Part shown: piece after piece, positions 1-62,860 of the stretch
Layout of the letters: each line of letters opens with the position of its first letter
Position numbering within the stretch: position 1 is the first letter of the stretch
IMG/VR virus record: IMGVR_UViG_3300032282_002104
Span: 1 to 62,860 of that record
Origin: a virus
DNA: 62,860 bases
Strand: one strand, 5' to 3'
Translations under genes and position numbers: made by a program
Notes under the pieces: model-generated
The model's input: only the letters and a program-made list of their open reading frames with translations
Told to the model about the DNA's origin: nothing
Database searches by the model: none

Positions 1-1556
1 GCATTCTGAGTGCTTAACTGCGCAGCACTAACTACTGATACGGCATTACTTACAGTATTAACATGTGTTTCAACTGATGCAACGGCAGCACTGACTACAC
101 TTACTGCATTACTTACTGTGTTTATGGCACTTTGCGCTGCTGCGCTAACGGCACTTATAGTATTGCTTATTGCTGAAATTGCATTGCTTACAACATTAAT
201 AGCACTTTGTAAATTGCTTTTTGCACTTGCTAAATCAGCACTAGTAACTGAAACTGAATTACTAATACCATCAATTCTTACGCTTAGAGCATTATCAGCA
301 CTGGTCATCTGTGCTGAGTTAGTTGCTACCTGAGCACTAACTGTACTTACTGCATTGCTTACAGTATTAATATGACTTTCTAATGCAGCACTTGCTGCTG
401 TTCTTACAGATATTTCATTGCTTAAGGCATTCCAAGTGCTTAACTGGGCAGCACTAACTACGCTAACTGCATTACTGATTGCGTTATCAGCACTGGTCAT
501 CTGTGCTGAGTTAGTTGCTACTTGAGCACTAACTACACTTATGCCATTACCAACTGCACTTACTGCATTGCTTACAGTATTAATATGAGTTTCTAATGCA
601 GCACTTGCTGCTGCTCTTACAGAAATTTCGTTGCTAACTGCATTCCAGGTGCTTAATTGAGCTGCACTTACAACTGATACTGCATTACTGATTGCATTGT
701 CTGCACTGGTCATCTGTGCTGAGTTAGTTGCTACCTGAGCACTAACTACACTAACAGCATTGCTTACAGTATTAATAGCATTAATAACATCTATACCACC
801 TACAACTAGGTTAGAGTTAACATAAAGTTTTTCTCCAATACCTACACCGCCTGCTATTACTAAAGCACCAGAAGTAGTGCTAGAAGATGCAGCAGCATTA
901 GTAACATTAATTCTGCTTGCTGTAGCAATGTTACCACCATTAGTTGTAACTGTTAAATCAATATTAGTACCAGAAGTATTGATACTGTCTGTACCTACTC
1001 TGATGTTACCAACCGTAACATTACCAGCTACAGTTAAAGTGTTTGTTGTTTCGTTATATGCAAGATCTGATTCAGATTTTAATGACCCACCTGTGGTACC
1101 ATATACTACTTGACCTGATGCAACATTACCAATATTGGCACTAAAATTACTTGCTGTTAAATTTCCAACAATAAGATCAGCATAGCCAGATTTGTTTATA
1201 GTTCCAGCAGTTGAACCAGTTTCTGTGGTAAAGGTTGCCATAAAACGATCATTAGACTCGTCCCAAGCAAAAGCCACGTTGGTGTCGGTTCCGCGCTCAA
1301 TTACAATACCAGAGTCTAAGGCAGCAGCTCCTGATTGGCTTCTGGCTAAAACAATTAATGGATCTGCTACTACTGTATTAGTAGTGTCAATAATAGTGGT
1401 AGCACCTTGTACCGTAAGGTTGCCAGTAATAGTTAAGTTACTAGGATAAATTAAGTCTAAATCTAATTTTCCAGCAGTAACTGCATTATTTGCCAGTTTT
1501 GAACCGATAACTTCTAAGTCGGTAATCTGATTGCGTTTAATTCTTGTTATAGACAT
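1..1556 (-). CDS. Tail-fibre-like structural protein, C-terminus beyond the window edge
   Basis: The frame is open from the ATG at 1556 (AAGGAT ribosome site upstream) to the left edge, so about 518 residues are visible and the end is missing. The N-terminus (MSITRIKRNQITDLEVIG) leads into beta-rich fibre sequence with the module ALVIAGGVGIGEKLYVN, which recurs in four other fibre genes of this window. From about residue 260 the protein becomes a long run of Ser/Ala/Val-rich heptad-like units (SNAVSVVSAAQ, TSADNAISN), typical of a trimeric fibrous shaft. The units are near-duplicated at the DNA level. A late box (AATAAATA on the minus strand) lies 27 nt upstream. I infer a trimeric fibre or appendage subunit; where it sits on the virion is unknown. 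Confidence 0.75.
   Translation of the reverse strand, partial: MSITRIKRNQITDLEVIGSKLANNAVTAGKLDLDLIYPSNLTITGNLTVQGATTIIDTTNTVVADPLIVLARSQSGAAALDSGIVIERGTDTNVAFAWDESNDRFMATFTTETGSTAGTINKSGYADLIVGNLTASNFSANIGNVASGQVVYGTTGGSLKSESDLAYNETTNTLTVAGNVTVGNIRVGTDSINTSGTNIDLTVTTNGGNIATASRINVTNAAASSSTTSGALVIAGGVGIGEKLYVNSNLVVGGIDVINAINTVSNAVSVVSAQVATNSAQMTSADNAISNAVSVVSAAQLSTWNAVSNEISVRAAASAALETHINTVSNAVSAVGNGISVVSAQVATNSAQMTSADNAISNAVSVVSAAQLSTWNALSNEISVRTAASAALESHINTVSNAVSTVSAQVATNSAQMTSADNALSVRIDGISNSVSVTSADLASAKSNLQSAINVVSNAISAISNTISAVSAAAQSAINTVSNAVSVVSAAVASVETHVNTVSNAVSVVSAAQLSTQN
298..734. repeat. Near-identical repeats inside the fibre shaft
   Basis: A 32-nt sequence beginning gcactggtcatctgtgctga occurs at 298, 490 and 703. 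The spacings of 192 and 213 bp are whole codons. The flanking sequence repeats imperfectly, encoding shaft units of about 64-71 residues. Such repeats allow shaft length change by recombination. Confidence 0.85.
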
Positions 1557-1583
1557 CTGAGCTATCCTTGGGCGGTATAGCTT

Positions 1584-1591
1584 TATTTATT
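1584..1591 (-). promoter_or_regulatory. Late promoter box AATAAATA
   Basis: A minus-strand T4-type late box (one mismatch to TATAAATA), 27 nt before the fibre start at 1556. Confidence 0.5.
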
Positions 1592-1603
1592 TAAAATGGC
1601 ATA

Positions 1604-3448
1604 TTAAACGATTCGAGTTTTGTGTACTTTTACAGTATTACCAGTACCAGAACCTACGAAAATTAGCTGGACCGTACTACCTACCATGTCTACCCCTAAC
1701 GTTCCTAAACTACTAGAAGTATATAAAGTAGAGCTAGAAATGTAAGGATTTGTGCCATTATGTACTACCATGGCGTCAAAAACCTGATGGTTTGACCCGT
1801 TGCTTACCTGCACAAAGTACTTGGTACTTCTGTAGCTGGAAGTAGTAAATGTATCTACAATCGTATTACCAGTTCCAGCACTGATTCCGGTCTGATTATA
1901 AGTTATACCAGTGCCCGCTGTTAGATTTAAGTTTGAGTCTATTACCAGTCGTTCTGTACCAGCAGTAGTTATACGAACTTTGTTATCGCCAACAGTGTCT
2001 TCTACAGTAACTATGGTATTAACCGCTTCGTTTTGTATGGTTGGGCCAAGTCCAACTAAACTAGTATTCAAACTACGAATTTCAACAGTATCGATGCTAG
2101 TTGGAGCATCTGCAAAAATAATATCAGCACCGCTTAAGGTATAAGCTACCCCTGGTAACTGCATTACACCGTTTAGTGTTACAATGTAGTTTTCAACTGG
2201 TACTGTTTGACTTGCCGTAAAGGTAGTAGTACTGTTATCGCCCTGGTAAATGTCTAAGCTCATTAAACCTGTTGTTGGGCTGGCATTTATCCAGGTTGCA
2301 CCGTTGTAATATTCTAGGTATCCTGAACTGGTATTATATCTGACATATCCAGCAGTTGCACCGGCTGGTCTAGATCCTTCAGGACCAGCAGGAATTAAAA
2401 TTGCAGTATCAGTATTAATATCCACAATACCATAGTTATTAGGCTGAATTACTACATTGCCGTTAGTATTAGCATTACTTAATGTATCTGTTGTAATGGT
2501 TAACGAAGCAGCTTCTAATCTGCTAGTTGCTGTAATTGTACTGGCATGTATGTTACCTGATACACCTAATCCGCCAGTTACCACTATTGTGCCAGTTGAA
2601 ACATCTGCGCTAGGAGTATTGCCAGTAAAACTGTAAGTTGCGCCACTAAATGTCTGGCTGCTAGTCATAATTACACTAACATGATTGCTTACTACATTTA
2701 TAGCACTTGCTAGGTTGTTATTAACGCTTGTTAGCTGCGCACTAACTGCGCTGACTGCATTACTTAGTTTAGTATCTATGCTTGCTAGATTTGAACTTAT
2801 AGCACTAATTCTGTTGTTAGTGCTAACAACAGCAGCACTCACTGCACTTATAACATTGCTTAAAGCATTGTCTGCGCTGGTCATCTGAGCAGAATTAGCT
2901 GCCACTGCTGAAGTTAAAACACTTATGGTATCTTTGATGTTCATACCTGCTACATTTAATGTAGCACTAACATATAAACTTCCACCTACGCCAACCCCAC
3001 CTGCTACAACTAAAGCACCTGAACTAGTAGTTGACGAGGATGTGGTGGCTGAAACATTAATATTACTAATAACTTGAACATTTGCACCTGCTACTGGACT
3101 CAGAGTTAAATCACCAGAAGTGGTGCTTACATTACTTATTATGGCTTTGGATGTGCTAATATTGCCAGCGTTTAGGTTTCCAGAAACTACTACAATTCCA
3201 GAGCCATTTCCTGACAAATTTAAGTTTGCACTAGCAATTAATGGGCTAATATTGCCTGAATCTAGTACAATATTACCAATCTGAGCATTGCCTGTGATAT
3301 CAAGTACATAGGCAGGAATAGCATTACGGATGCCAATACGATTAGTCGTAACATCAAAATATAGTAAATCGGTTTCAACACTTAAGTTTATGCCCTGTCG
3401 TTCCAGATTGCTCTGGAGCATAGGGCCGCTAATTCTGCCTATAGCCAT
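1604..3448 (-). CDS. Tail-fibre-like structural protein (614 aa)
   Basis: The N-terminus MAIGRISGPMLQSNLER, followed by a TDLLYFDVTTNRIGI stretch, resembles a head module of fibre-like proteins in marine T4-like phages (recalled, not searched). Next come the recurring ALVVAGGVGVGGSLYVS module (about residues 145-160), a Ser/Val/Asn coiled shaft (about 180-260) with the ADNALSN and SNAVSAVSAQLTSVN units shared with other fibres here, and a second GG module. After about residue 395 there is a beta domain of the GDNSTTTF type, which also occurs in the 3479-3889 protein and the giant 39176-52480 protein. The start has an AAGGAT ribosome site, and a CTAAATAT late-like box lies 17 nt upstream. No catalytic motif is visible. 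Confidence 0.75.
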   Translation of the reverse strand: MAIGRISGPMLQSNLERQGINLSVETDLLYFDVTTNRIGIRNAIPAYVLDITGNAQIGNIVLDSGNISPLIASANLNLSGNGSGIVVVSGNLNAGNISTSKAIISNVSTTSGDLTLSPVAGANVQVISNINVSATTSSSTTSSGALVVAGGVGVGGSLYVSATLNVAGMNIKDTISVLTSAVAANSAQMTSADNALSNVISAVSAAVVSTNNRISAISSNLASIDTKLSNAVSAVSAQLTSVNNNLASAINVVSNHVSVIMTSSQTFSGATYSFTGNTPSADVSTGTIVVTGGLGVSGNIHASTITATSRLEAASLTITTDTLSNANTNGNVVIQPNNYGIVDINTDTAILIPAGPEGSRPAGATAGYVRYNTSSGYLEYYNGATWINASPTTGLMSLDIYQGDNSTTTFTASQTVPVENYIVTLNGVMQLPGVAYTLSGADIIFADAPTSIDTVEIRSLNTSLVGLGPTIQNEAVNTIVTVEDTVGDNKVRITTAGTERLVIDSNLNLTAGTGITYNQTGISAGTGNTIVDTFTTSSYRSTKYFVQVSNGSNHQVFDAMVVHNGTNPYISSSTLYTSSSLGTLGVDMVGSTVQLIFVGSGTGNTVKVHKTRIV

Positions 3449-3465
3449 TTCAGGTATCCTTAGCT

Positions 3466-3473
3466 ATATTTAG
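3466..3473 (-). promoter_or_regulatory. Late-like promoter box CTAAATAT
   Basis: A weak minus-strand variant of the late box, 17 nt before the ATG at 3448. It shares the TAAATA core with the stronger boxes of this window. Confidence 0.3.
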
Positions 3474-3478
3474 CTTGA

Positions 3479-3889
3479 TTAGCTAGCGTATCCGTGTAGC
3501 AGAACGATAGTATGACCAAGTGGTGGTGGGCTGGTGAAAGTAATGGTTGTAGAGCCATCAAAAGTAAATGCTACACCAGGATTTTGAAAAACGTTGTTGA
3601 TAAAAACTAAAACTGCCTTTTCCTGTCCAGCAGTATAACTAAAACTCATTGGACTAAAAGTTAAGGTAGAGCTGTCACCAGTAAATGTGTCTTTAGTTAT
3701 AGTAGCAGCACCTGCCGTTCTGAGTGAACTCCAAGTACCATTGATATATGCTTCTAAAACATTAGTTGTAGTATTGTACCGAATCTGACCATTTGAGCTT
3801 GCACTTGGTCTCAGAGTAGTAGCCCCGCCTGGTATTTTTGCGGTAGTTTCGCCTACTTTAATCTTGGTATTTTTAAGGCTGCGTCCCAA
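3479..3889 (-). CDS. Small virion protein with GDSST-type beta domain, TTG start
   Basis: The frame can be extended upstream to 3943, but that would overlap the preceding gene by about 50 bases with atypical Cys-rich sequence. A TTG at 3889 has GGAG seven bases upstream and follows the previous stop by two bases, so I choose it, giving 136 residues (MGRSLKNTKIKVGETTAK). Residues about 70-136 carry a compact beta domain, TGDSSTLTF ... VLVFINNVFQNPG ... FTSPPPLGHTIVL. The same pattern occurs in the 1604-3448 protein and in the giant protein. It is probably a minor tail or fibre-associated component; the specific role is unknown. Confidence 0.65.
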   Translation of the reverse strand: MGRSLKNTKIKVGETTAKIPGGATTLRPSASSNGQIRYNTTTNVLEAYINGTWSSLRTAGAATITKDTFTGDSSTLTFSPMSFSYTAGQEKAVLVFINNVFQNPGVAFTFDGSTTITFTSPPPLGHTIVLLHGYAS

Positions 3890-3891
3890 AA

Positions 3892-4206
3892 TTAAACTCC
3901 AACGTAACTTACAGTAGCAGTCACTGAAGAAGCTGAGCTGCAATTTGCGGCTAGTGCATCATTAGTGCCTAAAATTAACTTTTCAACATCCATGATGTAG
4001 GTGTCGGCTGCGGCAATAGTTAATGTTTTGTAAATCTGATTACCGGCTCCGTATGTTCCTGAAGCTGGAATAGCCCAGACATTTATAGTTACATCCCCTG
4101 CGCTAGTATTACAAAAATATACTGTGCTCACTACAGTATTTCCTGAACTTGCATAAATGTTACCAGGTGTTGATGAGTTTGTTAATTGTGTACATTGTAT
4201 TGTCAT
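3892..4206 (-). CDS. Small structural protein (104 aa), function unknown
   Basis: A short beta-strand-rich protein (MTIQCTQLTNSSTPGNIY ... VTATVSYVGV) without signal peptide, membrane segment or catalytic motif. The pattern of alternating short strands, with an NTSAGDVTINVWAIP stretch, looks like a single beta-sandwich of the kind used in virion decoration or fibre-accessory proteins. It sits 10 nt after the 4217-4867 fibre gene and 2 nt before the TTG-start gene, within one minus-strand cluster of structural genes. That context is the main evidence that it is a virion protein. I cannot place it in a named family. Confidence 0.6.
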   Translation of the reverse strand: MTIQCTQLTNSSTPGNIYASSGNTVVSTVYFCNTSAGDVTINVWAIPASGTYGAGNQIYKTLTIAAADTYIMDVEKLILGTNDALAANCSSASSVTATVSYVGV

Positions 4207-4216
4207 GTTAATTCCG

Positions 4217-4867
4217 TTATAGTATTAATCCAAATAATACGGCTTTGCTTTTGCTTACTAGTTCATCTGATGCAGTTGCATTAACTACATACACACCTGA
4301 CCCGCCGTTGTTAGGTGCTTTAGCATAAAGTTTATTGTAGCTACTTAAGCTACTTGGATCTGATCCCTGATTTTGCAGAGTTAAAACATCATCTAGTTTA
4401 ACTAACCCAGATCCATCTGCATCAATAACAATGTTTCCATTGCTTGCACTGGTTATTTTATGTCCGTTTACATCTAAGTCGCCGCCCAATTGGGGGCTAG
4501 TGTCGTCTACAACATTACCTAATCCACCTGAAGTAATAGGGTTCCAGGTAGAACCATCATTAGTTAATTCCCAACGAGTTAAACTTTCGTTCCATCTAAA
4601 TCCAGTGTTAGATAAACTACCGCGTTCAATTTCAATACCTGAATAGCCCAGGGTAACGCCTGCGCCGGCTTCACCAGAATTTAATACAATAGTATTGTCT
4701 GAAATTAAGCTGTTTGTAGACTCTACACTAGTGGTAGAGCCAATTACGACCAAATTTCCAATTACATTTAAATTGGTTGTTGTAACCACTACGTTTCCGG
4801 CAGTAGTGCCAGAACCGTTTACTGTGGTTATGTTATAATCGCCCTGAATTCGTTTATTAGTAGACAT
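4217..4867 (-). CDS. Fibre-like structural protein (216 aa)
   Basis: The N-terminal half contains fibre-type repeats (TTAGNVVVTTTNLNVIGNLVV, then ISDNTIVLNSGEAGAGV and SGIEIERGS). The same DNTIVLNSG/IVIERG type of segment occurs in the truncated fibre at 1-1556, where it reads LIVLARSQSGAAALDSGIVIERGT. A later segment (GGLGNVVDDTSPQLGGDLDVNGHKI) is a motif widespread in phage tail fibres. It probably forms part of a trimeric fibre or a fibre adaptor. Its start codon lies only 6 nt downstream of a CATAAATA late box, so its late mRNA may be leaderless. Confidence 0.7.
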   Translation of the reverse strand: MSTNKRIQGDYNITTVNGSGTTAGNVVVTTTNLNVIGNLVVIGSTTSVESTNSLISDNTIVLNSGEAGAGVTLGYSGIEIERGSLSNTGFRWNESLTRWELTNDGSTWNPITSGGLGNVVDDTSPQLGGDLDVNGHKITSASNGNIVIDADGSGLVKLDDVLTLQNQGSDPSSLSSYNKLYAKAPNNGGSGVYVVNATASDELVSKSKAVLFGLIL

Positions 4868-4868
4868 A

Positions 4869-5441
4869 TTAGTTATTTATGATGGTTTGGAATTTAGCCA
4901 AATCCAAATGTTCTAAATTTTCTTGCTGTTTTAATTTATTAGGTATCAACGCATTTTCTGGTATAACTCTATGATATCTTACTTTTGGATGATGTTTTAT
5001 AACTGTTAGGGTCTGATCTACCCAGTTTCCGTAATAAGTCTCTGCATCTGAACTCTTTTTGTAATGTGCAGTATCCGCATACATATTATTAAATTTACTG
5101 CTTACTCCAGAGTAATCAAATCCTAAAATGTAAATAGTTTTAATATTGCTTATGGCTGATGCATAGCTTAGTGCAATGGGCCCTGAACTGTATCCATAAT
5201 TTAAAGTAATTTTTTTAGCCCCAGATTCTGGAAGCGGTTTACGGGTGTAAAATTCGTTAATTTTAGCATAACCAGATTTTTGTATTTCCTGGCTAATTCC
5301 ATCGTCTGTAGCAATCAAAACATCAGGAGCAAAATCTCTGTATAAAGCATTACACCCGTAAACTCTGCCCAGAGTTTTCAGTTTGTCTAAATCTATGCCT
5401 TTTCGGCTGGTTCCATTTCCGAGTACGAATGCTATAGCCAT
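4869..5441 (-). CDS. Conserved phage protein with nucleotide-sugar-transferase-like Rossmann start (190 aa)
   Basis: The N-terminus FVLGNGTSRKGIDLDKL followed by VYGCNALYRDFAPDVLIATDD has the glycine-rich beta-turn-alpha and 'CN ... D' pattern of MptE-like/DUF115 and sialyltransferase-like proteins. A second strand motif, IKTIYILGFDYSG, lies near residue 105. I recall similar proteins in marine T4-like phages but cannot search. The role is open; modification of a surface glycan or of virion proteins would be a guess. The gene lies directly behind a hairpin that contains both a terminator U-tract and its likely ribosome site, suggesting stage-dependent expression. Confidence 0.55.
   Translation of the reverse strand: MAIAFVLGNGTSRKGIDLDKLKTLGRVYGCNALYRDFAPDVLIATDDGISQEIQKSGYAKINEFYTRKPLPESGAKKITLNYGYSSGPIALSYASAISNIKTIYILGFDYSGVSSKFNNMYADTAHYKKSSDAETYYGNWVDQTLTVIKHHPKVRYHRVIPENALIPNKLKQQENLEHLDLAKFQTIINN
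4874..4881 (-). promoter_or_regulatory. Late promoter box CATAAATA, 6 nt from the ATG
   Basis: A minus-strand late box ending 6 nt before the start codon at 4867. With T4-like geometry, transcription would begin at or next to the AUG. The box overlaps the 3' end of the preceding gene. Confidence 0.5.
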
Positions 5442-5471
5442 AAAAAATCCCTGAGTATTTACCCAGGGATT
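5442..5471 (-). terminator. Hairpin with U-tract overlapping the ribosome site of the downstream gene
   Basis: On the minus strand AATCCCTG pairs with CAGGGATT around a 10-nt loop, followed by a T6 tract that ends exactly at the ATG of 4869-5441. The 3' arm holds the only Shine-Dalgarno-like sequence (AGGGA). The loop contains GGTAAATA, a late-box variant. It looks like an intrinsic terminator that also sequesters the ribosome site. Confidence 0.7.
5456..5463 (-). promoter_or_regulatory. Candidate late box GGTAAATA inside the hairpin loop
   Basis: Minus-strand GGTAAATA, 14 nt before the ATG at 5441. A transcript starting about six bases downstream would lack the 5' arm of the hairpin and so expose the ribosome site. 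Weak match to the box; the position is what is notable. Confidence 0.35.
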
Positions 5472-5492
5472 CTTGTTAGCACCTAAAACTGA

Positions 5493-6128
5493 TTAGGCAG
5501 CGTCTACTCGTACAAAGGCTGTAGTACCAGCAGCTTTATCTGTAGCATAATCATTATTTGTTGTTGCAGCAGCTAACCAATAACGAAACTTGTCTGCGGG
5601 TGTTGAAAAATCATACACCCATTTGTTGGTAATGCGACTTGCATAAAATGTTGAAGCGTCTTGTTTAGTTACAAGAATACTCATTTCATTTGCACCCAAT
5701 GAACCAGATGCTTTATTTGCTAGTGTACAAACGCCAACTAGTGTAACTGTGCCTGATCCTGCACCAGCGGCTTTGGCTACAAAAATACCACCAACTTGTG
5801 CGTTGGATTTTGATGCGCCAACGGCCACCCAGTCGGTTGTGCCTACAGTTAAAATTCTATAAATGCTACCAACGACCATATCCTCGTCATTAATAGCTGT
5901 ACCGCTAGTAACTAGGAATTTCTTTGCACCTTTCTGAGCTAAAATTGAACCAGCAGCGGCTGCTTGTGCTCCAATTTTAACATATGGTCTAATAGTGTTA
6001 CCCGTCTGACTTGTCATACCGCCAGTACCACCAACATTATTACTGCTTATTAAGGTTGGAGACACAAATTTGTCGCGCACCTGTGCGTCTGTAGTAGGGG
6101 TATGTGTAATTTTTAATTTGTTTGCCAT
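5493..6128 (-). CDS. Predicted virion protein (211 aa), function unknown
   Basis: Starts MANKLKITHTPTTDAQ with a strong AAGGAG ribosome site. The middle carries a Gly/Val-rich stretch GSIYRILTVGTTDWVAVGAS and AKAAGAGSGTVTL, a pattern I recall in structural proteins of marine phages. There are no Cys clusters, membrane segments or catalytic motifs. Its transcript would have an unusually long leader (70 nt) from a CATAAATA late box, containing a perfect 12-bp palindrome, and the gene is followed by a strong hairpin. This separate transcription unit with its own promoter, leader and terminator fits an abundant late protein, perhaps a decoration or fibre component. That is inference. Confidence 0.6.
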   Translation of the reverse strand: MANKLKITHTPTTDAQVRDKFVSPTLISSNNVGGTGGMTSQTGNTIRPYVKIGAQAAAAGSILAQKGAKKFLVTSGTAINDEDMVVGSIYRILTVGTTDWVAVGASKSNAQVGGIFVAKAAGAGSGTVTLVGVCTLANKASGSLGANEMSILVTKQDASTFYASRITNKWVYDFSTPADKFRYWLAAATTNNDYATDKAAGTTAFVRVDAA

Positions 6129-6181
6129 TTATTTTCTCCTTGTGATTAGCGTTCTAGGCTACTCGAAGTGGTGCTCCGAGA

Positions 6182-6193
6182 GTTCAGCTGAAC
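6182..6193. promoter_or_regulatory. Perfect palindrome GTTCAGCTGAAC in a late leader
   Basis: A 12-bp perfect palindrome lying 6 nt downstream of the CATAAATA box, in the untranslated leader of the 5493-6128 gene. It could be an operator or a short hairpin; nothing else identifies it. Confidence 0.4.
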
Positions 6194-6197
6194 ATTA

Positions 6198-6497
6198 TTA
6201 TTTATGAGATTTTTGTAATAATGATAGTAGCAGATGTTCCTGCATTATTGTGATTACACTATTGGCTTCTGTAATCTTTTCTGTATAAAGTCTCTTGCTG
6301 CTTACAGACCCAGTCCTGGTATAATTACGACGATGCTCGCTAGCATATTTAAGGATGTTGTCTACCGCCTTGAGTAATGTATCGAATTCTCTGTAATCCT
6401 TATACATATGATTCATCTGTGCTGTTTTTAACTTGTAGCGTAAGTCGTACCAGTCTTCTATTTCTGCTATCTGAATAGTTGTGATGTCTGCATCCAT
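6198..6497 (-). CDS. Hypothetical small protein (99 aa)
   Basis: The frame can be extended to a TTG at 6515, but the ATG at 6497 is preferred because a TGTAAATA late-like box ends 5 nt upstream of it and nothing resembles a ribosome site for the TTG. The product (MDADITTIQIAEIEDWYDL...) is mostly helical and charged, with Tyr-rich segments (HMYKDYREFDTLLKAVDNIL) and a C-terminal helix ending LLLSLLQKSHK. No family is recognised. It is divergent from the endolysin; the two genes' promoters overlap at 6497-6510. Confidence 0.55.
   Translation of the reverse strand: MDADITTIQIAEIEDWYDLRYKLKTAQMNHMYKDYREFDTLLKAVDNILKYASEHRRNYTRTGSVSSKRLYTEKITEANSVITIMQEHLLLSLLQKSHK
6199..6206 (-). promoter_or_regulatory. 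Late promoter box CATAAATA
   Basis: A minus-strand late box, 70 nt upstream of the ATG at 6128, overlapping the 3' end of the 6198-6497 gene. Confidence 0.5.
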
Positions 6498-6504
6498 ATA
6501 AATA
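6497..6504 (+). promoter_or_regulatory. Late promoter TATAAATA for the endolysin
   Basis: An exact match to the T4 late consensus, 22 nt before the endolysin ATG at 6527, with AAGGAG between. Confidence 0.75.
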
Positions 6505-6510
6505 TTTACA
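6503..6510 (-). promoter_or_regulatory. Late-like box TGTAAATA, 5 nt from the ATG
   Basis: Minus-strand box overlapping the plus-strand TATAAATA by two bases. The ATG at 6497 follows after 5 nt, predicting a leaderless mRNA. Confidence 0.4.
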
Positions 6511-6526
6511 TACAAGGAGAACCCCT

Positions 6527-7147
6527 ATGGAATTTGATTTTGATTTCACACAAGAAAAACTAGCAGCCTGTTTACCCCGTAACAAGGATCCCGAAGGCTG
6601 GTTCAACATTATGTATGAAACTCTACAAAAATACGATATTAGCACCAGAGAAAGAGTAGCTGCTTTCATAGCACAAGCCGGACATGAAAGTGCTGAGTTT
6701 ACAATTTTAAAAGAAAACTTAAACTATACTGCTGAATCACTTCACAGAGTTTGGCCAAGCCGTTTTCCTACATTAGAAGCAGCACAACCTTATCACAAAA
6801 ATCCAGAAAAGATTGCTAACAAAGTTTACTCAGCTCGTATGGGCAATGGCGATGAACATTCTGGTGACGGTTGGAAGTTCCGTGGCCGCGGTGCTATTCA
6901 GTTAACAGGTCACGATAACTATAAGGCATTTGCTGCATCAGTAGGTATGAGCATTGATGAGGCAGTAGCTTACTGCGAAACTAATCAGGGTGCTTTAGAA
7001 AGTGCTTGCTGGTTCTGGCAAAAAAATAACCTGAATCAGTTTGCTGATACTGGTGATATGACTACGTTAACTAAACGCATTAACGGTGGTACATTAGGTT
7101 TAGAAGATCGCACTAAGCATTACAAACATGCCATGGAAGTTCTATAA
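6527..7147 (+). CDS. GH19 (chitinase-like) endolysin
   Basis: A peptidoglycan hydrolase of glycoside hydrolase family 19, expected to cleave the glycan backbone of the host wall at lysis. The catalytic acid lies in FIAQAGHESAEF (Glu54). The family block KFRGRGAIQLTGHDNY is at about 117-132, and SACWFWQKNNLNQFAD and RINGG follow toward the C-terminus. The length of 206 residues fits a single-domain phage endolysin. There is no signal peptide or membrane anchor, so export would need a holin, which I did not find here. An AAGGAG ribosome site and an exact TATAAATA late promoter fit late expression. A second GH19 protein lies at 10508-11365. Confidence 0.92.
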   Translation: MEFDFDFTQEKLAACLPRNKDPEGWFNIMYETLQKYDISTRERVAAFIAQAGHESAEFTILKENLNYTAESLHRVWPSRFPTLEAAQPYHKNPEKIANKVYSARMGNGDEHSGDGWKFRGRGAIQLTGHDNYKAFAASVGMSIDEAVAYCETNQGALESACWFWQKNNLNQFADTGDMTTLTKRINGGTLGLEDRTKHYKHAMEVL

Positions 7148-7150
7148 CGC

Positions 7151-7378
7151 ATGGGCATGACATTGCTAGATGACAATATCAAAAGTTTAATTGTAAACTT
7201 TGATGATGACACTTGCGAGGCTGGGTTCATTTTAAGAGAACTCAGCCGCAATGCCTTTGGTGCTAGACCGTTGGACCGAGTTAAAATGACTGAGGCTTTG
7301 GAAAAAGTTTGTGCTGAAGCAAAACCTATAGCTTTAGAAGTTATATATGCTATAGAATGTATTACTGCTAACAACTAA
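7151..7378 (+). CDS. Hypothetical small protein (75 aa) downstream of the endolysin
   Basis: Begins 3 nt after the endolysin stop, at ATGGGCATG; either ATG could serve. It ends immediately next to the stop of the convergent gene at 7379. The product (MGMTLLDDNIKSLIVNFDDD...) is acidic and mostly helical, with two cysteines and no membrane segment, so it is not a holin. Its position suggests cotranscription with the endolysin. No family recognised. Confidence 0.6.
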   Translation: MGMTLLDDNIKSLIVNFDDDTCEAGFILRELSRNAFGARPLDRVKMTEALEKVCAEAKPIALEVIYAIECITANN

Positions 7379-8398
7379 TTATTTCATTTGTTTTGTAATA
7401 AGTTTCATAAACTCTGGTCTAAAAAGTCTAAGATAATTTTGCTCTAGTCTACCAGAGTTTTGGATAAAGATTTTTTTAAGATCTAATTTACTTAGTCGCA
7501 ATAATTCAGCATGTATGGCATAAGTTTTTGGTACAAACCCTTCTATTTTATCATAGCTATGATCTATGATATCATCAAACATATCAAATCCGAGATCTCG
7601 CATAAATTGTACAGCGCCAGTCTGCGCACACATTAAGAACATCTGTCTGCATAATAAAGGTTTTGTAGTTTTTTCAGTTAAAATAGGTGCATCACAATGC
7701 ACATACAAGTCTATAAAATCACAACTTGTTTCTGTAACTAAATTTATATAGGTATCAGTATAGGCTAAATGTGTTACACCATGATCGTTTTGTCCGCTAT
7801 ATCCATCCTCATACGGACTGTAAGGAACTAAATGCCTAATCTTACCAAAAATGTTTGCAATATGTGGATCATTGCATTTATTCATCATCCTATCTAGATT
7901 ATCATTATGTTGTTCAGGTGTAAGATCACTATACATAGCCTTACCCCAAAAACTTATGCAACTGTCTGTAAAATAATCAGCTTCATGAAACAGGCAAAAA
8001 TTCATTAGTCTATGTGGTTTTAATTCTCTGTTTAAACAACTAAATTTAAATCTTCGTTGAGCTTTAGGAGTAAAGTTAACTAATGGATAAACAGCCATAA
8101 ACCAAAATGGGCAATATATTATATCTGGATCAGTTTTGTACCAATAAGTAAAATCACAAGTTAATGCTTTAACATTAGTGTTTGTTTTTCTTATTTCCAT
8201 AAGAACGTCTAACCAAGGATCCTTTTCCACCATAATTGGATCATAACTAGCATCTACCCAGATTTCTGTGGCATTTGCAATTTCTTCTAGAGTTGGTGGT
8301 TGGACATTATTATTAGCTATACCTATAAAACTTTTAATGTCTGTGTTTAAAATATGATGCAAATTATTTGCTTCACAATATTTTTTTAGTCTGTACAT
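7379..8398 (-). CDS. Glycosyltransferase-like protein (339 aa)
   Basis: The C-terminal third carries the block LVTETSCDFIDLY...ILTEKTTKPLLCRQMFLM...MRDLGFDMFDDIIDHSYD (about residues 222-285). This strongly resembles the 'ETx ... TEKTxKPxxxxxPF ... LRxLGFxTF ... DESYD' region that I recall from glycosyltransferase-like proteins in marine phages. The N-terminal half, with IWVDASYDPIM and ALTCDFTYWYKTDPDIIYCPFW, would be a donor-binding Rossmann-like part. It starts one base after the stop of the upstream oxygenase (TAATATG), so translation is probably coupled. The substrate is unknown. Third gene of the desaturase operon. Confidence 0.6.
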   Translation of the reverse strand: MYRLKKYCEANNLHHILNTDIKSFIGIANNNVQPPTLEEIANATEIWVDASYDPIMVEKDPWLDVLMEIRKTNTNVKALTCDFTYWYKTDPDIIYCPFWFMAVYPLVNFTPKAQRRFKFSCLNRELKPHRLMNFCLFHEADYFTDSCISFWGKAMYSDLTPEQHNDNLDRMMNKCNDPHIANIFGKIRHLVPYSPYEDGYSGQNDHGVTHLAYTDTYINLVTETSCDFIDLYVHCDAPILTEKTTKPLLCRQMFLMCAQTGAVQFMRDLGFDMFDDIIDHSYDKIEGFVPKTYAIHAELLRLSKLDLKKIFIQNSGRLEQNYLRLFRPEFMKLITKQMK

Positions 8399-8399
8399 A

Positions 8400-8969
8400 T
8401 TAATTTCCGTAAATTAGATTAGGATGAGAATCGAACCATTGTTTTACTACATCGTATTCAGCACCAAAATGCATATTAAAAACTAATCTAAGTTCATTAT
8501 TTCGTACTCCATGAGGATTCTTTGTTGATAATAGCCAAGGTTGGTCAGTTATGCTAGGATAAGTAAACTCCTGATTTAAATATTTGACGTAAGTTTCAGC
8601 ATTGGTTGTATTAATAGGATAATTTAATGCTGTAGGATAGTGGTTAAAATCTGTATGTTCTGCTGCATTGCTATTAAGTACACTAATTAGCCAGGTTGGA
8701 TTAAGATCTGACATATCAGCTAACATTTTAGGTAACCAGGTTAAATGTTTTTCCAACAATTTACTGTGGACCATGAACCAATTTTCACTTATATGATGAT
8801 GTATAACGCTGCCATGGTTACCTAAATCATAAAATGTAGCGTTGCCATAGGGTCTAATTTCACTATGATGTGTTTTTGATTTTTCTATGATAGTGTTTAC
8901 CATAGTCACAACTTTTGACCAATCCTGGATAATTTTTAAATCCACAGGACTAACAGGGTTCTGATACAT
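8400..8969 (-). CDS. 2OG-Fe(II) oxygenase-like protein (189 aa)
   Basis: The arrangement EHTDFNHYPTALNYPINTT (His105, Asp107) and later NPHGVRNNELRLVFNMHF (His153, Arg156/Arg161) matches the HxD...H...R metal and 2-oxoglutarate site of the double-stranded beta-helix dioxygenases. It resembles aspartyl/asparaginyl-hydroxylase-like phage proteins in size and spacing. Substrate not predictable. Its ATG overlaps the stop of the desaturase (TAATG), and the next gene starts one base after its own stop, so the three are translationally coupled. An oxygen-dependent iron enzyme beside a di-iron desaturase suggests a shared lipid or surface modification, but that is inference. Confidence 0.6.
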   Translation of the reverse strand: MYQNPVSPVDLKIIQDWSKVVTMVNTIIEKSKTHHSEIRPYGNATFYDLGNHGSVIHHHISENWFMVHSKLLEKHLTWLPKMLADMSDLNPTWLISVLNSNAAEHTDFNHYPTALNYPINTTNAETYVKYLNQEFTYPSITDQPWLLSTKNPHGVRNNELRLVFNMHFGAEYDVVKQWFDSHPNLIYGN

Positions 8970-9820
8970 TATTTTTTAAACAGTAATTTAAAATGTGACC
9001 AGTAAGGATTGTTTGTTATATGCATGCCACCTTTGATTACTCTATCTGGATGCATGTTAGGTTTTAATTTGGGTAACTGAGTCCAGTGCAAGCTAGGAGT
9101 ATTATGATGTTCCTGGTGATAACCGGCGCCAAATCCTATAATGTTATACCAGCAACTATAAATTCCTATGCTATCCTGAGTTGTGTCACCTCTGCGATCT
9201 AATACTGTCCAGTGTTCTCCATAGCTGGTCGCATTGTTTAAAAAATGAGACATGAAATATACTAATGCCATGTAAATTCCATATCTAAAATCTAATACAA
9301 ATATACTTAAAAGATATAAATTAAAAGCCCATTGTTCACAAATGATTTTAGTTTTATTAACAGGTTTAGAATAATTAGGTATTTTTAACATACCAACAAA
9401 ACTATCCAGAGTTATTCTAATACAATAACTCCAAAAGTTTTCTATCTCTCCGTTTTTGCCATGTAAAAAAACTGACATAGGATCTTTAGTTGCACCGTCT
9501 ACAGGTTTGTCGTTTACATATATGTGATGTTTTAAATGACAGTATTTCCAAGCCTGATGTGGTATACTACCAATCATACTTAACCATATTTCATATATGA
9601 TGTTTGTAGTTTTGTTATTAAAAGTAGGCCAATGACTGTGATGGTGTAAAGGGCCGTTTAATAAATTTGTAATTAGCCAACCATGTACAGGTAAAAATAT
9701 TGCTAATATCCAAAAATTAATACCGAACCCTATTAGTAAAAATGGCAAACCAGCCATTAAAATGGTATAAAGTATTAGATATAAATCTTTCCAATTATAT
9801 TTGAATAAAGGCTTAGTCAT
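8969..9820 (-). CDS. Membrane fatty-acid desaturase (283 aa)
   Basis: An integral-membrane di-iron desaturase. The three histidine boxes are all present: HHHSH at 59-63, HLKHH at 95-99 and HQEHH at 235-239. Hydrophobic segments lie at about 12-55 and 165-195, giving the usual two membrane hairpins with the active site on the cytosolic side. Residues such as GPLHHHSHW and YHQEHHNTPSLHW fit acyl-lipid or acyl-CoA desaturase-type proteins. The ATG at 9820 is preferred over a TTG at 9850, because the TTG has no ribosome site. An AATAAATA late box ends 5 nt before the ATG. This is an auxiliary metabolic gene that could alter host membrane fluidity during infection; the substrate and position of the double bond are unknown. 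Confidence 0.88.
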   Translation of the reverse strand: MTKPLFKYNWKDLYLILYTILMAGLPFLLIGFGINFWILAIFLPVHGWLITNLLNGPLHHHSHWPTFNNKTTNIIYEIWLSMIGSIPHQAWKYCHLKHHIYVNDKPVDGATKDPMSVFLHGKNGEIENFWSYCIRITLDSFVGMLKIPNYSKPVNKTKIICEQWAFNLYLLSIFVLDFRYGIYMALVYFMSHFLNNATSYGEHWTVLDRRGDTTQDSIGIYSCWYNIIGFGAGYHQEHHNTPSLHWTQLPKLKPNMHPDRVIKGGMHITNNPYWSHFKLLFKK

Positions 9821-9825
9821 GCTTG

Positions 9826-9833
9826 TATTTATT
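9826..9833 (-). promoter_or_regulatory. Late box AATAAATA for the desaturase operon
   Basis: Minus-strand box followed by CAAGC and then ATG, so the predicted transcription start coincides with the AUG. Confidence 0.5.
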
Positions 9834-9862
9834 TTAAGTTTGGTAACCAAAAAATATCAATT

Positions 9863-9870
9863 ACTAAATA
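9863..9870 (+). promoter_or_regulatory. Late box ACTAAATA for the GIY-YIG-like gene
   Basis: Plus-strand box followed by TTCAG and then ATG at 9876. Divergent from, and mirror-image in spacing to, the desaturase box. Confidence 0.4.
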
Positions 9871-9875
9871 TTCAG

Positions 9876-10154
9876 ATGTTATACTACTACATTATGGTAG
9901 ATCCAGATAAGCCTAATAAATGTAAATTGGGCATAACTACTGATCCACTGAGCAGAATAAAAGCCTATAAAACGGCTGCACCAAACTGTTATTTTATGGA
10001 AACGTATACTATTCCACACAGAATGCACGAAAAACGGATTCTAGCGGTAGTTAAAAAGGTAGCTAAAGTTCAGAGTGAGTATGTGCATTGTACTCCACAT
10101 TTAATCAAAAATATAGTTGAAAGTTACTTTTTAGATAACGACATAAAATACTAA
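9876..10154 (+). CDS. GIY-YIG/T5orf172-like small protein (92 aa)
   Basis: The N-terminus LYYYIMVDPDKPNKCKLGITTDPLSRIKAY fits the two-strand plus 'KxGITxDPxxR' core of the T5orf172 branch of the GIY-YIG nuclease fold. A conserved His-Glu pair follows (PHRMHEKRIL, about residues 55-64), which corresponds to the later catalytic or structural helix. The upstream extension of the frame is hydrophobic and lies inside the divergent promoter region, so the ATG at 9876 is chosen; it keeps the YYI strand intact. It could be a small nuclease or a DNA-binding remnant of one. There is no visible homing context. Confidence 0.6.
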   Translation: MLYYYIMVDPDKPNKCKLGITTDPLSRIKAYKTAAPNCYFMETYTIPHRMHEKRILAVVKKVAKVQSEYVHCTPHLIKNIVESYFLDNDIKY

Positions 10155-10176
10155 ATTTTTACTGTAAAATATACAC

Positions 10177-10184
10177 TATAAATA
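10177..10184 (+). promoter_or_regulatory. Late promoter TATAAATA
   Basis: An exact consensus box with a 73-nt leader to the ATG at 10258. The leader holds a stable hairpin and an AGGAG site. Confidence 0.7.
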
Positions 10185-10206
10185 TTCATGCTCGTGTAGC
10201 AATCTT

Positions 10207-10225
10207 GTCCTGCATAGGGCGGGAC
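10207..10225 (+). promoter_or_regulatory. Leader hairpin GTCCTGC-ATAGG-GCGGGAC
   Basis: A seven-pair stem (one G-U) with a five-base loop in the 5' leader of the 10258 gene, 32 nt before the AUG. No U-tract follows, so it is not a terminator. It may protect the mRNA or bind a regulator. Confidence 0.55.
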
Positions 10226-10257
10226 TTGAACGACACACACATACACAGGAGAAAAAC

Positions 10258-10485
10258 ATGAGCAAAACACCTTACGAGATCCGTCTCGAACTTTTAACTT
10301 TGGCTAAAGAAATTCTTCAAGCGCCAATCTACGAAAAACGCAGTCAACTCAGCGACGAATATCATTCTAAGCTAACTGATGCTAACCGCGAAACTTTACC
10401 GTTCCCAACCGTACCTGATTTTCCGTCAACAACGGACATAATTAGCAAGGCTGAAGAACTTAATAAGTTTGTAAGCGGAAATTAA
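10258..10485 (+). CDS. Conserved small phage protein (75 aa)
   Basis: MSKTPYEIRLELLTLAKEIL followed by a helical, charged stretch and a Pro-rich segment (LPFPTVPDFPSTTD). I recall proteins starting 'MSKTPYEIRL' in marine T4-like phages, of unknown function. The gene is a complete late transcription unit of its own: exact TATAAATA promoter, structured 73-nt leader, strong AGGAG ribosome site and an intrinsic terminator 6 nt after the stop. That organisation suggests high late expression. Confidence 0.7.
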   Translation: MSKTPYEIRLELLTLAKEILQAPIYEKRSQLSDEYHSKLTDANRETLPFPTVPDFPSTTDIISKAEELNKFVSGN

Positions 10486-10490
10486 GAAGA

Positions 10491-10509
10491 AGCCCCGCAA
10501 GGGGCTTTT
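10491..10509 (+). terminator. Intrinsic terminator AGCCCC-GCAA-GGGGCTTTT
   Basis: A GC-rich stem with a GCAA loop followed by T4, just after the 10258-10485 stop. It may also act weakly on the convergent gene ending at 10508. Confidence 0.8.
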
Positions 10510-11365
10510 AAGTGAGCCTTAGGGCTTTCATGTTTTTAGCCGTAGTATCAGGATGTATGTCACCAGTTAAACTAGAACTGTATCTAGGATCATTTTTCTG
10601 ACTTGCGTTGGCTATGACGCCAACAGCTTCTTCTGGTGTTTGTACTTTAGCTAGTTGTGTTTGGCGGTGTTTTAACCCTGCCATATTAGGATTAATTCCT
10701 TTGGTTACTTGTTTTACTGTAGCCTTTTCAAAATCTTTAACTTTAGGTGCTACTCTGTTTTTCCAGAACCATTCTGCTACTTTAGCTGCAATTTCTGGTT
10801 GTGCTGCCAAATCTGGATTGTTCGCTAAATCTACGCCTATGGCCCTGCCTACTCTGGTATAATTATCCCGTCCAGTTAACTGTATGTAACCTCTGCCTTT
10901 AAATCGTTCACCATCACCTTTAACTTTATTGCCTAATATCTTAGCTTTGTTTTTGTTTTTTTCGTAACGATTTTTAAAATATTCTGGTGTTCCTCGTTCT
11001 ATCATACTAGTAAAGTTACGAGTTTCATGAGACATTTGTGATATAAAATGTTGTAATTCTGCACCTGACATACCAGCGTTAGTAGCGTGTTGAACCAGAT
11101 AAGTTTTTAATTCTTCAGGAGTACTTGGAGTGCGTACTTGTTGTGTTGGTTGTTGCACCTGAGGTTGGGCTTGTGATTGGGCTTGTGGTTGAACTTTTTG
11201 TATGCTTTGTGTAGGTTGTACGCCAGGAGTTATATCATAAGAAATATCTTTGTTCTTAGAACCAAATCCTCCCATAGCTAGACCACCTGCAACACCTAAT
11301 GCAGCTAGACCACTTTTCCAACCTTCGTCTAGGTCAGCTTCTGTAATAAATTCTGAAGCTCTCAT
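10508..11365 (-). CDS. GH19-domain protein with capsid-targeting-like N-terminus (285 aa)
   Basis: Residues 1-9 read MRASEFITE, closely resembling the T4 internal-protein propeptide MKTYQEFIAE that targets proteins into the prohead and is cut by gp21 after Glu. The predicted cut here is E9|A10. A Gly/Ala segment (18-35) and a Gln/Pro linker (45-80) follow, then a GH19 domain with SQMSHETRNF (Glu114) and RFKGRGYIQLTGRDNY (about 154-169). I infer a virion-packaged peptidoglycan hydrolase, distinct from the lysis enzyme at 6527. The start has no ribosome site of its own; the ATG overlaps the stop of a 17-codon cistron (ATGA), so translation is coupled. Confidence 0.75.
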   Translation of the reverse strand: MRASEFITEADLDEGWKSGLAALGVAGGLAMGGFGSKNKDISYDITPGVQPTQSIQKVQPQAQSQAQPQVQQPTQQVRTPSTPEELKTYLVQHATNAGMSGAELQHFISQMSHETRNFTSMIERGTPEYFKNRYEKNKNKAKILGNKVKGDGERFKGRGYIQLTGRDNYTRVGRAIGVDLANNPDLAAQPEIAAKVAEWFWKNRVAPKVKDFEKATVKQVTKGINPNMAGLKHRQTQLAKVQTPEEAVGVIANASQKNDPRYSSSLTGDIHPDTTAKNMKALRLT

Positions 11366-11415
11366 TTTTTAGGGTGTCTACCGCCACACTTTGGGCATTC
11401 GTCTTCTAGGTACAT
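11362..11415 (-). CDS. 17-residue zinc-knuckle-like peptide (MYLEDECPKCGGRHPKK)
   Basis: A short open frame with a GGAG ribosome site six bases before its ATG and an exact TATAAATA late promoter 16 nt upstream. The peptide contains C-P-K-C and a following His (Cx2C...H), as in half of a zinc ribbon, and a basic tail. Its TGA overlaps the ATG of the GH19 gene (ATGA), so it supplies the only ribosome-loading site for that gene. It may be a functional micropeptide or simply a translational coupler. Confidence 0.6.
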   Translation of the reverse strand: MYLEDECPKCGGRHPKK

Positions 11416-11431
11416 TTTAATCTCCATGTAT

Positions 11432-11439
11432 TATTTATA
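11432..11439 (-). promoter_or_regulatory. Late promoter TATAAATA (minus strand)
   Basis: An exact late box located immediately behind the gp23 terminator and 16 nt before the 17-codon cistron. Confidence 0.75.
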
Positions 11440-11445
11440 GTCAAC

Positions 11446-11469
11446 AAAAAACCCCTTGCGGGGTTTTTT
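11446..11469 (-). terminator. Intrinsic terminator after gp23
   Basis: On the minus strand AAAACCCC-GCAA-GGGGTTTTTT: an eight-pair stem with a GCAA loop and a T6 tract, about 35 nt after the gp23 stop. It is symmetrical enough to work on both strands. Confidence 0.88.
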
Positions 11470-11500
11470 GACCTTCCCATCCCTGGGTAATATTCTCGGA

Positions 11501-12679
11501 TTAAGAGAATGCTAGGTTTTGTACGTCGATCTCACCAACATAATCTCCAGCATTACCAAGAGATGATGATGTGTTAGTTAGCTCAATGTAACCATATCTG
11601 GTCATAAAGCCAACTACTGGTTCGAAGGTGCTTGGATCTAGAACAACACCGCTGCTCATCAATGGAACGTATGGGCAGTAGAATGCTGCTGCATCTGCTT
11701 CGCTTGAACCTTTGTAACCAACTAGTACTGCTTTGTCGTCGGCAGCATAGCTGTCAACGTATACACGCATAGCACCGTTTAGTGTACCAACAAACTTGGT
11801 GTTTGTTGGAGCCTCGAAAGTACCTTCAGTGGTACGAGCGAATGCTGAGGTGGTTGCGCTCTGCAGAACAGTTAATGCAGCTGAGCTAACAACAGCCCAG
11901 TTACCAGCGCCACGACGTGTACGCTGAGCAATCTTGTTTGCAGTACGGTTGATTAGAACTGCCAAAGCGGCATGCTCGTCACCAACGAATGTAGCGGTAC
12001 CAGAAACTGATGATTGGTCGTAGGTGAACTCGGTTGCTGCTAGACTACGCAAGCTACCTAGAACTTCCTGATCGATTTCAGCGGTAATTTCTTGTGCCAA
12101 TGCTGCCATGATTTCGGCTTCAACATCAAGGCCGTGCATAGCTTGTGCATCCTGAGCAGCTTCGAATGTCCAGCGAGCTGATAGCTTGCGGGTCTTAGCT
12201 TCTACAACTTGCTTTAGGATTTGCACGTTGATCTTACGACCTGGTGAACCTTCTAAAGCGGCTGTGCTATTAGCACGAGCAGTTGTGCTATCGCCAGAAT
12301 AAGCAGTAGCAATTTTGAATGGGCTTAGTGCTTCTTCACCGGCTGTTACGTCGGTGTCGTATGCACTGGTATCATTCAATGTTTCTGCATAACGAACACG
12401 CAGAGTGTGGATCTGTGCAACAGGTCCGGTCATTGGCTGAACGCCAACGATCTCGTTAGCAATTACTGTTGGCATTACACGACGGATTACTGGAAGAATA
12501 ACGCGATTTAAGCTAGCAACGTTTCCTGCGGAAGTTGCGCCAGCTGATGCGGTTTCTACCAAGTGTCTTTTGGTGTTTTCCAAAATAATTGCCATTGTTG
12601 TGCGACGTGAACCATTAAGACCTTCTAACAGGGCTTCCTTGGTTTCGCCCCAACGGCTTTCAAGTAGTTGTTGTGTCAT
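11501..12679 (-). CDS. gp23: Major capsid protein gp23
   Basis: T4 gp23-type capsomer protein (392 residues, shorter than T4's 521, as in several marine T4-like phages). The N-terminal delta region (MTQQLLESRWGETKEALLEG ... MAIILENTKRHLVETASAG) precedes the HK97-fold body, with VILPVIRRVMPTVIANEIVGVQPMTGP at about 60-86 typical of gp23. A gp21-type cleavage after the Glu of HLVE (about residue 42) would release the mature N-terminus. Strong AAGGAG ribosome site. It is the last gene of the gp20-67-core-21-22-23 series on the minus strand and is followed by a strong terminator. Confidence 0.95.
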   Translation of the reverse strand: MTQQLLESRWGETKEALLEGLNGSRRTTMAIILENTKRHLVETASAGATSAGNVASLNRVILPVIRRVMPTVIANEIVGVQPMTGPVAQIHTLRVRYAETLNDTSAYDTDVTAGEEALSPFKIATAYSGDSTTARANSTAALEGSPGRKINVQILKQVVEAKTRKLSARWTFEAAQDAQAMHGLDVEAEIMAALAQEITAEIDQEVLGSLRSLAATEFTYDQSSVSGTATFVGDEHAALAVLINRTANKIAQRTRRGAGNWAVVSSAALTVLQSATTSAFARTTEGTFEAPTNTKFVGTLNGAMRVYVDSYAADDKAVLVGYKGSSEADAAAFYCPYVPLMSSGVVLDPSTFEPVVGFMTRYGYIELTNTSSSLGNAGDYVGEIDVQNLAFS

Positions 12680-12703
12680 TTTTTTACTATCTCCTTAGTT
12701 TTA

Positions 12704-13804
12704 TTACTTAAGCCCTGCTAGACGTTTGATGTCCACGACATTATTGTCATTTGTCTCAACCGCGGTTGCAGTTTTATCACCGGTGCGTTCAACTCTGCTC
12801 TCTGCTAGTACAGATTTGCCTGTGGCAACCTGACTTGGCTTGGCATTGTTCAACACGGCTGGTAGATACTTGTCAAATGCAGACTTTAGCTTAGGTGTCT
12901 GCACGTTCTCTAAAAGCTCACGCATTAGATTAGCTTTGTCCTTGGTTAGTGTGGTGCAAAGTTCATCCACAGTCTTTTGACGAGTTACATTTTCAGTAAT
13001 CATCTTAATTTCTGTATCTTTGCTTTCTACTAACTTAGATTTTTCAACTGCTTCTGCTTTAGCTTCTGCAATTACTTGTTCCTTAGCTTCTAATACTGAG
13101 CGCAATTTCTTGATCTCTGCATTTTCGTTAAGGTGTGTGATTGCAAACTCTGAAGCAAATGCTTCGAAAATTCTACGGCCAAACATATTCTCACGAGCTT
13201 CTTTGATGTCAGTTTTGAACTGTTTGAGTTCAGCTTTGAGGTTTGTGGCTACTGATTCCTTAATCATTGCAGCACTACGTTTGATCATGTTCTTCTGAAC
13301 ACTCTCTAGTGTAGTTTTTGCATTGGCAAGCAGTTTAACTTTAGTCTCAGCCAATTCTTTCTTGTCCTGACCAAAGTCCTTGATTTCCTCAGCCAGTTGA
13401 CGAATAACAAACTTGTTCAATTTTTCAATTGCTTCTGTTTGTGTCTTACGATCTGATCTGAGTTCAACAATTTCTTCTGCTAGCTTGTTTGTTAGGAACT
13501 GGTTAAACTTGCGGCCGGTTTCTGAAACATGTTGTTTAAATGCAACACGGTCTTCAGATAGCTTACGCTTTTCTTCCGCAAATTCTACTAGTTCTGTCTT
13601 AAGGCTTTCAGTGACCATTTTGTCCAAAGCTTCAACCATTACAGATTTATCATGTTCATAACGGCGAGCAAACTCTTCACGCAATTCAGCTTTCGCTGCA
13701 TCACGAGCTTCACTTAGCTTAACATCCCAGGCTTCCTGGATTGCACGCTTAGTGTCTTCGTTCACAATACCGCTATCGATTAATGGCTTGATAGCTTCTA
13801 ACAT
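12704..13804 (-). CDS. gp22: Prohead core scaffold protein gp22
   Basis: A 366-residue, highly charged, almost wholly helical protein (Lys/Glu/Ala-rich coiled coil from about 20 to 270), lying between the protease and the major capsid gene exactly as gp22 does in T4. It starts MLEAIKPLIDSGIVNEDTKRAIQEAWD with an AAGGAGAA ribosome site. The many L/V-x-E sites suit degradation by gp21 during maturation. Assignment rests on position and coiled-coil character together with the recognisable N-terminus. Confidence 0.88.
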   Translation of the reverse strand: MLEAIKPLIDSGIVNEDTKRAIQEAWDVKLSEARDAAKAELREEFARRYEHDKSVMVEALDKMVTESLKTELVEFAEEKRKLSEDRVAFKQHVSETGRKFNQFLTNKLAEEIVELRSDRKTQTEAIEKLNKFVIRQLAEEIKDFGQDKKELAETKVKLLANAKTTLESVQKNMIKRSAAMIKESVATNLKAELKQFKTDIKEARENMFGRRIFEAFASEFAITHLNENAEIKKLRSVLEAKEQVIAEAKAEAVEKSKLVESKDTEIKMITENVTRQKTVDELCTTLTKDKANLMRELLENVQTPKLKSAFDKYLPAVLNNAKPSQVATGKSVLAESRVERTGDKTATAVETNDNNVVDIKRLAGLK

Positions 13805-13816
13805 TAAATGTTCTCC

Positions 13817-14455
13817 TTAAATTTTTAGATCTTTGATAAGTCTCAACACTGAGTCTTGCAAATATCTCTGTACCTTTGAATCGACGCTGGCTTGTCCGGA
13901 TTTCTCCTTTAAAACCTCGAGTACTCTGTGTCCGTTCTTCATGTTCAAAAGCCCTTCATATATTGGCTTAGGAAATGCATTAGGGGCACTAGGTTGCGCC
14001 ACTACATCTACCGTAATAATCTCAAAATCTGAAACTTCACCGGTTCCTTCATTTACATTACCGGATCCTCTGGAACTAACACCTAACTTCACACCACCTT
14101 GAAGCATGGTCTGAACTAAATTACCCATAGGAGTTTTTAAAATTTTAAGTTTACCAAAACCGTTAGGACCGTCCATCCACATGTTATCAATCATGAGACA
14201 AACACGATCCAGGTTAATTTTTAGATCATCAGGATGGTCAACTTCACCTAAAACTGAATATCCTTTTTTGATCTGTTCGTTAATAGCATCGACTGCGATT
14301 TTTATCTGAACTACAGGATATACTCGATCGTTTTGATTACGAACGCCACCCTGAATACAGATGCCCTTTAAATAAAGATCCTTTCCTTCGCCAGTGCTCT
14401 CAGTTACGATCTGAGCCTGGTCAAAGGAAAGGGATTCTCTCAGTAATACAGTCAT
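13817..14455 (-). CDS. gp21: Prohead maturation protease gp21
   Basis: A serine protease of the T4 gp21/herpes assemblin type. The catalytic His lies in LGEVDHPDD (His74) and the Ser in LGVSSRGSG (Ser127/128), with VRNQNDRVYP near residue 40 as in the family. It cuts the scaffold, gp23 and internal proteins after L/I-x-E sites. At 212 residues it is of normal length. The ATG lies 8 nt after the stop of the acidic core gene without a clear ribosome site, suggesting coupled translation. It is upstream of gp22 and gp23 in the same transcript. Confidence 0.93.
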   Translation of the reverse strand: MTVLLRESLSFDQAQIVTESTGEGKDLYLKGICIQGGVRNQNDRVYPVVQIKIAVDAINEQIKKGYSVLGEVDHPDDLKINLDRVCLMIDNMWMDGPNGFGKLKILKTPMGNLVQTMLQGGVKLGVSSRGSGNVNEGTGEVSDFEIITVDVVAQPSAPNAFPKPIYEGLLNMKNGHRVLEVLKEKSGQASVDSKVQRYLQDSVLRLIKDLKI

Positions 14456-14463
14456 GCTACTGA

Positions 14464-15291
14464 TTAGGACTCTATGCTACGCTTGTTAACACCGCTTGGC
14501 TCGGATGTTGTTGGCTTGCTAGCACTTACTGGGCTACCTGCCTTACCACCTGGGACATTGCGGTTGCCAGAACTGATAACTTGTGCCTTGTCTGCGCTAG
14601 CAGGGCGTGTGCCATCTTGATTCTGATTTCCACCTTTGCTTGAAACAGCCTTGCCACCCATGTCGTTCTTACCAGCTACTGGTGATTTGGTGTTTTTCTC
14701 GCCTTGGTTTTCACTCTTTGAACCGGTTCCAGCCATCTTACCTGATGGGTTTGACTGTCCAGTATCAGCAACTTTTTCAACGTATTCACGCATCAAAGTG
14801 TTTTCCATTTCCATTTCGTCGCCAGCTTCGTCTCCGAAGTCAGGATCCATGTTACCGTCATTGTGCTCTTCTTCACCAGCTTCGTCAGCCATTAGTGAAT
14901 CAAACTCAGCTTTTAGTTCGTCTAAAGCGTCTTCTAGATCCATAACACGATCTTCTAACTCTTCAGTTTCTTCGCCTTCGGCATCATCCATGTCGTCCAT
15001 GTCGTCCATGTCATCCATGTCATCCATGTCGTCCATGTCGTCCATGTCGTCTTCTTCAGCATTGTCTACGTCAGTCATCATATCGGTGACTTCGTCTTCT
15101 GAAGCTTCTTCAACTGGTGCGTTTTCTTCGTCAGCAGTAATACCGTCTGCTATCTCTTCATGGTCCATGTGCTCCATGCTTTCCCAGATTTCGCGGCTTT
15201 TTGCAACCACGATGTTGTGAAATAATTCTTTTGCTTTTTCAGTATCATCAGAAATGATGTACTCTACTAACTTTTCGTAATTCTTGTCCAT
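14464..15291 (-). CDS. Acidic prohead core protein (275 aa), gp68-like position
   Basis: The ATG at 15291 is chosen because it has AAAGGAAA upstream; longer frames do not. Residues 1-50 are helical (MDKNYEKLVEYIISDDTEKAKELFHNIVV). An extremely acidic region follows (about 55-175) that includes seven or more DDM repeats. The C-terminal third is Gly/Ser/Asn/Lys-rich and probably disordered. Lying between the portal and the prohead protease, where T4 has gp67 and gp68, it is most likely a core or scaffold component. I cannot show homology to gp68 by eye. Confidence 0.65.
   Translation of the reverse strand: MDKNYEKLVEYIISDDTEKAKELFHNIVVAKSREIWESMEHMDHEEIADGITADEENAPVEEASEDEVTDMMTDVDNAEEDDMDDMDDMDDMDDMDDMDDMDDAEGEETEELEDRVMDLEDALDELKAEFDSLMADEAGEEEHNDGNMDPDFGDEAGDEMEMENTLMREYVEKVADTGQSNPSGKMAGTGSKSENQGEKNTKSPVAGKNDMGGKAVSSKGGNQNQDGTRPASADKAQVISSGNRNVPGGKAGSPVSASKPTTSEPSGVNKRSIES
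14983..15053. repeat. 9-bp tandem repeat encoding Asp-Asp-Met
   Basis: About eight copies of tccatgtcg/tccatgtca in the acidic core gene. Coding low-complexity repeat, prone to slippage. Confidence 0.9.
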
Positions 15292-15327
15292 GTAATATTT
15301 CCTTTCATATAGCATTGACTGTAATGA

Positions 15328-15335
15328 TATTTACA
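15328..15335 (-). promoter_or_regulatory. Late-like box TGTAAATA upstream of the core gene
   Basis: Minus-strand box 36 nt before the ATG at 15291. It lies within a small inverted repeat (15319-15336, CTGTAA...TTACAG). Upstream, 15369-15386 is a perfect hairpin TTTCAGA-ATGC-TCTGAAA just after the preceding stop. Confidence 0.35.
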
Positions 15336-15389
15336 GCGTAGTTAAAAAAACACGCTCAAATGCTATGATTTCAGAGCATTCTGAAAGAA

Positions 15390-15632
15390 TTACATGCCTA
15401 GGCCAGCACCACCTGCGGCAGCAGCAGTACCCATACCATACTGCTTTTGAATGGTTTCCAACTTTTGTTTCATTTCGATCTTGCGCTGATCGTTCATAAG
15501 TCGGAGTTTGTTGATTTGTTCAAGTGTAAGACGAGTTTTGCGTGTGTCAGACATCTTTAACTGACTATTGTCGTTAGCAGCATCATAACGAGCATCAACT
15601 TCAACATTTTCAAAAAGGTCTTGTATGAACAT
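15390..15632 (-). CDS. gp67-like small prohead core protein (80 aa)
   Basis: The frame can be extended into the portal gene, but the ATG at 15632 gives a product starting MFIQDLFENVEVDARYD. It contains SDTRKTRLTLEQINKLRLMNDQRKIEMKQKLETIQKQYG, a basic helix pattern I recall in a small protein next to the portal gene of marine T4-like phages. Size and position match T4 gp67. The first eight residues, MFIQDLFE, fit the capsid-targeting pattern ending in L-x-E. A Gly/Ala tail follows. A TGTAAATA box lies 8 nt upstream of the ATG. Confidence 0.65.
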   Translation of the reverse strand: MFIQDLFENVEVDARYDAANDNSQLKMSDTRKTRLTLEQINKLRLMNDQRKIEMKQKLETIQKQYGMGTAAAAGGAGLGM

Positions 15633-15640
15633 AGTATAGT

Positions 15641-15648
15641 TATTTACA
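15641..15648 (-). promoter_or_regulatory. Late-like box TGTAAATA
   Basis: Minus-strand box 8 nt before the ATG at 15632, in the gap after the portal stop. Confidence 0.35.
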
Positions 15649-15660
15649 CCAAAATGGCAA

Positions 15661-17388
15661 TTATAGGCCTGGTGGTGCTTGTGTGGTTGGTGCTGCGCCT
15701 GGTTGTGGTGCCGTTGGAACTCCACCACCTACAGGAGAACCACCTTCAGGAGCAGCTTCACCCTCTCCAGTTGGTATAGGTGCTAATGCTTCAACATCAC
15801 CCATATCAGATTGAATTCCGCCTGGTGTTATACCAACACTACGCAATCCAACATCACCAGCAGCCATTTCTTCAGAATCGCCTTTTTCTTCAGCCCACAT
15901 ACTGTCGTTTTCTGCCATTTCTTCTTCAGTTAATCCTAGATAACGCTTGAGTAGGAATCGCTTGCTCAGATATGGATATTGTTCTAAGCTGGTAAAGGTA
16001 GTAACACGAGCCTGATCAACTTCAGCTTGTTTATATGAAGCAAAGTTTTGTGGGTCATTAAAACGCAAATCAAATACGCCAGCATCTATGTTAATGCCTC
16101 TCCAACGTATGAACATCTTAAATTCGTCATTTAACTTGTCTACAATCATGTTTTGCAGACGTTTACAATACTGGTTAAAACGCCATTCTTGTATGAGTGC
16201 TGTGCCTACTTTACCATCAGTTACTGACTGTGAACCATCTTCTGGACCAGTTGGTAAGTATGAACTAGGTATACGCAATCCCCTGAACAATTTATTTGTA
16301 AAGTATCTAAGGTCGTCAATCTCACCTAGGTTTTGTCCACCTGGCAATGGCTCAACACTAGAGCCACGACCAGTTTCACCGTTAAAGGGAAAGAAATAGT
16401 CTTCGTTGATGCTAAGTGGATTGTAAGTTGCATCCATCATGTTAGTACCACCACCAGTTTGCGTAGGAATACGACGCTGATGTACTTCGTTCTTAACACG
16501 CTCAACGAAAGCCATGGCTAAATGGCTAGGCATGTTACCGACGTCAATTTTAAACACTCTGCGCTCTGGTGCTCGCTGTATACGATAAATTAAAATAGCA
16601 TCTTCAAGTAATTCTTTTTGCTTGAACACCTTAAAGATTTGTTCTAAAATACTATTACCAAATGGCCAGTTTACATCTAAACCTTCTGTTAGGCTAAGAT
16701 GTAATATGTGTTCAGCACTAATAGCCATTTCATTTTGTGCATGGGTAAAACGACCACCACCTGCATAAGGGGTATTGGGCTGTACATAAGAACCATTTGC
16801 ACCACCAGTTTGTGGATGGTTCATAAAGGTATCTGATGTAGTAACTTGTGTGGCTGTTAAATTTTTAAAGTTAGGGTTAATCTCTTTAAGCACATATTGC
16901 TCAGGCTCTTTGCCCTTGCTTTCATTTACAATAACTTTAGTAACTTTGGACATTTCAACCCAGAACAATTCAAATGTTTCTGGATCTCTGAGAAATACTT
17001 GGTCGCCGTATTTTAGGGTGTTACGAACAAGTTTAAATGCTCGTTTGTCTAATTGGTTAAGTGCTACCCATTGTTGTAATTGTTCTTTAAGGATTTTAAG
17101 TTCACGGTCAGTTGGAACTTCCTTAAACACTAAATCAAATGGTGTTTGATTTTCTATATTAACCTGAGTACAAAACTCTGACAATACATCTAGTGCAGCG
17201 TTTACTTCAGAATCCATGTCCATTTGTTCGTATTGATTGTAACGCTCAACACGATTAGGATGCCCTACATAAATTTCAGGTAGTTGATACTGATAGTTTC
17301 TGAAGCTGAAATCCTGACTCTGAGCACTACTACTAAGTGGGCTCACATTGTTGATTTCAACTACTTTAAAATGTTTTTTCCAGCTCAA
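15661..17388 (-). CDS. gp20: Portal vertex protein gp20, TTG start
   Basis: T4 gp20-type portal (575 residues) forming the dodecameric DNA channel. Diagnostic stretches include QMDMDSEVNAALDVLSEFC (about 55-73), RNTLKYGDQVFLRD, EGLDVNWPFGNSILEQIFKVFKQKELLEDAILIYRIQRAPERRVF (about 235-280), and LRYFTNKLFRGLRIPSSYLPTG (about 360-381). The C-terminus is Pro/Gly-rich and variable. No ATG fits the N-terminus; TTG at 17388 has AGGA eight bases upstream and gives MSWKKHFKVVEINNVSP, so I choose it. ACTAAATA, a late-box variant, lies 21 nt upstream. Confidence 0.95.
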   Translation of the reverse strand: MSWKKHFKVVEINNVSPLSSSAQSQDFSFRNYQYQLPEIYVGHPNRVERYNQYEQMDMDSEVNAALDVLSEFCTQVNIENQTPFDLVFKEVPTDRELKILKEQLQQWVALNQLDKRAFKLVRNTLKYGDQVFLRDPETFELFWVEMSKVTKVIVNESKGKEPEQYVLKEINPNFKNLTATQVTTSDTFMNHPQTGGANGSYVQPNTPYAGGGRFTHAQNEMAISAEHILHLSLTEGLDVNWPFGNSILEQIFKVFKQKELLEDAILIYRIQRAPERRVFKIDVGNMPSHLAMAFVERVKNEVHQRRIPTQTGGGTNMMDATYNPLSINEDYFFPFNGETGRGSSVEPLPGGQNLGEIDDLRYFTNKLFRGLRIPSSYLPTGPEDGSQSVTDGKVGTALIQEWRFNQYCKRLQNMIVDKLNDEFKMFIRWRGINIDAGVFDLRFNDPQNFASYKQAEVDQARVTTFTSLEQYPYLSKRFLLKRYLGLTEEEMAENDSMWAEEKGDSEEMAAGDVGLRSVGITPGGIQSDMGDVEALAPIPTGEGEAAPEGGSPVGGGVPTAPQPGAAPTTQAPPGL

Positions 17389-17409
17389 AGTCTTTGTCCT
17401 ATTGTAGGG

Positions 17410-17417
17410 TATTTAGT
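17410..17417 (-). promoter_or_regulatory. Late-like box ACTAAATA for gp20
   Basis: Minus-strand box 21 nt before the TTG start, followed by CCC. The same ACTAAATA variant precedes genes at 9876 and 28483. Confidence 0.4.
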
Positions 17418-17429
17418 GTAGAATCAGGA

Positions 17430-19562
17430 TCAAACTTTTAGTTTGGTCCAGATGTCTAATATATCATTACCCTGTGGTTTTGGTGCAGCAACGGTTTCTG
17501 GCTTTGCTTCTGCCACTTTAGGCTGTGCTATATGTTCTGGCATGCTTAAGAAACGTTCAAACACTTCTAAATCTTTAGCATATGATTCAGATATTTTTCT
17601 CTTTTTAATCATTTGTTTTTTCATTTCTTCTCTGATTCCCTTATCAGCAGCCCGCTTAATGGCAAGTTTATCTGAAGCAGTTTGTTGGAAAGCTGGTTTA
17701 GCTTTGGCTGCATCTGCTGCGGCTTTAATAGCGGCATCAGTATTTGCTGTTGCTTGATTAGCTTGTGCAGTTGTTTGCATTTGCTGTATAGCTTGTTGTT
17801 GTTGGGCTTGTGCTGCTTGACGAGTTGCTTGTGTTTGCTGTCTTACCTGATTTAAATCAGCTTCAGTACCTTGTGGTTGTTGAGCGGCTGGTGGTTGCTG
17901 TTGCGCTGTTGTTGGTGCAGGTTCGTCATCGGCATCGTCTGCTACAGGCAATTTTAAAAGTTCATCTTTAACAGCTTGTTGATTTTGCGGAGTCATTTTA
18001 TCAAATTCTGCTTTTAAATCATAAACAGTCTTTTGTTCAGCAGGTGTTGCTGCCTGAGCAGGTTGTGCTGCAGGTGTTGCTGCCTGAGCAGGTTGTGCTG
18101 CAGGTGTTGCTGCCTGAGCAGGTTGTGCTGCAGGTGTTGCTGCTTGTGCTGCCTGATCAGATGTAGTTGCTGTTGCAGCAGTTGCAGGTTTTGCAGTTAC
18201 AGCAGTAGGTTTTACGGGCGTTGTGCCAGATGCTTTAGCTGCATCTGTGCTACCTGAACCAATTACCTTTTCACCACCACGCATGATTGCAGGGCTAGGA
18301 CTAGTTGTAGCTGGTGCTGCGGCTGGTGCAGGTATTGCTGGTAATGCAGCAGATGGTATACCTACTTTTTCAGTAGCTTGTTTTATAACTTCAGGATTTA
18401 TTTTAAAATCTGTTTGTAAGAGTTGCATAATTTTATTGCTATCAGTAGGGCTACCTGCATTTTTCCAGGCAGTCATAAGTTTGTCAGCAGTAACTTTGGT
18501 TGTTAAATTTTTACCTACAGTAGCAAGTTTATTAGCAGCGGCACCTGCTGCCCCTTTTACTTTGTCCCACATACCGGCTTCTGTCACTATGGTAGTAAAC
18601 AGAAGTTTTACACCAGATTCAGTTAGATGTATACCACCTTTAGGTTTACCTAGACTTTCATTTAAAGCCCAGGCCATTATGGTTGTATCACGGTCAATAT
18701 GCTCTCTGGTTAATTGAACCTGACCGACCATAACAGCTTTATCAATTAGAGCCTCTGGACCAAGCGGAAGTCGGCCGCTTAGACCAAGTTGGTCTACAGC
18801 AGATTGTGCTGCATATCTTAAGCTCATAGAATCAGTTTTGCCTGAAGCAATAGTATCCCGAACTGCTTTTAGTGCAGTCTGATAAACTTCTTCCCTAGGT
18901 GTTAATGAATCCAAAGGAATGTTGTTGGGTAAACCTGATGCCATTTTAGCATCAATAGGATTTGGTTGTCCTTTAACTAAATCACCTAGCTTACTTGCAC
19001 CATAAGCCATTGCACCTGTAGCTGCACCTTTACCTACGGCTGTACTAAACTTTTCACCTTGTAATAGTTTGTCTACCATTTTAAACAAACCTAATGCTAC
19101 TGCCCCACCTGCACCTGCACCAGTAATACCAGCAGCAGCAATCAGAGCAGAATAAATTAAACTTTGTGCTATGGGATGAGCTTTAGCAAAATCACGATAC
19201 TTTTGTACATACTTCATTACACCATCATCACCGCCTGTGGCTTGTTTAAGTTTTTCAGCAGCCTGATCATATAATGCATCTACATTTTTAACTGGACCTG
19301 AATTTTGTACTTTACTAACTAAATCGTCATAGGCTTTTTTTACTGCACCAGCAGCATCCATGCCTTTGCCTAGTAGGGTGCGATTGCTACCACTGGCTGT
19401 TCCAGTTGTTTCTATTTCTTGAAATAATTTTTGAATCTGATCAGCAGTAAGTTGTGCTTCTGCTAATTTACGACCAGCACTTTCCCAGAGCTGGACACTT
19501 TTAATTTCGGATTTGTTTAACCCTTCGTACAAGTAAAATGTTTTAAATTCGTTAATGAGCAT
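17430..19562 (-). CDS. Candidate internal head protein (710 aa) with capsid-targeting-like N-terminus
   Basis: The start MLINEFKTFYLYE|G ends in an L-x-E site followed by Gly, compatible with gp21 cleavage at residue 13. Residues about 130-200 form a Gly/Ala-rich hydrophobic stretch (SLIYSALIAAAGITGAGAGGAVALGLF), which could insert in membranes. The region 385-620 is a low-complexity Ala/Gln/Pro/Thr segment with tandem AATPAAQPAQ repeats. The C-terminus is helical and charged. No enzyme motif is seen. Lying between portal and tape measure genes, next to a second protein with the same type of N-terminus, it may be injected with the DNA. That role is inferred. Confidence 0.55.
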   Translation of the reverse strand: MLINEFKTFYLYEGLNKSEIKSVQLWESAGRKLAEAQLTADQIQKLFQEIETTGTASGSNRTLLGKGMDAAGAVKKAYDDLVSKVQNSGPVKNVDALYDQAAEKLKQATGGDDGVMKYVQKYRDFAKAHPIAQSLIYSALIAAAGITGAGAGGAVALGLFKMVDKLLQGEKFSTAVGKGAATGAMAYGASKLGDLVKGQPNPIDAKMASGLPNNIPLDSLTPREEVYQTALKAVRDTIASGKTDSMSLRYAAQSAVDQLGLSGRLPLGPEALIDKAVMVGQVQLTREHIDRDTTIMAWALNESLGKPKGGIHLTESGVKLLFTTIVTEAGMWDKVKGAAGAAANKLATVGKNLTTKVTADKLMTAWKNAGSPTDSNKIMQLLQTDFKINPEVIKQATEKVGIPSAALPAIPAPAAAPATTSPSPAIMRGGEKVIGSGSTDAAKASGTTPVKPTAVTAKPATAATATTSDQAAQAATPAAQPAQAATPAAQPAQAATPAAQPAQAATPAEQKTVYDLKAEFDKMTPQNQQAVKDELLKLPVADDADDEPAPTTAQQQPPAAQQPQGTEADLNQVRQQTQATRQAAQAQQQQAIQQMQTTAQANQATANTDAAIKAAADAAKAKPAFQQTASDKLAIKRAADKGIREEMKKQMIKKRKISESYAKDLEVFERFLSMPEHIAQPKVAEAKPETVAAPKPQGNDILDIWTKLKV
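18041..18144. repeat. 30-bp tandem repeat, about 3.5 exact copies
   Basis: Exact 30-bp units start at 18041, 18071, 18101 and 18131 (the last is partial). They encode the 10-residue unit AATPAAQPAQ of the internal-protein candidate. DNA-level identity indicates recent expansion. Confidence 0.95.
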
Positions 19563-19564
19563 AA

Positions 19565-20122
19565 TTATATTCCGAGAGCTTTTCGTAATGACTTTTTATC
19601 GGCTGGTTTTAATTTTTTAAAAAAGTTTATCCAGGTTGCAACATCCATGGTTGTTGGTACAGGATTTGCTTGTTGTGGACTAGACTGCGCTGTTTTGTCT
19701 GGTTCTGCACTAGTATTTTGCTTTGTATCTGCTGACGATTGTGTTATAGGTAAACCTGCATTATATGCGCCAACTTCTGCTCTAATAAATTTTAATACGC
19801 TATTATTTCCTAAATCCGCTGGAATTTTGGTTCTGACACCACCAAATCGTTGGGTTATCCAGGCTTCTAAATTTTTAGGTTCTATAGGTTGTCCAGATGC
19901 TTTTAATCCTGCCATAACCTTTGCCCAGTCCTGGAACATACGGTCAGCAGTCATATTAGTTGCTTGTTTAGCTTGGATTTCACTTTTTGCTGCGCCATAA
20001 CCAGATGCAAATCCTTTGAAAAGGTTAGCTCCACCTAAGCCAGATGCAGCTCCTGATACCCCAGCACCAACTTTTTTGACAAAGTCTATGGGTCCTTCAT
20101 TTAAAATATCTTTAGATTTCAT
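19565..20122 (-). CDS. Candidate internal head protein (185 aa) with capsid-targeting-like N-terminus
   Basis: The N-terminus MKSKDILNE|GPIDFVKK fits the T4-type targeting pattern (acidic residue at 5, then hydrophobic-x-E, here L-N-E at 7-9). A Gly/Ala segment follows (VGAGVSGAASGLGGANLFKGF), then a helical domain (about 60-115: RMFQDWAKVMAGLKASGQPIEPKNLEAWITQRF). A Ser/Gln/Pro linker and a short helical C-terminal domain (NFFKKLKPADKKSLRKALGI) complete it. A similar 'W...AG.P.....I...L...F' unit appears in the 710-residue neighbour (KLMTAWKNAGSPTDSNKIMQ), so the two may be related. Its own CATAAATA late box lies 20 nt upstream. Confidence 0.55.
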   Translation of the reverse strand: MKSKDILNEGPIDFVKKVGAGVSGAASGLGGANLFKGFASGYGAAKSEIQAKQATNMTADRMFQDWAKVMAGLKASGQPIEPKNLEAWITQRFGGVRTKIPADLGNNSVLKFIRAEVGAYNAGLPITQSSADTKQNTSAEPDKTAQSSPQQANPVPTTMDVATWINFFKKLKPADKKSLRKALGI

Positions 20123-20142
20123 AATTTGTCCGGATTATCTAA

Positions 20143-20150
20143 TATTTATG
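20143..20150 (-). promoter_or_regulatory. Late promoter box CATAAATA
   Basis: Minus-strand box 20 nt before the ATG at 20122, overlapping the 3' end of the tape measure gene. Confidence 0.55.
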
Positions 20151-22512
20151 ACATACTTTGTAGAATATCATTATTGACCGCAACACCATCTTTTAAGGTT
20201 TTAACCATGTCATCAAACTTTTCATGTCCAGCACTGGTTTTTGCTATGAGATCTTTAAGTAATCCCACTAATTCTGAATTATCGTTAGTAATAGTCGCTG
20301 GTGCTTGGGTAATGTTTACAGGTATTGTTTTGTTATCTGGCAATGGTACAACTGCTTCCATGCCATGTAATTTTTCCATGTACCCTGATTCTGGACCTGA
20401 AGCTATACCACCATTTGCTTTGCCGCTCATTAGTCCAATACCGCCACCAATTGCAGCACCAATAGCACCACCTATTGCTATACCAATAGGTCCACCAAGG
20501 GCACCGATTGCTGCGCCAGTCCCTGCACCCGACAATGCTCCTGATGCCCCACCCATCCAATTTAGGCCGGATTCTTCACCACTTGATTCTTTTATTGTTT
20601 TGTCCAAAGACTTTAGTATTTTTTCTGAATATTCAGCAAACTTTGTTATGGCTCCAGTAAGTTTTTCCTGTATTGCTACTCTGAGTTCATCTGCTGCTTT
20701 GGCACTACCTTGTACACTATTTGTTAATGCATCCTGAGTATTTTTCTGACCTTCTGTGGCGGCCTTAGCTGCTGCTACACTTTCTGTAGTAAATTTCTGA
20801 AAGTTTTGCATGGCGTCTAAACCAGCATTGGCTACTTCCGTAAATGAACCGTTAGCAGCCTGGGCCATGCCTATGGCTGTTAGATTCTTTCTATCTTCCA
20901 GAGCTAGCTGACTATTTTCTGCTTGTATATCAGATGCTTTTTCTACAGTCAATGCTCCTTCATTAGCAGCATCATTAAACTGTTGCATACTGTTGGCATA
21001 ACCACGGTTGCTGGCCATCATGATTGCACCAGTTTCATTTACTACAGTACCAAACAGTTGCATTTCCATAAAATCTTTTTTCTGCTGAGCTGTCATGGTC
21101 ATCATAGATCTTTCTAATTCAGCAGCCACTGTTGGATCCATTTCAGCAAGTTTATTCTGAAACGCTATCTGGTTAGCAGCAGCTTTGGCAGCAGCCATTT
21201 TAGACTTAGCATCTTCACCTGTAATTGCACTAAGTGTTCTAAGATCCTGTGCATACTGGGCTGTGGCTGAAGCAATTTGTTGATCCGTCATGCCCCTTGC
21301 AGTACCTCTGCGATTTAAATCTGCCATGGTTTCAGCAATTAACCCGGCTTGTTCTTCTAAACTATACCCCAGATTACGAAGTTCCATCTGGACACTTTGA
21401 CCACTTGCACCTACAGTTTCCGAAAAACTTTTTGCTACTCCGCCCATTCTCTTGGTAGCTTCTGTTACACCTATACCAGCAGCACCTAACTCAGCAGATC
21501 TTTCTGAAACTACTTTACTAAAACTATCCACAGTAAGTCCAGCATTACCAGCAGCATTACGCATGCCTGTCATACCATCAGCAAACAAAGCACCTGATTT
21601 GCTCATGGTATTAAATGCTGTTATAGTTTTTTCTAATTCTTTTTGTACTACTTCGAGACCAAATTTGGCCATTTTACTAGCAGATTCACCAATTCCTGCT
21701 ATTGCTGGACCTGCAACACTAGCTATTACTCCCAATGTTTTAACATAAGGATTAGTACTAGAAGCTAGGGCACCCCCCAATCCTCCTACAGCAGCACCAG
21801 CTGTTTTGGCTGCATCACCTGCAGCATCTATACCAGCACCCATGATGCCTGCTGCTACATCTATACCACTTGCACCACCCTGTAAACTTTTTACAGCACC
21901 ACCGGCTGCTGATGCTAATCCTCTAAATGCTATACCTGCTACATTTTTTGCAAATTCTATATTAGCTTGTTTATAAAGATTGGTTGCTAATTTTACTTCG
22001 GCGTTATGAAGTTGTTGTATTGCGCCTGACTTTTTATTTTCAGCAGCAACCGATTTAAGAGCATTTAATTGTTCGTCTATAACCGCTAATTCTTCAGCTG
22101 AAGCAGTAGCTCTACTTGCTTCTAAATCTTCAATGGCGTCTTCATATTGTTTTAGTTCTGATCTGATACTATTAACACCAGAACTAAAATCATCTATCTT
22201 AATTTTTCCAGATTTAAATCTATCTGTAAGTCTGTCTAAATTAAAGGAACTTTCAGATAAATTTTTATTATATTTTTTAGAAAATTGTTCTAGCTCTTGC
22301 TTTAAATACTTTGCTTTTTCTTTAGCATCATCCAACCCATCGCCAAAAGAATTAATTTTTTTACGAGTATCCGTGTAGCCATCTTTGGCACCAGCTAATC
22401 CTTTTCCTAGATCGTCAAAGTTTCTTTCCAGAGTTTTACCAAAACGGTCCATAGTACTCGATAACTTTTCAGTCATAGAGGTTAGGATATTATTCAGTTC
22501 TTCATCAGTCAT
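20146..22512 (-). CDS. Tail tape measure protein (788 aa)
   Basis: Length determinant of the tail tube, in the role of T4 gp29. The N-terminal 180 residues are coiled coil. The middle is Ala/Gly/Met-rich and helical with hydrophobic stretches (about 200-280). A Gly/Ala transmembrane-like segment (AIGALGGPIGIAIGGAIGAAIGGGIGLMSG) sits near 665-695. The C-terminus has ANGGIASGPESGYMEKLHGMEAVVPLP, a motif common at the ends of tape measure proteins. It lies divergently from gp26. A CATAAATA late box lies 25 nt upstream of the ATG. Confidence 0.82.
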   Translation of the reverse strand: MTDEELNNILTSMTEKLSSTMDRFGKTLERNFDDLGKGLAGAKDGYTDTRKKINSFGDGLDDAKEKAKYLKQELEQFSKKYNKNLSESSFNLDRLTDRFKSGKIKIDDFSSGVNSIRSELKQYEDAIEDLEASRATASAEELAVIDEQLNALKSVAAENKKSGAIQQLHNAEVKLATNLYKQANIEFAKNVAGIAFRGLASAAGGAVKSLQGGASGIDVAAGIMGAGIDAAGDAAKTAGAAVGGLGGALASSTNPYVKTLGVIASVAGPAIAGIGESASKMAKFGLEVVQKELEKTITAFNTMSKSGALFADGMTGMRNAAGNAGLTVDSFSKVVSERSAELGAAGIGVTEATKRMGGVAKSFSETVGASGQSVQMELRNLGYSLEEQAGLIAETMADLNRRGTARGMTDQQIASATAQYAQDLRTLSAITGEDAKSKMAAAKAAANQIAFQNKLAEMDPTVAAELERSMMTMTAQQKKDFMEMQLFGTVVNETGAIMMASNRGYANSMQQFNDAANEGALTVEKASDIQAENSQLALEDRKNLTAIGMAQAANGSFTEVANAGLDAMQNFQKFTTESVAAAKAATEGQKNTQDALTNSVQGSAKAADELRVAIQEKLTGAITKFAEYSEKILKSLDKTIKESSGEESGLNWMGGASGALSGAGTGAAIGALGGPIGIAIGGAIGAAIGGGIGLMSGKANGGIASGPESGYMEKLHGMEAVVPLPDNKTIPVNITQAPATITNDNSELVGLLKDLIAKTSAGHEKFDDMVKTLKDGVAVNNDILQSMS

Positions 22513-22537
22513 GGGTTTGCCAGGGTAAATATAGTTA

Positions 22538-22545
22538 TATTTATG
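22538..22545 (-). promoter_or_regulatory. Late promoter box CATAAATA for the tape measure gene
   Basis: Minus-strand box 25 nt before the ATG at 22512, in the 43-bp divergent gap shared with gp26. Confidence 0.55.
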
Positions 22546-22555
22546 GTGATCAAAA

Positions 22556-23404
22556 ATGCAAAATAACAGCTCAAATCCTTTGGCGAAACATTTTCGTCAG
22601 CCCGCTCTGTACATTAAACTACCTAGTTCTGGTAGATTTTGGCCTGATGGGGCTATTGAAATACCTATGAATGGAGAGATTCCAGTCTATCCCATGACTG
22701 CCAAAGACGAGATTATGATCCGTACCCCAGATGCCTTGCTTAACGGTGCTGGAACTGTTTCAGTAATTCAGAGTTGCTGCCCTAGCATTAAAGATGCCTG
22801 GAATATGCCTAGCATAGATCTAGATACTGTGCTAATTGCTATTAGAATAGCAAGTTATGGACCAACCATGGATGTTAGCACCAAATGTCCAAAATGCGAT
22901 CATTCCAACGAAGTTAGCATACCATTGCAAAACTGTTTGGATACTATTCGTATGCCTGACTTTGACACTGGTATTATGGTAGACGAGCTAAAGTTTAAAT
23001 TGAAGCCACAAAGTTATTTTAGTAATAACAAAACGGCACAAATTAACTTTGAACAGCAACAATCAATCAGAGCCATAAGTGACCCAGACATTCCTAATGA
23101 TCAAAGACAGGCAGTATTTAATGAACATCTGGAAAAGTTAGTTACATTAAACATTAATAGTTTTACAGAAACAACCCAGAGCATTACTATGTCAGATGGT
23201 ACCAGGGTTGATGATCCTGAGTATATCAGAGAGTTTTATAATAATGCTGACAATCGTGTGTTTAAAGCACTACAAGCATATATTACTGAACTAGGACAAG
23301 ACTTACAAATTAAGCCATTTAAACTACAATGCGAGGAATGTGAACATGAATTTGATTTCACGCTAACATTTGATTGGGCAAATTTTTTCGACAACGGCTT
23401 TTGA
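22556..23404 (+). CDS. gp26: Baseplate hub protein gp26
   Basis: T4 gp26-like baseplate hub or hub-assembly protein (282 residues). Typical stretches are LYIKLPSSGRFWPDG (about 18-32), YPMTAKDEIMIRTPDALLNG (45-64) and the Cys pair CPKCDHSNEV (111-120), with a second pair CEECEHEF (259-266). The four Cys probably bind zinc. In T4, gene 26 is followed by 51, as here. A canonical slippery heptamer near the end (23380-23386) could send some ribosomes into the gp51 frame, giving a 354-residue fusion. Confidence 0.85.
   Translation: MQNNSSNPLAKHFRQPALYIKLPSSGRFWPDGAIEIPMNGEIPVYPMTAKDEIMIRTPDALLNGAGTVSVIQSCCPSIKDAWNMPSIDLDTVLIAIRIASYGPTMDVSTKCPKCDHSNEVSIPLQNCLDTIRMPDFDTGIMVDELKFKLKPQSYFSNNKTAQINFEQQQSIRAISDPDIPNDQRQAVFNEHLEKLVTLNINSFTETTQSITMSDGTRVDDPEYIREFYNNADNRVFKALQAYITELGQDLQIKPFKLQCEECEHEFDFTLTFDWANFFDNGF
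23380..23386 (+). other. Slippery heptamer A_AAT_TTT in gp26, -1 frame leads into gp51
   Basis: In the gp26 frame the codons are GCA AAT TTT TTC, i.e. X_XXY_YYZ. A -1 slip continues as TTT CGA CAA CGG ... without stop through the gp51 ATG to 23619. No obvious downstream pseudoknot was found. Confidence 0.5.
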
Positions 23405-23424
23405 TTTTAGATCGTGAAGGTGTA

Positions 23425-23619
23425 ATGAACCTCTTAGACACCTACGATAAAGAAACAAAAGCCATAAAAAACGAAATATTAAAAATGTGTTGGTATATGC
23501 GGGGTGGGATTACCTACGACCAAGGCATGGATCTAAGCATGACTGAAAGAACCATGATAGGTAAAATCATCGAAGATAACATGGAAACAACTAAGAAGAG
23601 CGGGTTGCCATTCTTCTAA
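23425..23619 (+). CDS. gp51: gp51-like hub assembly protein (64 aa)
   Basis: The ATG at 23425 has GAAGG five bases upstream and gives MNLLDTYDKETKAIKNEIL...MRGGITYDQGMDLSMTERTMIGKIIEDNMETTKKSGLPFF. The last 40 residues match the pattern I associate with gp51-type proteins after gp26 in T4-like phages. In T4, gp51 is needed catalytically for hub assembly. The frame is open upstream to 23374 and overlaps the end of gp26 in the -1 register, allowing a frameshift fusion. Two hairpins follow within 60 bases. Confidence 0.72.
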   Translation: MNLLDTYDKETKAIKNEILKMCWYMRGGITYDQGMDLSMTERTMIGKIIEDNMETTKKSGLPFF

Positions 23620-23627
23620 TACTACTA

Positions 23628-23644
23628 GGTATGCTTCGCATACC
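23628..23644 (+). repeat. Hairpin GGTATGC-TTC-GCATACC
   Basis: A perfect seven-pair stem, 8 nt after the gp51 stop and next to a second hairpin with a T-tract. Probably part of a tandem terminator. Confidence 0.75.
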
Positions 23645-23680
23645 TGCTTCATCGCTTACGCTCGAAGCATTTTGTTTTTG
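23645..23680 (+). terminator. Intrinsic terminator after gp51
   Basis: TGCTTC pairs with GAAGCA around a 13-nt loop, followed by TTTTGTTTTTG. It ends the gp26-gp51 transcript. Confidence 0.7.
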
Positions 23681-24022
23681 TTTCTAATTGATATCATCCA
23701 GATCTTGCAGTCATATTTCGCCTGAAACCAGGCGAAAATTGAAGACATCATCCGAGTCGTACAATCATCTATTCACAAGAGATTCATGTTTCCATGACGG
23801 AGGCGGTTGACCGGTACCCCCCTACTCTAGCTTCGCATATCAACGGAACCCTAGTTACCCGGAATAGACCCAAGTCCTATAAGCAGCGGTTGTATCTGTT
23901 TCACAGAGCCGCAATCATTTATACTCTAAAGTTAAGTTTAACTTGCAGCGACCAAGATTTTCCGAACTGGGTCTTGCACCAGTCCTCAATGGTGGTCGAG
24001 CTACCCCGACCAAACAATGCTG
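23681..24022. ncRNA. Gene-free, GC-rich structured region: possible untranslated RNA
   Basis: No convincing gene lies here. Counted over 23791-23880 the GC content is 49/90, far above the surrounding genes. Paired elements include a nine-pair hairpin at 23716-23737 (TTTCGCCTG/CAGGCGAAA), CATG-TTTC-CATG near 23785, GCGG...CTG/CAG...CCGC at 23885-23911, AAGTTA/TAACTT near 23930-23945, and a closed multi-hairpin unit of about 78 nt at 23945-24022 (GCAGC/GCTGC enclosing GGTCG/CGACC and ACTGG/CCAGT). It is not a canonical tRNA (no T-arm). Strand and ends are uncertain; a poor TATAAATG box on the minus strand near 23920 is one possible start. An untranslated RNA is the likeliest reading, but this is unproven. 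Confidence 0.4.
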
Positions 24023-24526
24023 CTATGTAACTACTGTAAAAAAGGATTCTGTGGGTAAATCTAGAAATGTGCCAAGTTTATATGTGAAATACTGTTTATA
24101 ATTGATAGTTGATGTGATGCCTATGATAGGTTCTGCTAACAATACAAATTCACTTACATTATTGTATTTGATTATCAGTGCCATTTTTTTGCCTGAGGTA
24201 TTTGAGTCTTGCTGTGCCTGTTCGAGCCAATCGTCCCATTGTTTTACTTCTTGCGCTAAAATACTTTGTAAACTTGGCGCAGTTTTGTAATGCTTGCACT
24301 CGATGCTGTAAACGAAATTTCTGGGACAGATTAAATCACCAAAGATAGCATAATCTAAACTATGAGTCTGACTACGCTGCACATTCGAACCGCCAAAGTA
24401 GCTACCACTATCAGGATTTCTTCTGAAACCAGACTCAATGCCTAGGTATTCAGCGAACCTTTCACTTAATAGCTTGGCTACTTTGCGTTCAAATGTATTA
24501 CCTTTGTTCTTACCGTTTACAGCCAT
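24023..24526 (-). CDS. PD-(D/E)XK nuclease-like protein (167 aa)
   Basis: GNTFERKVAKLLS (Glu13) followed by GFRRNPDSGSYFGGSN, then FGDLI (about residue 63-67) and SIECKHYK (about 74-81), reproduce the E ... D ... ExK metal site of the PD-(D/E)XK superfamily in Hjc/VRR-like order. It probably cuts branched or foreign DNA or acts in recombination; it lies in the same block as gp46 and gp47. No late box precedes it, fitting early or middle expression with that block. The exact substrate cannot be deduced. Confidence 0.7.
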   Translation of the reverse strand: MAVNGKNKGNTFERKVAKLLSERFAEYLGIESGFRRNPDSGSYFGGSNVQRSQTHSLDYAIFGDLICPRNFVYSIECKHYKTAPSLQSILAQEVKQWDDWLEQAQQDSNTSGKKMALIIKYNNVSEFVLLAEPIIGITSTINYKQYFTYKLGTFLDLPTESFFTVVT

Positions 24527-24540
24527 ACAAGTAGTTATGC

Positions 24541-24726
24541 TTACTTAGCCGTCATGGCGTTTTTCTTGTCCTGAATCTCTGATCTGCGCAATTTAATAGC
24601 TTTGCTTAGATCACCCAATGCCTTACGAGCACGGCTACTAGCAGCCTTAACGCCCTTGACTTCAAACTTTTCATGCTCTGCTTTGTAAGTTTCTACTAGT
24701 TCTAAGATGGTATCATGTGTTGACAT
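24541..24726 (-). CDS. Small basic histone H1/Hc1-like protein (61 aa)
   Basis: Lys/Arg/Ala-rich helical protein. The stretch KGVKAASSRARKALGDLSKAIKLRRSEIQDKK (about 24-55) resembles the 'KGNKAAaxRvR' core of bacterial Hc1/H1-like DNA-binding proteins. It begins with a strong AAGGAG ribosome site, 11 nt after gp46. It may bind phage or host DNA and help recombination or packaging; the resemblance is by motif only. Confidence 0.6.
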   Translation of the reverse strand: MSTHDTILELVETYKAEHEKFEVKGVKAASSRARKALGDLSKAIKLRRSEIQDKKNAMTAK

Positions 24727-24737
24727 TAATGTCTCCT

Positions 24738-26507
24738 TTAAGTTATTTCCACATCTGTTGCGTATGTTGTATAGCCATTTTCTTTAACTACACGCAATAC
24801 ATTGTTTACACGGCTACTTAGTTCATCCTTATGACTAACTAACCAAATGCTCTTGTTTGCTTCACGGCTCATTTTCTTCAAAATAGCCAAAGCACTGTCT
24901 GTTCCCATCTGGTCCATGCCTGAATCCATGAGCTCATCTACAAACAATAAGTTCACGGGCTGGTACAGGCTTTCCCAAACATCCCTGAATGCCCAACTTA
25001 GGCTCAGGATTAATCTGTTACGCTCACCACGACTTAGGTTATCAAAATCTAACTCACGGCCTAGTTCCTGAATATCCACAGTTAAATCGTTTAGGAAGGT
25101 AACTGTATGCGGCAATCCAATCTTATCCAAATAATGACTTAACCTACCATTCAAATAACTTAAGTTCTGATCAATAATTCGTTTTCTAATAAAACTGTCT
25201 TTGCTGGTTAACAACTTACTCAGGAACTCCTGATGATTTAGCATACGAGTTAGGTTGTTAATAACATCGTAATCAATTTCAGCCAGAGCTTGTTGTTCCA
25301 TTTCAGTAATTTGCTCAGCATAAGGATCATGCTCTGCTTGTTTGTTAAGCATCTGACTTTTTAAATTCTCCAGAGTCATTCTATGATTATGTGCTTCTTG
25401 TTCAGAATCATAATATACTGTGGGTGCAACACCAGGCTCAATTAACTTATAAGCCTCTGAAAGTTCAGATATAGTATCCTGGGTTGCTGTTAAATGTGTC
25501 TGATTGGTATGTAAGTCTGTCTTTTTAGTGTTTAACAGTTCGTCGTGTGTTTTGTCGTGAACGTCTTGTCCACAAGCATAACACTTGTGCTCTGCTAAAC
25601 TGTTTATTTCTGTTTCCAGCTTAGTGATTTGCTTTTGTGTTTTAGTAACATCAAGCTCTAGTCTGGACATTTCTGTTTTTAATGTACTACGCTGACCAGT
25701 TTTTTCATTAAAACTGGCCAAGGCTTTATGAGCAGCAATTTCTACATCAATATCAATGTTACTAAGTTCAGCAATACTACGTTCAAACTTGGTAATGTCT
25801 TCATCGTGTTTGCTTTGCCAGAGTGTTTGTCTGCGTTTTAAACTATTGATCTGATCTTGTATACGAGTATTGGCCTCTTGCGATGCTTTAATTTTATACT
25901 CTTCTTGTTGTATCAGATCTTTAGTTTCTTTGATTTGTAGTTTAAGGTTCTCTGCTTTTTCACTTAGCAAAGTAATGCCCAACAACTGTTCAATAATGGC
26001 TCTCTGATCAGCAGCCTTCAAACTCAGGAATGGTTCTGTATAGGTGTTTAGGGCTACAATATGCTTAAACATTTCATGACTCATGTTAAGCAATCGTTCT
26101 ATTTCGCCTTGTGTTTCACGGCTATCGCCCTGACTATTATCGTCTTCGTTAGTCTTTTCTACGCTGTCTACATAAAAGCGCAAGACATTGGGTTTACGAC
26201 CGCGCTCAATTTTATATTGTATACCAGCACATTCAAAGTCCACAGTCACTAACATATTCTTGGTGTTAGTGCGGTTAATTAGGTTATCTTTTTTAATATT
26301 GCTTAGTGCTTGTCCGTATAGAGCATAGCTCAGAGCATTGATTAATGTAGTCTTACCAGTACCATTGCGGCTACCGGTATCATCGCCGCCTAGGTCTAGG
26401 TTAGAGCCTAAGACCAGAGTCAGATCCTGACGATCAAAGTTTACACCCTGAGTTACATTACCTATGCTTAGAAAGTTTTTTGCTGTTATGTTAGTTACTT
26501 TAAACAT
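24738..26507 (-). CDS. gp46: Recombination endonuclease subunit gp46 (Rad50-like ATPase)
   Basis: SMC/Rad50-type ATPase partner of gp47, for DNA end resection, recombination-dependent replication and host DNA breakdown. Walker A is GSRNGTGKTT (about 45-54), followed by two long coiled-coil arms with a zinc hook CYAC (about 309-312) at the tip. The ABC signature LSRGERNRL is near 491-499, and Walker B LLFVDELMDSGMD near 520-532, with a switch His in WLVSHKDE. The ATG at 26507 overlaps the gp47 stop (TGATG), so translation is coupled; a TTG one codon earlier is less likely. Length 589, near the 560 of T4. Confidence 0.95.
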   Translation of the reverse strand: MFKVTNITAKNFLSIGNVTQGVNFDRQDLTLVLGSNLDLGGDDTGSRNGTGKTTLINALSYALYGQALSNIKKDNLINRTNTKNMLVTVDFECAGIQYKIERGRKPNVLRFYVDSVEKTNEDDNSQGDSRETQGEIERLLNMSHEMFKHIVALNTYTEPFLSLKAADQRAIIEQLLGITLLSEKAENLKLQIKETKDLIQQEEYKIKASQEANTRIQDQINSLKRRQTLWQSKHDEDITKFERSIAELSNIDIDVEIAAHKALASFNEKTGQRSTLKTEMSRLELDVTKTQKQITKLETEINSLAEHKCYACGQDVHDKTHDELLNTKKTDLHTNQTHLTATQDTISELSEAYKLIEPGVAPTVYYDSEQEAHNHRMTLENLKSQMLNKQAEHDPYAEQITEMEQQALAEIDYDVINNLTRMLNHQEFLSKLLTSKDSFIRKRIIDQNLSYLNGRLSHYLDKIGLPHTVTFLNDLTVDIQELGRELDFDNLSRGERNRLILSLSWAFRDVWESLYQPVNLLFVDELMDSGMDQMGTDSALAILKKMSREANKSIWLVSHKDELSSRVNNVLRVVKENGYTTYATDVEIT

Positions 26508-27523
26508 CAAAGGTGCCTGTAAATTTCCATAAGGATATTGCGGTCATAGTGTTCAGATTCAATGTTAGATAGTTGATTAGTAACAATCTGATCTACGCTC
26601 TCAAATTTAATCTCAGTGTTATATTCGGTAACATTGGGATCGGTATTCTTTTGTGGCAGCAGAGTAATCTCTCTGAGGTTGTAGGTGTTTACGAAAGTCT
26701 CTTTAATAAAGTTAGCTTCTTCGTAACTAATTTCTACATCCAGGTTTACTCTGACATGCATATTGGGTTTAAGGACCTGGTCGGCTACATTTAAAATTTC
26801 TGACAGACCAAATACTCTGTATGTGGGTTGATCTGGCCAGGTGTGATATTCTGGATCTTTACCCCATTCAATTATAGTAAGGCCGCGAGCATCGTCGCCA
26901 GCATCGGCGTAGTTATGTGGGAAACAGTTGCCAATGTATGTAATATTGTTCTGAGTTTGTCGTTTATGGAAATGCCCAGTAAACACATTCTCAATATGCT
27001 GAAAATTGTCTCTGCGTATCTCACCATGGTCTGGCATAGCTACCATGGCGTTCATTAAGTATCCAGGCAATTCAAAGTGTCCAAATACATAACGTCCTTT
27101 TACCTTAGGAATCCTTTTATGGTCATCACCCACAAGCCAAGGACAGATAACCACATCACCGTCAGCAAACCAATTGTTACAAATTTGAACATTACTGAGG
27201 TGTTTAGCCCATTCCACACTTTGTATATCTCGTTTGTCACGATAATACAGATCATGGTTGCCAGGAATAAAATAAGTTCGTTCAAAGTTGGCATTTAAAT
27301 GCTCCAAAGCCTGTAGGCTATAGTTTAAAGTTAAAATATTAATAGCAGCACGGTTGTTATGCCAGTCACCCAGGAAGAAGCAGGTCTCACAGCCTTCGGC
27401 TTTCGCTTTGGCTGTGGCCCACTTTACGAAATTTAAACAATCTTCGTTATGTATAATACTGTTGGACTTTAATCCAAAATGGATGTCAGTGAACAGTGCT
27501 GCTTTTTTAAATAGGTTACTCAT
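26507..27523 (-). CDS. gp47: Recombination endonuclease subunit gp47 (Mre11-like)
   Basis: Metallophosphoesterase nuclease of the SbcD/Mre11 family. Motifs in order: TDIHFG (12-17), GDWHNN (52-57), GNHD (88-91), GHFELPG (148-154) and TGHFHKRQ (182-189), which together build the two-metal site. At 338 residues it matches T4 gp47 (339). It is first in the gp47-gp46-H1-like-nuclease order, and has a sigma70-type promoter (TTTACA, 17 bp, TATAAT) only 8 nt upstream of the ATG, consistent with early host-polymerase transcription. Confidence 0.95.
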   Translation of the reverse strand: MSNLFKKAALFTDIHFGLKSNSIIHNEDCLNFVKWATAKAKAEGCETCFFLGDWHNNRAAINILTLNYSLQALEHLNANFERTYFIPGNHDLYYRDKRDIQSVEWAKHLSNVQICNNWFADGDVVICPWLVGDDHKRIPKVKGRYVFGHFELPGYLMNAMVAMPDHGEIRRDNFQHIENVFTGHFHKRQTQNNITYIGNCFPHNYADAGDDARGLTIIEWGKDPEYHTWPDQPTYRVFGLSEILNVADQVLKPNMHVRVNLDVEISYEEANFIKETFVNTYNLREITLLPQKNTDPNVTEYNTEIKFESVDQIVTNQLSNIESEHYDRNILMEIYRHL

Positions 27524-27531
27524 GTGGTACT

Positions 27532-27560
27532 ATTATAACGCCTAGATTAGCAGATGTAAA
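27532..27560 (-). promoter_or_regulatory. Sigma70-type promoter for gp47-gp46
   Basis: Minus strand: -35 TTTACA (27555-27560), a 17-bp spacer, -10 TATAAT (27532-27537). The gp47 ATG at 27523 is 8 nt past the -10, so the leader would be very short or absent. Confidence 0.75.
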
Positions 27561-27573
27561 CAGGTACTTAACC

Positions 27574-28404
27574 TTATTCGTGGTCGTAACTACCTTCGTT
27601 TTGACGAGTATAACTTGGGTTATAGTTATTCATTTGTAGGATATCATCACGAATATTTTGGTTACGTTTTTCAATGTTTAGTACACGAGTAAAACTATTA
27701 GTAATTACAGCCGTATAGTAAGCGAATGGGTTAGCACTCTTGCTTTCATCAAATTGTAATCCAATCTGACTCAACTGTAGCAGGGCTTGACTACGCATTT
27801 CTTCGTTGTAGGTATAGCCTCTCCAGTTACTGCGAGTAGCATAACGCTCACATAACTTCATAAACATATGAGCTAATTTATTAGTCATAGCACCATGATC
27901 CTTGCTGAATTTACCAGACTTCATAGGACCAATCCAATGGCTTTTGCCAACTAACATGGGTTCGCCTTCAGCATTAATTCTGTAGTGATGGAATGGTGGG
28001 AAGTTTACTTTCAGATACTTAATTGGTGCAATTTCTTCGTCGTATTCTGTAACAATTTGTTCGTCTGGTTCAACTTCTACTTTCTTGAGCTCTTCCTGAG
28101 GGATATGTTCCCAGGTCATGATTCTGAACACAATGTCTGTATCTTCGATATCTTTGGGTTTCATTTTGAATTGATCTAACTTAACTGTAGGATCAGTAGC
28201 ATGAGCTAAATCGTATGCTGCTCTGGCTAACCTGTCAGCTCTGTTTTCACGAGCTTGTTTAATATTTTTCTTATTGATTTGGTCTACACTTTTAAGTATG
28301 ATGTCATAGTCCGAATCACTAGGAGTTTTAAAACTACAGTATGTTTTCTTGCTTTTGTGTATCTCTGATAAGATGTCGCGATTGTTAAGGTAATTCGTAC
28401 GCAT
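27574..28404 (-). CDS. gp55: Late-transcription sigma factor gp55
   Basis: Minimal sigma factor that with the phage clamp directs host RNA polymerase to TATAAATA promoters. The region SNWRGYTYNEEMRSQALLQLSQIGLQFDESKSANPFAYYTAVITNSFTRVLNIEKRNQNIRDD (about 190-255) corresponds to sigma region 2, with the NPFAY block that I recall in gp55 of marine T4-like phages. An N-terminal extension makes it longer (276) than T4 gp55 (185). Gene order 47-46 next to 55 also fits T4. AGGA ribosome site; sigma70-like promoter upstream. The many late boxes in this window are its presumed targets. Confidence 0.85.
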   Translation of the reverse strand: MRTNYLNNRDILSEIHKSKKTYCSFKTPSDSDYDIILKSVDQINKKNIKQARENRADRLARAAYDLAHATDPTVKLDQFKMKPKDIEDTDIVFRIMTWEHIPQEELKKVEVEPDEQIVTEYDEEIAPIKYLKVNFPPFHHYRINAEGEPMLVGKSHWIGPMKSGKFSKDHGAMTNKLAHMFMKLCERYATRSNWRGYTYNEEMRSQALLQLSQIGLQFDESKSANPFAYYTAVITNSFTRVLNIEKRNQNIRDDILQMNNYNPSYTRQNEGSYDHE

Positions 28405-28429
28405 TGGGTTCCTGTCTAAATAATAGCAG

Positions 28430-28459
28430 ATTATAGCATAACTAAATACTATTAATCAA
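28430..28459 (-). promoter_or_regulatory. Sigma70-like promoter for gp55
   Basis: Minus strand: -35 TTGATT (28454-28459), an 18-bp spacer, -10 TATAAT (28430-28435), 25 nt before the gp55 ATG. An opposing late box lies inside its spacer. Confidence 0.6.
28441..28448 (+). promoter_or_regulatory. Late box ACTAAATA for the baseplate operon
   Basis: Plus-strand box 34 nt before the GTG at 28483, embedded in the spacer of the divergent gp55 promoter. Confidence 0.45.
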
Positions 28460-28482
28460 GTACTTAGCAAAGGAAACTTATA

Positions 28483-29418
28483 GTGCCAATAACCGATTTA
28501 TTCAGTTCAGCCAAAGATCTAGTCCAAAACCCCATGGGTCTGGCACAAAAGATTGGTGGCGCCCTTTCTAGTAGCGGCACTAGTGCAGGTGGCCTTGGTG
28601 GTATGCTAGGAGGAATAGCTGATAAGTTTAATGTGGCGGCCAGATTAGGTGGACAACTTACTAAAGGTGGGTTCCCTATGAATGCTAAAGTGCCTACTCC
28701 AACCGCCGGTGCAAAAATAGCACAAGGCCCAGTTTTCCTAGAAAATGATTGGAGAGTAACTCTACAGTTTACGGAATCTATTGCTAATTTAATAAAATTA
28801 CAACCTGCTGGTGATGTTAATTTATTGGCACCTTTATTTTATTTTAAAACCGAAGCCAACGATTATAACATGGCTTATGGAGATACTAGTATGTCTGGTA
28901 CTAATAATGGTATCGTATTCCCTTACACGCCTCAAATTAATATCACATACTCTGCAGAATATCAGAGTCAAAAGTTTACACATAGTAACTATGCTGCTCA
29001 ATTTTATTCTAGTTCAGAAGTTCAAGACATACAAATACAAGGCGAATTTACAGCTCAAAATGAAACAGAAGCCAGATATTTGTTAGCAGTAATTACATTT
29101 ACTAAACTAGTAACTAAGATGTTTTTTGGTAACGGATCATTTGTGGGGAACCCACCACCAATATTAAAGTTTAGTGGCTTTGGTCCGTATCAATTCAATA
29201 AGGTACCAGTAGTTGTAAAGCAGGCTAATTTTACTTTGCCAGCAGAAGTAGATTACATTCCAGTAAATAATGTATCTGGACAACTAGTTGCCAGAGTGCC
29301 TACACAAATGTCTGTGAGTTACACAGTTGCCCCAGTTTACAGCCGTAAAACTATTGGAGAATTTAATTTTGAAGAATTTGCCAACGGCGCTTTAATTAAT
29401 GGTAAAGGATTCGTATAA
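28483..29418 (+). CDS. Baseplate-tail tube junction protein, gp48/gp54-like (311 aa), GTG start
   Basis: Starts at GTG with AAGGA upstream. A Gly/Ser/Ala-rich N-terminus (1-65) precedes a beta-rich body (VFLENDWRVTLQFTESIANLI ... FPYTPQINITYSAEYQSQKFTHSNYAAQFY ... YLLAVITFTKLVTKMFFG). Size (T4 gp54 is 320, gp48 364) and position at the head of the baseplate operon before gp53 suggest the tail-tube initiator or cap. It is the commonest gene at this place in marine T4-like phages as I recall. I cannot tell gp48 from gp54 by eye. The stop overlaps the next start. Confidence 0.6.
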   Translation: MPITDLFSSAKDLVQNPMGLAQKIGGALSSSGTSAGGLGGMLGGIADKFNVAARLGGQLTKGGFPMNAKVPTPTAGAKIAQGPVFLENDWRVTLQFTESIANLIKLQPAGDVNLLAPLFYFKTEANDYNMAYGDTSMSGTNNGIVFPYTPQINITYSAEYQSQKFTHSNYAAQFYSSSEVQDIQIQGEFTAQNETEARYLLAVITFTKLVTKMFFGNGSFVGNPPPILKFSGFGPYQFNKVPVVVKQANFTLPAEVDYIPVNNVSGQLVARVPTQMSVSYTVAPVYSRKTIGEFNFEEFANGALINGKGFV

Positions 29419-29717
29419 TGGCATCTTATGCTAAACAAAGTCCATATTATACTACATCTAAGTTTAACAATTTCTTAGATGTATATCAGCATCGCAGCAT
29501 TCCTAAGTTAGTGGATGATGCACAATTTACTATCACAGAGTCACACAGACATCGCCCTGATTTATTAGCATTTGACTTATATCAGGACAGTAGACTTTGG
29601 TGGGTATTTGCAGTACGCAACCCTAACACTATTCAAGATCCAATTTTTGACTTCATACCAGGTGTAACAATATTTGTACCTAAATATCAGACTCTGGTAA
29701 GCAGCCTAGGACTATAA
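29418..29717 (+). CDS. gp53: Baseplate wedge protein gp53-like (99 aa)
   Basis: The compact pattern PYYTTSKFNNFLDVYQHRSIPK...HRHRPDLLAFDLYQDSRLWWVFAVRNPNTIQDPIFDFIPGVTIFVPK is the LysM-like core of gp53 (DLLAYDLYG, LWWVFA.RNPN, DPI.DF..G..I..P). The protein is shorter than T4 gp53 (196), as seen in marine relatives. The ATG overlaps the stop of the upstream gene (TAATGG), so the genes are coupled. In T4, gp53 joins wedges around the hub. Confidence 0.8.
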   Translation: MASYAKQSPYYTTSKFNNFLDVYQHRSIPKLVDDAQFTITESHRHRPDLLAFDLYQDSRLWWVFAVRNPNTIQDPIFDFIPGVTIFVPKYQTLVSSLGL

Positions 29718-29718
29718 C

Positions 29719-32700
29719 ATGGCTGACGCCACATCACTTGCAAAAGCAGAGCAGGCTAAGGGGGCTGCATCAAAAGCAGCATATGAAGCTTCAAATGCCG
29801 CTGCTAGCCTCCAATTAAAAGTAAGAATTAATAATGGCAAAGTAAACAATTTAACCGAACTAGCAGCTAGTGAAAATAGAAGTTTAACACCTGCTGAACT
29901 TGCTGTTATTGACGAGGCTAAAAGTCAAAATGCTACCTTAGTACCACAATTAGAAGCAGCCAGAGATTTACGAGATGCCAAACTAAAAGAATCAGACGCT
30001 GCTTTATACGCTCTGGGTCTAGCACAAAATGACAAATCACAACCTAAAGATACTACCCAATCAACTACAACAGTAGCTGCACCACCAACACCTGAGCCAG
30101 TAACTACAGAGCAAGCAGTACCAGATGCTACTGCTGTGGAAGAAACAGGACCAGAGTTACTCAGTCAAGACGAACAAGACAAAGTAGATAATGCAGATCC
30201 GGTGCCTGAACCAGGTACAGAACTAATTGCGGGTCAGGGCATAACAGATGTCAGAGCAGCACAACCAACATCCCAGGCTGTTGAAGCTAATTCAGCTGAA
30301 ACAACAACTTCTGCTGATGCTGCTACTTTAGCCGAAACAACAACTGCCGCTGCCGAATCTCAGGTAAATGCTGGTAGTTTAGATCCTGCTAAAAACACAG
30401 AAGAAGTTAAAGAACGTCAGTTTGAACCCATAGACAATATTTTAGATCAATATGCCACTTACACCTATAATATAAGTTTACATGCTCTAACCAAGGAACA
30501 ATTTAATCAATTAACAGATGGTGAAGAATATTATCCTGAGAATGTTTTAATTGCTGGTGCAGGTCGCAGATCTTCTGAGGGTGATAATAATAAGTTTATA
30601 AGACACAAATATTGGCAGGAAGATTTTTACATAGATAATTTTAAAATGGCTAGTGTCATAGGTCATAATGCCCAAAACAAAGGTGGCAATGTTATTACTG
30701 TAGACTTTGAAATTACTGAACCTTATGGTATTAGTTTGTTAGACAGGCTTATTTTAACTGCTAAAGACCTAAAGGTGCCCAACTATCTGCAAATACCGTA
30801 CTTGTTGCAAGTAGACTTTTTTGGTTACCATCAGGTTGACCATGAACCAGCAAACACTCCCATAGTACAACGACTATTTCCTATCAGAATCCTTAGTATT
30901 GATATTACTTTTGATACCAAAGGTGCATTGTACAAATGCAAAGGCGTTCCTTACAGCCATTTTGCTTTTGAGTCTGAAATAACCAATCTGCCTATTGCTA
31001 GCAGATTGCAAACGGTGGAAGACAAATCAGATTACAAACTTACAGATTTCTTTGGTACGGACGAAGAACAAGTAAGGATATTAACTCAGTCATTGGACAC
31101 AGACAAAAAGACAAGTGATGCTAGATACGAAGCTGCTTTAGCAGAAGCCATCCAGAACGCTCGGTTAAATGGATATAATCCAGAACCAGGAACTAAAGAA
31201 TATGCTTCCGTAGAACAATCAGCTAGAGTAAATGCTGGTTATGTGGATGGCGAGAATGGAGTTAAGATAAAATTATCTCCACCCATAGCTAATGCTAATG
31301 GTTTAGGATCCATACTTAACAGTTACTATAAATTCCTAGCAGAAACAGAAAAGTTTGGTAAAGATAGCAATGGGCAAAGTATAGTTCCATATACCTTTGC
31401 TTTTGAATTTGCTGAACCCATAAGTGCCGCTAATGTACTAAATCAAAGTTTTAGGGACTTTGCACAAACTACAACCAAAACTCCAAACAAAAACAAAGAA
31501 CAAACAGAAGAAAATGTGCGTAATGGAACATCACAAACTGGAAGTAATCCAGGATTAATGGTTACCTTTCAAAAGGGATCAAGCGTTCTAAAAGTACTTG
31601 AGCAACTAATAGGTGTGAGCGATTATATATTAGATCAAATTAATACTGATGAAACTGAACAAGCTAAAAAAGAAAAATCTAAATCTCTACCACTTAACTT
31701 TTACAAAATTAGTCCTAAAGTTATTTTAGGTGATTACGATAAAAAGCGTAACGATTATGCTAAAAATGTAACATACTATATTCAACCATGTCAGACCTGG
31801 GGACAACGACTACCGTTTGGTCCACAAGGTGCTCCTGTAGATGCAGATTGTGTTAAAGATTATAATTATTTGTTTACAGGAAAAAACAAAGACATTCAGA
31901 ACCTTAACATTAATTTTAAGAGTTCTTATTTTACTATGTACACTGGTGGTGCTACCGCAAAGTCCAAGGACCAACAACGACCAGAATCACAAGATGTTGC
32001 AGGTGAGGAAGAAGAATTAGCATTGTCAGATGGTAGTTTATTCCCTGCAAGAATTATTGCTACCAATACCACAGATAGAGACAAACTAGCAAGTACAAAT
32101 GAAAAAACTATTAAATCAGGAGATATATTTAATAACGTTTTTACTCGCCAACAAGCAGACATGTTAAAGGTAGATCTAACAATCAGAGGCGATCCTGCAT
32201 TTATACAACAAGAAGATTTTACTGTTTGTTCTCCGCAGGGCAGAGTATTAGATGAAACTGATCCTAGACTGTTTAAAGACGGCAGTTTAGTAGTTTCTAA
32301 TGGACAAATTTTAGTCAAGCTAACTTTTAGATTTCCAGACGACATTGACACAGAAACTGGATTAACATCCTTTAATAGAGAATTAGCTAAGAAAGGCGGA
32401 AGTGTATTCAGTGGCATTTATCGTGTTTTAAAGATAGATAATACATTTGAGCGTGGATTGTTTACACAAAAGTTAGACTTAATTAGAATTTACAATGATA
32501 AACAAGCTAAACCTACGGACGAAAATAATACTTCAGAATTAATACGTGGAGCGGGAGATGCTGTTGAAGATCCTGCTACTGGCAATGATTTGATTCAACT
32601 AAGTGGTCCATCAGAGTCTGATGACGGACAAGACAATAATCAAGCAGCAGGTGAAAACGCAGATCAGAACGCAACTGATGCTGAGGAAGAAAATGCAACA

Positions 32701-33189
32701 GAAACAGGATTAGTCCAATTGGCTGGTCCAATTGAAACAGATGCTGCTGCCACAGAACAAGTAACAGAAGGTAAAGACATTAATACTGCTATAGAAGAAC
32801 AAAAAGCTAACGAAGAAGATCAGGCTAGGATAATTGCCGAATACAGAACTACTGTAACCGAAGCCAATACACAACTAGCTTCATTATCAGCTCAGATTAG
32901 TACTATTGATGCAGCACAAAATGCATTAAAGTCTGATTTAAGTGCTCTGGAAGCATCACTAGCAGCAGCAGATCCTGAATACGACAATTTAACTGAAGCT
33001 CAGATTGATGCAAAATATCCCGAAGTTAAAGCACTATCAAATAAGATACAAGCTAAAGCTGATGAACGAGAAACTGTAAAGCAAGAAGTACAAACAGTTT
33101 ATAATTCTGCTTTCCCACCTCCAAGCAATAAAGTAAATAGTACCGTATCTTACGATAGCAATAATGTTCCAAACATAACACTAAGTTAA
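29719..33189 (+). CDS. Large baseplate-hub-region structural protein (1156 aa)
   Basis: Residues 1-230 are low-complexity Ala/Thr/Glu/Gln/Pro-rich with coiled-coil stretches. Residues about 235-960 are a folded beta-rich body (FEPIDNILDQYATYTYNISLHAL; VDFEITEPYGISLLDRLI; YLLQVDFFGYHQV; LKVDLTIRGDPAFIQQEDF; FSGIYRVLKIDNTFERGLFTQKLDL). The C-terminal 200 residues return to Glu/Gln/Ala-rich disorder and coiled coil. The body's 'IRGDPxxI...G.Y.V..V...F..G.F.Q.L' end pattern recalls hub proteins that bind a tail spike, and the next gene is the gp5-type spike, so it occupies the gp27 position. Homology to gp27 is not shown. Confidence 0.55.
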   Translation: MADATSLAKAEQAKGAASKAAYEASNAAASLQLKVRINNGKVNNLTELAASENRSLTPAELAVIDEAKSQNATLVPQLEAARDLRDAKLKESDAALYALGLAQNDKSQPKDTTQSTTTVAAPPTPEPVTTEQAVPDATAVEETGPELLSQDEQDKVDNADPVPEPGTELIAGQGITDVRAAQPTSQAVEANSAETTTSADAATLAETTTAAAESQVNAGSLDPAKNTEEVKERQFEPIDNILDQYATYTYNISLHALTKEQFNQLTDGEEYYPENVLIAGAGRRSSEGDNNKFIRHKYWQEDFYIDNFKMASVIGHNAQNKGGNVITVDFEITEPYGISLLDRLILTAKDLKVPNYLQIPYLLQVDFFGYHQVDHEPANTPIVQRLFPIRILSIDITFDTKGALYKCKGVPYSHFAFESEITNLPIASRLQTVEDKSDYKLTDFFGTDEEQVRILTQSLDTDKKTSDARYEAALAEAIQNARLNGYNPEPGTKEYASVEQSARVNAGYVDGENGVKIKLSPPIANANGLGSILNSYYKFLAETEKFGKDSNGQSIVPYTFAFEFAEPISAANVLNQSFRDFAQTTTKTPNKNKEQTEENVRNGTSQTGSNPGLMVTFQKGSSVLKVLEQLIGVSDYILDQINTDETEQAKKEKSKSLPLNFYKISPKVILGDYDKKRNDYAKNVTYYIQPCQTWGQRLPFGPQGAPVDADCVKDYNYLFTGKNKDIQNLNINFKSSYFTMYTGGATAKSKDQQRPESQDVAGEEEELALSDGSLFPARIIATNTTDRDKLASTNEKTIKSGDIFNNVFTRQQADMLKVDLTIRGDPAFIQQEDFTVCSPQGRVLDETDPRLFKDGSLVVSNGQILVKLTFRFPDDIDTETGLTSFNRELAKKGGSVFSGIYRVLKIDNTFERGLFTQKLDLIRIYNDKQAKPTDENNTSELIRGAGDAVEDPATGNDLIQLSGPSESDDGQDNNQAAGENADQNATDAEEENATETGLVQLAGPIETDAAATEQVTEGKDINTAIEEQKANEEDQARIIAEYRTTVTEANTQLASLSAQISTIDAAQNALKSDLSALEASLAAADPEYDNLTEAQIDAKYPEVKALSNKIQAKADERETVKQEVQTVYNSAFPPPSNKVNSTVSYDSNNVPNITLS

Positions 33190-33195
33190 ACTAAC

Positions 33196-35364
33196 ATGGC
33201 TATATCTAAAACATTTTCAAACATAGTAGACAACGTTACCCGAGACTCTGGTCCTTACATTGGTATTGTTAAGGACAATGTTGATACACAACGACTAGGA
33301 ATTTTACGAGTTTTCATCCCACAACTTAGTAATAATGAAAACGATCCTAAAAGCTGGTACCCAGTAATGTACCTAAGTCCATTCTATGGGTACAGTGATC
33401 CTTACATTAGCAATCCTAAAAAGCCTAAAAAAGCTAAAACTGCTACAGACTCAGATCTGAGAAGAACCAAACATAGCTACGGTATGTGGATGGTTCCTCC
33501 TGACATAGGCGTTAAAGTTTTAGTAGTATTTGCAAACGGTGAAGTCAACAAAGGATTTTTTATAGGTTGCATACCCGAAGGTCACAGCCATTTTATGGTA
33601 CCAAGTTTAGGTGCTTCAGATAGGTCAGATTTTAAACAAGGTATGACTGCTATACCTGAAAAAGATAGACCTGCGCAAGTCCCAGTAGCAGAATACAATG
33701 AAGAAAATCTTGCGTTAGATATTAAAAACGATTGGATTACTAACCCTAAGCCTTTACATAACGAGCAATTTGAAATATTAAGAAAACAGGGTCTAGAATT
33801 TGATTATGTTCGTGGAGCCATAAACAGTTCAAGCCAACGAGAATCACCAAGCACAGTATTTGGTATTAGTTCTCCTGGCCGTCCTTATAGAGACCCTACA
33901 TTAGAAAAGGCTTTACAAGATAAAATTAAATCAGGACAAAAACCAACTGCTGCAGAACTAGCGTTTGAAGGCCGTAAGGGTGGACACACCTTTGTCATGG
34001 ACGATGGTGATGCTACTGGCAATAATAATTTCTTTAGACTTCGTTCGTCTGCTGGCCATCAAATTCTGATGCATGATAGCTCAGACTTTATTTACATAAG
34101 CAATAGCAAAGGTACAGCCTGGATAGAGCTTAATAGCACAGGCGATGTTGAAATTTATTCAGGTGGTAATTTTAGTGTCAGAGCAGAATTTGATATCAAC
34201 TTACACGCTGACCAAAACATTAATATGTACGCAGGCAAAGATATTAATATGCTTGCTGAAAATAAATTCGCTACAGAATGTACCACGCATACTCATGGTT
34301 CAAAGAAAAACACCACCATACATGCCTGTGGAGATCTAGAACTTAAATCTGGTACCAAAGGTATCTGGGACGCTGGTACTACTCTGGGATTAAAATCTGG
34401 ATCACCCATGAATCTACAAGGCAGCATCATTAATCTTAATACTGCTGATCCAGGCAAAGTTAGCCCTGTGGCTGATATATCCCGTAATAGTTTTAGCAAT
34501 GCTGTACAAACAAGTAATCGTTATAAGAGTATAGCTAAACGCATAAGCACTATTACAACCAGAGCACCTACCCATGAACCTGATGTCGGACACTTAGCCA
34601 GAGTAGATATTGCTAAGGTATTGGCTGATACAGTAACGGTTTCTAACGATGCAGGCAGAGTACCAGCCAATGGCATAACCACCGGATCTGGTGGCAATTT
34701 AGTAGATGGTAATGGAAACAGAGTAACTTTTGGTCCAGCACCGGCATCTGATGCTAGCAGAAATAAAACTCCAACAAGCATCAAAGGCATGGAAAACCTA
34801 GCAACTTACATGGGCAAACAGCCTAAACCAGCCAAAGGCGTTGGAACATTAACAGCAGATGAAACCAAAGCATTATATGCTGGTATTGCTAAGTCAGAAT
34901 CAGGTCACAATTATGCAGCAGTTAACCAGATTGGTTACCTGGGCAAGTATCAGATGGGCGCAGCAGCCCTGGTAGAACAAGGCTATATCAAACCAGAATT
35001 TTATAAGAAGTATGGACCGCAAAATAATCTCTTAAACAATCCAGATGCTTGGACAGGCAAGGACGGGGTTACCTCTAAGGATTCATTCTTAGCGGCGCCA
35101 GCAGCACAAGAAAAGGCCATGGAAGGACTGACTGCTACAAATTACAATCGTATGGTAAAAACAGGCGCAATTCAACCTGGTGATGATCCAGCTACGGTGG
35201 CAGGTATGCTCCAAACAGCTCACTTGTTAGGTGCAGGTGGAGCAACTGCTTGGCGTAATGGCAAGGGTGGTTCAGATGCCAATGGTGTTACCGGAGACAC
35301 ATATTTTGCCAAGGGTAAATATGCTATAGCAACCCTAACCAAGGACGGAACATCCGTAGCATAA
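33196..35364 (+). CDS. gp5: Baseplate central spike gp5-like with C-terminal transglycosylase domain (722 aa)
   Basis: The N-terminal OB-fold domain (GPYIGIVKDNVDTQRLGILRVFIPQLS ... GMWMVPPDIGVKVLVVFANGEVNKGFFIGCIP, about 18-130) is that of gp5/VgrG-type spikes. A middle part (about 265-430) has the repeating short strands of the spike stem: GNNNFFRLRSSAGHQILMHDSS, DVEIYSGGNFSVRAEFDINLHADQNINMYAGKDI. The C-terminal domain (about 550-722: LYAGIAKSESGHNYAAVNQIGYLGKYQMGAAAL...) looks like a lytic-transglycosylase-type lysozyme with catalytic Glu in KSESG. T4 gp5 instead carries its lysozyme between the OB fold and the stem. Confidence 0.85.
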   Translation: MAISKTFSNIVDNVTRDSGPYIGIVKDNVDTQRLGILRVFIPQLSNNENDPKSWYPVMYLSPFYGYSDPYISNPKKPKKAKTATDSDLRRTKHSYGMWMVPPDIGVKVLVVFANGEVNKGFFIGCIPEGHSHFMVPSLGASDRSDFKQGMTAIPEKDRPAQVPVAEYNEENLALDIKNDWITNPKPLHNEQFEILRKQGLEFDYVRGAINSSSQRESPSTVFGISSPGRPYRDPTLEKALQDKIKSGQKPTAAELAFEGRKGGHTFVMDDGDATGNNNFFRLRSSAGHQILMHDSSDFIYISNSKGTAWIELNSTGDVEIYSGGNFSVRAEFDINLHADQNINMYAGKDINMLAENKFATECTTHTHGSKKNTTIHACGDLELKSGTKGIWDAGTTLGLKSGSPMNLQGSIINLNTADPGKVSPVADISRNSFSNAVQTSNRYKSIAKRISTITTRAPTHEPDVGHLARVDIAKVLADTVTVSNDAGRVPANGITTGSGGNLVDGNGNRVTFGPAPASDASRNKTPTSIKGMENLATYMGKQPKPAKGVGTLTADETKALYAGIAKSESGHNYAAVNQIGYLGKYQMGAAALVEQGYIKPEFYKKYGPQNNLLNNPDAWTGKDGVTSKDSFLAAPAAQEKAMEGLTATNYNRMVKTGAIQPGDDPATVAGMLQTAHLLGAGGATAWRNGKGGSDANGVTGDTYFAKGKYAIATLTKDGTSVA

Positions 35365-35365
35365 C

Positions 35366-35746
35366 ATGGCCACATACAAAGGATTCAACACTCAGGACGA
35401 ACATCATAAGTTCAGAACAACAGATTTTGAGCTTATTAAGCGTGATTTGCTAAATCATTTCAATATCAGATATGGTGAAAAGCTCATGAAACCTACTTTT
35501 GGATGCGGCATTTGGAACTATTTGTTTGATCCGTTTACTAATGATGTTACTGATAACATAGTAAAAGAAGTTAAAGCAATTATAGATTATGACCCCAGAG
35601 TAAATGCCGACAACATCATAGTAGTTGGCTATGAACACGGCATCCAGATAGAGCTTGATATAAGCCTAGTGAACACCAATCAAACTAGTAAAATGATATT
35701 TCAGTTTGATAAAAACATTGGTGCAGCCCTGGCCCTGAGCCTTTAA
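35366..35746 (+). CDS. gp25: Baseplate wedge protein gp25
   Basis: gp25/W-type lysozyme-fold wedge protein (126 residues; T4 132). Key stretches are LIKRDLLNHFNIRYGEKLMKPTFGCGIWNYLFDPF (about 24-58, containing the R-GE-L--P-FG hallmark) and the strand VGYEHGIQIELDISLV. It attaches to gp6 at the centre of each wedge. It starts one base after the gp5 stop (TAACATGG) and is followed by gp6 as in T4. Confidence 0.92.
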   Translation: MATYKGFNTQDEHHKFRTTDFELIKRDLLNHFNIRYGEKLMKPTFGCGIWNYLFDPFTNDVTDNIVKEVKAIIDYDPRVNADNIIVVGYEHGIQIELDISLVNTNQTSKMIFQFDKNIGAALALSL

Positions 35747-35765
35747 AGTACCATATATTCGCAAC

Positions 35766-35773
35766 CATAAATA
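35766..35773 (+). promoter_or_regulatory. Late promoter box CATAAATA for gp6
   Basis: Followed by CTAG, as in the T4 late extended form TATAAATACTA, 17 nt before the ATG at 35791. Confidence 0.55.
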
Positions 35774-35790
35774 CTAGAAATACATAAACC

Positions 35791-38700
35791 ATGGCAGAAA
35801 TCACTAGACAACAAAATTTATTAGTAGCTGAAGACTGGAAGAAAGTTTACCAGAGCTTCAGAAACGCTGACTTCCAGGCTTACGATTACGAAACCCTGCG
35901 CAAAGCCATGATTGATTACCTCAGAACATATTACCCTGAGGACTTTAACGACTTTATTGAATCTAGCGAATACATAGCCCTAATCGACCTCATTGCATTC
36001 TTAGGTCAGAGTTTGGCTTTCAGAGCAGATTTAAATGCTCGTGAAAACTATATTGATACAGCAGAACGCCGTGATAGTATTCTGCGTTTAGCCCGCTTGA
36101 TCAGCTACAATGCAAAACGCAACAAAACAGCAACTGGTTTCCTTAAGTTTGAGAGTGTTAGCACTACTGAAAGTATTTCTGACTCAGAAGGTATTAACTT
36201 AGCTAACCGTGTAATTAATTGGAACGATACTACCAATCCAAATTGGTCAGAACAATTTATCACTGTGCTGAATGCTGGTATGGTCAAAGGTCAGCGTACA
36301 GGTAAACCTGGTAACAGCACGACCATTAACGGTATTAAAAATGACGAATATAAAATTAATCTGTCTGCAGGTACAAATAATATATTCCCATTTCAAGCAC
36401 AAGTACAAGGTAGCAATGTAAACTTTGAAGTAGTTGGAGCAACAACACAAAACCAAAGTTATGTTTACGAAGTAGCACCCAATACTACTGGTACTTTTAA
36501 TATTCTATATCGTAATGACAATCAGGGCAATGCTAGTAACGATACCGGATGGTTCCTGTACTTCAAACAAGGTACACGCAAAGCTCTTACATTAAATCTA
36601 GCAGAGAGTTTGGTTAACCGTGTTGTAAGTGTAAACGACGACAATATTAATGATTCAGACCTTTGGGTTTATAAAGTTGACAACAATGGTTTAGTTAATG
36701 AAGCCTGGACACAAGTTCCTAGCGTTGGCGCAAGTAATGTAGCCTATAACAAGTTAAGTCAGACTAACCGTAAACTATACGAAGTAAACACCAGACTGAA
36801 TGATCAGATTGATTTAGTATTTGGTGATGGCGTGTTCTCAGAAATTCCACAGGGTAATTTTAGAGTTTATTACAGAACCAGTAACAACCTTACCTACAAA
36901 ATTACACCTGATGAAATTACCAACGTCAGTTTTAGTTTCCCATATCAGAACAAAAACAATCGTACTGAAACACTTACTGTAGTTGCTAGTTTAAAGTATA
37001 CTGTAGCCAACGGTATGGCTCGTGAAACTATTAACGAAATTAAAACTCGTGCGCCACAACAGTACTACACACAAAATCGTATGGTCAATGGTGAAGATTA
37101 TAACATTGTACCTTTTACACAGTTTAGTAACATCTTAAAAGCCAAGGCTGTTAACCGTACCAGTTCAGGTATTAGCCGTTTCTTAGATGTGTTGGATACT
37201 ACAGGAAAATACAGTAGTACTAACATTTTCTGCCAGGATGGTATATTGTTTGAGAAAAGCAGAATACAAAGTTTTGATTTTGAATGGACCACAACATCAG
37301 ACATTCAACAAGTTATTGAAGGTGATTTAACTAGTATTCTTATTAGCAAACAGTTATTGCATTTTTACTATGCTAACAGCGCACGATATGTGCCATCTGC
37401 TCTAACTTATTTTAAACAATCAACTATTGAATCTAATAAGTCATCAGGTATGTTTAACAATGCCATTAATGGTTTAGGTGCAGACTATGCGGTTGGTCCA
37501 TTAGCCTCTGACACCTATCTTAAAAATATTAAAGTGGGTAGCGTAATTAAATTTTATGCTGGGGTTGGAAAGTATTTTGATAATAACCGAGTAATCCAGA
37601 CAGGTACCATAACCAACGAAGGTGAAGTAACTTATATCTATGCTACTGTAGTAAGTTTAGATGGTGATGGTGTTTATGATACAACAGAATTATCAGTTTA
37701 TAAAGTTGGCCCAGTAGTATTCAACGACATTATTCCAACTGGTGCCCAGGTAGTTGAAATTATACCATCGTTTACTAATTCACTTACTAGTTTAGTAAGA
37801 CAAGATATAACAACTAAAATCCGTGAGTACAAAGATTTTGGACTTGGATACGATCAGGTTAACTTAGCTTGGTATTTGATTAACGCAGAAGATTTAGATA
37901 CCACATCTGATTTCAGCCAAACTTATGCTCAGAATACAAGTACATCCAATTTGGATGCAAGCTGGGTAATTAGATTTGAAACTGATGGCAATATCTACAC
38001 TACTTACTACAGAACATTGGACTATTATTTTGAGTCAGAATTAGAAACAAGATTCTACTTTGATAAAAATCAAAGAATTTATGATCCTGCATCTGGATAT
38101 GTTATTACAGACACTGTTAATGTGTTAAGATTTAATACTCAACCAGATAGTGCTACTCCGTTCTATAGTAATATTCCCTTACGCATTTATGACAATGTAG
38201 TAGAGGATGATGGCTTTGAAAACAACAAAAAAATTCGTGTAACCTATAACGATTTTGATGACGATGGCATTCCTGATAATCCAGATTTCTTTACGGACAT
38301 TGTTAAGCCATTAGTAAGTCCAACTACTAAGCGAATTTATTACGAAATTACAAATTCTGGTAATATTCCAATGCCTGCTGGTACGGTTGTGACAACATAT
38401 TCAACCCTTGCTAGTATTAATACTAATAAAACTCGGTATTTAAATGGCACGGTATTTTATGCTGAAACAGATGCTACGTTTTATGTATTAACCGTAAACG
38501 GAAGTTTAAGAACTGTTGCTGTAAGCACAGATTATACCTATGAAACTGGCCGTCAGAGCATTTACTTCCAGTACAGACATAACAGTCCAAATAATCGTCG
38601 TATAGATCCAGCACCAAACAATATTATTGATTTGTATTTGCTAACTAAAAACTATGATACTGATTACAGAGCTTGGTTATCTGACACAACCGGAAAAGTA

Positions 38701-39174
38701 AGTAGTCCAGTAGAAGCTACTTCTGAAGAATTACGATTAGAGTTTGAAGATTTAGAAAATTACAAAATGATTTCAGATACAATCATTTTTAACAATGTTC
38801 GTTTTAAGCCATTGTTTGGTGCCAAGGCAGACACAGAGTTCCAGGCTAAGTTTAAAATTGTAAAGTCAGAAGGCACCATGTTAAGCGACACTGAAATTAA
38901 ACTCAGAGCAGTTACATCATTGAATAACTATTTTAGCAATGAAAACTGGGACTTTGGCGAAACATTCTACTATACAGAACTTAGCGCATATATGCACAAA
39001 ATTTTAGCAGGTGCAGTAAGCAGTATTGTGTTAGTACCTAAAGATTCAAGTAAAACATTTGGAAGTTTATTCCAGGTTAACGCAGAACCAGATCAAATTT
39101 TCGTTAATGCAGCAACTGTTGATGATATTGAAATTATCGCAGCAATAACACCCAAGCAACTAAACCAGGCGTAA
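35791..39174 (+). CDS. gp6: Baseplate wedge protein gp6 (baseplate J-like, 1127 aa)
   Basis: gp6-type wedge protein that forms the inner ring and iris of the baseplate. The start (LLVAEDWKKVYQSFRNADFQAYDYETLRKAMIDYLRTYYPEDFNDFIESSEYIALIDLIAFLGQSLAFRADLNARENYIDTAERRDSILRLARLISYNAKR) is highly characteristic. The C-terminal part (about 1010-1127: LSDTEIKLRAVTSLNNYFSNENWDFGETFYYTELSAYMHKILAGAVSSIVLV) corresponds to the dimerising gp6 end shared with baseplate J. It is longer than T4 gp6 (660) because of beta-rich insertions at about 300-950. Confidence 0.93.
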   Translation: MAEITRQQNLLVAEDWKKVYQSFRNADFQAYDYETLRKAMIDYLRTYYPEDFNDFIESSEYIALIDLIAFLGQSLAFRADLNARENYIDTAERRDSILRLARLISYNAKRNKTATGFLKFESVSTTESISDSEGINLANRVINWNDTTNPNWSEQFITVLNAGMVKGQRTGKPGNSTTINGIKNDEYKINLSAGTNNIFPFQAQVQGSNVNFEVVGATTQNQSYVYEVAPNTTGTFNILYRNDNQGNASNDTGWFLYFKQGTRKALTLNLAESLVNRVVSVNDDNINDSDLWVYKVDNNGLVNEAWTQVPSVGASNVAYNKLSQTNRKLYEVNTRLNDQIDLVFGDGVFSEIPQGNFRVYYRTSNNLTYKITPDEITNVSFSFPYQNKNNRTETLTVVASLKYTVANGMARETINEIKTRAPQQYYTQNRMVNGEDYNIVPFTQFSNILKAKAVNRTSSGISRFLDVLDTTGKYSSTNIFCQDGILFEKSRIQSFDFEWTTTSDIQQVIEGDLTSILISKQLLHFYYANSARYVPSALTYFKQSTIESNKSSGMFNNAINGLGADYAVGPLASDTYLKNIKVGSVIKFYAGVGKYFDNNRVIQTGTITNEGEVTYIYATVVSLDGDGVYDTTELSVYKVGPVVFNDIIPTGAQVVEIIPSFTNSLTSLVRQDITTKIREYKDFGLGYDQVNLAWYLINAEDLDTTSDFSQTYAQNTSTSNLDASWVIRFETDGNIYTTYYRTLDYYFESELETRFYFDKNQRIYDPASGYVITDTVNVLRFNTQPDSATPFYSNIPLRIYDNVVEDDGFENNKKIRVTYNDFDDDGIPDNPDFFTDIVKPLVSPTTKRIYYEITNSGNIPMPAGTVVTTYSTLASINTNKTRYLNGTVFYAETDATFYVLTVNGSLRTVAVSTDYTYETGRQSIYFQYRHNSPNNRRIDPAPNNIIDLYLLTKNYDTDYRAWLSDTTGKVSSPVEATSEELRLEFEDLENYKMISDTIIFNNVRFKPLFGAKADTEFQAKFKIVKSEGTMLSDTEIKLRAVTSLNNYFSNENWDFGETFYYTELSAYMHKILAGAVSSIVLVPKDSSKTFGSLFQVNAEPDQIFVNAATVDDIEIIAAITPKQLNQA

Positions 39175-39175
39175 G

Positions 39176-42100
39176 ATGGCAACTAGAACAATAACATTTT
39201 TACCACAGGTATTTCAAACTGATACTAATCGTAAATTTTTAAATGCTACATTAGATCAATTAGTTACTAACCCAAAATTTAAAAAGATAAACGGATTTAT
39301 CGGTAGAAAAACAAGTCCTGCTTTTAAAAGCACTGACAACTATTTGCCTGAGCCAACAACTCGTAAACAAAACTATCAGCTTGAACCTAGTGTTGTCGTA
39401 GATTCTTCTAGTGAATATTTTGTAGCAAACTTTGCTGATATTTTAGATAGTATTAACTATCACGGCGGTAATATCACCAATCAGGACAGAGTGTTTACTG
39501 ACGATAATTACACCTATGCTGGATTGTTTGATTACGACAAATTTATTAACTATAACCAATATTATTGGTTACCTAATGGACCAGACAGTGTAGATGTAAC
39601 TGCCGCAGCCATAAGCACCTCAGACAATCTTAGCGTTAGTCGTAATATAACTGACCAGGCTTATAACATAAGCGATTATTTTGAACAAAACCCAGTACTA
39701 ATTTTAGCTCGTGGTGGTACATATACCTTCCAAGTTAATCAGTCTGGATTTCCTTTCTATATTCAGGCACAACCAGGCACAAGTGGTGGTTATACCTGGC
39801 AACCAAGCATTAGTACCAGAGAAGTTTATGGTGTAGAAAATAATGGTACAGATGTAGGAACTGTTACATTTAATGTTCCATACATTACAGCTCAGAACTG
39901 GCAAATGGAATTGCCAAATTATACTAATGTTGATTATGCTACAGATTTTACATTAGCTGATATAGCTAACAAGCCATTAAGTTATGTTCAGAAAAAATTA
40001 GGCGGTATTGATGGTGTAACTGACATCGCTAATAAGACTCTGGTATTTGTACACGGAAATACTTCTGATGCAGCCTGGCAAGAGCCTGGTATCTATGAAG
40101 ATTATACTGAAAATTACGATGGTGGATTGGGATACGATCCTGGCGCATTAATTACTGGCAACAATAGATCAGGTATTTTTAGAATTACTGTTGACTCAAA
40201 CTATGCTGTACCTATTGTTAAAATTAAACAAGTAGATGTAGTAACTGATGAATACAAAATTAAAATATTAACTGGTAACAAGTATGCTTACAGAGAATTC
40301 TACAAGGGTACAGATACTAACTACCTAGAAATATTACCACCATTAACTGCCCCATTAGATACCCTATTTTATCAGGATGGTAGCAATTCATCCATGGTTG
40401 GTACTATTAAACTTGTAGATGTCCAAAGTAATACTCCTATTGATGTAGAATTAGATATCTTAGGTAAAAAGACTTATACGAGTGTTAATAATGTAGTGTT
40501 TACCAACGGATTGAAGGTTCGTTTTGACAGTACAGTAAAGCCAGTACAATATCAAAACAACGAATATTATGTTGAAGGGGTCGGTGATGCCATCCGTTTA
40601 GCAAAAGTATTAGAGCTAGTTACTATAGAAGATTATATTGTTCCAGTAGTAACCTCCTGGGACAACTTGGGTTGGGATACTGAAGGTTGGGAAGCTACCA
40701 TAGGCGGACCTACCCAATTAGATTATCTAACTATTAATCGTGCTAGTATAGATCAGAATGCTTGGAGCCGAAGCAATCGTTGGTTCCATACCGATGTTAT
40801 TAGCGCAACTGCAACTTACAACAATAGTACAGTGATTCTGGATCAAACTGCCAGAGCAAAACGTCCTATTATTGAATTTAACTACGATCTGCAATTATTT
40901 AATAATGGTAGAGTAGCCAAAGCCAGTGTTAGCATATTAGATACCGAAATTACTGATGCGTTTAGCCTTATTGAAGGTACAACATCTTACTTTGCTGATG
41001 GTGTGCAGATGCAAGATGGTGATAGAGTTATTTTTGCTGGAGACACTGATCCAGATGTTAGAAATAAAATTTATGTTGCAAACATAGTAGATCCTTCAGG
41101 AGATGGTAGCAGTATTGAACATCTTACTTTAACAGAAGATGGCGAAGTTTCTGAATATGAAACTGTTATAGTTTACTATGGCGACACCAACAGTGGAAAA
41201 ACATTCTGGTACGACGGTTCTGTTTGGCAAGAAAGCCAACAAAAAACTACCATTAACCAAACTCCATTGTTTGACATATTTGATGACGCTGGTGTTTCAT
41301 ATTCTGACTCAAGCAAATACCCAGATTCAACATTTGCTGGAACTAAACTATTCAGTTACAAAGTTGGTACAGGTACCAGAGACCCATATTTAGATTTTGC
41401 ATTTACATATAAAAATTTACAAAACATTGGTGATATTACTTTTGAAAATAACTTTGATTTAGACAGTTTTGAATACACTCTAGACTCAGAAACCATAAAC
41501 TATAAGATTAATAATGGAACACTCAATAGTATAAATTCATTGACCTCTGTTACGTCAGTTACTTGTTGGATTAAATCCAAAGAAGATAGCAAGCAATATC
41601 AGTTACGCCAATACCTTGTAACTGATGCTACTCAAATAGATTACTATTTAGGCTATTCTGGTGAACCTAACCTAGAAGTAAACAACTTATTAATTTACAA
41701 AAATAGTACCGCATTAACAAGCACAGAGTACAGTATTGTAAGAACCAAGGGTAAAACTTATGCAAGGATTAATGTTGCATTAGCAGTTAATGACAGAATA
41801 GACATTAAGATTTACAGCAAGTTTGTCCTTAAAGATTACTATTATCAGGTTCCTGAGAATTTAGAAATTAACCCTGCTAACGAACAGTTTACTGTTTTAA
41901 CTCTAGGCCAACTTCGCCAACATGTAAGAGATGTATACGAAAAAAGCAAAGAAACCTATGGAATATATCCAGGCGCAAGTAATCTTCGTGACACTCCATT
42001 AATTAAAGATGTAGGCGGCAATATCCTACAACATGCTGGTAGCATGATTAGTGCGGGTCTATTCTTATGCCATCCTGAAATTAATTTTATATCTGCGTTG

Positions 42101-45100
42101 GATTTAGCAGCCAGAGAATACCAAAAGTTTAAAAATAAAATTGTAGATAGAGCAATAACACTTCCTGAAATAAATTACACAGATATTCCAGGCAGTCTGG
42201 ATGCTATTCTTTCTGACATAAACTTAGTTAAGAACGCAGATTTCCCCTGGTACTATTCTGATATGTTAGCATATGGCATAGAAAACTTAGTGGCCTCTCA
42301 GGAAATTATAATTGAAGATGATGCCAGAGCCATTTATAACTTGGAAACTATTTTTAGTTTAGATACACTAACACGTCAGAGTGTTCTAATTTATTTGAAT
42401 GGTGAGCAATTAACATACGGGCAAGATTATACTTTCCTGACTACTCGTCCAGCGTTTAGTTTAACAGACACAGTACTCAGAAGCGTAGATGATGTTTTAT
42501 TAATTAAAGAATATTCTACTACTAACGGTAGTTGGATACCAGAGACACCAACCAAGTTGGGTATGTATCCTGCTTTCAAACCAGTTAAGTATTTGGATGA
42601 AACATTTGTAGACCCAATTTATGTTATCCAAGGCCATGATGGTAGTATTACTCCTACATTTGGTGATTTTAGAGATGATATCCTTTTGGAATTTGAAAAG
42701 CGTGTCTACAATAATATCAAGGCCAAGTTTAGCCTAGACAAGGTGAGCATTTTTGATGTTCGTCCTGGTAAGTTCAGAGATAATAATTACACCTTAGCAG
42801 AATATAACAACATCATTGGTAAGAGTTTTGGTAAGTGGGCTGGTAGCCATCAGGTTAACTATTCAGAAACAACTGGGTACAGCTCAAACAATAGTTACAC
42901 CTGGAATTACAAGAGTATGTCTAATAAACTGGACGATACTTTATTACAAGGTAGTTGGAGAGCTATATTTGAACACCACTACGACACTACTCGTCCGCAT
43001 ACACACCCCTGGGAGATGCTAGGATTTAGCGATCAACCAGATTGGTGGGAAATGAGATATGGTCCAGCACCATATACTTCTGGTAACTTAGTATTATGGG
43101 AAGACCTTAAAGCTGGTAGCATATTTTCTGGTCCTAGAGCTGGTGTAGATTTGAGGTTTGCTCGTCCTAGCTTACTTGACATTATTCCTACAGATGATTA
43201 TGGTCAATTAAGACAGCCAGTGCAAATATTTGTTAAGAATTTTGATTCTAAGAAAACAAAAATTAGTTATGCCATTGGTGAAGTTGGTCCTGCCGAAGCA
43301 GCATGGCGCAGATCTTCCGAATATCCATTTGCATTAGCTAAAGCTATGGCTATAACTAAACCAGCTAAGTTTTTTGGTCACTTCTTAGACAACTTCAATT
43401 ATGTCTACGATAAAGATATTGAAGAATTTACTTACGCAGGACTAAAACGTAGAATTCAGATTACTGATTTGAAAGTAAATGATGCTGATACTCAGTTCAT
43501 TAGTTTAACTAACTATGTCAGAGACTTTCTAGCTGATTCTGGAATTACCCCATTAACTAAACTTACTCATGTTTACGATACATTGGGTGTTAAATTAAGT
43601 TACAATGTAAGCGGATTTACTGGTCTTGATTATATTAAGATTTTAGCAGAACAAGCCAGTCCTAATACAACAACTAACAGCGTATTAATACCAGACGATA
43701 ACTTAAATCTACATGTTAAAAAATCAGTACCTCAGAGCAAAGTTACCTATAGTGCTGTAATTGTTGCGCGGTTAGGTACAGGATATAAAGTTCACGGATA
43801 CAATTTAACAGACCCATATTTTACAATTATCCCTAGTACTGCAAATAATAATAAAACTGTTATTAATGTATTAGGTACAACTGCTACCATATATAACGAT
43901 TACGATGCAGTCAGAGTAACCATACCATACGGCACCGAGTTCGTTAACAGACAACAAGTAGTAGATTTCTTAGTAGGTTATCAGAGACATCTGTTAAGCC
44001 AGGGCATCTTGTTTGACGAGATTGATTCTGATTTAGGTCTAAGCAGAAACTTTGTATTAAGCGCTCATGAATTTATACTTTGGTCCAAACAAAACTGGAA
44101 CACCAATACAGTTATTGTTCTAAATCCACTAAGCAGCAGAATTAGAATTAAGTCTGATTATAAAGTAGTGGACACTATTAATAGTGGTAAGTTAGGGTCA
44201 GGTAAAGTATTAGATCCAAACTTTAACTATCTTAGAAATAATCAGTTGAGTGTAGTTAGAATAGGTAACGATTTCGTAGTTAATGCCATTAACGATCAAA
44301 GCATGGCCTTAGTAGAAATGAACCTGGTAGAATACGACCATTGTTTAGTATTTGACAATGCAACCATATTCAATGACACTATATATGAGCCAAGCACCGG
44401 AAATCGTCAGCAACGACTTAAGATGGTTGGTCACAAAACATTAGATTTTGACGGAAGTCTATATGCACCTGGATTCGTATATAATAGTGAAAATGTAGAT
44501 ACCTGGATGCCAGGCAAAGACTATAAAAAGTTTACTATTATTGAATTTAAAGATGCTTATTATGTAGCATCAGAAGATATTCCTGGTACTGATATATTTG
44601 ACTACAACAAGTGGCAACTAAGTACCAACCAAACTATAAAGTCTGGATTACTTCCAAACTTTAGTACCCTCGCAAGTAATTTACAAACTACTTACAATAC
44701 TTCAGATATCAATTTAGAGTCTGATTCAGATATCTACAGCAAGGGATTACTTGGTTTCCGTAAGCGTAATTATTTTGAAGATTTAGGTCTGGACGATACT
44801 AGTCAGGTTAAATTTTATCAGGGCTTTATCAAAGAAAAAGGTACGATAAAAAGCGTACAGGCTTTACTGGGTGCAGAATTTGATAAATTTACCACTGACA
44901 TTGACTTATACGAAAGCTGGGCACTCAGAGTAGGCGAATATGGTGCTACAGATATTAATCAGGTAATTGAAGTATTTGTTCCTGAAAAGCCCTTTGCTGC
45001 CAACCCAACTTATGCAGAATTTTTAAATGATGGTGATACTGAGCCAAACTTAAACTATTGGTTCAAACCAACCAGTACTGCTGAACACAAAATAAAATTA

Positions 45101-48100
45101 TTACCAAACAACTATGACAAGAACATATTCTTAACTACCAAGAATCTACTTAGATTAGAAAAAGAAATTAAAACTGCTGGCTACTTAAAAACAACCGACA
45201 TAGATGGTACTATTTTTGATATTGAAGCTATTGCCCTGGCAGATAAAGAAACATTCATTAACAGTATTGGCTCAGGATTTAAACTCTGGGTAGCTAAAAA
45301 AGCTAACAATGACTGGGATGTTTACAGAGCATCACAGAACAAGGCTGTAATTACCAAAGTTACAAATGCACTAGAGGGTTATGTTGAATTTACCACAGAC
45401 ATTCCACACGGATTAACTCTGGGAGATTTCGTTGTAGTTAAGAATGTCAGTACCAACTTTAACTATATCTACAAAGTTTATAATGTAAACAGCCTAACAA
45501 GTTTCTTAGTAAGCATTGACACTGGATTAATTGATCTAACAGGCTTTGAAAGCCAGGACGCTACTGGTGTATTGTTTAACTTACACACAGTAAGATTTAG
45601 CACTATTGCAGATTGGGCTGAATATACTCCTGCAGAAGGTTGGACTACTGACGACATAGTAGCTATTGATCAATGGGGTACAGATTATGTAGACTGGGCT
45701 GTTTGGAAAAAGACCGATAACTATCTACTTAATGATGGCATTACTAGACCAAGTGCTACATCAACTGAAAAGTTTGGTGAAAGTGTTGCATTTTTAGATA
45801 ATGGACAAGTATTATTGGCTGGGTTAAGTGATAGTGGAACCGGCAAAGTAGTTAGTTACTTAAACAAATCAGATAACAGTTCAATACTAGCTGATGTTAG
45901 TACTAACACAGATTTTTATGAATACAATGAGTCAGAAACTGTTACAGCAACTAACCTAGACAATTTTGGTAAAGTAATTAGTGCAAGTAATAATGCATGG
46001 TTTGCTGTGGGTGCTCCTGAATCTAATACGAGCAGTGGTTATGTATTCACATATAAGCGTACAAACACCATAGCAGACGGAAGTTCAGTTAGATTAGAAG
46101 TACAACAAGCATTTACTAGCGGTGTATTAGCAGCATCATTTGGTGCAGCATTATCTATTAGTTCGGACGCAAAATGGTTGTATGTTGGCCAACCTAACAG
46201 CATCTCTGGGGCAGTTTATGCTTATAGATTAGTTACCGGTGGAACAGCAGCAACTGGTACTTTAATTGGTGATGGATCAACATCAATTAAGGCTTGCCCT
46301 GTAAGTTTCAATAGTGCTTATCAGTTACAAATAACTGACACCACTGGTAAACTATATGTTTACTTAAAAGATTACACCATAAGCAGCACAAATATTGTGT
46401 TTACATCAGCACCAGCTGATGGGTTAGTTATTACAGTAAATGCATTATCAGAATATTATGTGTATAATGATACTATAAGTGATTTTGTATCATTTTCTGG
46501 TTTTGGTACATCGGTAAGCACTACCACAGATGGTGCTCAGGTAGTTATTGGTGCTCCAAGTTATGATTCAACTGCTACAAATAATGGTATCGTATATGTG
46601 TATGATAGAAGTATCAATGCTGAATTAGCTGATAGCAGCACATTAACATTCCAAGTATTACAGGGGTACACTGATTCAATAAATCCAAGAGTTACTGTAG
46701 ACGGCACAGAAGTTACTGTTAGTAGTTTTAGTACAGTAGCATCAACAAGCACCACAGTAGTATTAGCACAGGCCCCAGCATTAGGTTCAGAAGTTAGAAT
46801 TGAAACTAACAATTTCAGACTATTGAAAACTATTACTCCAGCTGATACTGAAGAAGGACAGGCGTTTGGTACTAGTGTATTAATTTGCCCAGCTAACTGT
46901 ACCATTTATGCCAGCGCACCAAATCAAGATAATGCGTTGGTTAGAAACACTGGTAGTGTATATCGCTTTACTAATTTAGGTAGACTGTATGGTGTTGTGA
47001 CTGGTACCGTGACTAGCCCAACAGTAACTGCAGGCCACAGAATACGCATAAATGATTACGAGGTTGAATTTACTGGCACATCATTAACTAGTGTTATTGA
47101 CGATATTAACAACGCTCTTATCCCAGGTATAACTGCAAGTAACAGTAGCAATAAATTAAAAATTACTTGTGACACTGAACTAGTAGCTAATAAACTGAGA
47201 ATTTTACCTGGTAATACTGGTACAGCATTAACTGATTTAGGTCTGGATATTTTCACAAACACACAGACAATTAAGAATCCTAATCCTTACGACAATGCTA
47301 ACTTCGGTAAAACTCTAGCACTTAAGAATACTGCTGATGTATTGTTTATTGGTTCTGATGTTGCTAATACTATAGAAATAACTACATTTGATGATAGTAC
47401 AACTAGCTTTGACCAAACAAGTATTGTGTTCAAAGACGAAATTATACAATCTGGTGCAGTACTAGTTTATGAATATATAGCAGAAAAAGTAGACAATACT
47501 GACCGCCCAGGATTCTTCATATTCAGCCAATACCTAGAACCAGGTAGCATGGCCAGATACGATCAATTTGGTGCAAGTATTGCTGCTTATGGTAATAATG
47601 TTGTTGCTGGGGCACTAGGATCAGATGTGTTTGGTGCCAATTATGGTGCATTATTTGGATTTAGAAATGTTTCAGAACGCAGCTGGGCCACAACTAGCAC
47701 TGCACCAGCTAAAGTTGATATTGACATCATTAATGAAGTAACTATCTACAACTACAGAACAAAGCTAAAAGTTCTTACTCTGGATATATTGGATCCAGCC
47801 AAAGGTAAAATCCTAGGATTAGCTTCACAAAACATTGATTATTCTAGTAGCTTTGATCCAGCAGTTTATGGCACCAGAGAAACAAAAAATCAGCTCTGGG
47901 GATCTACACAAATTGGTAAAATTTGGTGGAACACTAATACTGTCAGATACTTAGATTATGAACAATCAGATCTGGGATATCGTAGTGTAAATTGGGGCAG
48001 AGTATTCCCAGGCAGTAGCATTGATGTTTACGAATGGATTGAAAGCACAGTTCCACCAGTGGATTATATTGCTGCTGGCTACGAAGGAACACCATATAGC

Positions 48101-51100
48101 ACTGATTTAAATAATGCTGTAGTTATTACTAAATTAGATCCTGTTAGTTTAGCCAATTACAACTTGTATTATTTCTGGGTCAAAGGTAAAACAAATATTA
48201 ACCCAGCATCAATTAAAACTTGTAGTGCAGCTACTATTACTGACTTAATTACTGATCCTAAGAATCAGGGCATTGGGTATGCAGTACTTTCAGGTAGTAA
48301 TTCGTTTGGTCTTTACAATGCAAGTAATTACCTAAGCGGTTCAGATTGTGTATTACATATTGATTATGATGTAGTTCCAAATTCTCAGGTCGTACATACA
48401 GAATTTGAATTACTACAAGAGAAAAACCCAGCATCAAAACTACCAGCAAAAATTATGAACAAGGCTATTGATAGCTGGGCTGGTCAGGATGCATACGGTA
48501 ATGCCGTTCCTGATCCAACTCTGGATGAATACAATAACCTAGGTATTAGTGTTAGACCCAGACAGGGTATGTTTAGATTCCCAGATGTTGGGTTGCAAGA
48601 ATTAGTTAGTTACCTAAACAGAACTTTTGCAAGCCTGAATCTTATTGAATACTTTGATATTAGAAAATTTGATATTGGTGAACCACTGCCAAGCAAAGCC
48701 AGAGGCGAGTACAACATTAGTGTTGACAATGACACAGAACTTAGTTACTTGGTCATTTCTGATTACACTGCTGGAGATAAAGTTCTAGTATTAGCAGACT
48801 CAACAAAAGAAGGACGTTGGACTGTTTATACATTAACTGGTGGAAGTTGGGTATTGTCTGATACTCAAAGCTGGAAGTTAGGTCTACAATATGATTTAAT
48901 TGACTTCATAGCAAGTACCTATAACAATACTGCTAAGACTACCTATACAGTAAACACTAAAAACGATATTGAAAAACTAACATTAGAAAATAATGACACA
49001 GTATTCGTTCAGAACAACGGTAACAGCCGTTATGAAATTAGACTTTATACAGTAACTGATACTAGTACTACCTACGAAGTTGTAGTACAGCAAAATGCTA
49101 CAATTAAAATTAAGTCTACTCTTTACACCAACAGAGATAACTTAGCACAAGAGATTCGTAGTTTACTTGGACTAGTTATTGGTGAAGTGTTTACAGCAGG
49201 ACTAAGATCTTACAATAATAATTTAGCTTTTGTAATGATCCGTTACTTGCTCAAAGAACAAAACAATGTAGACTGGTTATTTAAAACTAGCTTTATTGAT
49301 GTTGTACATAGATTCCGTAAGCTAGAACAAAACTCAGTTTATCAGAAAGACAATCAGGACTTCTTACTACAATACTTAGATGAAGCCAAACCATATCATA
49401 CTAAGATTCGTGAGTACCTGTTAAATTATACTGGATTAGATGAGTGGAACGCTGATGTAACTGACTTTGACTTGCCTGCTTACTACGATGCAAATACTCA
49501 GTCCTTCCGTAGTCCAGATGGCACAGAAATAGGTGATGATGCTTTATTATCATCCGCTACACAATACAGCCAATGGTATGCTAATAGAGAATATACCATT
49601 ACAAATGTAATTATTGAAGATGGTGGAACTGGATATGTAACGGCGCCCACAGTTACTATTTCTAATGGTGCTAAAGCATACGCATTAGTTTCCAATGGTA
49701 GTGTTAATGAAATTATTATTACTAGACAAGGAACTGGATTAACTACAACTCCAACCATTACACTAGAAAGTGATACTGGAACTGGCGCTAAAGCATACGC
49801 ACAAATTGGTAATGATTTGTTAAGACACATCAAAACTACCATTAAATTTGACAGAGTTACTTATGATACTGCTGTAAATATCTGGGCACCAAGTACAACT
49901 TATACTCGTGGACAATATGTAGCCTATGATTACAGACTTTACTTTGTAGAACCATTGGACGGAAGCAGTTTAACATTTACTTCTGGAACTACATTTGATA
50001 GTTATAACTTAGTTGAAGTAATTAATCAGAACTTAATAGCTCGTAATACTCCAGCAACTTGGGCACCATATACTAACTATGTAAAAAATGATTATATTAT
50101 TAACGAGGGTCAAACCTATAGAGTAGTTCAGAGTTTCACAAGTGACTTGCAATTTACTATGGGAGATAATCTCGTAGAAACTGCTGACATTACTTTTGAT
50201 GACTTTGGCACTGCCAACGACAGAATTTGGGCATACTATAACCCAACATCAGGTATGCCTGGTAGAGTTCTAGGACAATTACAATCAGGTATTACTTACC
50301 CAGGTGTTATTGTAACCGGTGAGAATTTTAGTAGCCTACCAAACGACTATCCAACCACCATGAATCTAGATGATGACACTATCATTCAAAGTGACTTCAT
50401 TGATACCGAACTAGGAACCAGACCAGAAGATATTATTGTAGATGGTTCAGGATTTGTGGATGAATACAGCAGCCATGCTCCAGAGGAATTAATTCCTGGT
50501 CGTATGTTTGATACTCTTAATATGCAGATCCATACGGCACCACTTTCAGATTACACTTTAACAATTGGTGCTGGTCCAAATACTACTCTGTATCTGTATA
50601 CTGGAGATAATACTACTACCACATTCAGTTTTAAAGTAGCTGGTACATTTGATGATGTATTGTTTGTTCGTACTAAGAATCGTGGACAACAACTTGCAAA
50701 CACTAATTTTACAGTTAATTACGCCACAAGTGAAATTACATTCAATTCTGCGCCAGCACTAAACGACATTGTTTATGTTCTGATACAAAACAATGGCGGT
50801 AACTATTTGTTATACGATAAAACTTACACTGCTGATGGAAGCACTGTTGATTTCAGACTACCAAGTGAATACGCTCTGATTCAAAACGCATTAGTATTTG
50901 TCAATGGAGAAAAAGCTACAAATTACACTGGTGTTAATGTTGCTGGGGCGTATGTGGTACGATTTAACACTCCACCAGCAGAAGACGCATTCATCCATGT
51001 ATATGCATACAATGCTGTAGGAACTGCTAGAGAAATTCATCAAACAGTTAGAACAGTATCTGCTAGCCCAGTTTACCCAGATGATTATACAATAACTTTG

Positions 51101-52480
51101 GATAGGGCCATAGCAAATTGGGGTCCATACCATGCCAATATTATTGTTGAAGTTAATGGTAAGAGATTACGTCCAAGCAGCACTTCTTACTTTGTAAGTG
51201 ATGGAAGTACTTTAACTTATACTCCTACATATACTGCTGATATCAATGGTGCTCTTGTGCCTAGTGGTGACATTGAAGTTTATGTTGCTGGTCAAAGAAG
51301 AATTGAAACCGTAGACTACAATTTAAGTGTTATTGATAACAGTACTGTAAGAACAGTTACATTTACTAGTGCTGTTGCTGCTGGCACAGACATAGCAATT
51401 AGTTGTGTTACTAATGATGAATTTATAGTAATAGATAATTCTACAATACTAATTAATAGTTCAGTTCCAGTTCCTGCTAATAGCACTGTAACTGTTACAA
51501 CCTACAGTGTACATGATGCTGCTAGAATTAAAACTGTTAACAGATCAGGATTAAGCCTAACTAGTTTAACACTAATAAGTGGTTACGACTATGTTCCATA
51601 TGATAACGCAACGTATGAAAATGCATCAACAACTAGTGTTACATCTGCTAAATTTAGTCTGGAAGATACACATTCCAGCATAGGCTATGTGTTAGTTTAC
51701 AAAAACGGTATATTCCAAATTCCTGTTGCAGACTATGTTTTAACTGATAATGGCACTAAGATTGAATTTACCAATCCAGAATTAATCTCTAACACAGATA
51801 TTATTACCATAACTGAGTTTACAGAGAATGTTCAGCGCGGTTTAACTAGTTACAGAATGTTCAGAGACATCTTAAACAAGGTAACATTCTACAGAATTGG
51901 TTTAGAGGAAAGCACAGTACTAGCACAAACTCTCAACTTAACTGATACTGAAATTTATGTAGCCGATGCTTCAGTTTTACCAATTCCTAGTGCTGCTAAT
52001 AATAAGCCTGGTCGTGTTTTCATTAATGGTGAGTGTATTGAGTACTGGGACAGAGACATAGTTAACAACAAACTAAGCAGATTGTTCCGTGGCAGTTATG
52101 GAACAGGTGCTAAAACGACCCACAATGTTGGATCCTATGTTATAAGTGCTGGATTTGGTCAAACTGTTCCTGTGGAATACGATACAACTAGTATTGTAAA
52201 ATGGGAGCCAAATAAAGAATTTGTTGCCACACAGTATGTTCTTTATGCTGGAACAATATATCAGGCCAACATAGATTTCACTGCTGGTAGCAGTTTCAGT
52301 GCAACCAACCTAACCGAAAGAGCTCAATATCGCGATAAGATTTGGTACGATATTGTTGCTGGCGGCCAGATTGGTCCAGACGGTAGCACCCTAGAGGTAC
52401 TATTAACTGGTGACAGTTTGTACAATTCAAACACAGCACAGGTTAATTTTATAAGACAGGTAGCGGGTTTCATAGCCTAA
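39176..52480 (+). CDS. Giant baseplate/tail protein (4434 aa) in the gp7 position
   Basis: A single uninterrupted frame of 13.3 kb, a fifth of the window. It starts one base after the gp6 stop and so takes the place of wedge protein gp7 (1032 residues in T4). The N-terminus (MATRTITFLPQVFQTDTNRKFLNATLDQLV ... DYDKFINYNQYYWLPNGPD) recalls a giant protein of other marine T4-like phages. Modules I can see: Trp-Tyr carbohydrate-binding-like units near residues 1775, 3567, 3628 and 4341; seven FG-x-x repeats between about 2195 and 2850 (a probable beta-propeller); several GDNSTTTF-type beta domains after 3800. No membrane segment or protease site is evident. It probably forms much of the outer baseplate and may touch the cell surface. 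Confidence 0.75.
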   Translation: MATRTITFLPQVFQTDTNRKFLNATLDQLVTNPKFKKINGFIGRKTSPAFKSTDNYLPEPTTRKQNYQLEPSVVVDSSSEYFVANFADILDSINYHGGNITNQDRVFTDDNYTYAGLFDYDKFINYNQYYWLPNGPDSVDVTAAAISTSDNLSVSRNITDQAYNISDYFEQNPVLILARGGTYTFQVNQSGFPFYIQAQPGTSGGYTWQPSISTREVYGVENNGTDVGTVTFNVPYITAQNWQMELPNYTNVDYATDFTLADIANKPLSYVQKKLGGIDGVTDIANKTLVFVHGNTSDAAWQEPGIYEDYTENYDGGLGYDPGALITGNNRSGIFRITVDSNYAVPIVKIKQVDVVTDEYKIKILTGNKYAYREFYKGTDTNYLEILPPLTAPLDTLFYQDGSNSSMVGTIKLVDVQSNTPIDVELDILGKKTYTSVNNVVFTNGLKVRFDSTVKPVQYQNNEYYVEGVGDAIRLAKVLELVTIEDYIVPVVTSWDNLGWDTEGWEATIGGPTQLDYLTINRASIDQNAWSRSNRWFHTDVISATATYNNSTVILDQTARAKRPIIEFNYDLQLFNNGRVAKASVSILDTEITDAFSLIEGTTSYFADGVQMQDGDRVIFAGDTDPDVRNKIYVANIVDPSGDGSSIEHLTLTEDGEVSEYETVIVYYGDTNSGKTFWYDGSVWQESQQKTTINQTPLFDIFDDAGVSYSDSSKYPDSTFAGTKLFSYKVGTGTRDPYLDFAFTYKNLQNIGDITFENNFDLDSFEYTLDSETINYKINNGTLNSINSLTSVTSVTCWIKSKEDSKQYQLRQYLVTDATQIDYYLGYSGEPNLEVNNLLIYKNSTALTSTEYSIVRTKGKTYARINVALAVNDRIDIKIYSKFVLKDYYYQVPENLEINPANEQFTVLTLGQLRQHVRDVYEKSKETYGIYPGASNLRDTPLIKDVGGNILQHAGSMISAGLFLCHPEINFISALDLAAREYQKFKNKIVDRAITLPEINYTDIPGSLDAILSDINLVKNADFPWYYSDMLAYGIENLVASQEIIIEDDARAIYNLETIFSLDTLTRQSVLIYLNGEQLTYGQDYTFLTTRPAFSLTDTVLRSVDDVLLIKEYSTTNGSWIPETPTKLGMYPAFKPVKYLDETFVDPIYVIQGHDGSITPTFGDFRDDILLEFEKRVYNNIKAKFSLDKVSIFDVRPGKFRDNNYTLAEYNNIIGKSFGKWAGSHQVNYSETTGYSSNNSYTWNYKSMSNKLDDTLLQGSWRAIFEHHYDTTRPHTHPWEMLGFSDQPDWWEMRYGPAPYTSGNLVLWEDLKAGSIFSGPRAGVDLRFARPSLLDIIPTDDYGQLRQPVQIFVKNFDSKKTKISYAIGEVGPAEAAWRRSSEYPFALAKAMAITKPAKFFGHFLDNFNYVYDKDIEEFTYAGLKRRIQITDLKVNDADTQFISLTNYVRDFLADSGITPLTKLTHVYDTLGVKLSYNVSGFTGLDYIKILAEQASPNTTTNSVLIPDDNLNLHVKKSVPQSKVTYSAVIVARLGTGYKVHGYNLTDPYFTIIPSTANNNKTVINVLGTTATIYNDYDAVRVTIPYGTEFVNRQQVVDFLVGYQRHLLSQGILFDEIDSDLGLSRNFVLSAHEFILWSKQNWNTNTVIVLNPLSSRIRIKSDYKVVDTINSGKLGSGKVLDPNFNYLRNNQLSVVRIGNDFVVNAINDQSMALVEMNLVEYDHCLVFDNATIFNDTIYEPSTGNRQQRLKMVGHKTLDFDGSLYAPGFVYNSENVDTWMPGKDYKKFTIIEFKDAYYVASEDIPGTDIFDYNKWQLSTNQTIKSGLLPNFSTLASNLQTTYNTSDINLESDSDIYSKGLLGFRKRNYFEDLGLDDTSQVKFYQGFIKEKGTIKSVQALLGAEFDKFTTDIDLYESWALRVGEYGATDINQVIEVFVPEKPFAANPTYAEFLNDGDTEPNLNYWFKPTSTAEHKIKLLPNNYDKNIFLTTKNLLRLEKEIKTAGYLKTTDIDGTIFDIEAIALADKETFINSIGSGFKLWVAKKANNDWDVYRASQNKAVITKVTNALEGYVEFTTDIPHGLTLGDFVVVKNVSTNFNYIYKVYNVNSLTSFLVSIDTGLIDLTGFESQDATGVLFNLHTVRFSTIADWAEYTPAEGWTTDDIVAIDQWGTDYVDWAVWKKTDNYLLNDGITRPSATSTEKFGESVAFLDNGQVLLAGLSDSGTGKVVSYLNKSDNSSILADVSTNTDFYEYNESETVTATNLDNFGKVISASNNAWFAVGAPESNTSSGYVFTYKRTNTIADGSSVRLEVQQAFTSGVLAASFGAALSISSDAKWLYVGQPNSISGAVYAYRLVTGGTAATGTLIGDGSTSIKACPVSFNSAYQLQITDTTGKLYVYLKDYTISSTNIVFTSAPADGLVITVNALSEYYVYNDTISDFVSFSGFGTSVSTTTDGAQVVIGAPSYDSTATNNGIVYVYDRSINAELADSSTLTFQVLQGYTDSINPRVTVDGTEVTVSSFSTVASTSTTVVLAQAPALGSEVRIETNNFRLLKTITPADTEEGQAFGTSVLICPANCTIYASAPNQDNALVRNTGSVYRFTNLGRLYGVVTGTVTSPTVTAGHRIRINDYEVEFTGTSLTSVIDDINNALIPGITASNSSNKLKITCDTELVANKLRILPGNTGTALTDLGLDIFTNTQTIKNPNPYDNANFGKTLALKNTADVLFIGSDVANTIEITTFDDSTTSFDQTSIVFKDEIIQSGAVLVYEYIAEKVDNTDRPGFFIFSQYLEPGSMARYDQFGASIAAYGNNVVAGALGSDVFGANYGALFGFRNVSERSWATTSTAPAKVDIDIINEVTIYNYRTKLKVLTLDILDPAKGKILGLASQNIDYSSSFDPAVYGTRETKNQLWGSTQIGKIWWNTNTVRYLDYEQSDLGYRSVNWGRVFPGSSIDVYEWIESTVPPVDYIAAGYEGTPYSTDLNNAVVITKLDPVSLANYNLYYFWVKGKTNINPASIKTCSAATITDLITDPKNQGIGYAVLSGSNSFGLYNASNYLSGSDCVLHIDYDVVPNSQVVHTEFELLQEKNPASKLPAKIMNKAIDSWAGQDAYGNAVPDPTLDEYNNLGISVRPRQGMFRFPDVGLQELVSYLNRTFASLNLIEYFDIRKFDIGEPLPSKARGEYNISVDNDTELSYLVISDYTAGDKVLVLADSTKEGRWTVYTLTGGSWVLSDTQSWKLGLQYDLIDFIASTYNNTAKTTYTVNTKNDIEKLTLENNDTVFVQNNGNSRYEIRLYTVTDTSTTYEVVVQQNATIKIKSTLYTNRDNLAQEIRSLLGLVIGEVFTAGLRSYNNNLAFVMIRYLLKEQNNVDWLFKTSFIDVVHRFRKLEQNSVYQKDNQDFLLQYLDEAKPYHTKIREYLLNYTGLDEWNADVTDFDLPAYYDANTQSFRSPDGTEIGDDALLSSATQYSQWYANREYTITNVIIEDGGTGYVTAPTVTISNGAKAYALVSNGSVNEIIITRQGTGLTTTPTITLESDTGTGAKAYAQIGNDLLRHIKTTIKFDRVTYDTAVNIWAPSTTYTRGQYVAYDYRLYFVEPLDGSSLTFTSGTTFDSYNLVEVINQNLIARNTPATWAPYTNYVKNDYIINEGQTYRVVQSFTSDLQFTMGDNLVETADITFDDFGTANDRIWAYYNPTSGMPGRVLGQLQSGITYPGVIVTGENFSSLPNDYPTTMNLDDDTIIQSDFIDTELGTRPEDIIVDGSGFVDEYSSHAPEELIPGRMFDTLNMQIHTAPLSDYTLTIGAGPNTTLYLYTGDNTTTTFSFKVAGTFDDVLFVRTKNRGQQLANTNFTVNYATSEITFNSAPALNDIVYVLIQNNGGNYLLYDKTYTADGSTVDFRLPSEYALIQNALVFVNGEKATNYTGVNVAGAYVVRFNTPPAEDAFIHVYAYNAVGTAREIHQTVRTVSASPVYPDDYTITLDRAIANWGPYHANIIVEVNGKRLRPSSTSYFVSDGSTLTYTPTYTADINGALVPSGDIEVYVAGQRRIETVDYNLSVIDNSTVRTVTFTSAVAAGTDIAISCVTNDEFIVIDNSTILINSSVPVPANSTVTVTTYSVHDAARIKTVNRSGLSLTSLTLISGYDYVPYDNATYENASTTSVTSAKFSLEDTHSSIGYVLVYKNGIFQIPVADYVLTDNGTKIEFTNPELISNTDIITITEFTENVQRGLTSYRMFRDILNKVTFYRIGLEESTVLAQTLNLTDTEIYVADASVLPIPSAANNKPGRVFINGECIEYWDRDIVNNKLSRLFRGSYGTGAKTTHNVGSYVISAGFGQTVPVEYDTTSIVKWEPNKEFVATQYVLYAGTIYQANIDFTAGSSFSATNLTERAQYRDKIWYDIVAGGQIGPDGSTLEVLLTGDSLYNSNTAQVNFIRQVAGFIA

Positions 52481-52486
52481 TAAATA
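52479..52486 (+). promoter_or_regulatory. Late box AATAAATA, 4 nt from the ATG
   Basis: Overlaps the stop of the giant gene; CATT separates it from the ATG at 52491. Confidence 0.45.
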
Positions 52487-52490
52487 CATT

Positions 52491-53153
52491 ATGACTTCAG
52501 ACAAAGAAAACACAGACCCCATGGAAAACACAACTGAAAAGCAACCAGACGAGCAGTTTGGCGTAATGCTGCGCGGCCATATTAAAATATCTGATCCAGA
52601 TTCTGGAGAAGTTTATGTAGACAAGCCTAATGCTATTCACTACGAAAACTTCTCAGAAGCACTAGCTCTTAGTGTAGGTAACAAAGAGACTGGATTCATT
52701 ACAGAAATGCATTTTGGTAATGGTGGAACTAGCGTAGATACCACAGGTATTATTACCTACCTGCCACCCAACAATACTGGTATGAATTCAGATTTGTACA
52801 ACCCAACTTATTACAAAATCGTAGACGATAACAATAGTTTAAACGTTGATCCTACTCGTAACTTTATTGAAATTCGCCATGTCCCAGGTAAAAAATATTC
52901 AGATATTTTAATTACTTGTTTACTAGATTATGGTGAGCCAGCAGTAGGGCAAACAGCATTTGATAATGCTACAGATTTAAATGGAAACTTCGTATTTGAT
53001 GAGCTAGGACTTAAGAGCTACATTGGAGCAGGTACACAAGGAACTGGAAAATTGCTAACACATGTTATTTTCCATCCTGTACAAAAGTCTTTAAACAGAC
53101 TAATACAAATAGAATATACAGTGAGAGTACAAACTCTTACTAATTTAACATAA
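52491..53153 (+). CDS. Structural protein of unknown function (220 aa)
   Basis: After an acidic, polar N-terminus (1-25) a beta-rich domain follows: FGVMLRGHIKISDPDSGEVYVDKPNAIHYENFSEALALSV ... FITEMHFGNGGTSVDTTGIITYLPPNN, ending VIFHPVQKSLNRLIQIEYTVRVQTL. I recall this pattern directly downstream of the giant protein in related phages. It does not resemble T4 gp8, which would be expected by gene order. It is likely a baseplate or fibre-attachment component, judged from position. A late box only 4 nt before the ATG predicts a leaderless transcript, though read-through from the giant gene is equally possible. Confidence 0.6.
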   Translation: MTSDKENTDPMENTTEKQPDEQFGVMLRGHIKISDPDSGEVYVDKPNAIHYENFSEALALSVGNKETGFITEMHFGNGGTSVDTTGIITYLPPNNTGMNSDLYNPTYYKIVDDNNSLNVDPTRNFIEIRHVPGKKYSDILITCLLDYGEPAVGQTAFDNATDLNGNFVFDELGLKSYIGAGTQGTGKLLTHVIFHPVQKSLNRLIQIEYTVRVQTLTNLT

Positions 53154-53166
53154 CAAGGTATGAGAA

Positions 53167-55245
53167 ATGCCATATAGCGTAACTAAAACAGATGGTACAG
53201 TTGTAGCTACTGTACAAGATACTAAATTAGACACAACTACGGATTTAACCCTACTGGGTAAAAATTATCGTGGTTATGGCGAATTTGTTGCAAACAACTT
53301 TATACGTCTGTTAGAAAACTTTAGTTACACTAGTGCTCCAGCAAAGCCACTTAAAGGTCAGATTTATTATAATACAACTGATCGTAAACTTTATGTATAT
53401 GATAGTGCAACAGTGGGTTGGAAAGCTCTGGCAAAGGTAGAAAATGCTAGCTCAACACCAAGCAATGTAACAACTGGTGAAATGTGGTGGGATACTACTA
53501 ATAAACAGCTTAAAGTTTATGATGGTTCTGGATTTGTAACCATTGGACCAGCCACAGCATCAGGCTACGGAACAAGTGGTCAAGTAGTAGGAACCATACA
53601 CGATTCAGGTGAAAACCTTAAGGTAGTAGTTTATGATTATGTAGATGGTACCCTGGTAGCTATTATAAGTCATAACCCTACATTTACAATATCCGGTTCT
53701 TCCGAAGCTGCATTATATACTGAATTTACTACCATATCTCCAGGTATTAATTTAAGCAAATCTGTAGCATCTGGATTAGCTAAATTTACTGGTACAGCAA
53801 CCAATTCAGAGTTATTAAACAATCTAGCCAGTACTGATTTTCTTAGAGCCAATGTGGCGGCTAGTACTTCTGGTGCAGTTTCGTTCTTAACTGACACCGG
53901 TATCAGAGTTGGTGCTGGTTCTGACTTAGTAATTAATATTGACGGTGGTGGCGGAACGTATGCAAACTTTAAAAACCAAAGTACAAATGCTGATATTAAT
54001 CTCATTGTAACTACTGCAACTGGTGCCAATACTGCTATAAGTATTAGTGGTTCAACAGCATTAGCAACTGTAGCAGGCAACCCAACAACTGGATTAGGTA
54101 TTGCTACTAAAAACTATGTTGATACAGCAGTCGGTAGTGGAAATGCATTGCTCCGAGACGGTACAGTAAGTGTTACTGGTAACATTAGCCCAGATACTAA
54201 TAGTACAAGAAGTTTAGGTACCACTCTTTTACGATACAAAGATATATTTGGTACAACATTATACGGTAATGTAACAGCAACTGGTACAAGCAGCCAGGGC
54301 AACATAAGCATTACTGGTACTACTGCTAGTACAAGTTCAACAACTGGTGCTTTAACAGTAGCAGGCGGGGCTGGAATTGCAGGTAATGTGTATGTAAATG
54401 GTATTTTAGGAAGTACAGCGTCAATACCAAGTACAAGTACCACAACAGGTGCTTTAGTCATAGCTGGCGGTGCTGGGTTGACTGGTAATATCAATGCAGG
54501 TGGTACCATAACAGGTGCTATTATAGCAGGTACAAGTGCAGGGGTGTTTGGATCAGCAAATACTGCTAGTGCTGGTGAAATTCGTTTAGCAAATACTGGC
54601 ACTATTGCCTGGAGAAACAATACTAATACCGCAGATTCTGGAAACATTAGTCACAATGCAGGTAATTATCTAGTAGTTAACTCAACCAGTGGTGCAAATA
54701 TAGCAGTAGCTGGTAGTACCGTTGCAAACTTTGCAAGTACTGGATTAAGTGTAGGTAATTTAGTAAGTTCTGGTAATGTTCAGATCGGTGGAAGTATAGC
54801 TGCCAACGCAGGCGTATTACAAGTTACTGGACACAGTTCTTTTTCTTCCATATTAGAAAAAGCTACTATTGACACTACTACAACATTGGGATCAAGTATT
54901 ACAACCAACATTGATTTATTAACTTCTGCTGTGATATATTTTACACTTAATGCTGTTGCTGGATTCAGTTTTAATGTCAGAGCAAGTAGCACACAATCAC
55001 TTAATAATGTAATGAGTGTAGGGCAAACTGCTACATTAGCTATATTAACTACACAGGGATCAACAGCATACGTTACACCATATTTTTATATTGATGGTGG
55101 ATCTGCAATACCAGTTAAGTGGCAAGGCGGTTCAGCACCAACCTCGGGTAATGCTAATAGTATTGATGTTTATACTTTTACTATTATTAAAACAGCCAGC
55201 GCAGTTTTTACTGTACTAGCCTCACAAACTCAATTTAAGAACTAA
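53167..55245 (+). CDS. Tail fibre paralogue A1 (692 aa)
   Basis: The N-terminal 220 residues (MPYSVTKTDGTVVATVQDT ... LLGKNYRGYGEFVANNFIRLLENF ... GEMWWDTTNKQLKVYDG ... TISPGINLSKSVASGLAKFTGTATNSELLNNLASTDFLRANV) form a domain repeated in the genes at 56984 and 60488. A shaft of GALTVAGGAGIAGNVYVNG modules follows, then an internal LGTTLLRYKDIFGTTLYGNV unit. The C-terminal 110 residues are a distinct beta domain (SSFSSILEKATIDTTTTLGSSITTNIDLL ... FTIIKTASAVFTVLASQTQF), which may form the tip or a docking site. The glycine-rich adhesin begins 2 nt after its stop. Confidence 0.8.
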   Translation: MPYSVTKTDGTVVATVQDTKLDTTTDLTLLGKNYRGYGEFVANNFIRLLENFSYTSAPAKPLKGQIYYNTTDRKLYVYDSATVGWKALAKVENASSTPSNVTTGEMWWDTTNKQLKVYDGSGFVTIGPATASGYGTSGQVVGTIHDSGENLKVVVYDYVDGTLVAIISHNPTFTISGSSEAALYTEFTTISPGINLSKSVASGLAKFTGTATNSELLNNLASTDFLRANVAASTSGAVSFLTDTGIRVGAGSDLVINIDGGGGTYANFKNQSTNADINLIVTTATGANTAISISGSTALATVAGNPTTGLGIATKNYVDTAVGSGNALLRDGTVSVTGNISPDTNSTRSLGTTLLRYKDIFGTTLYGNVTATGTSSQGNISITGTTASTSSTTGALTVAGGAGIAGNVYVNGILGSTASIPSTSTTTGALVIAGGAGLTGNINAGGTITGAIIAGTSAGVFGSANTASAGEIRLANTGTIAWRNNTNTADSGNISHNAGNYLVVNSTSGANIAVAGSTVANFASTGLSVGNLVSSGNVQIGGSIAANAGVLQVTGHSSFSSILEKATIDTTTTLGSSITTNIDLLTSAVIYFTLNAVAGFSFNVRASSTQSLNNVMSVGQTATLAILTTQGSTAYVTPYFYIDGGSAIPVKWQGGSAPTSGNANSIDVYTFTIIKTASAVFTVLASQTQFKN

Positions 55246-55247
55246 CG

Positions 55248-56924
55248 ATGCCATCCGTAGCAACTTTTGGATCAATGTCAGGCAGAGGATTTGGTAAACT
55301 AACCAGATCAAAACGAGGACCATTGATTGAATTGAAAATGTGGGGTGGTGGAGGGGCAGGTGCTAGAAAATCTTGTGGTAATTCTGCTCCTGGTGGAAAC
55401 GCTGGTGGCTTTGTAATTGCTGTTACTGATCAAGTATTACCTGGAGACGTTCTAACAATTTATGTAGCAGGTGGTGGCTCTGGTGGTTCTGGTGGTTATG
55501 GTGGCGGAGGTGGTGCTGGCGGCAATGGCGGCGGCGGTGGCGGAGCCTCATACGTTTATTATGGAACTACCTTGTTAATGGTTGCTGGAGGTGGTGCTGG
55601 TTCGGGCCAAGGACAAGGTGCTGGTGGCTACCCAAATGGTCAAAATGGATCTAATGCTGGGTCTGGTGGTACAGCAGCTACTGGTGGAACTCAAACTGCT
55701 GGTGGAACAAGAGGTTCTGGCGGATTTAATGGTGGTGGTTCTGGTTCTACTGATGGCGGATTTTTACAAGGCGGTCAAGGTTCAAGCTGTGATGCTGGCG
55801 GCGGTGGAAGTGGCTATTGGGGTGGTGGTGGCGGAATGGGAGATTGTGGAAGCTGCCCTGGAGCATCGGGCGGCGGTGGCTCAAGCTATTACAATCCGAG
55901 TTTTATGAGAGATTTTTCGTTTTTTAACGGCAGCGGTGCAACACCAGGGGCTGCTGGATTTGCAGATTATTCTGCTGGTTTAGGAATAGGTGGTGGCTAT
56001 ACTGGCAATGGTGGTAATGGTAGAGTAGTAATTACTATTGATGGAACCAAATATTATTTTGATTACACTGGTTCTCCTCAGACTTTTAGAATTAGAGGTA
56101 CTCAATTTATTGTAGTTGGTGGCGGTGGTGCTGGCGGTGGTTCTACAGCAGAAGGTTCTGGCGTTGATGTTGAAAAGGGCGGTGGTGGCGGTGGTGCTGG
56201 CGGCTATGTTACCGGTAACTACATATTACCTACCGCAGGAACAACTTGGACCATAACCGTTGGAGCAGGCGGTGGTGGCGGCGGTGGCGGATCAAGCGGT
56301 GGCAGTGGTAACAGCAGTTCATTTAACAGTATTATTGCCAATGGTGGCGGTGGCGGTGGCGGTGGATATAGTGGAAACGGTCCCAACGGTGATAGACCAG
56401 GCAGATCTGGTGCTAGCGGTGGGGGTGCAGGCGGAAGTGGTGGAATTAATTCTGGTGGATCAGCAAGTCAGGGATATAACGGGGGAGGTTCTGTTGATGT
56501 AAGTGGAGGAAACGGATCTGCTGCTGGTGGAGGTGGCGGGGCTGGTGGGCCAGGCCAAACCGCAACAGGTGACAACGGTGGTAATGGTGGTCTAGGAATA
56601 CTCAATAACATTACAGGAACAGCCGTAGTCTATGCTGGCGGTGGTGGTGGTGGTCGCGCAGCCAATCAGGTAGGTACCAACGGTGTTGGGGGCGGTACCA
56701 ACAACGGAGCCGGACAGAACGCTGGCCAGGCAAATACTGGTTCAGGCGGTGGCGGTGGATTTGATAATTCTTCGGGTGGAGATGGTGGTTCAGGAACAGT
56801 GGTTCTCAGATATGAAGTTACATATCCAGCCCCAGTTTCTAGCCCAGGAGCAACTATATCTGTCATAAATGGTTACAGAATTATTCAGTACAAAACACCA
56901 GGGAGTTACACGCTTACATTCTAA
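55248..56924 (+). CDS. Glycine-rich adhesin-like protein G1 (558 aa)
   Basis: Exceptionally Gly-rich, with long runs such as GGGGAGGNGGGGGGASYVYY and PGGNAGGFVIAV. Short conserved strands (TLLMVAGGGAGSG, QFIVVGGGGAGGG) alternate with variable loops. The pattern fits polyglycine-II sandwich folds like the gp38 adhesins at fibre tips of T2/S16-type phages. It ends with a short non-Gly segment (YRIIQYKTPGSYTLTF), possibly an assembly tail. It directly follows a fibre gene (2-nt gap), as gp38 follows gp37. I infer a receptor-binding protein with fast-evolving loops. Its high GGT/GGC content gives locally high GC. Confidence 0.65.
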   Translation: MPSVATFGSMSGRGFGKLTRSKRGPLIELKMWGGGGAGARKSCGNSAPGGNAGGFVIAVTDQVLPGDVLTIYVAGGGSGGSGGYGGGGGAGGNGGGGGGASYVYYGTTLLMVAGGGAGSGQGQGAGGYPNGQNGSNAGSGGTAATGGTQTAGGTRGSGGFNGGGSGSTDGGFLQGGQGSSCDAGGGGSGYWGGGGGMGDCGSCPGASGGGGSSYYNPSFMRDFSFFNGSGATPGAAGFADYSAGLGIGGGYTGNGGNGRVVITIDGTKYYFDYTGSPQTFRIRGTQFIVVGGGGAGGGSTAEGSGVDVEKGGGGGGAGGYVTGNYILPTAGTTWTITVGAGGGGGGGGSSGGSGNSSSFNSIIANGGGGGGGGYSGNGPNGDRPGRSGASGGGAGGSGGINSGGSASQGYNGGGSVDVSGGNGSAAGGGGGAGGPGQTATGDNGGNGGLGILNNITGTAVVYAGGGGGGRAANQVGTNGVGGGTNNGAGQNAGQANTGSGGGGGFDNSSGGDGGSGTVVLRYEVTYPAPVSSPGATISVINGYRIIQYKTPGSYTLTF

Positions 56925-56930
56925 TAAATA
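56923..56930 (+). promoter_or_regulatory. Late box AATAAATA, first of two
   Basis: Overlaps the stop of the adhesin gene, 53 nt before the ATG at 56984. A second box follows 25 bp later. Confidence 0.4.
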
Positions 56931-56955
56931 TGTTAGAAACGTGCTTTCAGAATAG

Positions 56956-56963
56956 AATAAATA
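56956..56963 (+). promoter_or_regulatory. Late box AATAAATA, second of two
   Basis: Followed by CTAA, 20 nt before the ATG at 56984, with an AAGG ribosome site between. The likelier functional one. Confidence 0.55.
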
Positions 56964-56983
56964 CTAAGATATAAGGTTAAAAC

Positions 56984-58909
56984 ATGGCTTACACAGTTAA
57001 TAACACCCAGGGTAGCGTAGTAGCTACTGTAGCAGACGGTACTATAGATACTAGTACCACTAGTATTACCTTTATAGGTAAAAACTACGCTGGTTATGGT
57101 GAAATTCAAAACGAAAACTTCCTAAAATTAATGGAAAATTTCGCTAATCCTACACAACCCAGCACACCACAGGCTGGACAATGCTGGTGGGATACTAGTA
57201 CAACTCTGTTAAAAGTCTGGAGCGGATCCCAATGGAAAAACGTTGGTAGCGCCACAGCCAGCGCCACAGCACCCTCAGGTCCAAATCAGGGCGATCTCTG
57301 GTACGACACAACTAACAAACAACTTAAAGCCTATAACAGCACAAGCACAAACTGGGACTTAATTGGTCCAGATTATACCGCAGCACAACAACTTAGCGGA
57401 CAAGCAATTCAGACTATCTCTGATGGGGTATCAGACCATGTTGTAGTTTACATCTATGTTGCTAGTGTACTTTTAGCAATCTGGAGCAAGGATGCTACAT
57501 TTACACCAAGCCCAAGCATTACTGGTTTTAGTGTAATTAATCCTGGTATTAACTTTAACTCTAGTATTTCAGGTATTAGGTTTGCAGGTACTGCTAGCAA
57601 CTCAGATTTACTAGACAACCTAGATAGCACACAATTTTTAAGATCAGATGTTTCTGATAGCACAGATGGTCAATTAACCATTAACAATAACTCTGGTCTA
57701 ATAGTTGGAACCAGTAACGATTTTACTGTAACAGTAAGTGGCACCAGTAGTATAATTGGCACCACCACAGGTAACCTAAATCTAACGCCAGTAGCTGGTG
57801 CAAGCACTGTGATATCTAGTAATTTATTAGCAACTGCAAGTACAGCTAGTACAAGTTCAGCAACTGGTGCTGTAAGAGTAACTGGCGGTGTTGGTATTGG
57901 TGGCAACTTATTTGTAGGCAGTGCTGCTACTATTGGTGGTAACTTAACCCTAACTGGCGGTACTATTAATAGTACTGGTGGAGTTAGCATTTCAGGTAAC
58001 CTAAGTGCAGGTAATATTAGCACAACAGGTGAACTTGCAGCTAACATTACAAGCACTGGAACTAGTTCTTTTGCAACTGCTAATGTTAGTACATTAGCAA
58101 ACATTACATCAACTACAGCTAGTACAAGCACAACAACTGGTGCATTACAAGTAGCTGGTGGCGTTGGTATTGTAGGTAATGTTAATGCTGGTAATGTAAG
58201 CGCAACCAATGTAACTGGCACGTTAACAACGGCTGCACAACCTAATGTAACAAGTTTAGGTACATTAACTGGATTAACTGTTAACGGCGTTACTACTATA
58301 TCAGGTGCTAACCTAATAGTTAATAGCACCCAGGTTGATTTTACAGATATTAATTTAACAGTAGCTAAAGGTGCTACAGCAGCAGGAGCCAGCGGTGGTG
58401 GTTTAACTGTAGATGGTGCTGGCGCCACACTGACTTATGATAACTCAGATGCAACCTGGAACCTAAACATAATAACTAAATTTGCTAGTGGTATTAAAGT
58501 TTTAGGCAGTGTGGCAAGTACAGGTTACACCACAGGTGCAGCAGTAATAACAGGTGGTTTAGGTGTTTCAGGTAATGTATATACCAATGGTAATATTTTC
58601 TCCAACGGTGATGTTGTAGCATACGCAAGTTCAGATGCTAGATTAAAAACCAATGTTAAGAATATTACTAATGCCTTAGAAAAAATTAGCAAAATTAACG
58701 GTGTTACTTTTGATTGGATTACACCAACACCAGATCGTAACCGTACTGAAGCAGGTTTAATTGCTCAGGAAATTCAAGCAGTATTGCCTGAAGTTGTAAC
58801 TACCAGAGAAGATGGTATGTTAGCGGTCAAGTACGACAGAGTGATATCATTATTAATTGAAGCCATAAAAGAACTAAAAGCTGAAGTAGATCAACTAAAA
58901 GGGCAATAA
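56984..58909 (+). CDS. Tail fibre paralogue A2 with C-terminal S74 self-cleaving chaperone (641 aa)
   Basis: The N-terminal domain is shared with the genes at 53167 and 60488 (MAYTVNNTQGSVVATVADGT ... KNYAGYGEIQNENFLKLMENF ... WYDTTNKQLKAYN ... QFLRSDVSDS). A shaft with four GG modules (GAVRVTGGVGIGGNLFVGS, GALQVAGGVGIVGN) follows. The C-terminal 93 residues are an intramolecular chaperone of peptidase family S74 (SSDARLKTNVKNI ... GVTFDWITP ... AGLIAQEIQAVLPEVV ... AVKYDRVISLLIEAIKEL). The Ser-Lys dyad would be Ser550 and Lys555, so cleavage near residue 550 would release the folded fibre trimer. Confidence 0.88.
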   Translation: MAYTVNNTQGSVVATVADGTIDTSTTSITFIGKNYAGYGEIQNENFLKLMENFANPTQPSTPQAGQCWWDTSTTLLKVWSGSQWKNVGSATASATAPSGPNQGDLWYDTTNKQLKAYNSTSTNWDLIGPDYTAAQQLSGQAIQTISDGVSDHVVVYIYVASVLLAIWSKDATFTPSPSITGFSVINPGINFNSSISGIRFAGTASNSDLLDNLDSTQFLRSDVSDSTDGQLTINNNSGLIVGTSNDFTVTVSGTSSIIGTTTGNLNLTPVAGASTVISSNLLATASTASTSSATGAVRVTGGVGIGGNLFVGSAATIGGNLTLTGGTINSTGGVSISGNLSAGNISTTGELAANITSTGTSSFATANVSTLANITSTTASTSTTTGALQVAGGVGIVGNVNAGNVSATNVTGTLTTAAQPNVTSLGTLTGLTVNGVTTISGANLIVNSTQVDFTDINLTVAKGATAAGASGGGLTVDGAGATLTYDNSDATWNLNIITKFASGIKVLGSVASTGYTTGAAVITGGLGVSGNVYTNGNIFSNGDVVAYASSDARLKTNVKNITNALEKISKINGVTFDWITPTPDRNRTEAGLIAQEIQAVLPEVVTTREDGMLAVKYDRVISLLIEAIKELKAEVDQLKGQ

Positions 58910-58912
58910 TCG

Positions 58913-60472
58913 ATGCCATACAGCAGTAAAGTACCAACTCAGGGCATTATTAGATTAAGCCAACTTCAGGAAGAATATGGTGGAAATAATCCTATCTCCC
59001 TGGGTGAGTATTATAGAAATGGATCGTATGTAACAGATATTGGTGTTAATTCTGGTGTACCTACTTCAGGTCAAACAAGTATGCGTCTTTTTTATGGTAC
59101 TGCTAAATCAGTAACACCAGCCATAACTACATCATATACCGTACCAGGAACATATACCTACGAAGTGCCAGCTACAGTAAGTAGTTTGGACATAAGTGCA
59201 ACGGGCGGTGGGTCTAGTACTGCAACAACTACTAAAGCTGTACCAGTAACAGCTGGTGATTTAGTTAGTATTCAAGTTGGCTTAGGCGGGTCCAGTTCCA
59301 CAGTTTATCCAGCAACACTTCCTGGAACATATCCAGGATTCTTAAACGCCTACGGTATCTGGAATTCGGGCATGAGCGGTGATGTTTTTGATCAAACCTG
59401 GAGTGTTTATTTCCCTACAACTGGTCTTTATGTAATTACCGCTACAGCCGATAATGCCCATTCCATTTATATAGATGGAAATACTGTTAATACCGGTAGT
59501 AATTGGGGAATTGTAGTAACTACAACATATAGTGTTACCCAGGGAATCCACTCTGTCAGAGTGTATGCTGAAGACTGGGGAATGCCAGCTAGTGTTGGGG
59601 TAGTAATAAGTGAAGGTTACGATTACACAACAGGACAAGTATTTACTACTAGGAATCCTAACGGTATAGGCACTGCTAGCTCAGCTACAGTGGCTGGTAG
59701 AACAGTTAATAATGCAGGTGGTTTTGGAACAAATGTCGGACAAGTTAGTATCACAGCACACGGCACAACTACTTATTCTACTGCAGGTGTTTATACATAC
59801 ACAGTTCCAACTGGTACAACATCAGTTTCCATTGCTGTAACTGGTGCGGGTGGGGGCGGTGGTGGATCAGATTCAGCTGGCCCAGGTGGTCCAGGTGGTG
59901 CTGGAACTACAGTTTCAGGAACTTTATCAGTTACTGGTGGGGATGTTCTTACTTTGTACATAGGTGGCGGCGGCGGCGCCGGGGGTGGTGGACAGGGGAC
60001 AGGTGCTGGTGCTGCGGGTATTTCTCAAGACCCAGGCGGTTACGCTGGTGGGCGTGGAGGTAATTCTGGTCCGAATCGCGGCCCAAGTGGAGGAGGTGCC
60101 GGCGGTGGTGCGGTTACTACATTATGGAAAAACGGAACTAGGTTGGTAGTAGCTGGCGGTGGTGGTGGCGGTGGTGGGGGTTCCTGGAACCGTAGCGCCT
60201 ATCCTGGTCTCACCAACACTGGTGGAAGTGGCAGCATTAATGGCGCGGCAGGAGTAGATTTTAGCGGTGATGGCGGTGGCGGTGGCGGTGGTGGTGGTGG
60301 TGTTGATGGTGGTTATGGCGGTGCGGGTGGCGGCGATAACGACAATGGTGGTCAGGGCGGCGGTGGTGGAACAAGTTTAGTTCCATCAGGTTGGACCAGT
60401 GCTAATGGACTTAATGGAGCTGCTGCACAGGGAACAAATGGTGGTGCCGGCAGAGTTACTATTTCCTTCTAA
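58913..60472 (+). CDS. Glycine-rich adhesin-like protein G2 with PA14-like domain (519 aa)
   Basis: Residues 1-65 (PTQGIIRLSQLQEEYGGNNPISLGEYYRNGSYV...) are a small virion-anchoring motif common in phage tail proteins. Residues about 140-255 (LNAYGIWNSGMSGDVFDQTWSVYFPTTGLYVITATADNAHSIYIDGNTV ... SVRVYAEDWGMPASVGVVI) look like a PA14-type carbohydrate-binding beta sandwich. The C-terminal half is Gly-rich (VTGAGGGGGGSDSAGPGGPG ... VVAGGGGGGGGG), similar to G1. It follows fibre A2 after 3 bases. Probably a receptor-binding protein at a fibre tip. Confidence 0.65.
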   Translation: MPYSSKVPTQGIIRLSQLQEEYGGNNPISLGEYYRNGSYVTDIGVNSGVPTSGQTSMRLFYGTAKSVTPAITTSYTVPGTYTYEVPATVSSLDISATGGGSSTATTTKAVPVTAGDLVSIQVGLGGSSSTVYPATLPGTYPGFLNAYGIWNSGMSGDVFDQTWSVYFPTTGLYVITATADNAHSIYIDGNTVNTGSNWGIVVTTTYSVTQGIHSVRVYAEDWGMPASVGVVISEGYDYTTGQVFTTRNPNGIGTASSATVAGRTVNNAGGFGTNVGQVSITAHGTTTYSTAGVYTYTVPTGTTSVSIAVTGAGGGGGGSDSAGPGGPGGAGTTVSGTLSVTGGDVLTLYIGGGGGAGGGGQGTGAGAAGISQDPGGYAGGRGGNSGPNRGPSGGGAGGGAVTTLWKNGTRLVVAGGGGGGGGGSWNRSAYPGLTNTGGSGSINGAAGVDFSGDGGGGGGGGGGVDGGYGGAGGGDNDNGGQGGGGGTSLVPSGWTSANGLNGAAAQGTNGGAGRVTISF

Positions 60473-60473
60473 G

Positions 60474-60481
60474 CATAAGTA
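60474..60481 (+). promoter_or_regulatory. Late-like box CATAAGTA, 6 nt from the ATG
   Basis: One extra mismatch from the consensus (G for A). TATATT separates it from the ATG at 60488. Confidence 0.3.
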
Positions 60482-60487
60482 TATATT

Positions 60488-61966
60488 ATGGCATACACAG
60501 TAAACAATACACAAGGCGCAGTAGTTGCAACCGTAGCAGAAAATACGTTTGATACTACAACTAGCCTGACTTTAATTGGTCAGAATAAATCAAATTTCGG
60601 TGAAAAATTTAACGAAAACATGATATTCTTGCTTGAGAATTTTGCTAATTCAAGCGCACCAGCCAGTGCTATAACTGGTCAACTCTGGTGGGATACTGCA
60701 TCAAAACTGTTAAAAATTAATACAAGTGCTACATCTACAGCAACTTGGAAAGTGGTTGGAGCCCCAACATCAAGTGCATCAGCACCCACAAGCCCAACAC
60801 CTATCACAGGTGACTTTTGGTATGACACTACTAATAAACAACTTAAAGTTTATAGTGGTACAGGCTGGGATTTAATTGGTCCAGATTACACTAGCTCACA
60901 GGGATTAAGTGGACAGAAGGTGAACACTTTAAGCGATGGCGTAGCTAACCACGTTGTTGTAGAATTTTGGATTGGTGGTACGTTAGTGGCTATTTTCAGC
61001 AAAGATAGCACATTTACTCCAGTTCCATCCATAGCAGGATTTACAACTATTAGTCCAGGATTTAGTTACAGTAGTTCAGTTTCAGGTGTAACTGCTGGTA
61101 ATGCAGCAACTCTAAACGGATTAAGCTCTAGCCAGTTTTTAAGATCTGATATTGCTACAACCAACAGCAATACTACCGCATCAAGTAGTACAACAACAGG
61201 TGCATTGGTTGTAACAGGTGGTGTTGGTATCGGTGGTAACTTGTATGTTAGCGCCAATATTGTTGCTGGTAACCTCACTGTTAATAGTGTTAATGTACTT
61301 AATGCAGTAAGTGTAGTTAGTGCCCAAATAGCTACTAATTCAGCTAACATGACAAGTATTGATACAAAGTTAAGCAATGCAGTCAGTGCCGTTAGCGCAC
61401 AATTAACTAGCGTTAAAAATAATTTACAAAGTGCAATCAATACAGTTAGCGCACAGGTAAGTGCTCTAGTAGCAGGTAACTTAAGTTTGGGTGCAGTAGC
61501 ATCCAATATCCTTCCTACCACAAACAATACCTATGTTATAGGTAATACTTCTTATCGTTGGGCCAATGTCTGGGCTGGTAATTTTTATGGTACAGCAAGT
61601 TCAGCAGCTTATGCTGACTTAGCTGAAAAGTTTGTACCAGATGCAAACTACCCAGAAGGTACTGTAGTTATGGTGGGCGGCGAAAAAGAAATTACTGCTT
61701 GCCAATTAGAATCCAAAGCCATTGGTGCTATTAGTTTGAAACCAGCCTATGGCATGAATAATGATTTAGAAAATGGTGTTTTCGTAGCATTAAAAGGACG
61801 GGTACCAGTCAGAGTAATTGGTCCAGTCTACAAAGGAAACGAATTGGTGCCAGCAGAAGCTGGCAGAGCTCAGGCACTGGGTAATTCAGGTGGAAAAGTA
61901 TTTGGTGTAGCCCTAGAAACCAATACTGATTCAGCTGAAAAAACTATAGAAGCTCTGATATTATAA
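60488..61966 (+). CDS. Tail fibre paralogue A3 (492 aa) with different C-terminal domain
   Basis: The N-terminal 220 residues match the A1/A2 domain (MAYTVNNTQGAVVATVAENT ... WYDTTNKQLKVYSGTGWDLIGPDYT). One GG module and a coiled shaft (SNAVSAVSAQLTSVKNNLQSAINTVSAQVSALV) follow; the shaft is closely similar to the left-end fibres. The C-terminal 120 residues (AAYADLAEKFVPDANYPEGTVVMVGGEKEITACQ ... AIGAISLKPAYGMNNDLENGVFVALKGRVPVRVIGPVYKGNELVPA) resemble the autoprocessing Peptidase_G2-type end domain of other phage fibres. I cannot confirm self-cleavage. No adhesin gene follows it. Confidence 0.78.
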   Translation: MAYTVNNTQGAVVATVAENTFDTTTSLTLIGQNKSNFGEKFNENMIFLLENFANSSAPASAITGQLWWDTASKLLKINTSATSTATWKVVGAPTSSASAPTSPTPITGDFWYDTTNKQLKVYSGTGWDLIGPDYTSSQGLSGQKVNTLSDGVANHVVVEFWIGGTLVAIFSKDSTFTPVPSIAGFTTISPGFSYSSSVSGVTAGNAATLNGLSSSQFLRSDIATTNSNTTASSSTTTGALVVTGGVGIGGNLYVSANIVAGNLTVNSVNVLNAVSVVSAQIATNSANMTSIDTKLSNAVSAVSAQLTSVKNNLQSAINTVSAQVSALVAGNLSLGAVASNILPTTNNTYVIGNTSYRWANVWAGNFYGTASSAAYADLAEKFVPDANYPEGTVVMVGGEKEITACQLESKAIGAISLKPAYGMNNDLENGVFVALKGRVPVRVIGPVYKGNELVPAEAGRAQALGNSGGKVFGVALETNTDSAEKTIEALIL

Positions 61967-61969
61967 ATA
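61962..61969 (+). promoter_or_regulatory. Late promoter TATAAATA
   Basis: An exact consensus box over the stop of the previous gene, 19 nt before the ATG at 61989. Confidence 0.7.
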
Positions 61970-61988
61970 CATGAACAGGTTAGAATAA

Positions 61989-62860
61989 ATGACATACGCT
62001 GCCGGGCAAACAATTCTTAGAGATGAATATAATATTTTCGCAACTGGTGCGGCAGATGGAACAGCTACCAATTCAGGAAATATTAACAATATCTGGGGAG
62101 CCGGAAATGGCAACTCAGGCTACGGACAAAGCACCACATTAACCGCAGTTAGTACTGGTAATACAATCACTGCCACCCAATGGGCCAACATGGTTGCCCG
62201 TTTGGATAGTATTAGTAAACATCAGACTGGTTCAGGCTACACTCCAGCAACAGGCCCAAACCCTATTACAGCTGGTAGTACAATTACTGCTGTATCAGAT
62301 TTAGCGACCAAACTATCTACTCTGTATACTAACAGATTGGTCTATACCGCTCAGGGTACTAATGCTACAAGCACAACTACTCCAGCAACCTGGAATAGTG
62401 CAACACCAACAACCTTTACCATAGTAAGAACATTTACTTTTGCTGACGAAAACTCAGCCAGATACTTTTTTAATTCTGGTGGACAAATTGGTATAACTTT
62501 TGCAACTGCTAGTGCTGCTGACACTGACAAAGAAATTAAAATGGCAGAACTAATTGCCAGTGTAGGTACTCATTATCTCAGAGCTAATAGCTGTACCAGA
62601 TCAGGTACAGGTAATACTCAGACAACTTTTAACTCAGCTACTGGTTATTACGACCTAACTCTTACGGCAACCACTGCTTTAAAGTTAACTGAGGATACTG
62701 CACCTTATACTACAAACACCATAGATATAAAGTGGAGTACCAATGCTCTTAATGCTTCTGGATTGGGTGGAAAAGGCAATATTATAACCTGTACTATTGT
62801 ATTAACTGAAAATGCAACTGACGACTTTAATGATGCATTTAACTTCACAATTACCACCAC
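61989..62860 (+). CDS. Structural protein, cut off by the right edge
   Basis: Open frame of 290 codons without stop: MTYAAGQTILRDEYNIFATGAADGTATNSGNINNIWGAGNGNSGYGQSTTLTAVSTGNTITATQWANMVARLDSISKHQ... The block 'NINxIWGxGxGxxGYGQS ... ITATQWAxMxxRxD' recalls a virion protein common in marine T4-like phages. The rest is beta-rich. Its role is not known; a tail or fibre-associated protein fits the context. It has its own exact late promoter and an AGG ribosome site within a 5-codon leader frame. Confidence 0.7.
   Translation, partial: MTYAAGQTILRDEYNIFATGAADGTATNSGNINNIWGAGNGNSGYGQSTTLTAVSTGNTITATQWANMVARLDSISKHQTGSGYTPATGPNPITAGSTITAVSDLATKLSTLYTNRLVYTAQGTNATSTTTPATWNSATPTTFTIVRTFTFADENSARYFFNSGGQIGITFATASAADTDKEIKMAELIASVGTHYLRANSCTRSGTGNTQTTFNSATGYYDLTLTATTALKLTEDTAPYTTNTIDIKWSTNALNASGLGGKGNIITCTIVLTENATDDFNDAFNFTITT

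Follow-up and report, generated by a model that had tools for sequence, protein, structure and literature searches.

A hairpin on the minus strand of a T4-like phage genome probably joins an intrinsic terminator to a gp55-dependent late promoter held in its loop, and usually also sequesters the ribosome site of the gene that follows. The window, meaning the whole stretch of DNA analysed, is a 62,860-base IMG/VR record, and the element was read directly from its minus-strand sequence. Positions 5474 to 5439 read AAGAATCCCTGGGT-AAAT-ACTCAGGGATTTTTT-ATG and lie between the stop codon of the gene at 6128–5493 and the ATG of the gene at 4869–5441. The element is conserved in more than 150 sequences of uncultured T4-like phages. 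A preliminary description of this DNA had proposed a three-in-one switch of terminator, hidden ribosome site and late promoter, and sequence comparison partly supports that proposal as a whole.

Genome Setting

The window phage is T4-like, encoding a major head protein, a portal, a head maturation protease and gp46/47-type nuclease subunits. It also encodes a gp55-type late sigma factor (27574–28404, minus strand; phrog_12791, E 2e-75), which is presumed to read the loop box described below, and gp55 was found in the window and in 10 of 12 records checked. The upstream gene (5493–6128, minus strand; 211 aa) is preceded by a predicted late promoter, CATAAATA (6199–6206, minus strand), identified by its motif and by the leaders of relatives, and its transcript is predicted to end at the hairpin. 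The downstream gene (4869–5441, minus strand) encodes a protein of 190 aa assigned to phrog_30607 by profile match and has no Pfam match. Its AlphaFold model (pLDDT 91) finds its closest matches among GT42 sialyltransferases (9c08, E 1.4e-4; CstII), with which a weak N-terminal profile match agrees, so a glycosyltransferase-like product may be guessed at, weakly, from the model.

Elsewhere in the window there are two different endolysin-like genes, both phrog_181 and ca. 4 kb apart (6527–7147, plus strand, and 10508–11365, minus strand), and upstream of the former stands an exact TATAAATA box. Downstream of a baseplate-wedge-like gene, 4434 codons form one uninterrupted open frame (39176–52480, plus strand).

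Structure of the Hairpin

Folded in context, the hairpin (5474–5443, minus strand) consists of a 14-bp stem with zero mismatches, closed by an AAAU tetraloop (5457–5460). The 5' arm, AAGAATCCCTGGGT, occupies 5461–5474 and the 3' arm, ACTCAGGGATTTTT, occupies 5443–5456, with one G.U pair in the outer and another in the inner stem. The 121 nt around the hairpin fold at −42 kcal/mol, compared with −26.5 ± 3.5 kcal/mol for shuffled sequences (z −4.4), none of 200 shuffles being equally stable, while the isolated hairpin folds at −18.1 kcal/mol. The hairpin itself and the T6 tract (5442–5447) adjoining the ATG of 4869–5441 are as first described, although the stem, given there as 8 bp, is 14 bp by folding. 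A stable GC-rich hairpin followed directly by U6 is the arrangement of an intrinsic terminator, in which the T6 tract, conserved in relatives, would double as the spacer to the ATG. A simple terminator scan of the window did not return the hairpin, perhaps because the outer stem takes five of the six Ts, and no Rfam covariance-model match to it reaches the gathering score.

Two further elements are housed within the same stem-loop. The ribosome site AGGGA (5448–5452, minus strand), a weak Shine-Dalgarno sequence, lies in the 3' arm as had been proposed, and its probability of being unpaired in read-through RNA is close to zero, meaning that the site is paired in the longer transcript. The late-promoter-like box GGTAAATA is present at 5463–5456. 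It was originally placed in the loop, but it extends into the inner stem, the bases G5463, G5462, T5461 and A5456 being paired in RNA. This is immaterial to the proposed function, because a promoter works as DNA.

Conservation Among Relatives

Relatives were collected from IMG/VR both by protein and by DNA pattern. The protein-profile set is the fair sample, because DNA patterns select for T6-ATG, and in all counts the relatives are non-independent samples. Read by eye, all 79 protein-profile loci with enough upstream sequence have a hairpin whose loop bears TANNTA and which is followed by four or more Ts. In the pooled set TANNTA occurs in 155 of 159 upstream regions, 145 of which hold clean hairpins, and a run of at least five Ts follows 143 of these 145. 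Among 240 DNA-pattern matches, 167 encode the same protein as the downstream gene. The upstream late gene, the hairpin and the downstream gene stay together, with the upstream gene homologous in 139 of 139 loci tested.

The stems themselves covary. Both sides change in seven of nine pairs, and 98.2% of stem cells are paired as opposed to 52–62% when slid; double-changed stem cells number 53 against 12.4 ± 4.0 in shuffled sets (0 of 500). Every intact stand-alone relative examined shows this architecture on a different stem with compensatory changes, which is more than chance would give. No hairpin is present in relatives that carry the protein as a domain within a larger open reading frame (most of L006–L034), which ties the element to the stand-alone gene in its gene order rather than to the protein fold. 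A near-DNA search of cultured phages gave no match, and a protein search gave only distant Pelagibacter phage homologs, which lack the synteny.

Hiding of the ribosome site, one part of the original proposal, is common without being universal. A Shine-Dalgarno-like motif lies at −16 to −4 in 136 of the 145 clean-hairpin relatives, yet L278, L280–L284, L285, L286–L297 and L333 keep terminator and box with a 3' arm free of any Shine-Dalgarno sequence, so that sequestration is frequent but not invariant.

The position of the T run bears on termination. It could be supposed that the hairpin is a switch of the T4 gene e type only and the T tract a U-rich spacer that terminates nothing, a reading in keeping with the T run adjoining the ATG in 138 of the 143 hairpins that have one, and with e-type hairpins that lack a T run and stand one gene further on in these phages. 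We hold this to be highly improbable. In L278, L280–L284, L285 and L333, loci whose 3' arm has no Shine-Dalgarno sequence, the T run remains at the hairpin foot though the ATG sits several bases further on, which argues for termination rather than spacing. Moreover, at least five Ts are present in 154 of 159 targets compared with 1 of 51 at the neighbouring gene with an e-type hairpin. The terminator, which the preliminary description regarded as an addition to the switches of T4 genes e, soc and 49, is on this evidence probably real.

The Loop Box and Late Transcription

An ordinary intrinsic terminator of the upstream gene, followed by a gene weakly translated from read-through RNA and without its own promoter here, would account for the hairpin and U6 lying 18 nt past the upstream stop codon in the window (about 15 nt before the stem in relatives) and for the relatives without any Shine-Dalgarno sequence. 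A plain terminator needs no particular loop sequence, however, and TANNTA is present in 103 of 103 distinct target loops, as against about 2/134 to 8/134 of other terminator-like hairpins. Among those eight, five correspond to the element read from the opposite strand, one belongs to the downstream gene itself, missed by the filter, and one, in L255, belongs to another gene of the same design. A plain terminator is accordingly an unlikely explanation. TANNTA as a general terminator-loop motif was likewise rejected, being rare in other terminator-like hairpins.

The sequence TAAATA occurs upstream of 248 other genes where 27 are expected, most often 15–24 nt before the ATG, with counts of 28 against 5.2 in G001, 15 against 3.0 in G002 and 10 against 1.8 in the window. 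This excess upstream of genes marks TAAATA as the core of late promoters in these phages. Of 101 relatives, 100 also have it in the leader region of the upstream gene, and at the next late gene on the same contigs it is kept in 51 of 51. The window box agrees with the phage's own late consensus NNTAAATA at the usual spacing, the distance from loop box to ATG being 14 nt in the window, 15 nt in 112 of 145 clean hairpins and 14–16 nt in 135 of 145.

A late promoter in the hairpin, as first proposed, is thus favoured by a core that is the phages' own late motif, but most relatives carry a one-base variant of it. Exact TAAATA is found in 15 of the 145 clean hairpins and TACATA in 80; the exact consensus is kept in all members of the window clade (L277, L278–L285), whose stems are otherwise different, and in some others, but not across relatives generally. 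The variants in most relatives (TACATA, TAAGTA, TAATTA, TAACTA and TATATA) are all single changes at −9 or −8, and every observed middle pair has at least one A. Across a 150-protein tree, 24 changes of the middle pair are counted, the flanking TA..TA being fixed. These variants show no enrichment upstream of other genes, which leaves promoter strength uncertain in most relatives. TACATA was also rejected as a general late promoter of these phages.

This pattern of variation is also what gives the main rival its force. Under it, a protein of the phage or its host would recognise the loop as RNA (UANNUA, with a closing G-C pair), in a hairpin that represses translation and/or terminates, the loop's likeness to a promoter being incidental or ancestral. 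The freedom of the two middle bases beside fixed flanking U-A and U-A would suit such a motif, as would box variants that mostly are not promoter-like elsewhere and stems whose covariation leaves the loop unchanged, a feature of phage translational operators, that of gene 43 among them (PMC3014915). Yet all middle pairs are TAAATA or one step away from it, the window clade has the exact core on unrelated stems, the spacing from box to ATG is that of ordinary late promoters, and exact TAAATA is found in similarly built hairpins at unrelated genes. An RNA motif is for these reasons unlikely, while deserving to be kept in view. Preferring the late promoter, we read the box in most relatives as a promoter that may be held at reduced strength. 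By analogy with sigma-70 −10 elements, we infer that the flanking A and T may matter most for the box.

Predicted Start of the Late Transcript

T4 late promoters span −13 to −6 (PMC2988020; PMC1524935). Applied to the window box, this geometry predicts the +1 of the late transcript at 5450 (minus strand), the sixth base after the box. The predicted late RNA would then be 5'-GGAUUUUUU-AUG, which lacks the 5' arm and retains only GGA of AGGGA. In addition, folding indicates possible weak pairing between a portion of its U tract and downstream sequence. With GGA alone remaining and this pairing possible, the translation efficiency of the window late mRNA is uncertain.

An independent calibration of the start point comes from the orphan RNA family freshwater-2 (RF02980). 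A divergent member forms the leader of the upstream gene in the window (6126–6192, minus strand), scoring 38.4 bits, below the gathering score of 49.9, and others lie in L044 (2116–2203), L084 (3871–3958) and L171 (3952–4041). The first position of the family model falls on the predicted +1 in L044, L084 and L171 and on +2 in the window. As it begins at the predicted start and precedes the element's upstream gene, freshwater-2 probably forms the 5' leader of a late mRNA in a T4-like phage.

Proposed Mechanism

Polymerase coming from the upstream late promoter would transcribe the hairpin and mostly stop at the U tract, which would form the 3' end of the upstream mRNA. In RNA that reads through, the downstream ribosome site would be paired in the 3' arm and poorly translated. 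The loop promoter would supply the downstream gene with its own mRNA, initiating at about 5450 within the 3' arm, so that the new RNA would have no 5' arm and would begin with the ribosome site, U6 and AUG. The downstream gene would in this way be insulated from its transcribed neighbour and its level set by a separate late promoter, probably weakened in most relatives. The comparison itself establishes the anatomy of the element, its conservation and covariation, the enrichment of the box and the presence of gp55, and from these we infer termination, promoter activity, the start point and the effect on translation. A more elaborate relay can be imagined, in which polymerase, having released the upstream RNA, slides on the DNA and is re-used at the loop promoter, tying downstream initiation to upstream traffic; after termination in vitro, bacterial RNA polymerase is known to slide and reinitiate (PMC6978380; PMC6978322). 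For the present element we consider the relay very unlikely.

If the terminator–promoter reading is right, ca. 35 bases could be enough, in compact phage genomes, to shield a gene of modest expression from an active neighbour. The invariant TAAATA at the neighbouring gene, set against the one-base variants in the terminator loop, also makes the tuning of gp55 promoters testable.

Similar Hairpins at Other Genes

The placing of TAAATA in hairpins extends to other genes. Of the TAAATA boxes upstream of open frames, 34 of 422 lie in stable hairpins, compared with 1 when the flanks are shuffled. Such hairpins with T6 and ATG occur at unrelated genes in L158, L170 and L255, and a tail-connector-like gene has an e-type TAAATA hairpin with no T run.

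Several individual cases were observed alongside. A hairpin of the T4 gene e type is frequent at the next late gene (M.QQIID.G..ANDGTGE.LR.AF); its loop contains GGTAAATAC and its 3' arm AGAGGA, and it lacks a T run (L168, 5530–5575; L238, 6520–6567; L311, 7690–7734; and others). In two different phages the ribosome-site hairpin of a head-tail adaptor gene (phrog_211) encloses TAAATA, at ca. 9680–9715 (minus strand) in L255, where T6-ATG follows, and at 8785–8831 in L370. In the unrelated phages L170, L187, L262, L158 and L200, CTCTAAATA lies in the loop of a CCTCC/GGAGG hairpin before T6-ATG, giving the three-in-one design with an exact box at genes without assigned function. A window relative, L367, has GAGCTCCAGTGTATAAATAAATATACTGGAGGCTTTT-ATG (19441–19480, minus strand) before a gene matching NAD synthetase and homing-endonuclease families, apparently another case of a promoter in a hairpin.

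Comparison With Known Systems

In the open-access literature on phages, no account of an intrinsic terminator containing a late promoter was found. A scan for late-promoter hairpins recovers T4 gene e as positive control; in T4, Aeh1 and HTVC008M it finds none with a T run after the stem, and in syn9 a single doubtful hairpin with a T run and a 20-nt loop.

The T4 gene 43 operator hairpin, located ca. 40 bases upstream of the start codon (PMC3014915), shares a stem, a conserved loop and a nearby ribosome site with the present element, but sits apart from that site, whereas here hairpin and ribosome site coincide. Rho-independent terminators of T4 have a GC stem, a 4-nt loop and poly(U) (PMC2988022), and the window has the corresponding GC stem, tetraloop and U6. 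Unlike in those terminators, the loop is conserved and promoter-like and the next ATG adjoins the U tract. With T4-type late promoters read by gp55 (TATAAATA; NATAAATA in S-PM2; CTAAATA in Aeh1) the window shares the TAAATA core, the spacing to the start and an encoded gp55, while differing in GG at −13/−12 and, in most relatives, in variation at −9/−8.

The closest likeness is to T4 e, soc and 49, I-TevI-III, segB and Aeh1 mobE, in which a ribosome site hidden in a hairpin escapes by means of a late promoter (PMC3014915; PMC2988022). As in e, soc, 49 and I-TevI, the late box lies in the loop or 5' part, the ribosome site in the 3' arm, and the late RNA would be without the 5' arm. In contrast to these, the start would lie deep in the 3' arm, leaving a leader of 9–10 nt, some relatives appear to do without sequestration, the box often departs from TAAATA by one base, and the U tract would make the hairpin a terminator. 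The best reading of the element is thus as a probable variant of the T4 gene e/I-TevI switch to which termination has been added.
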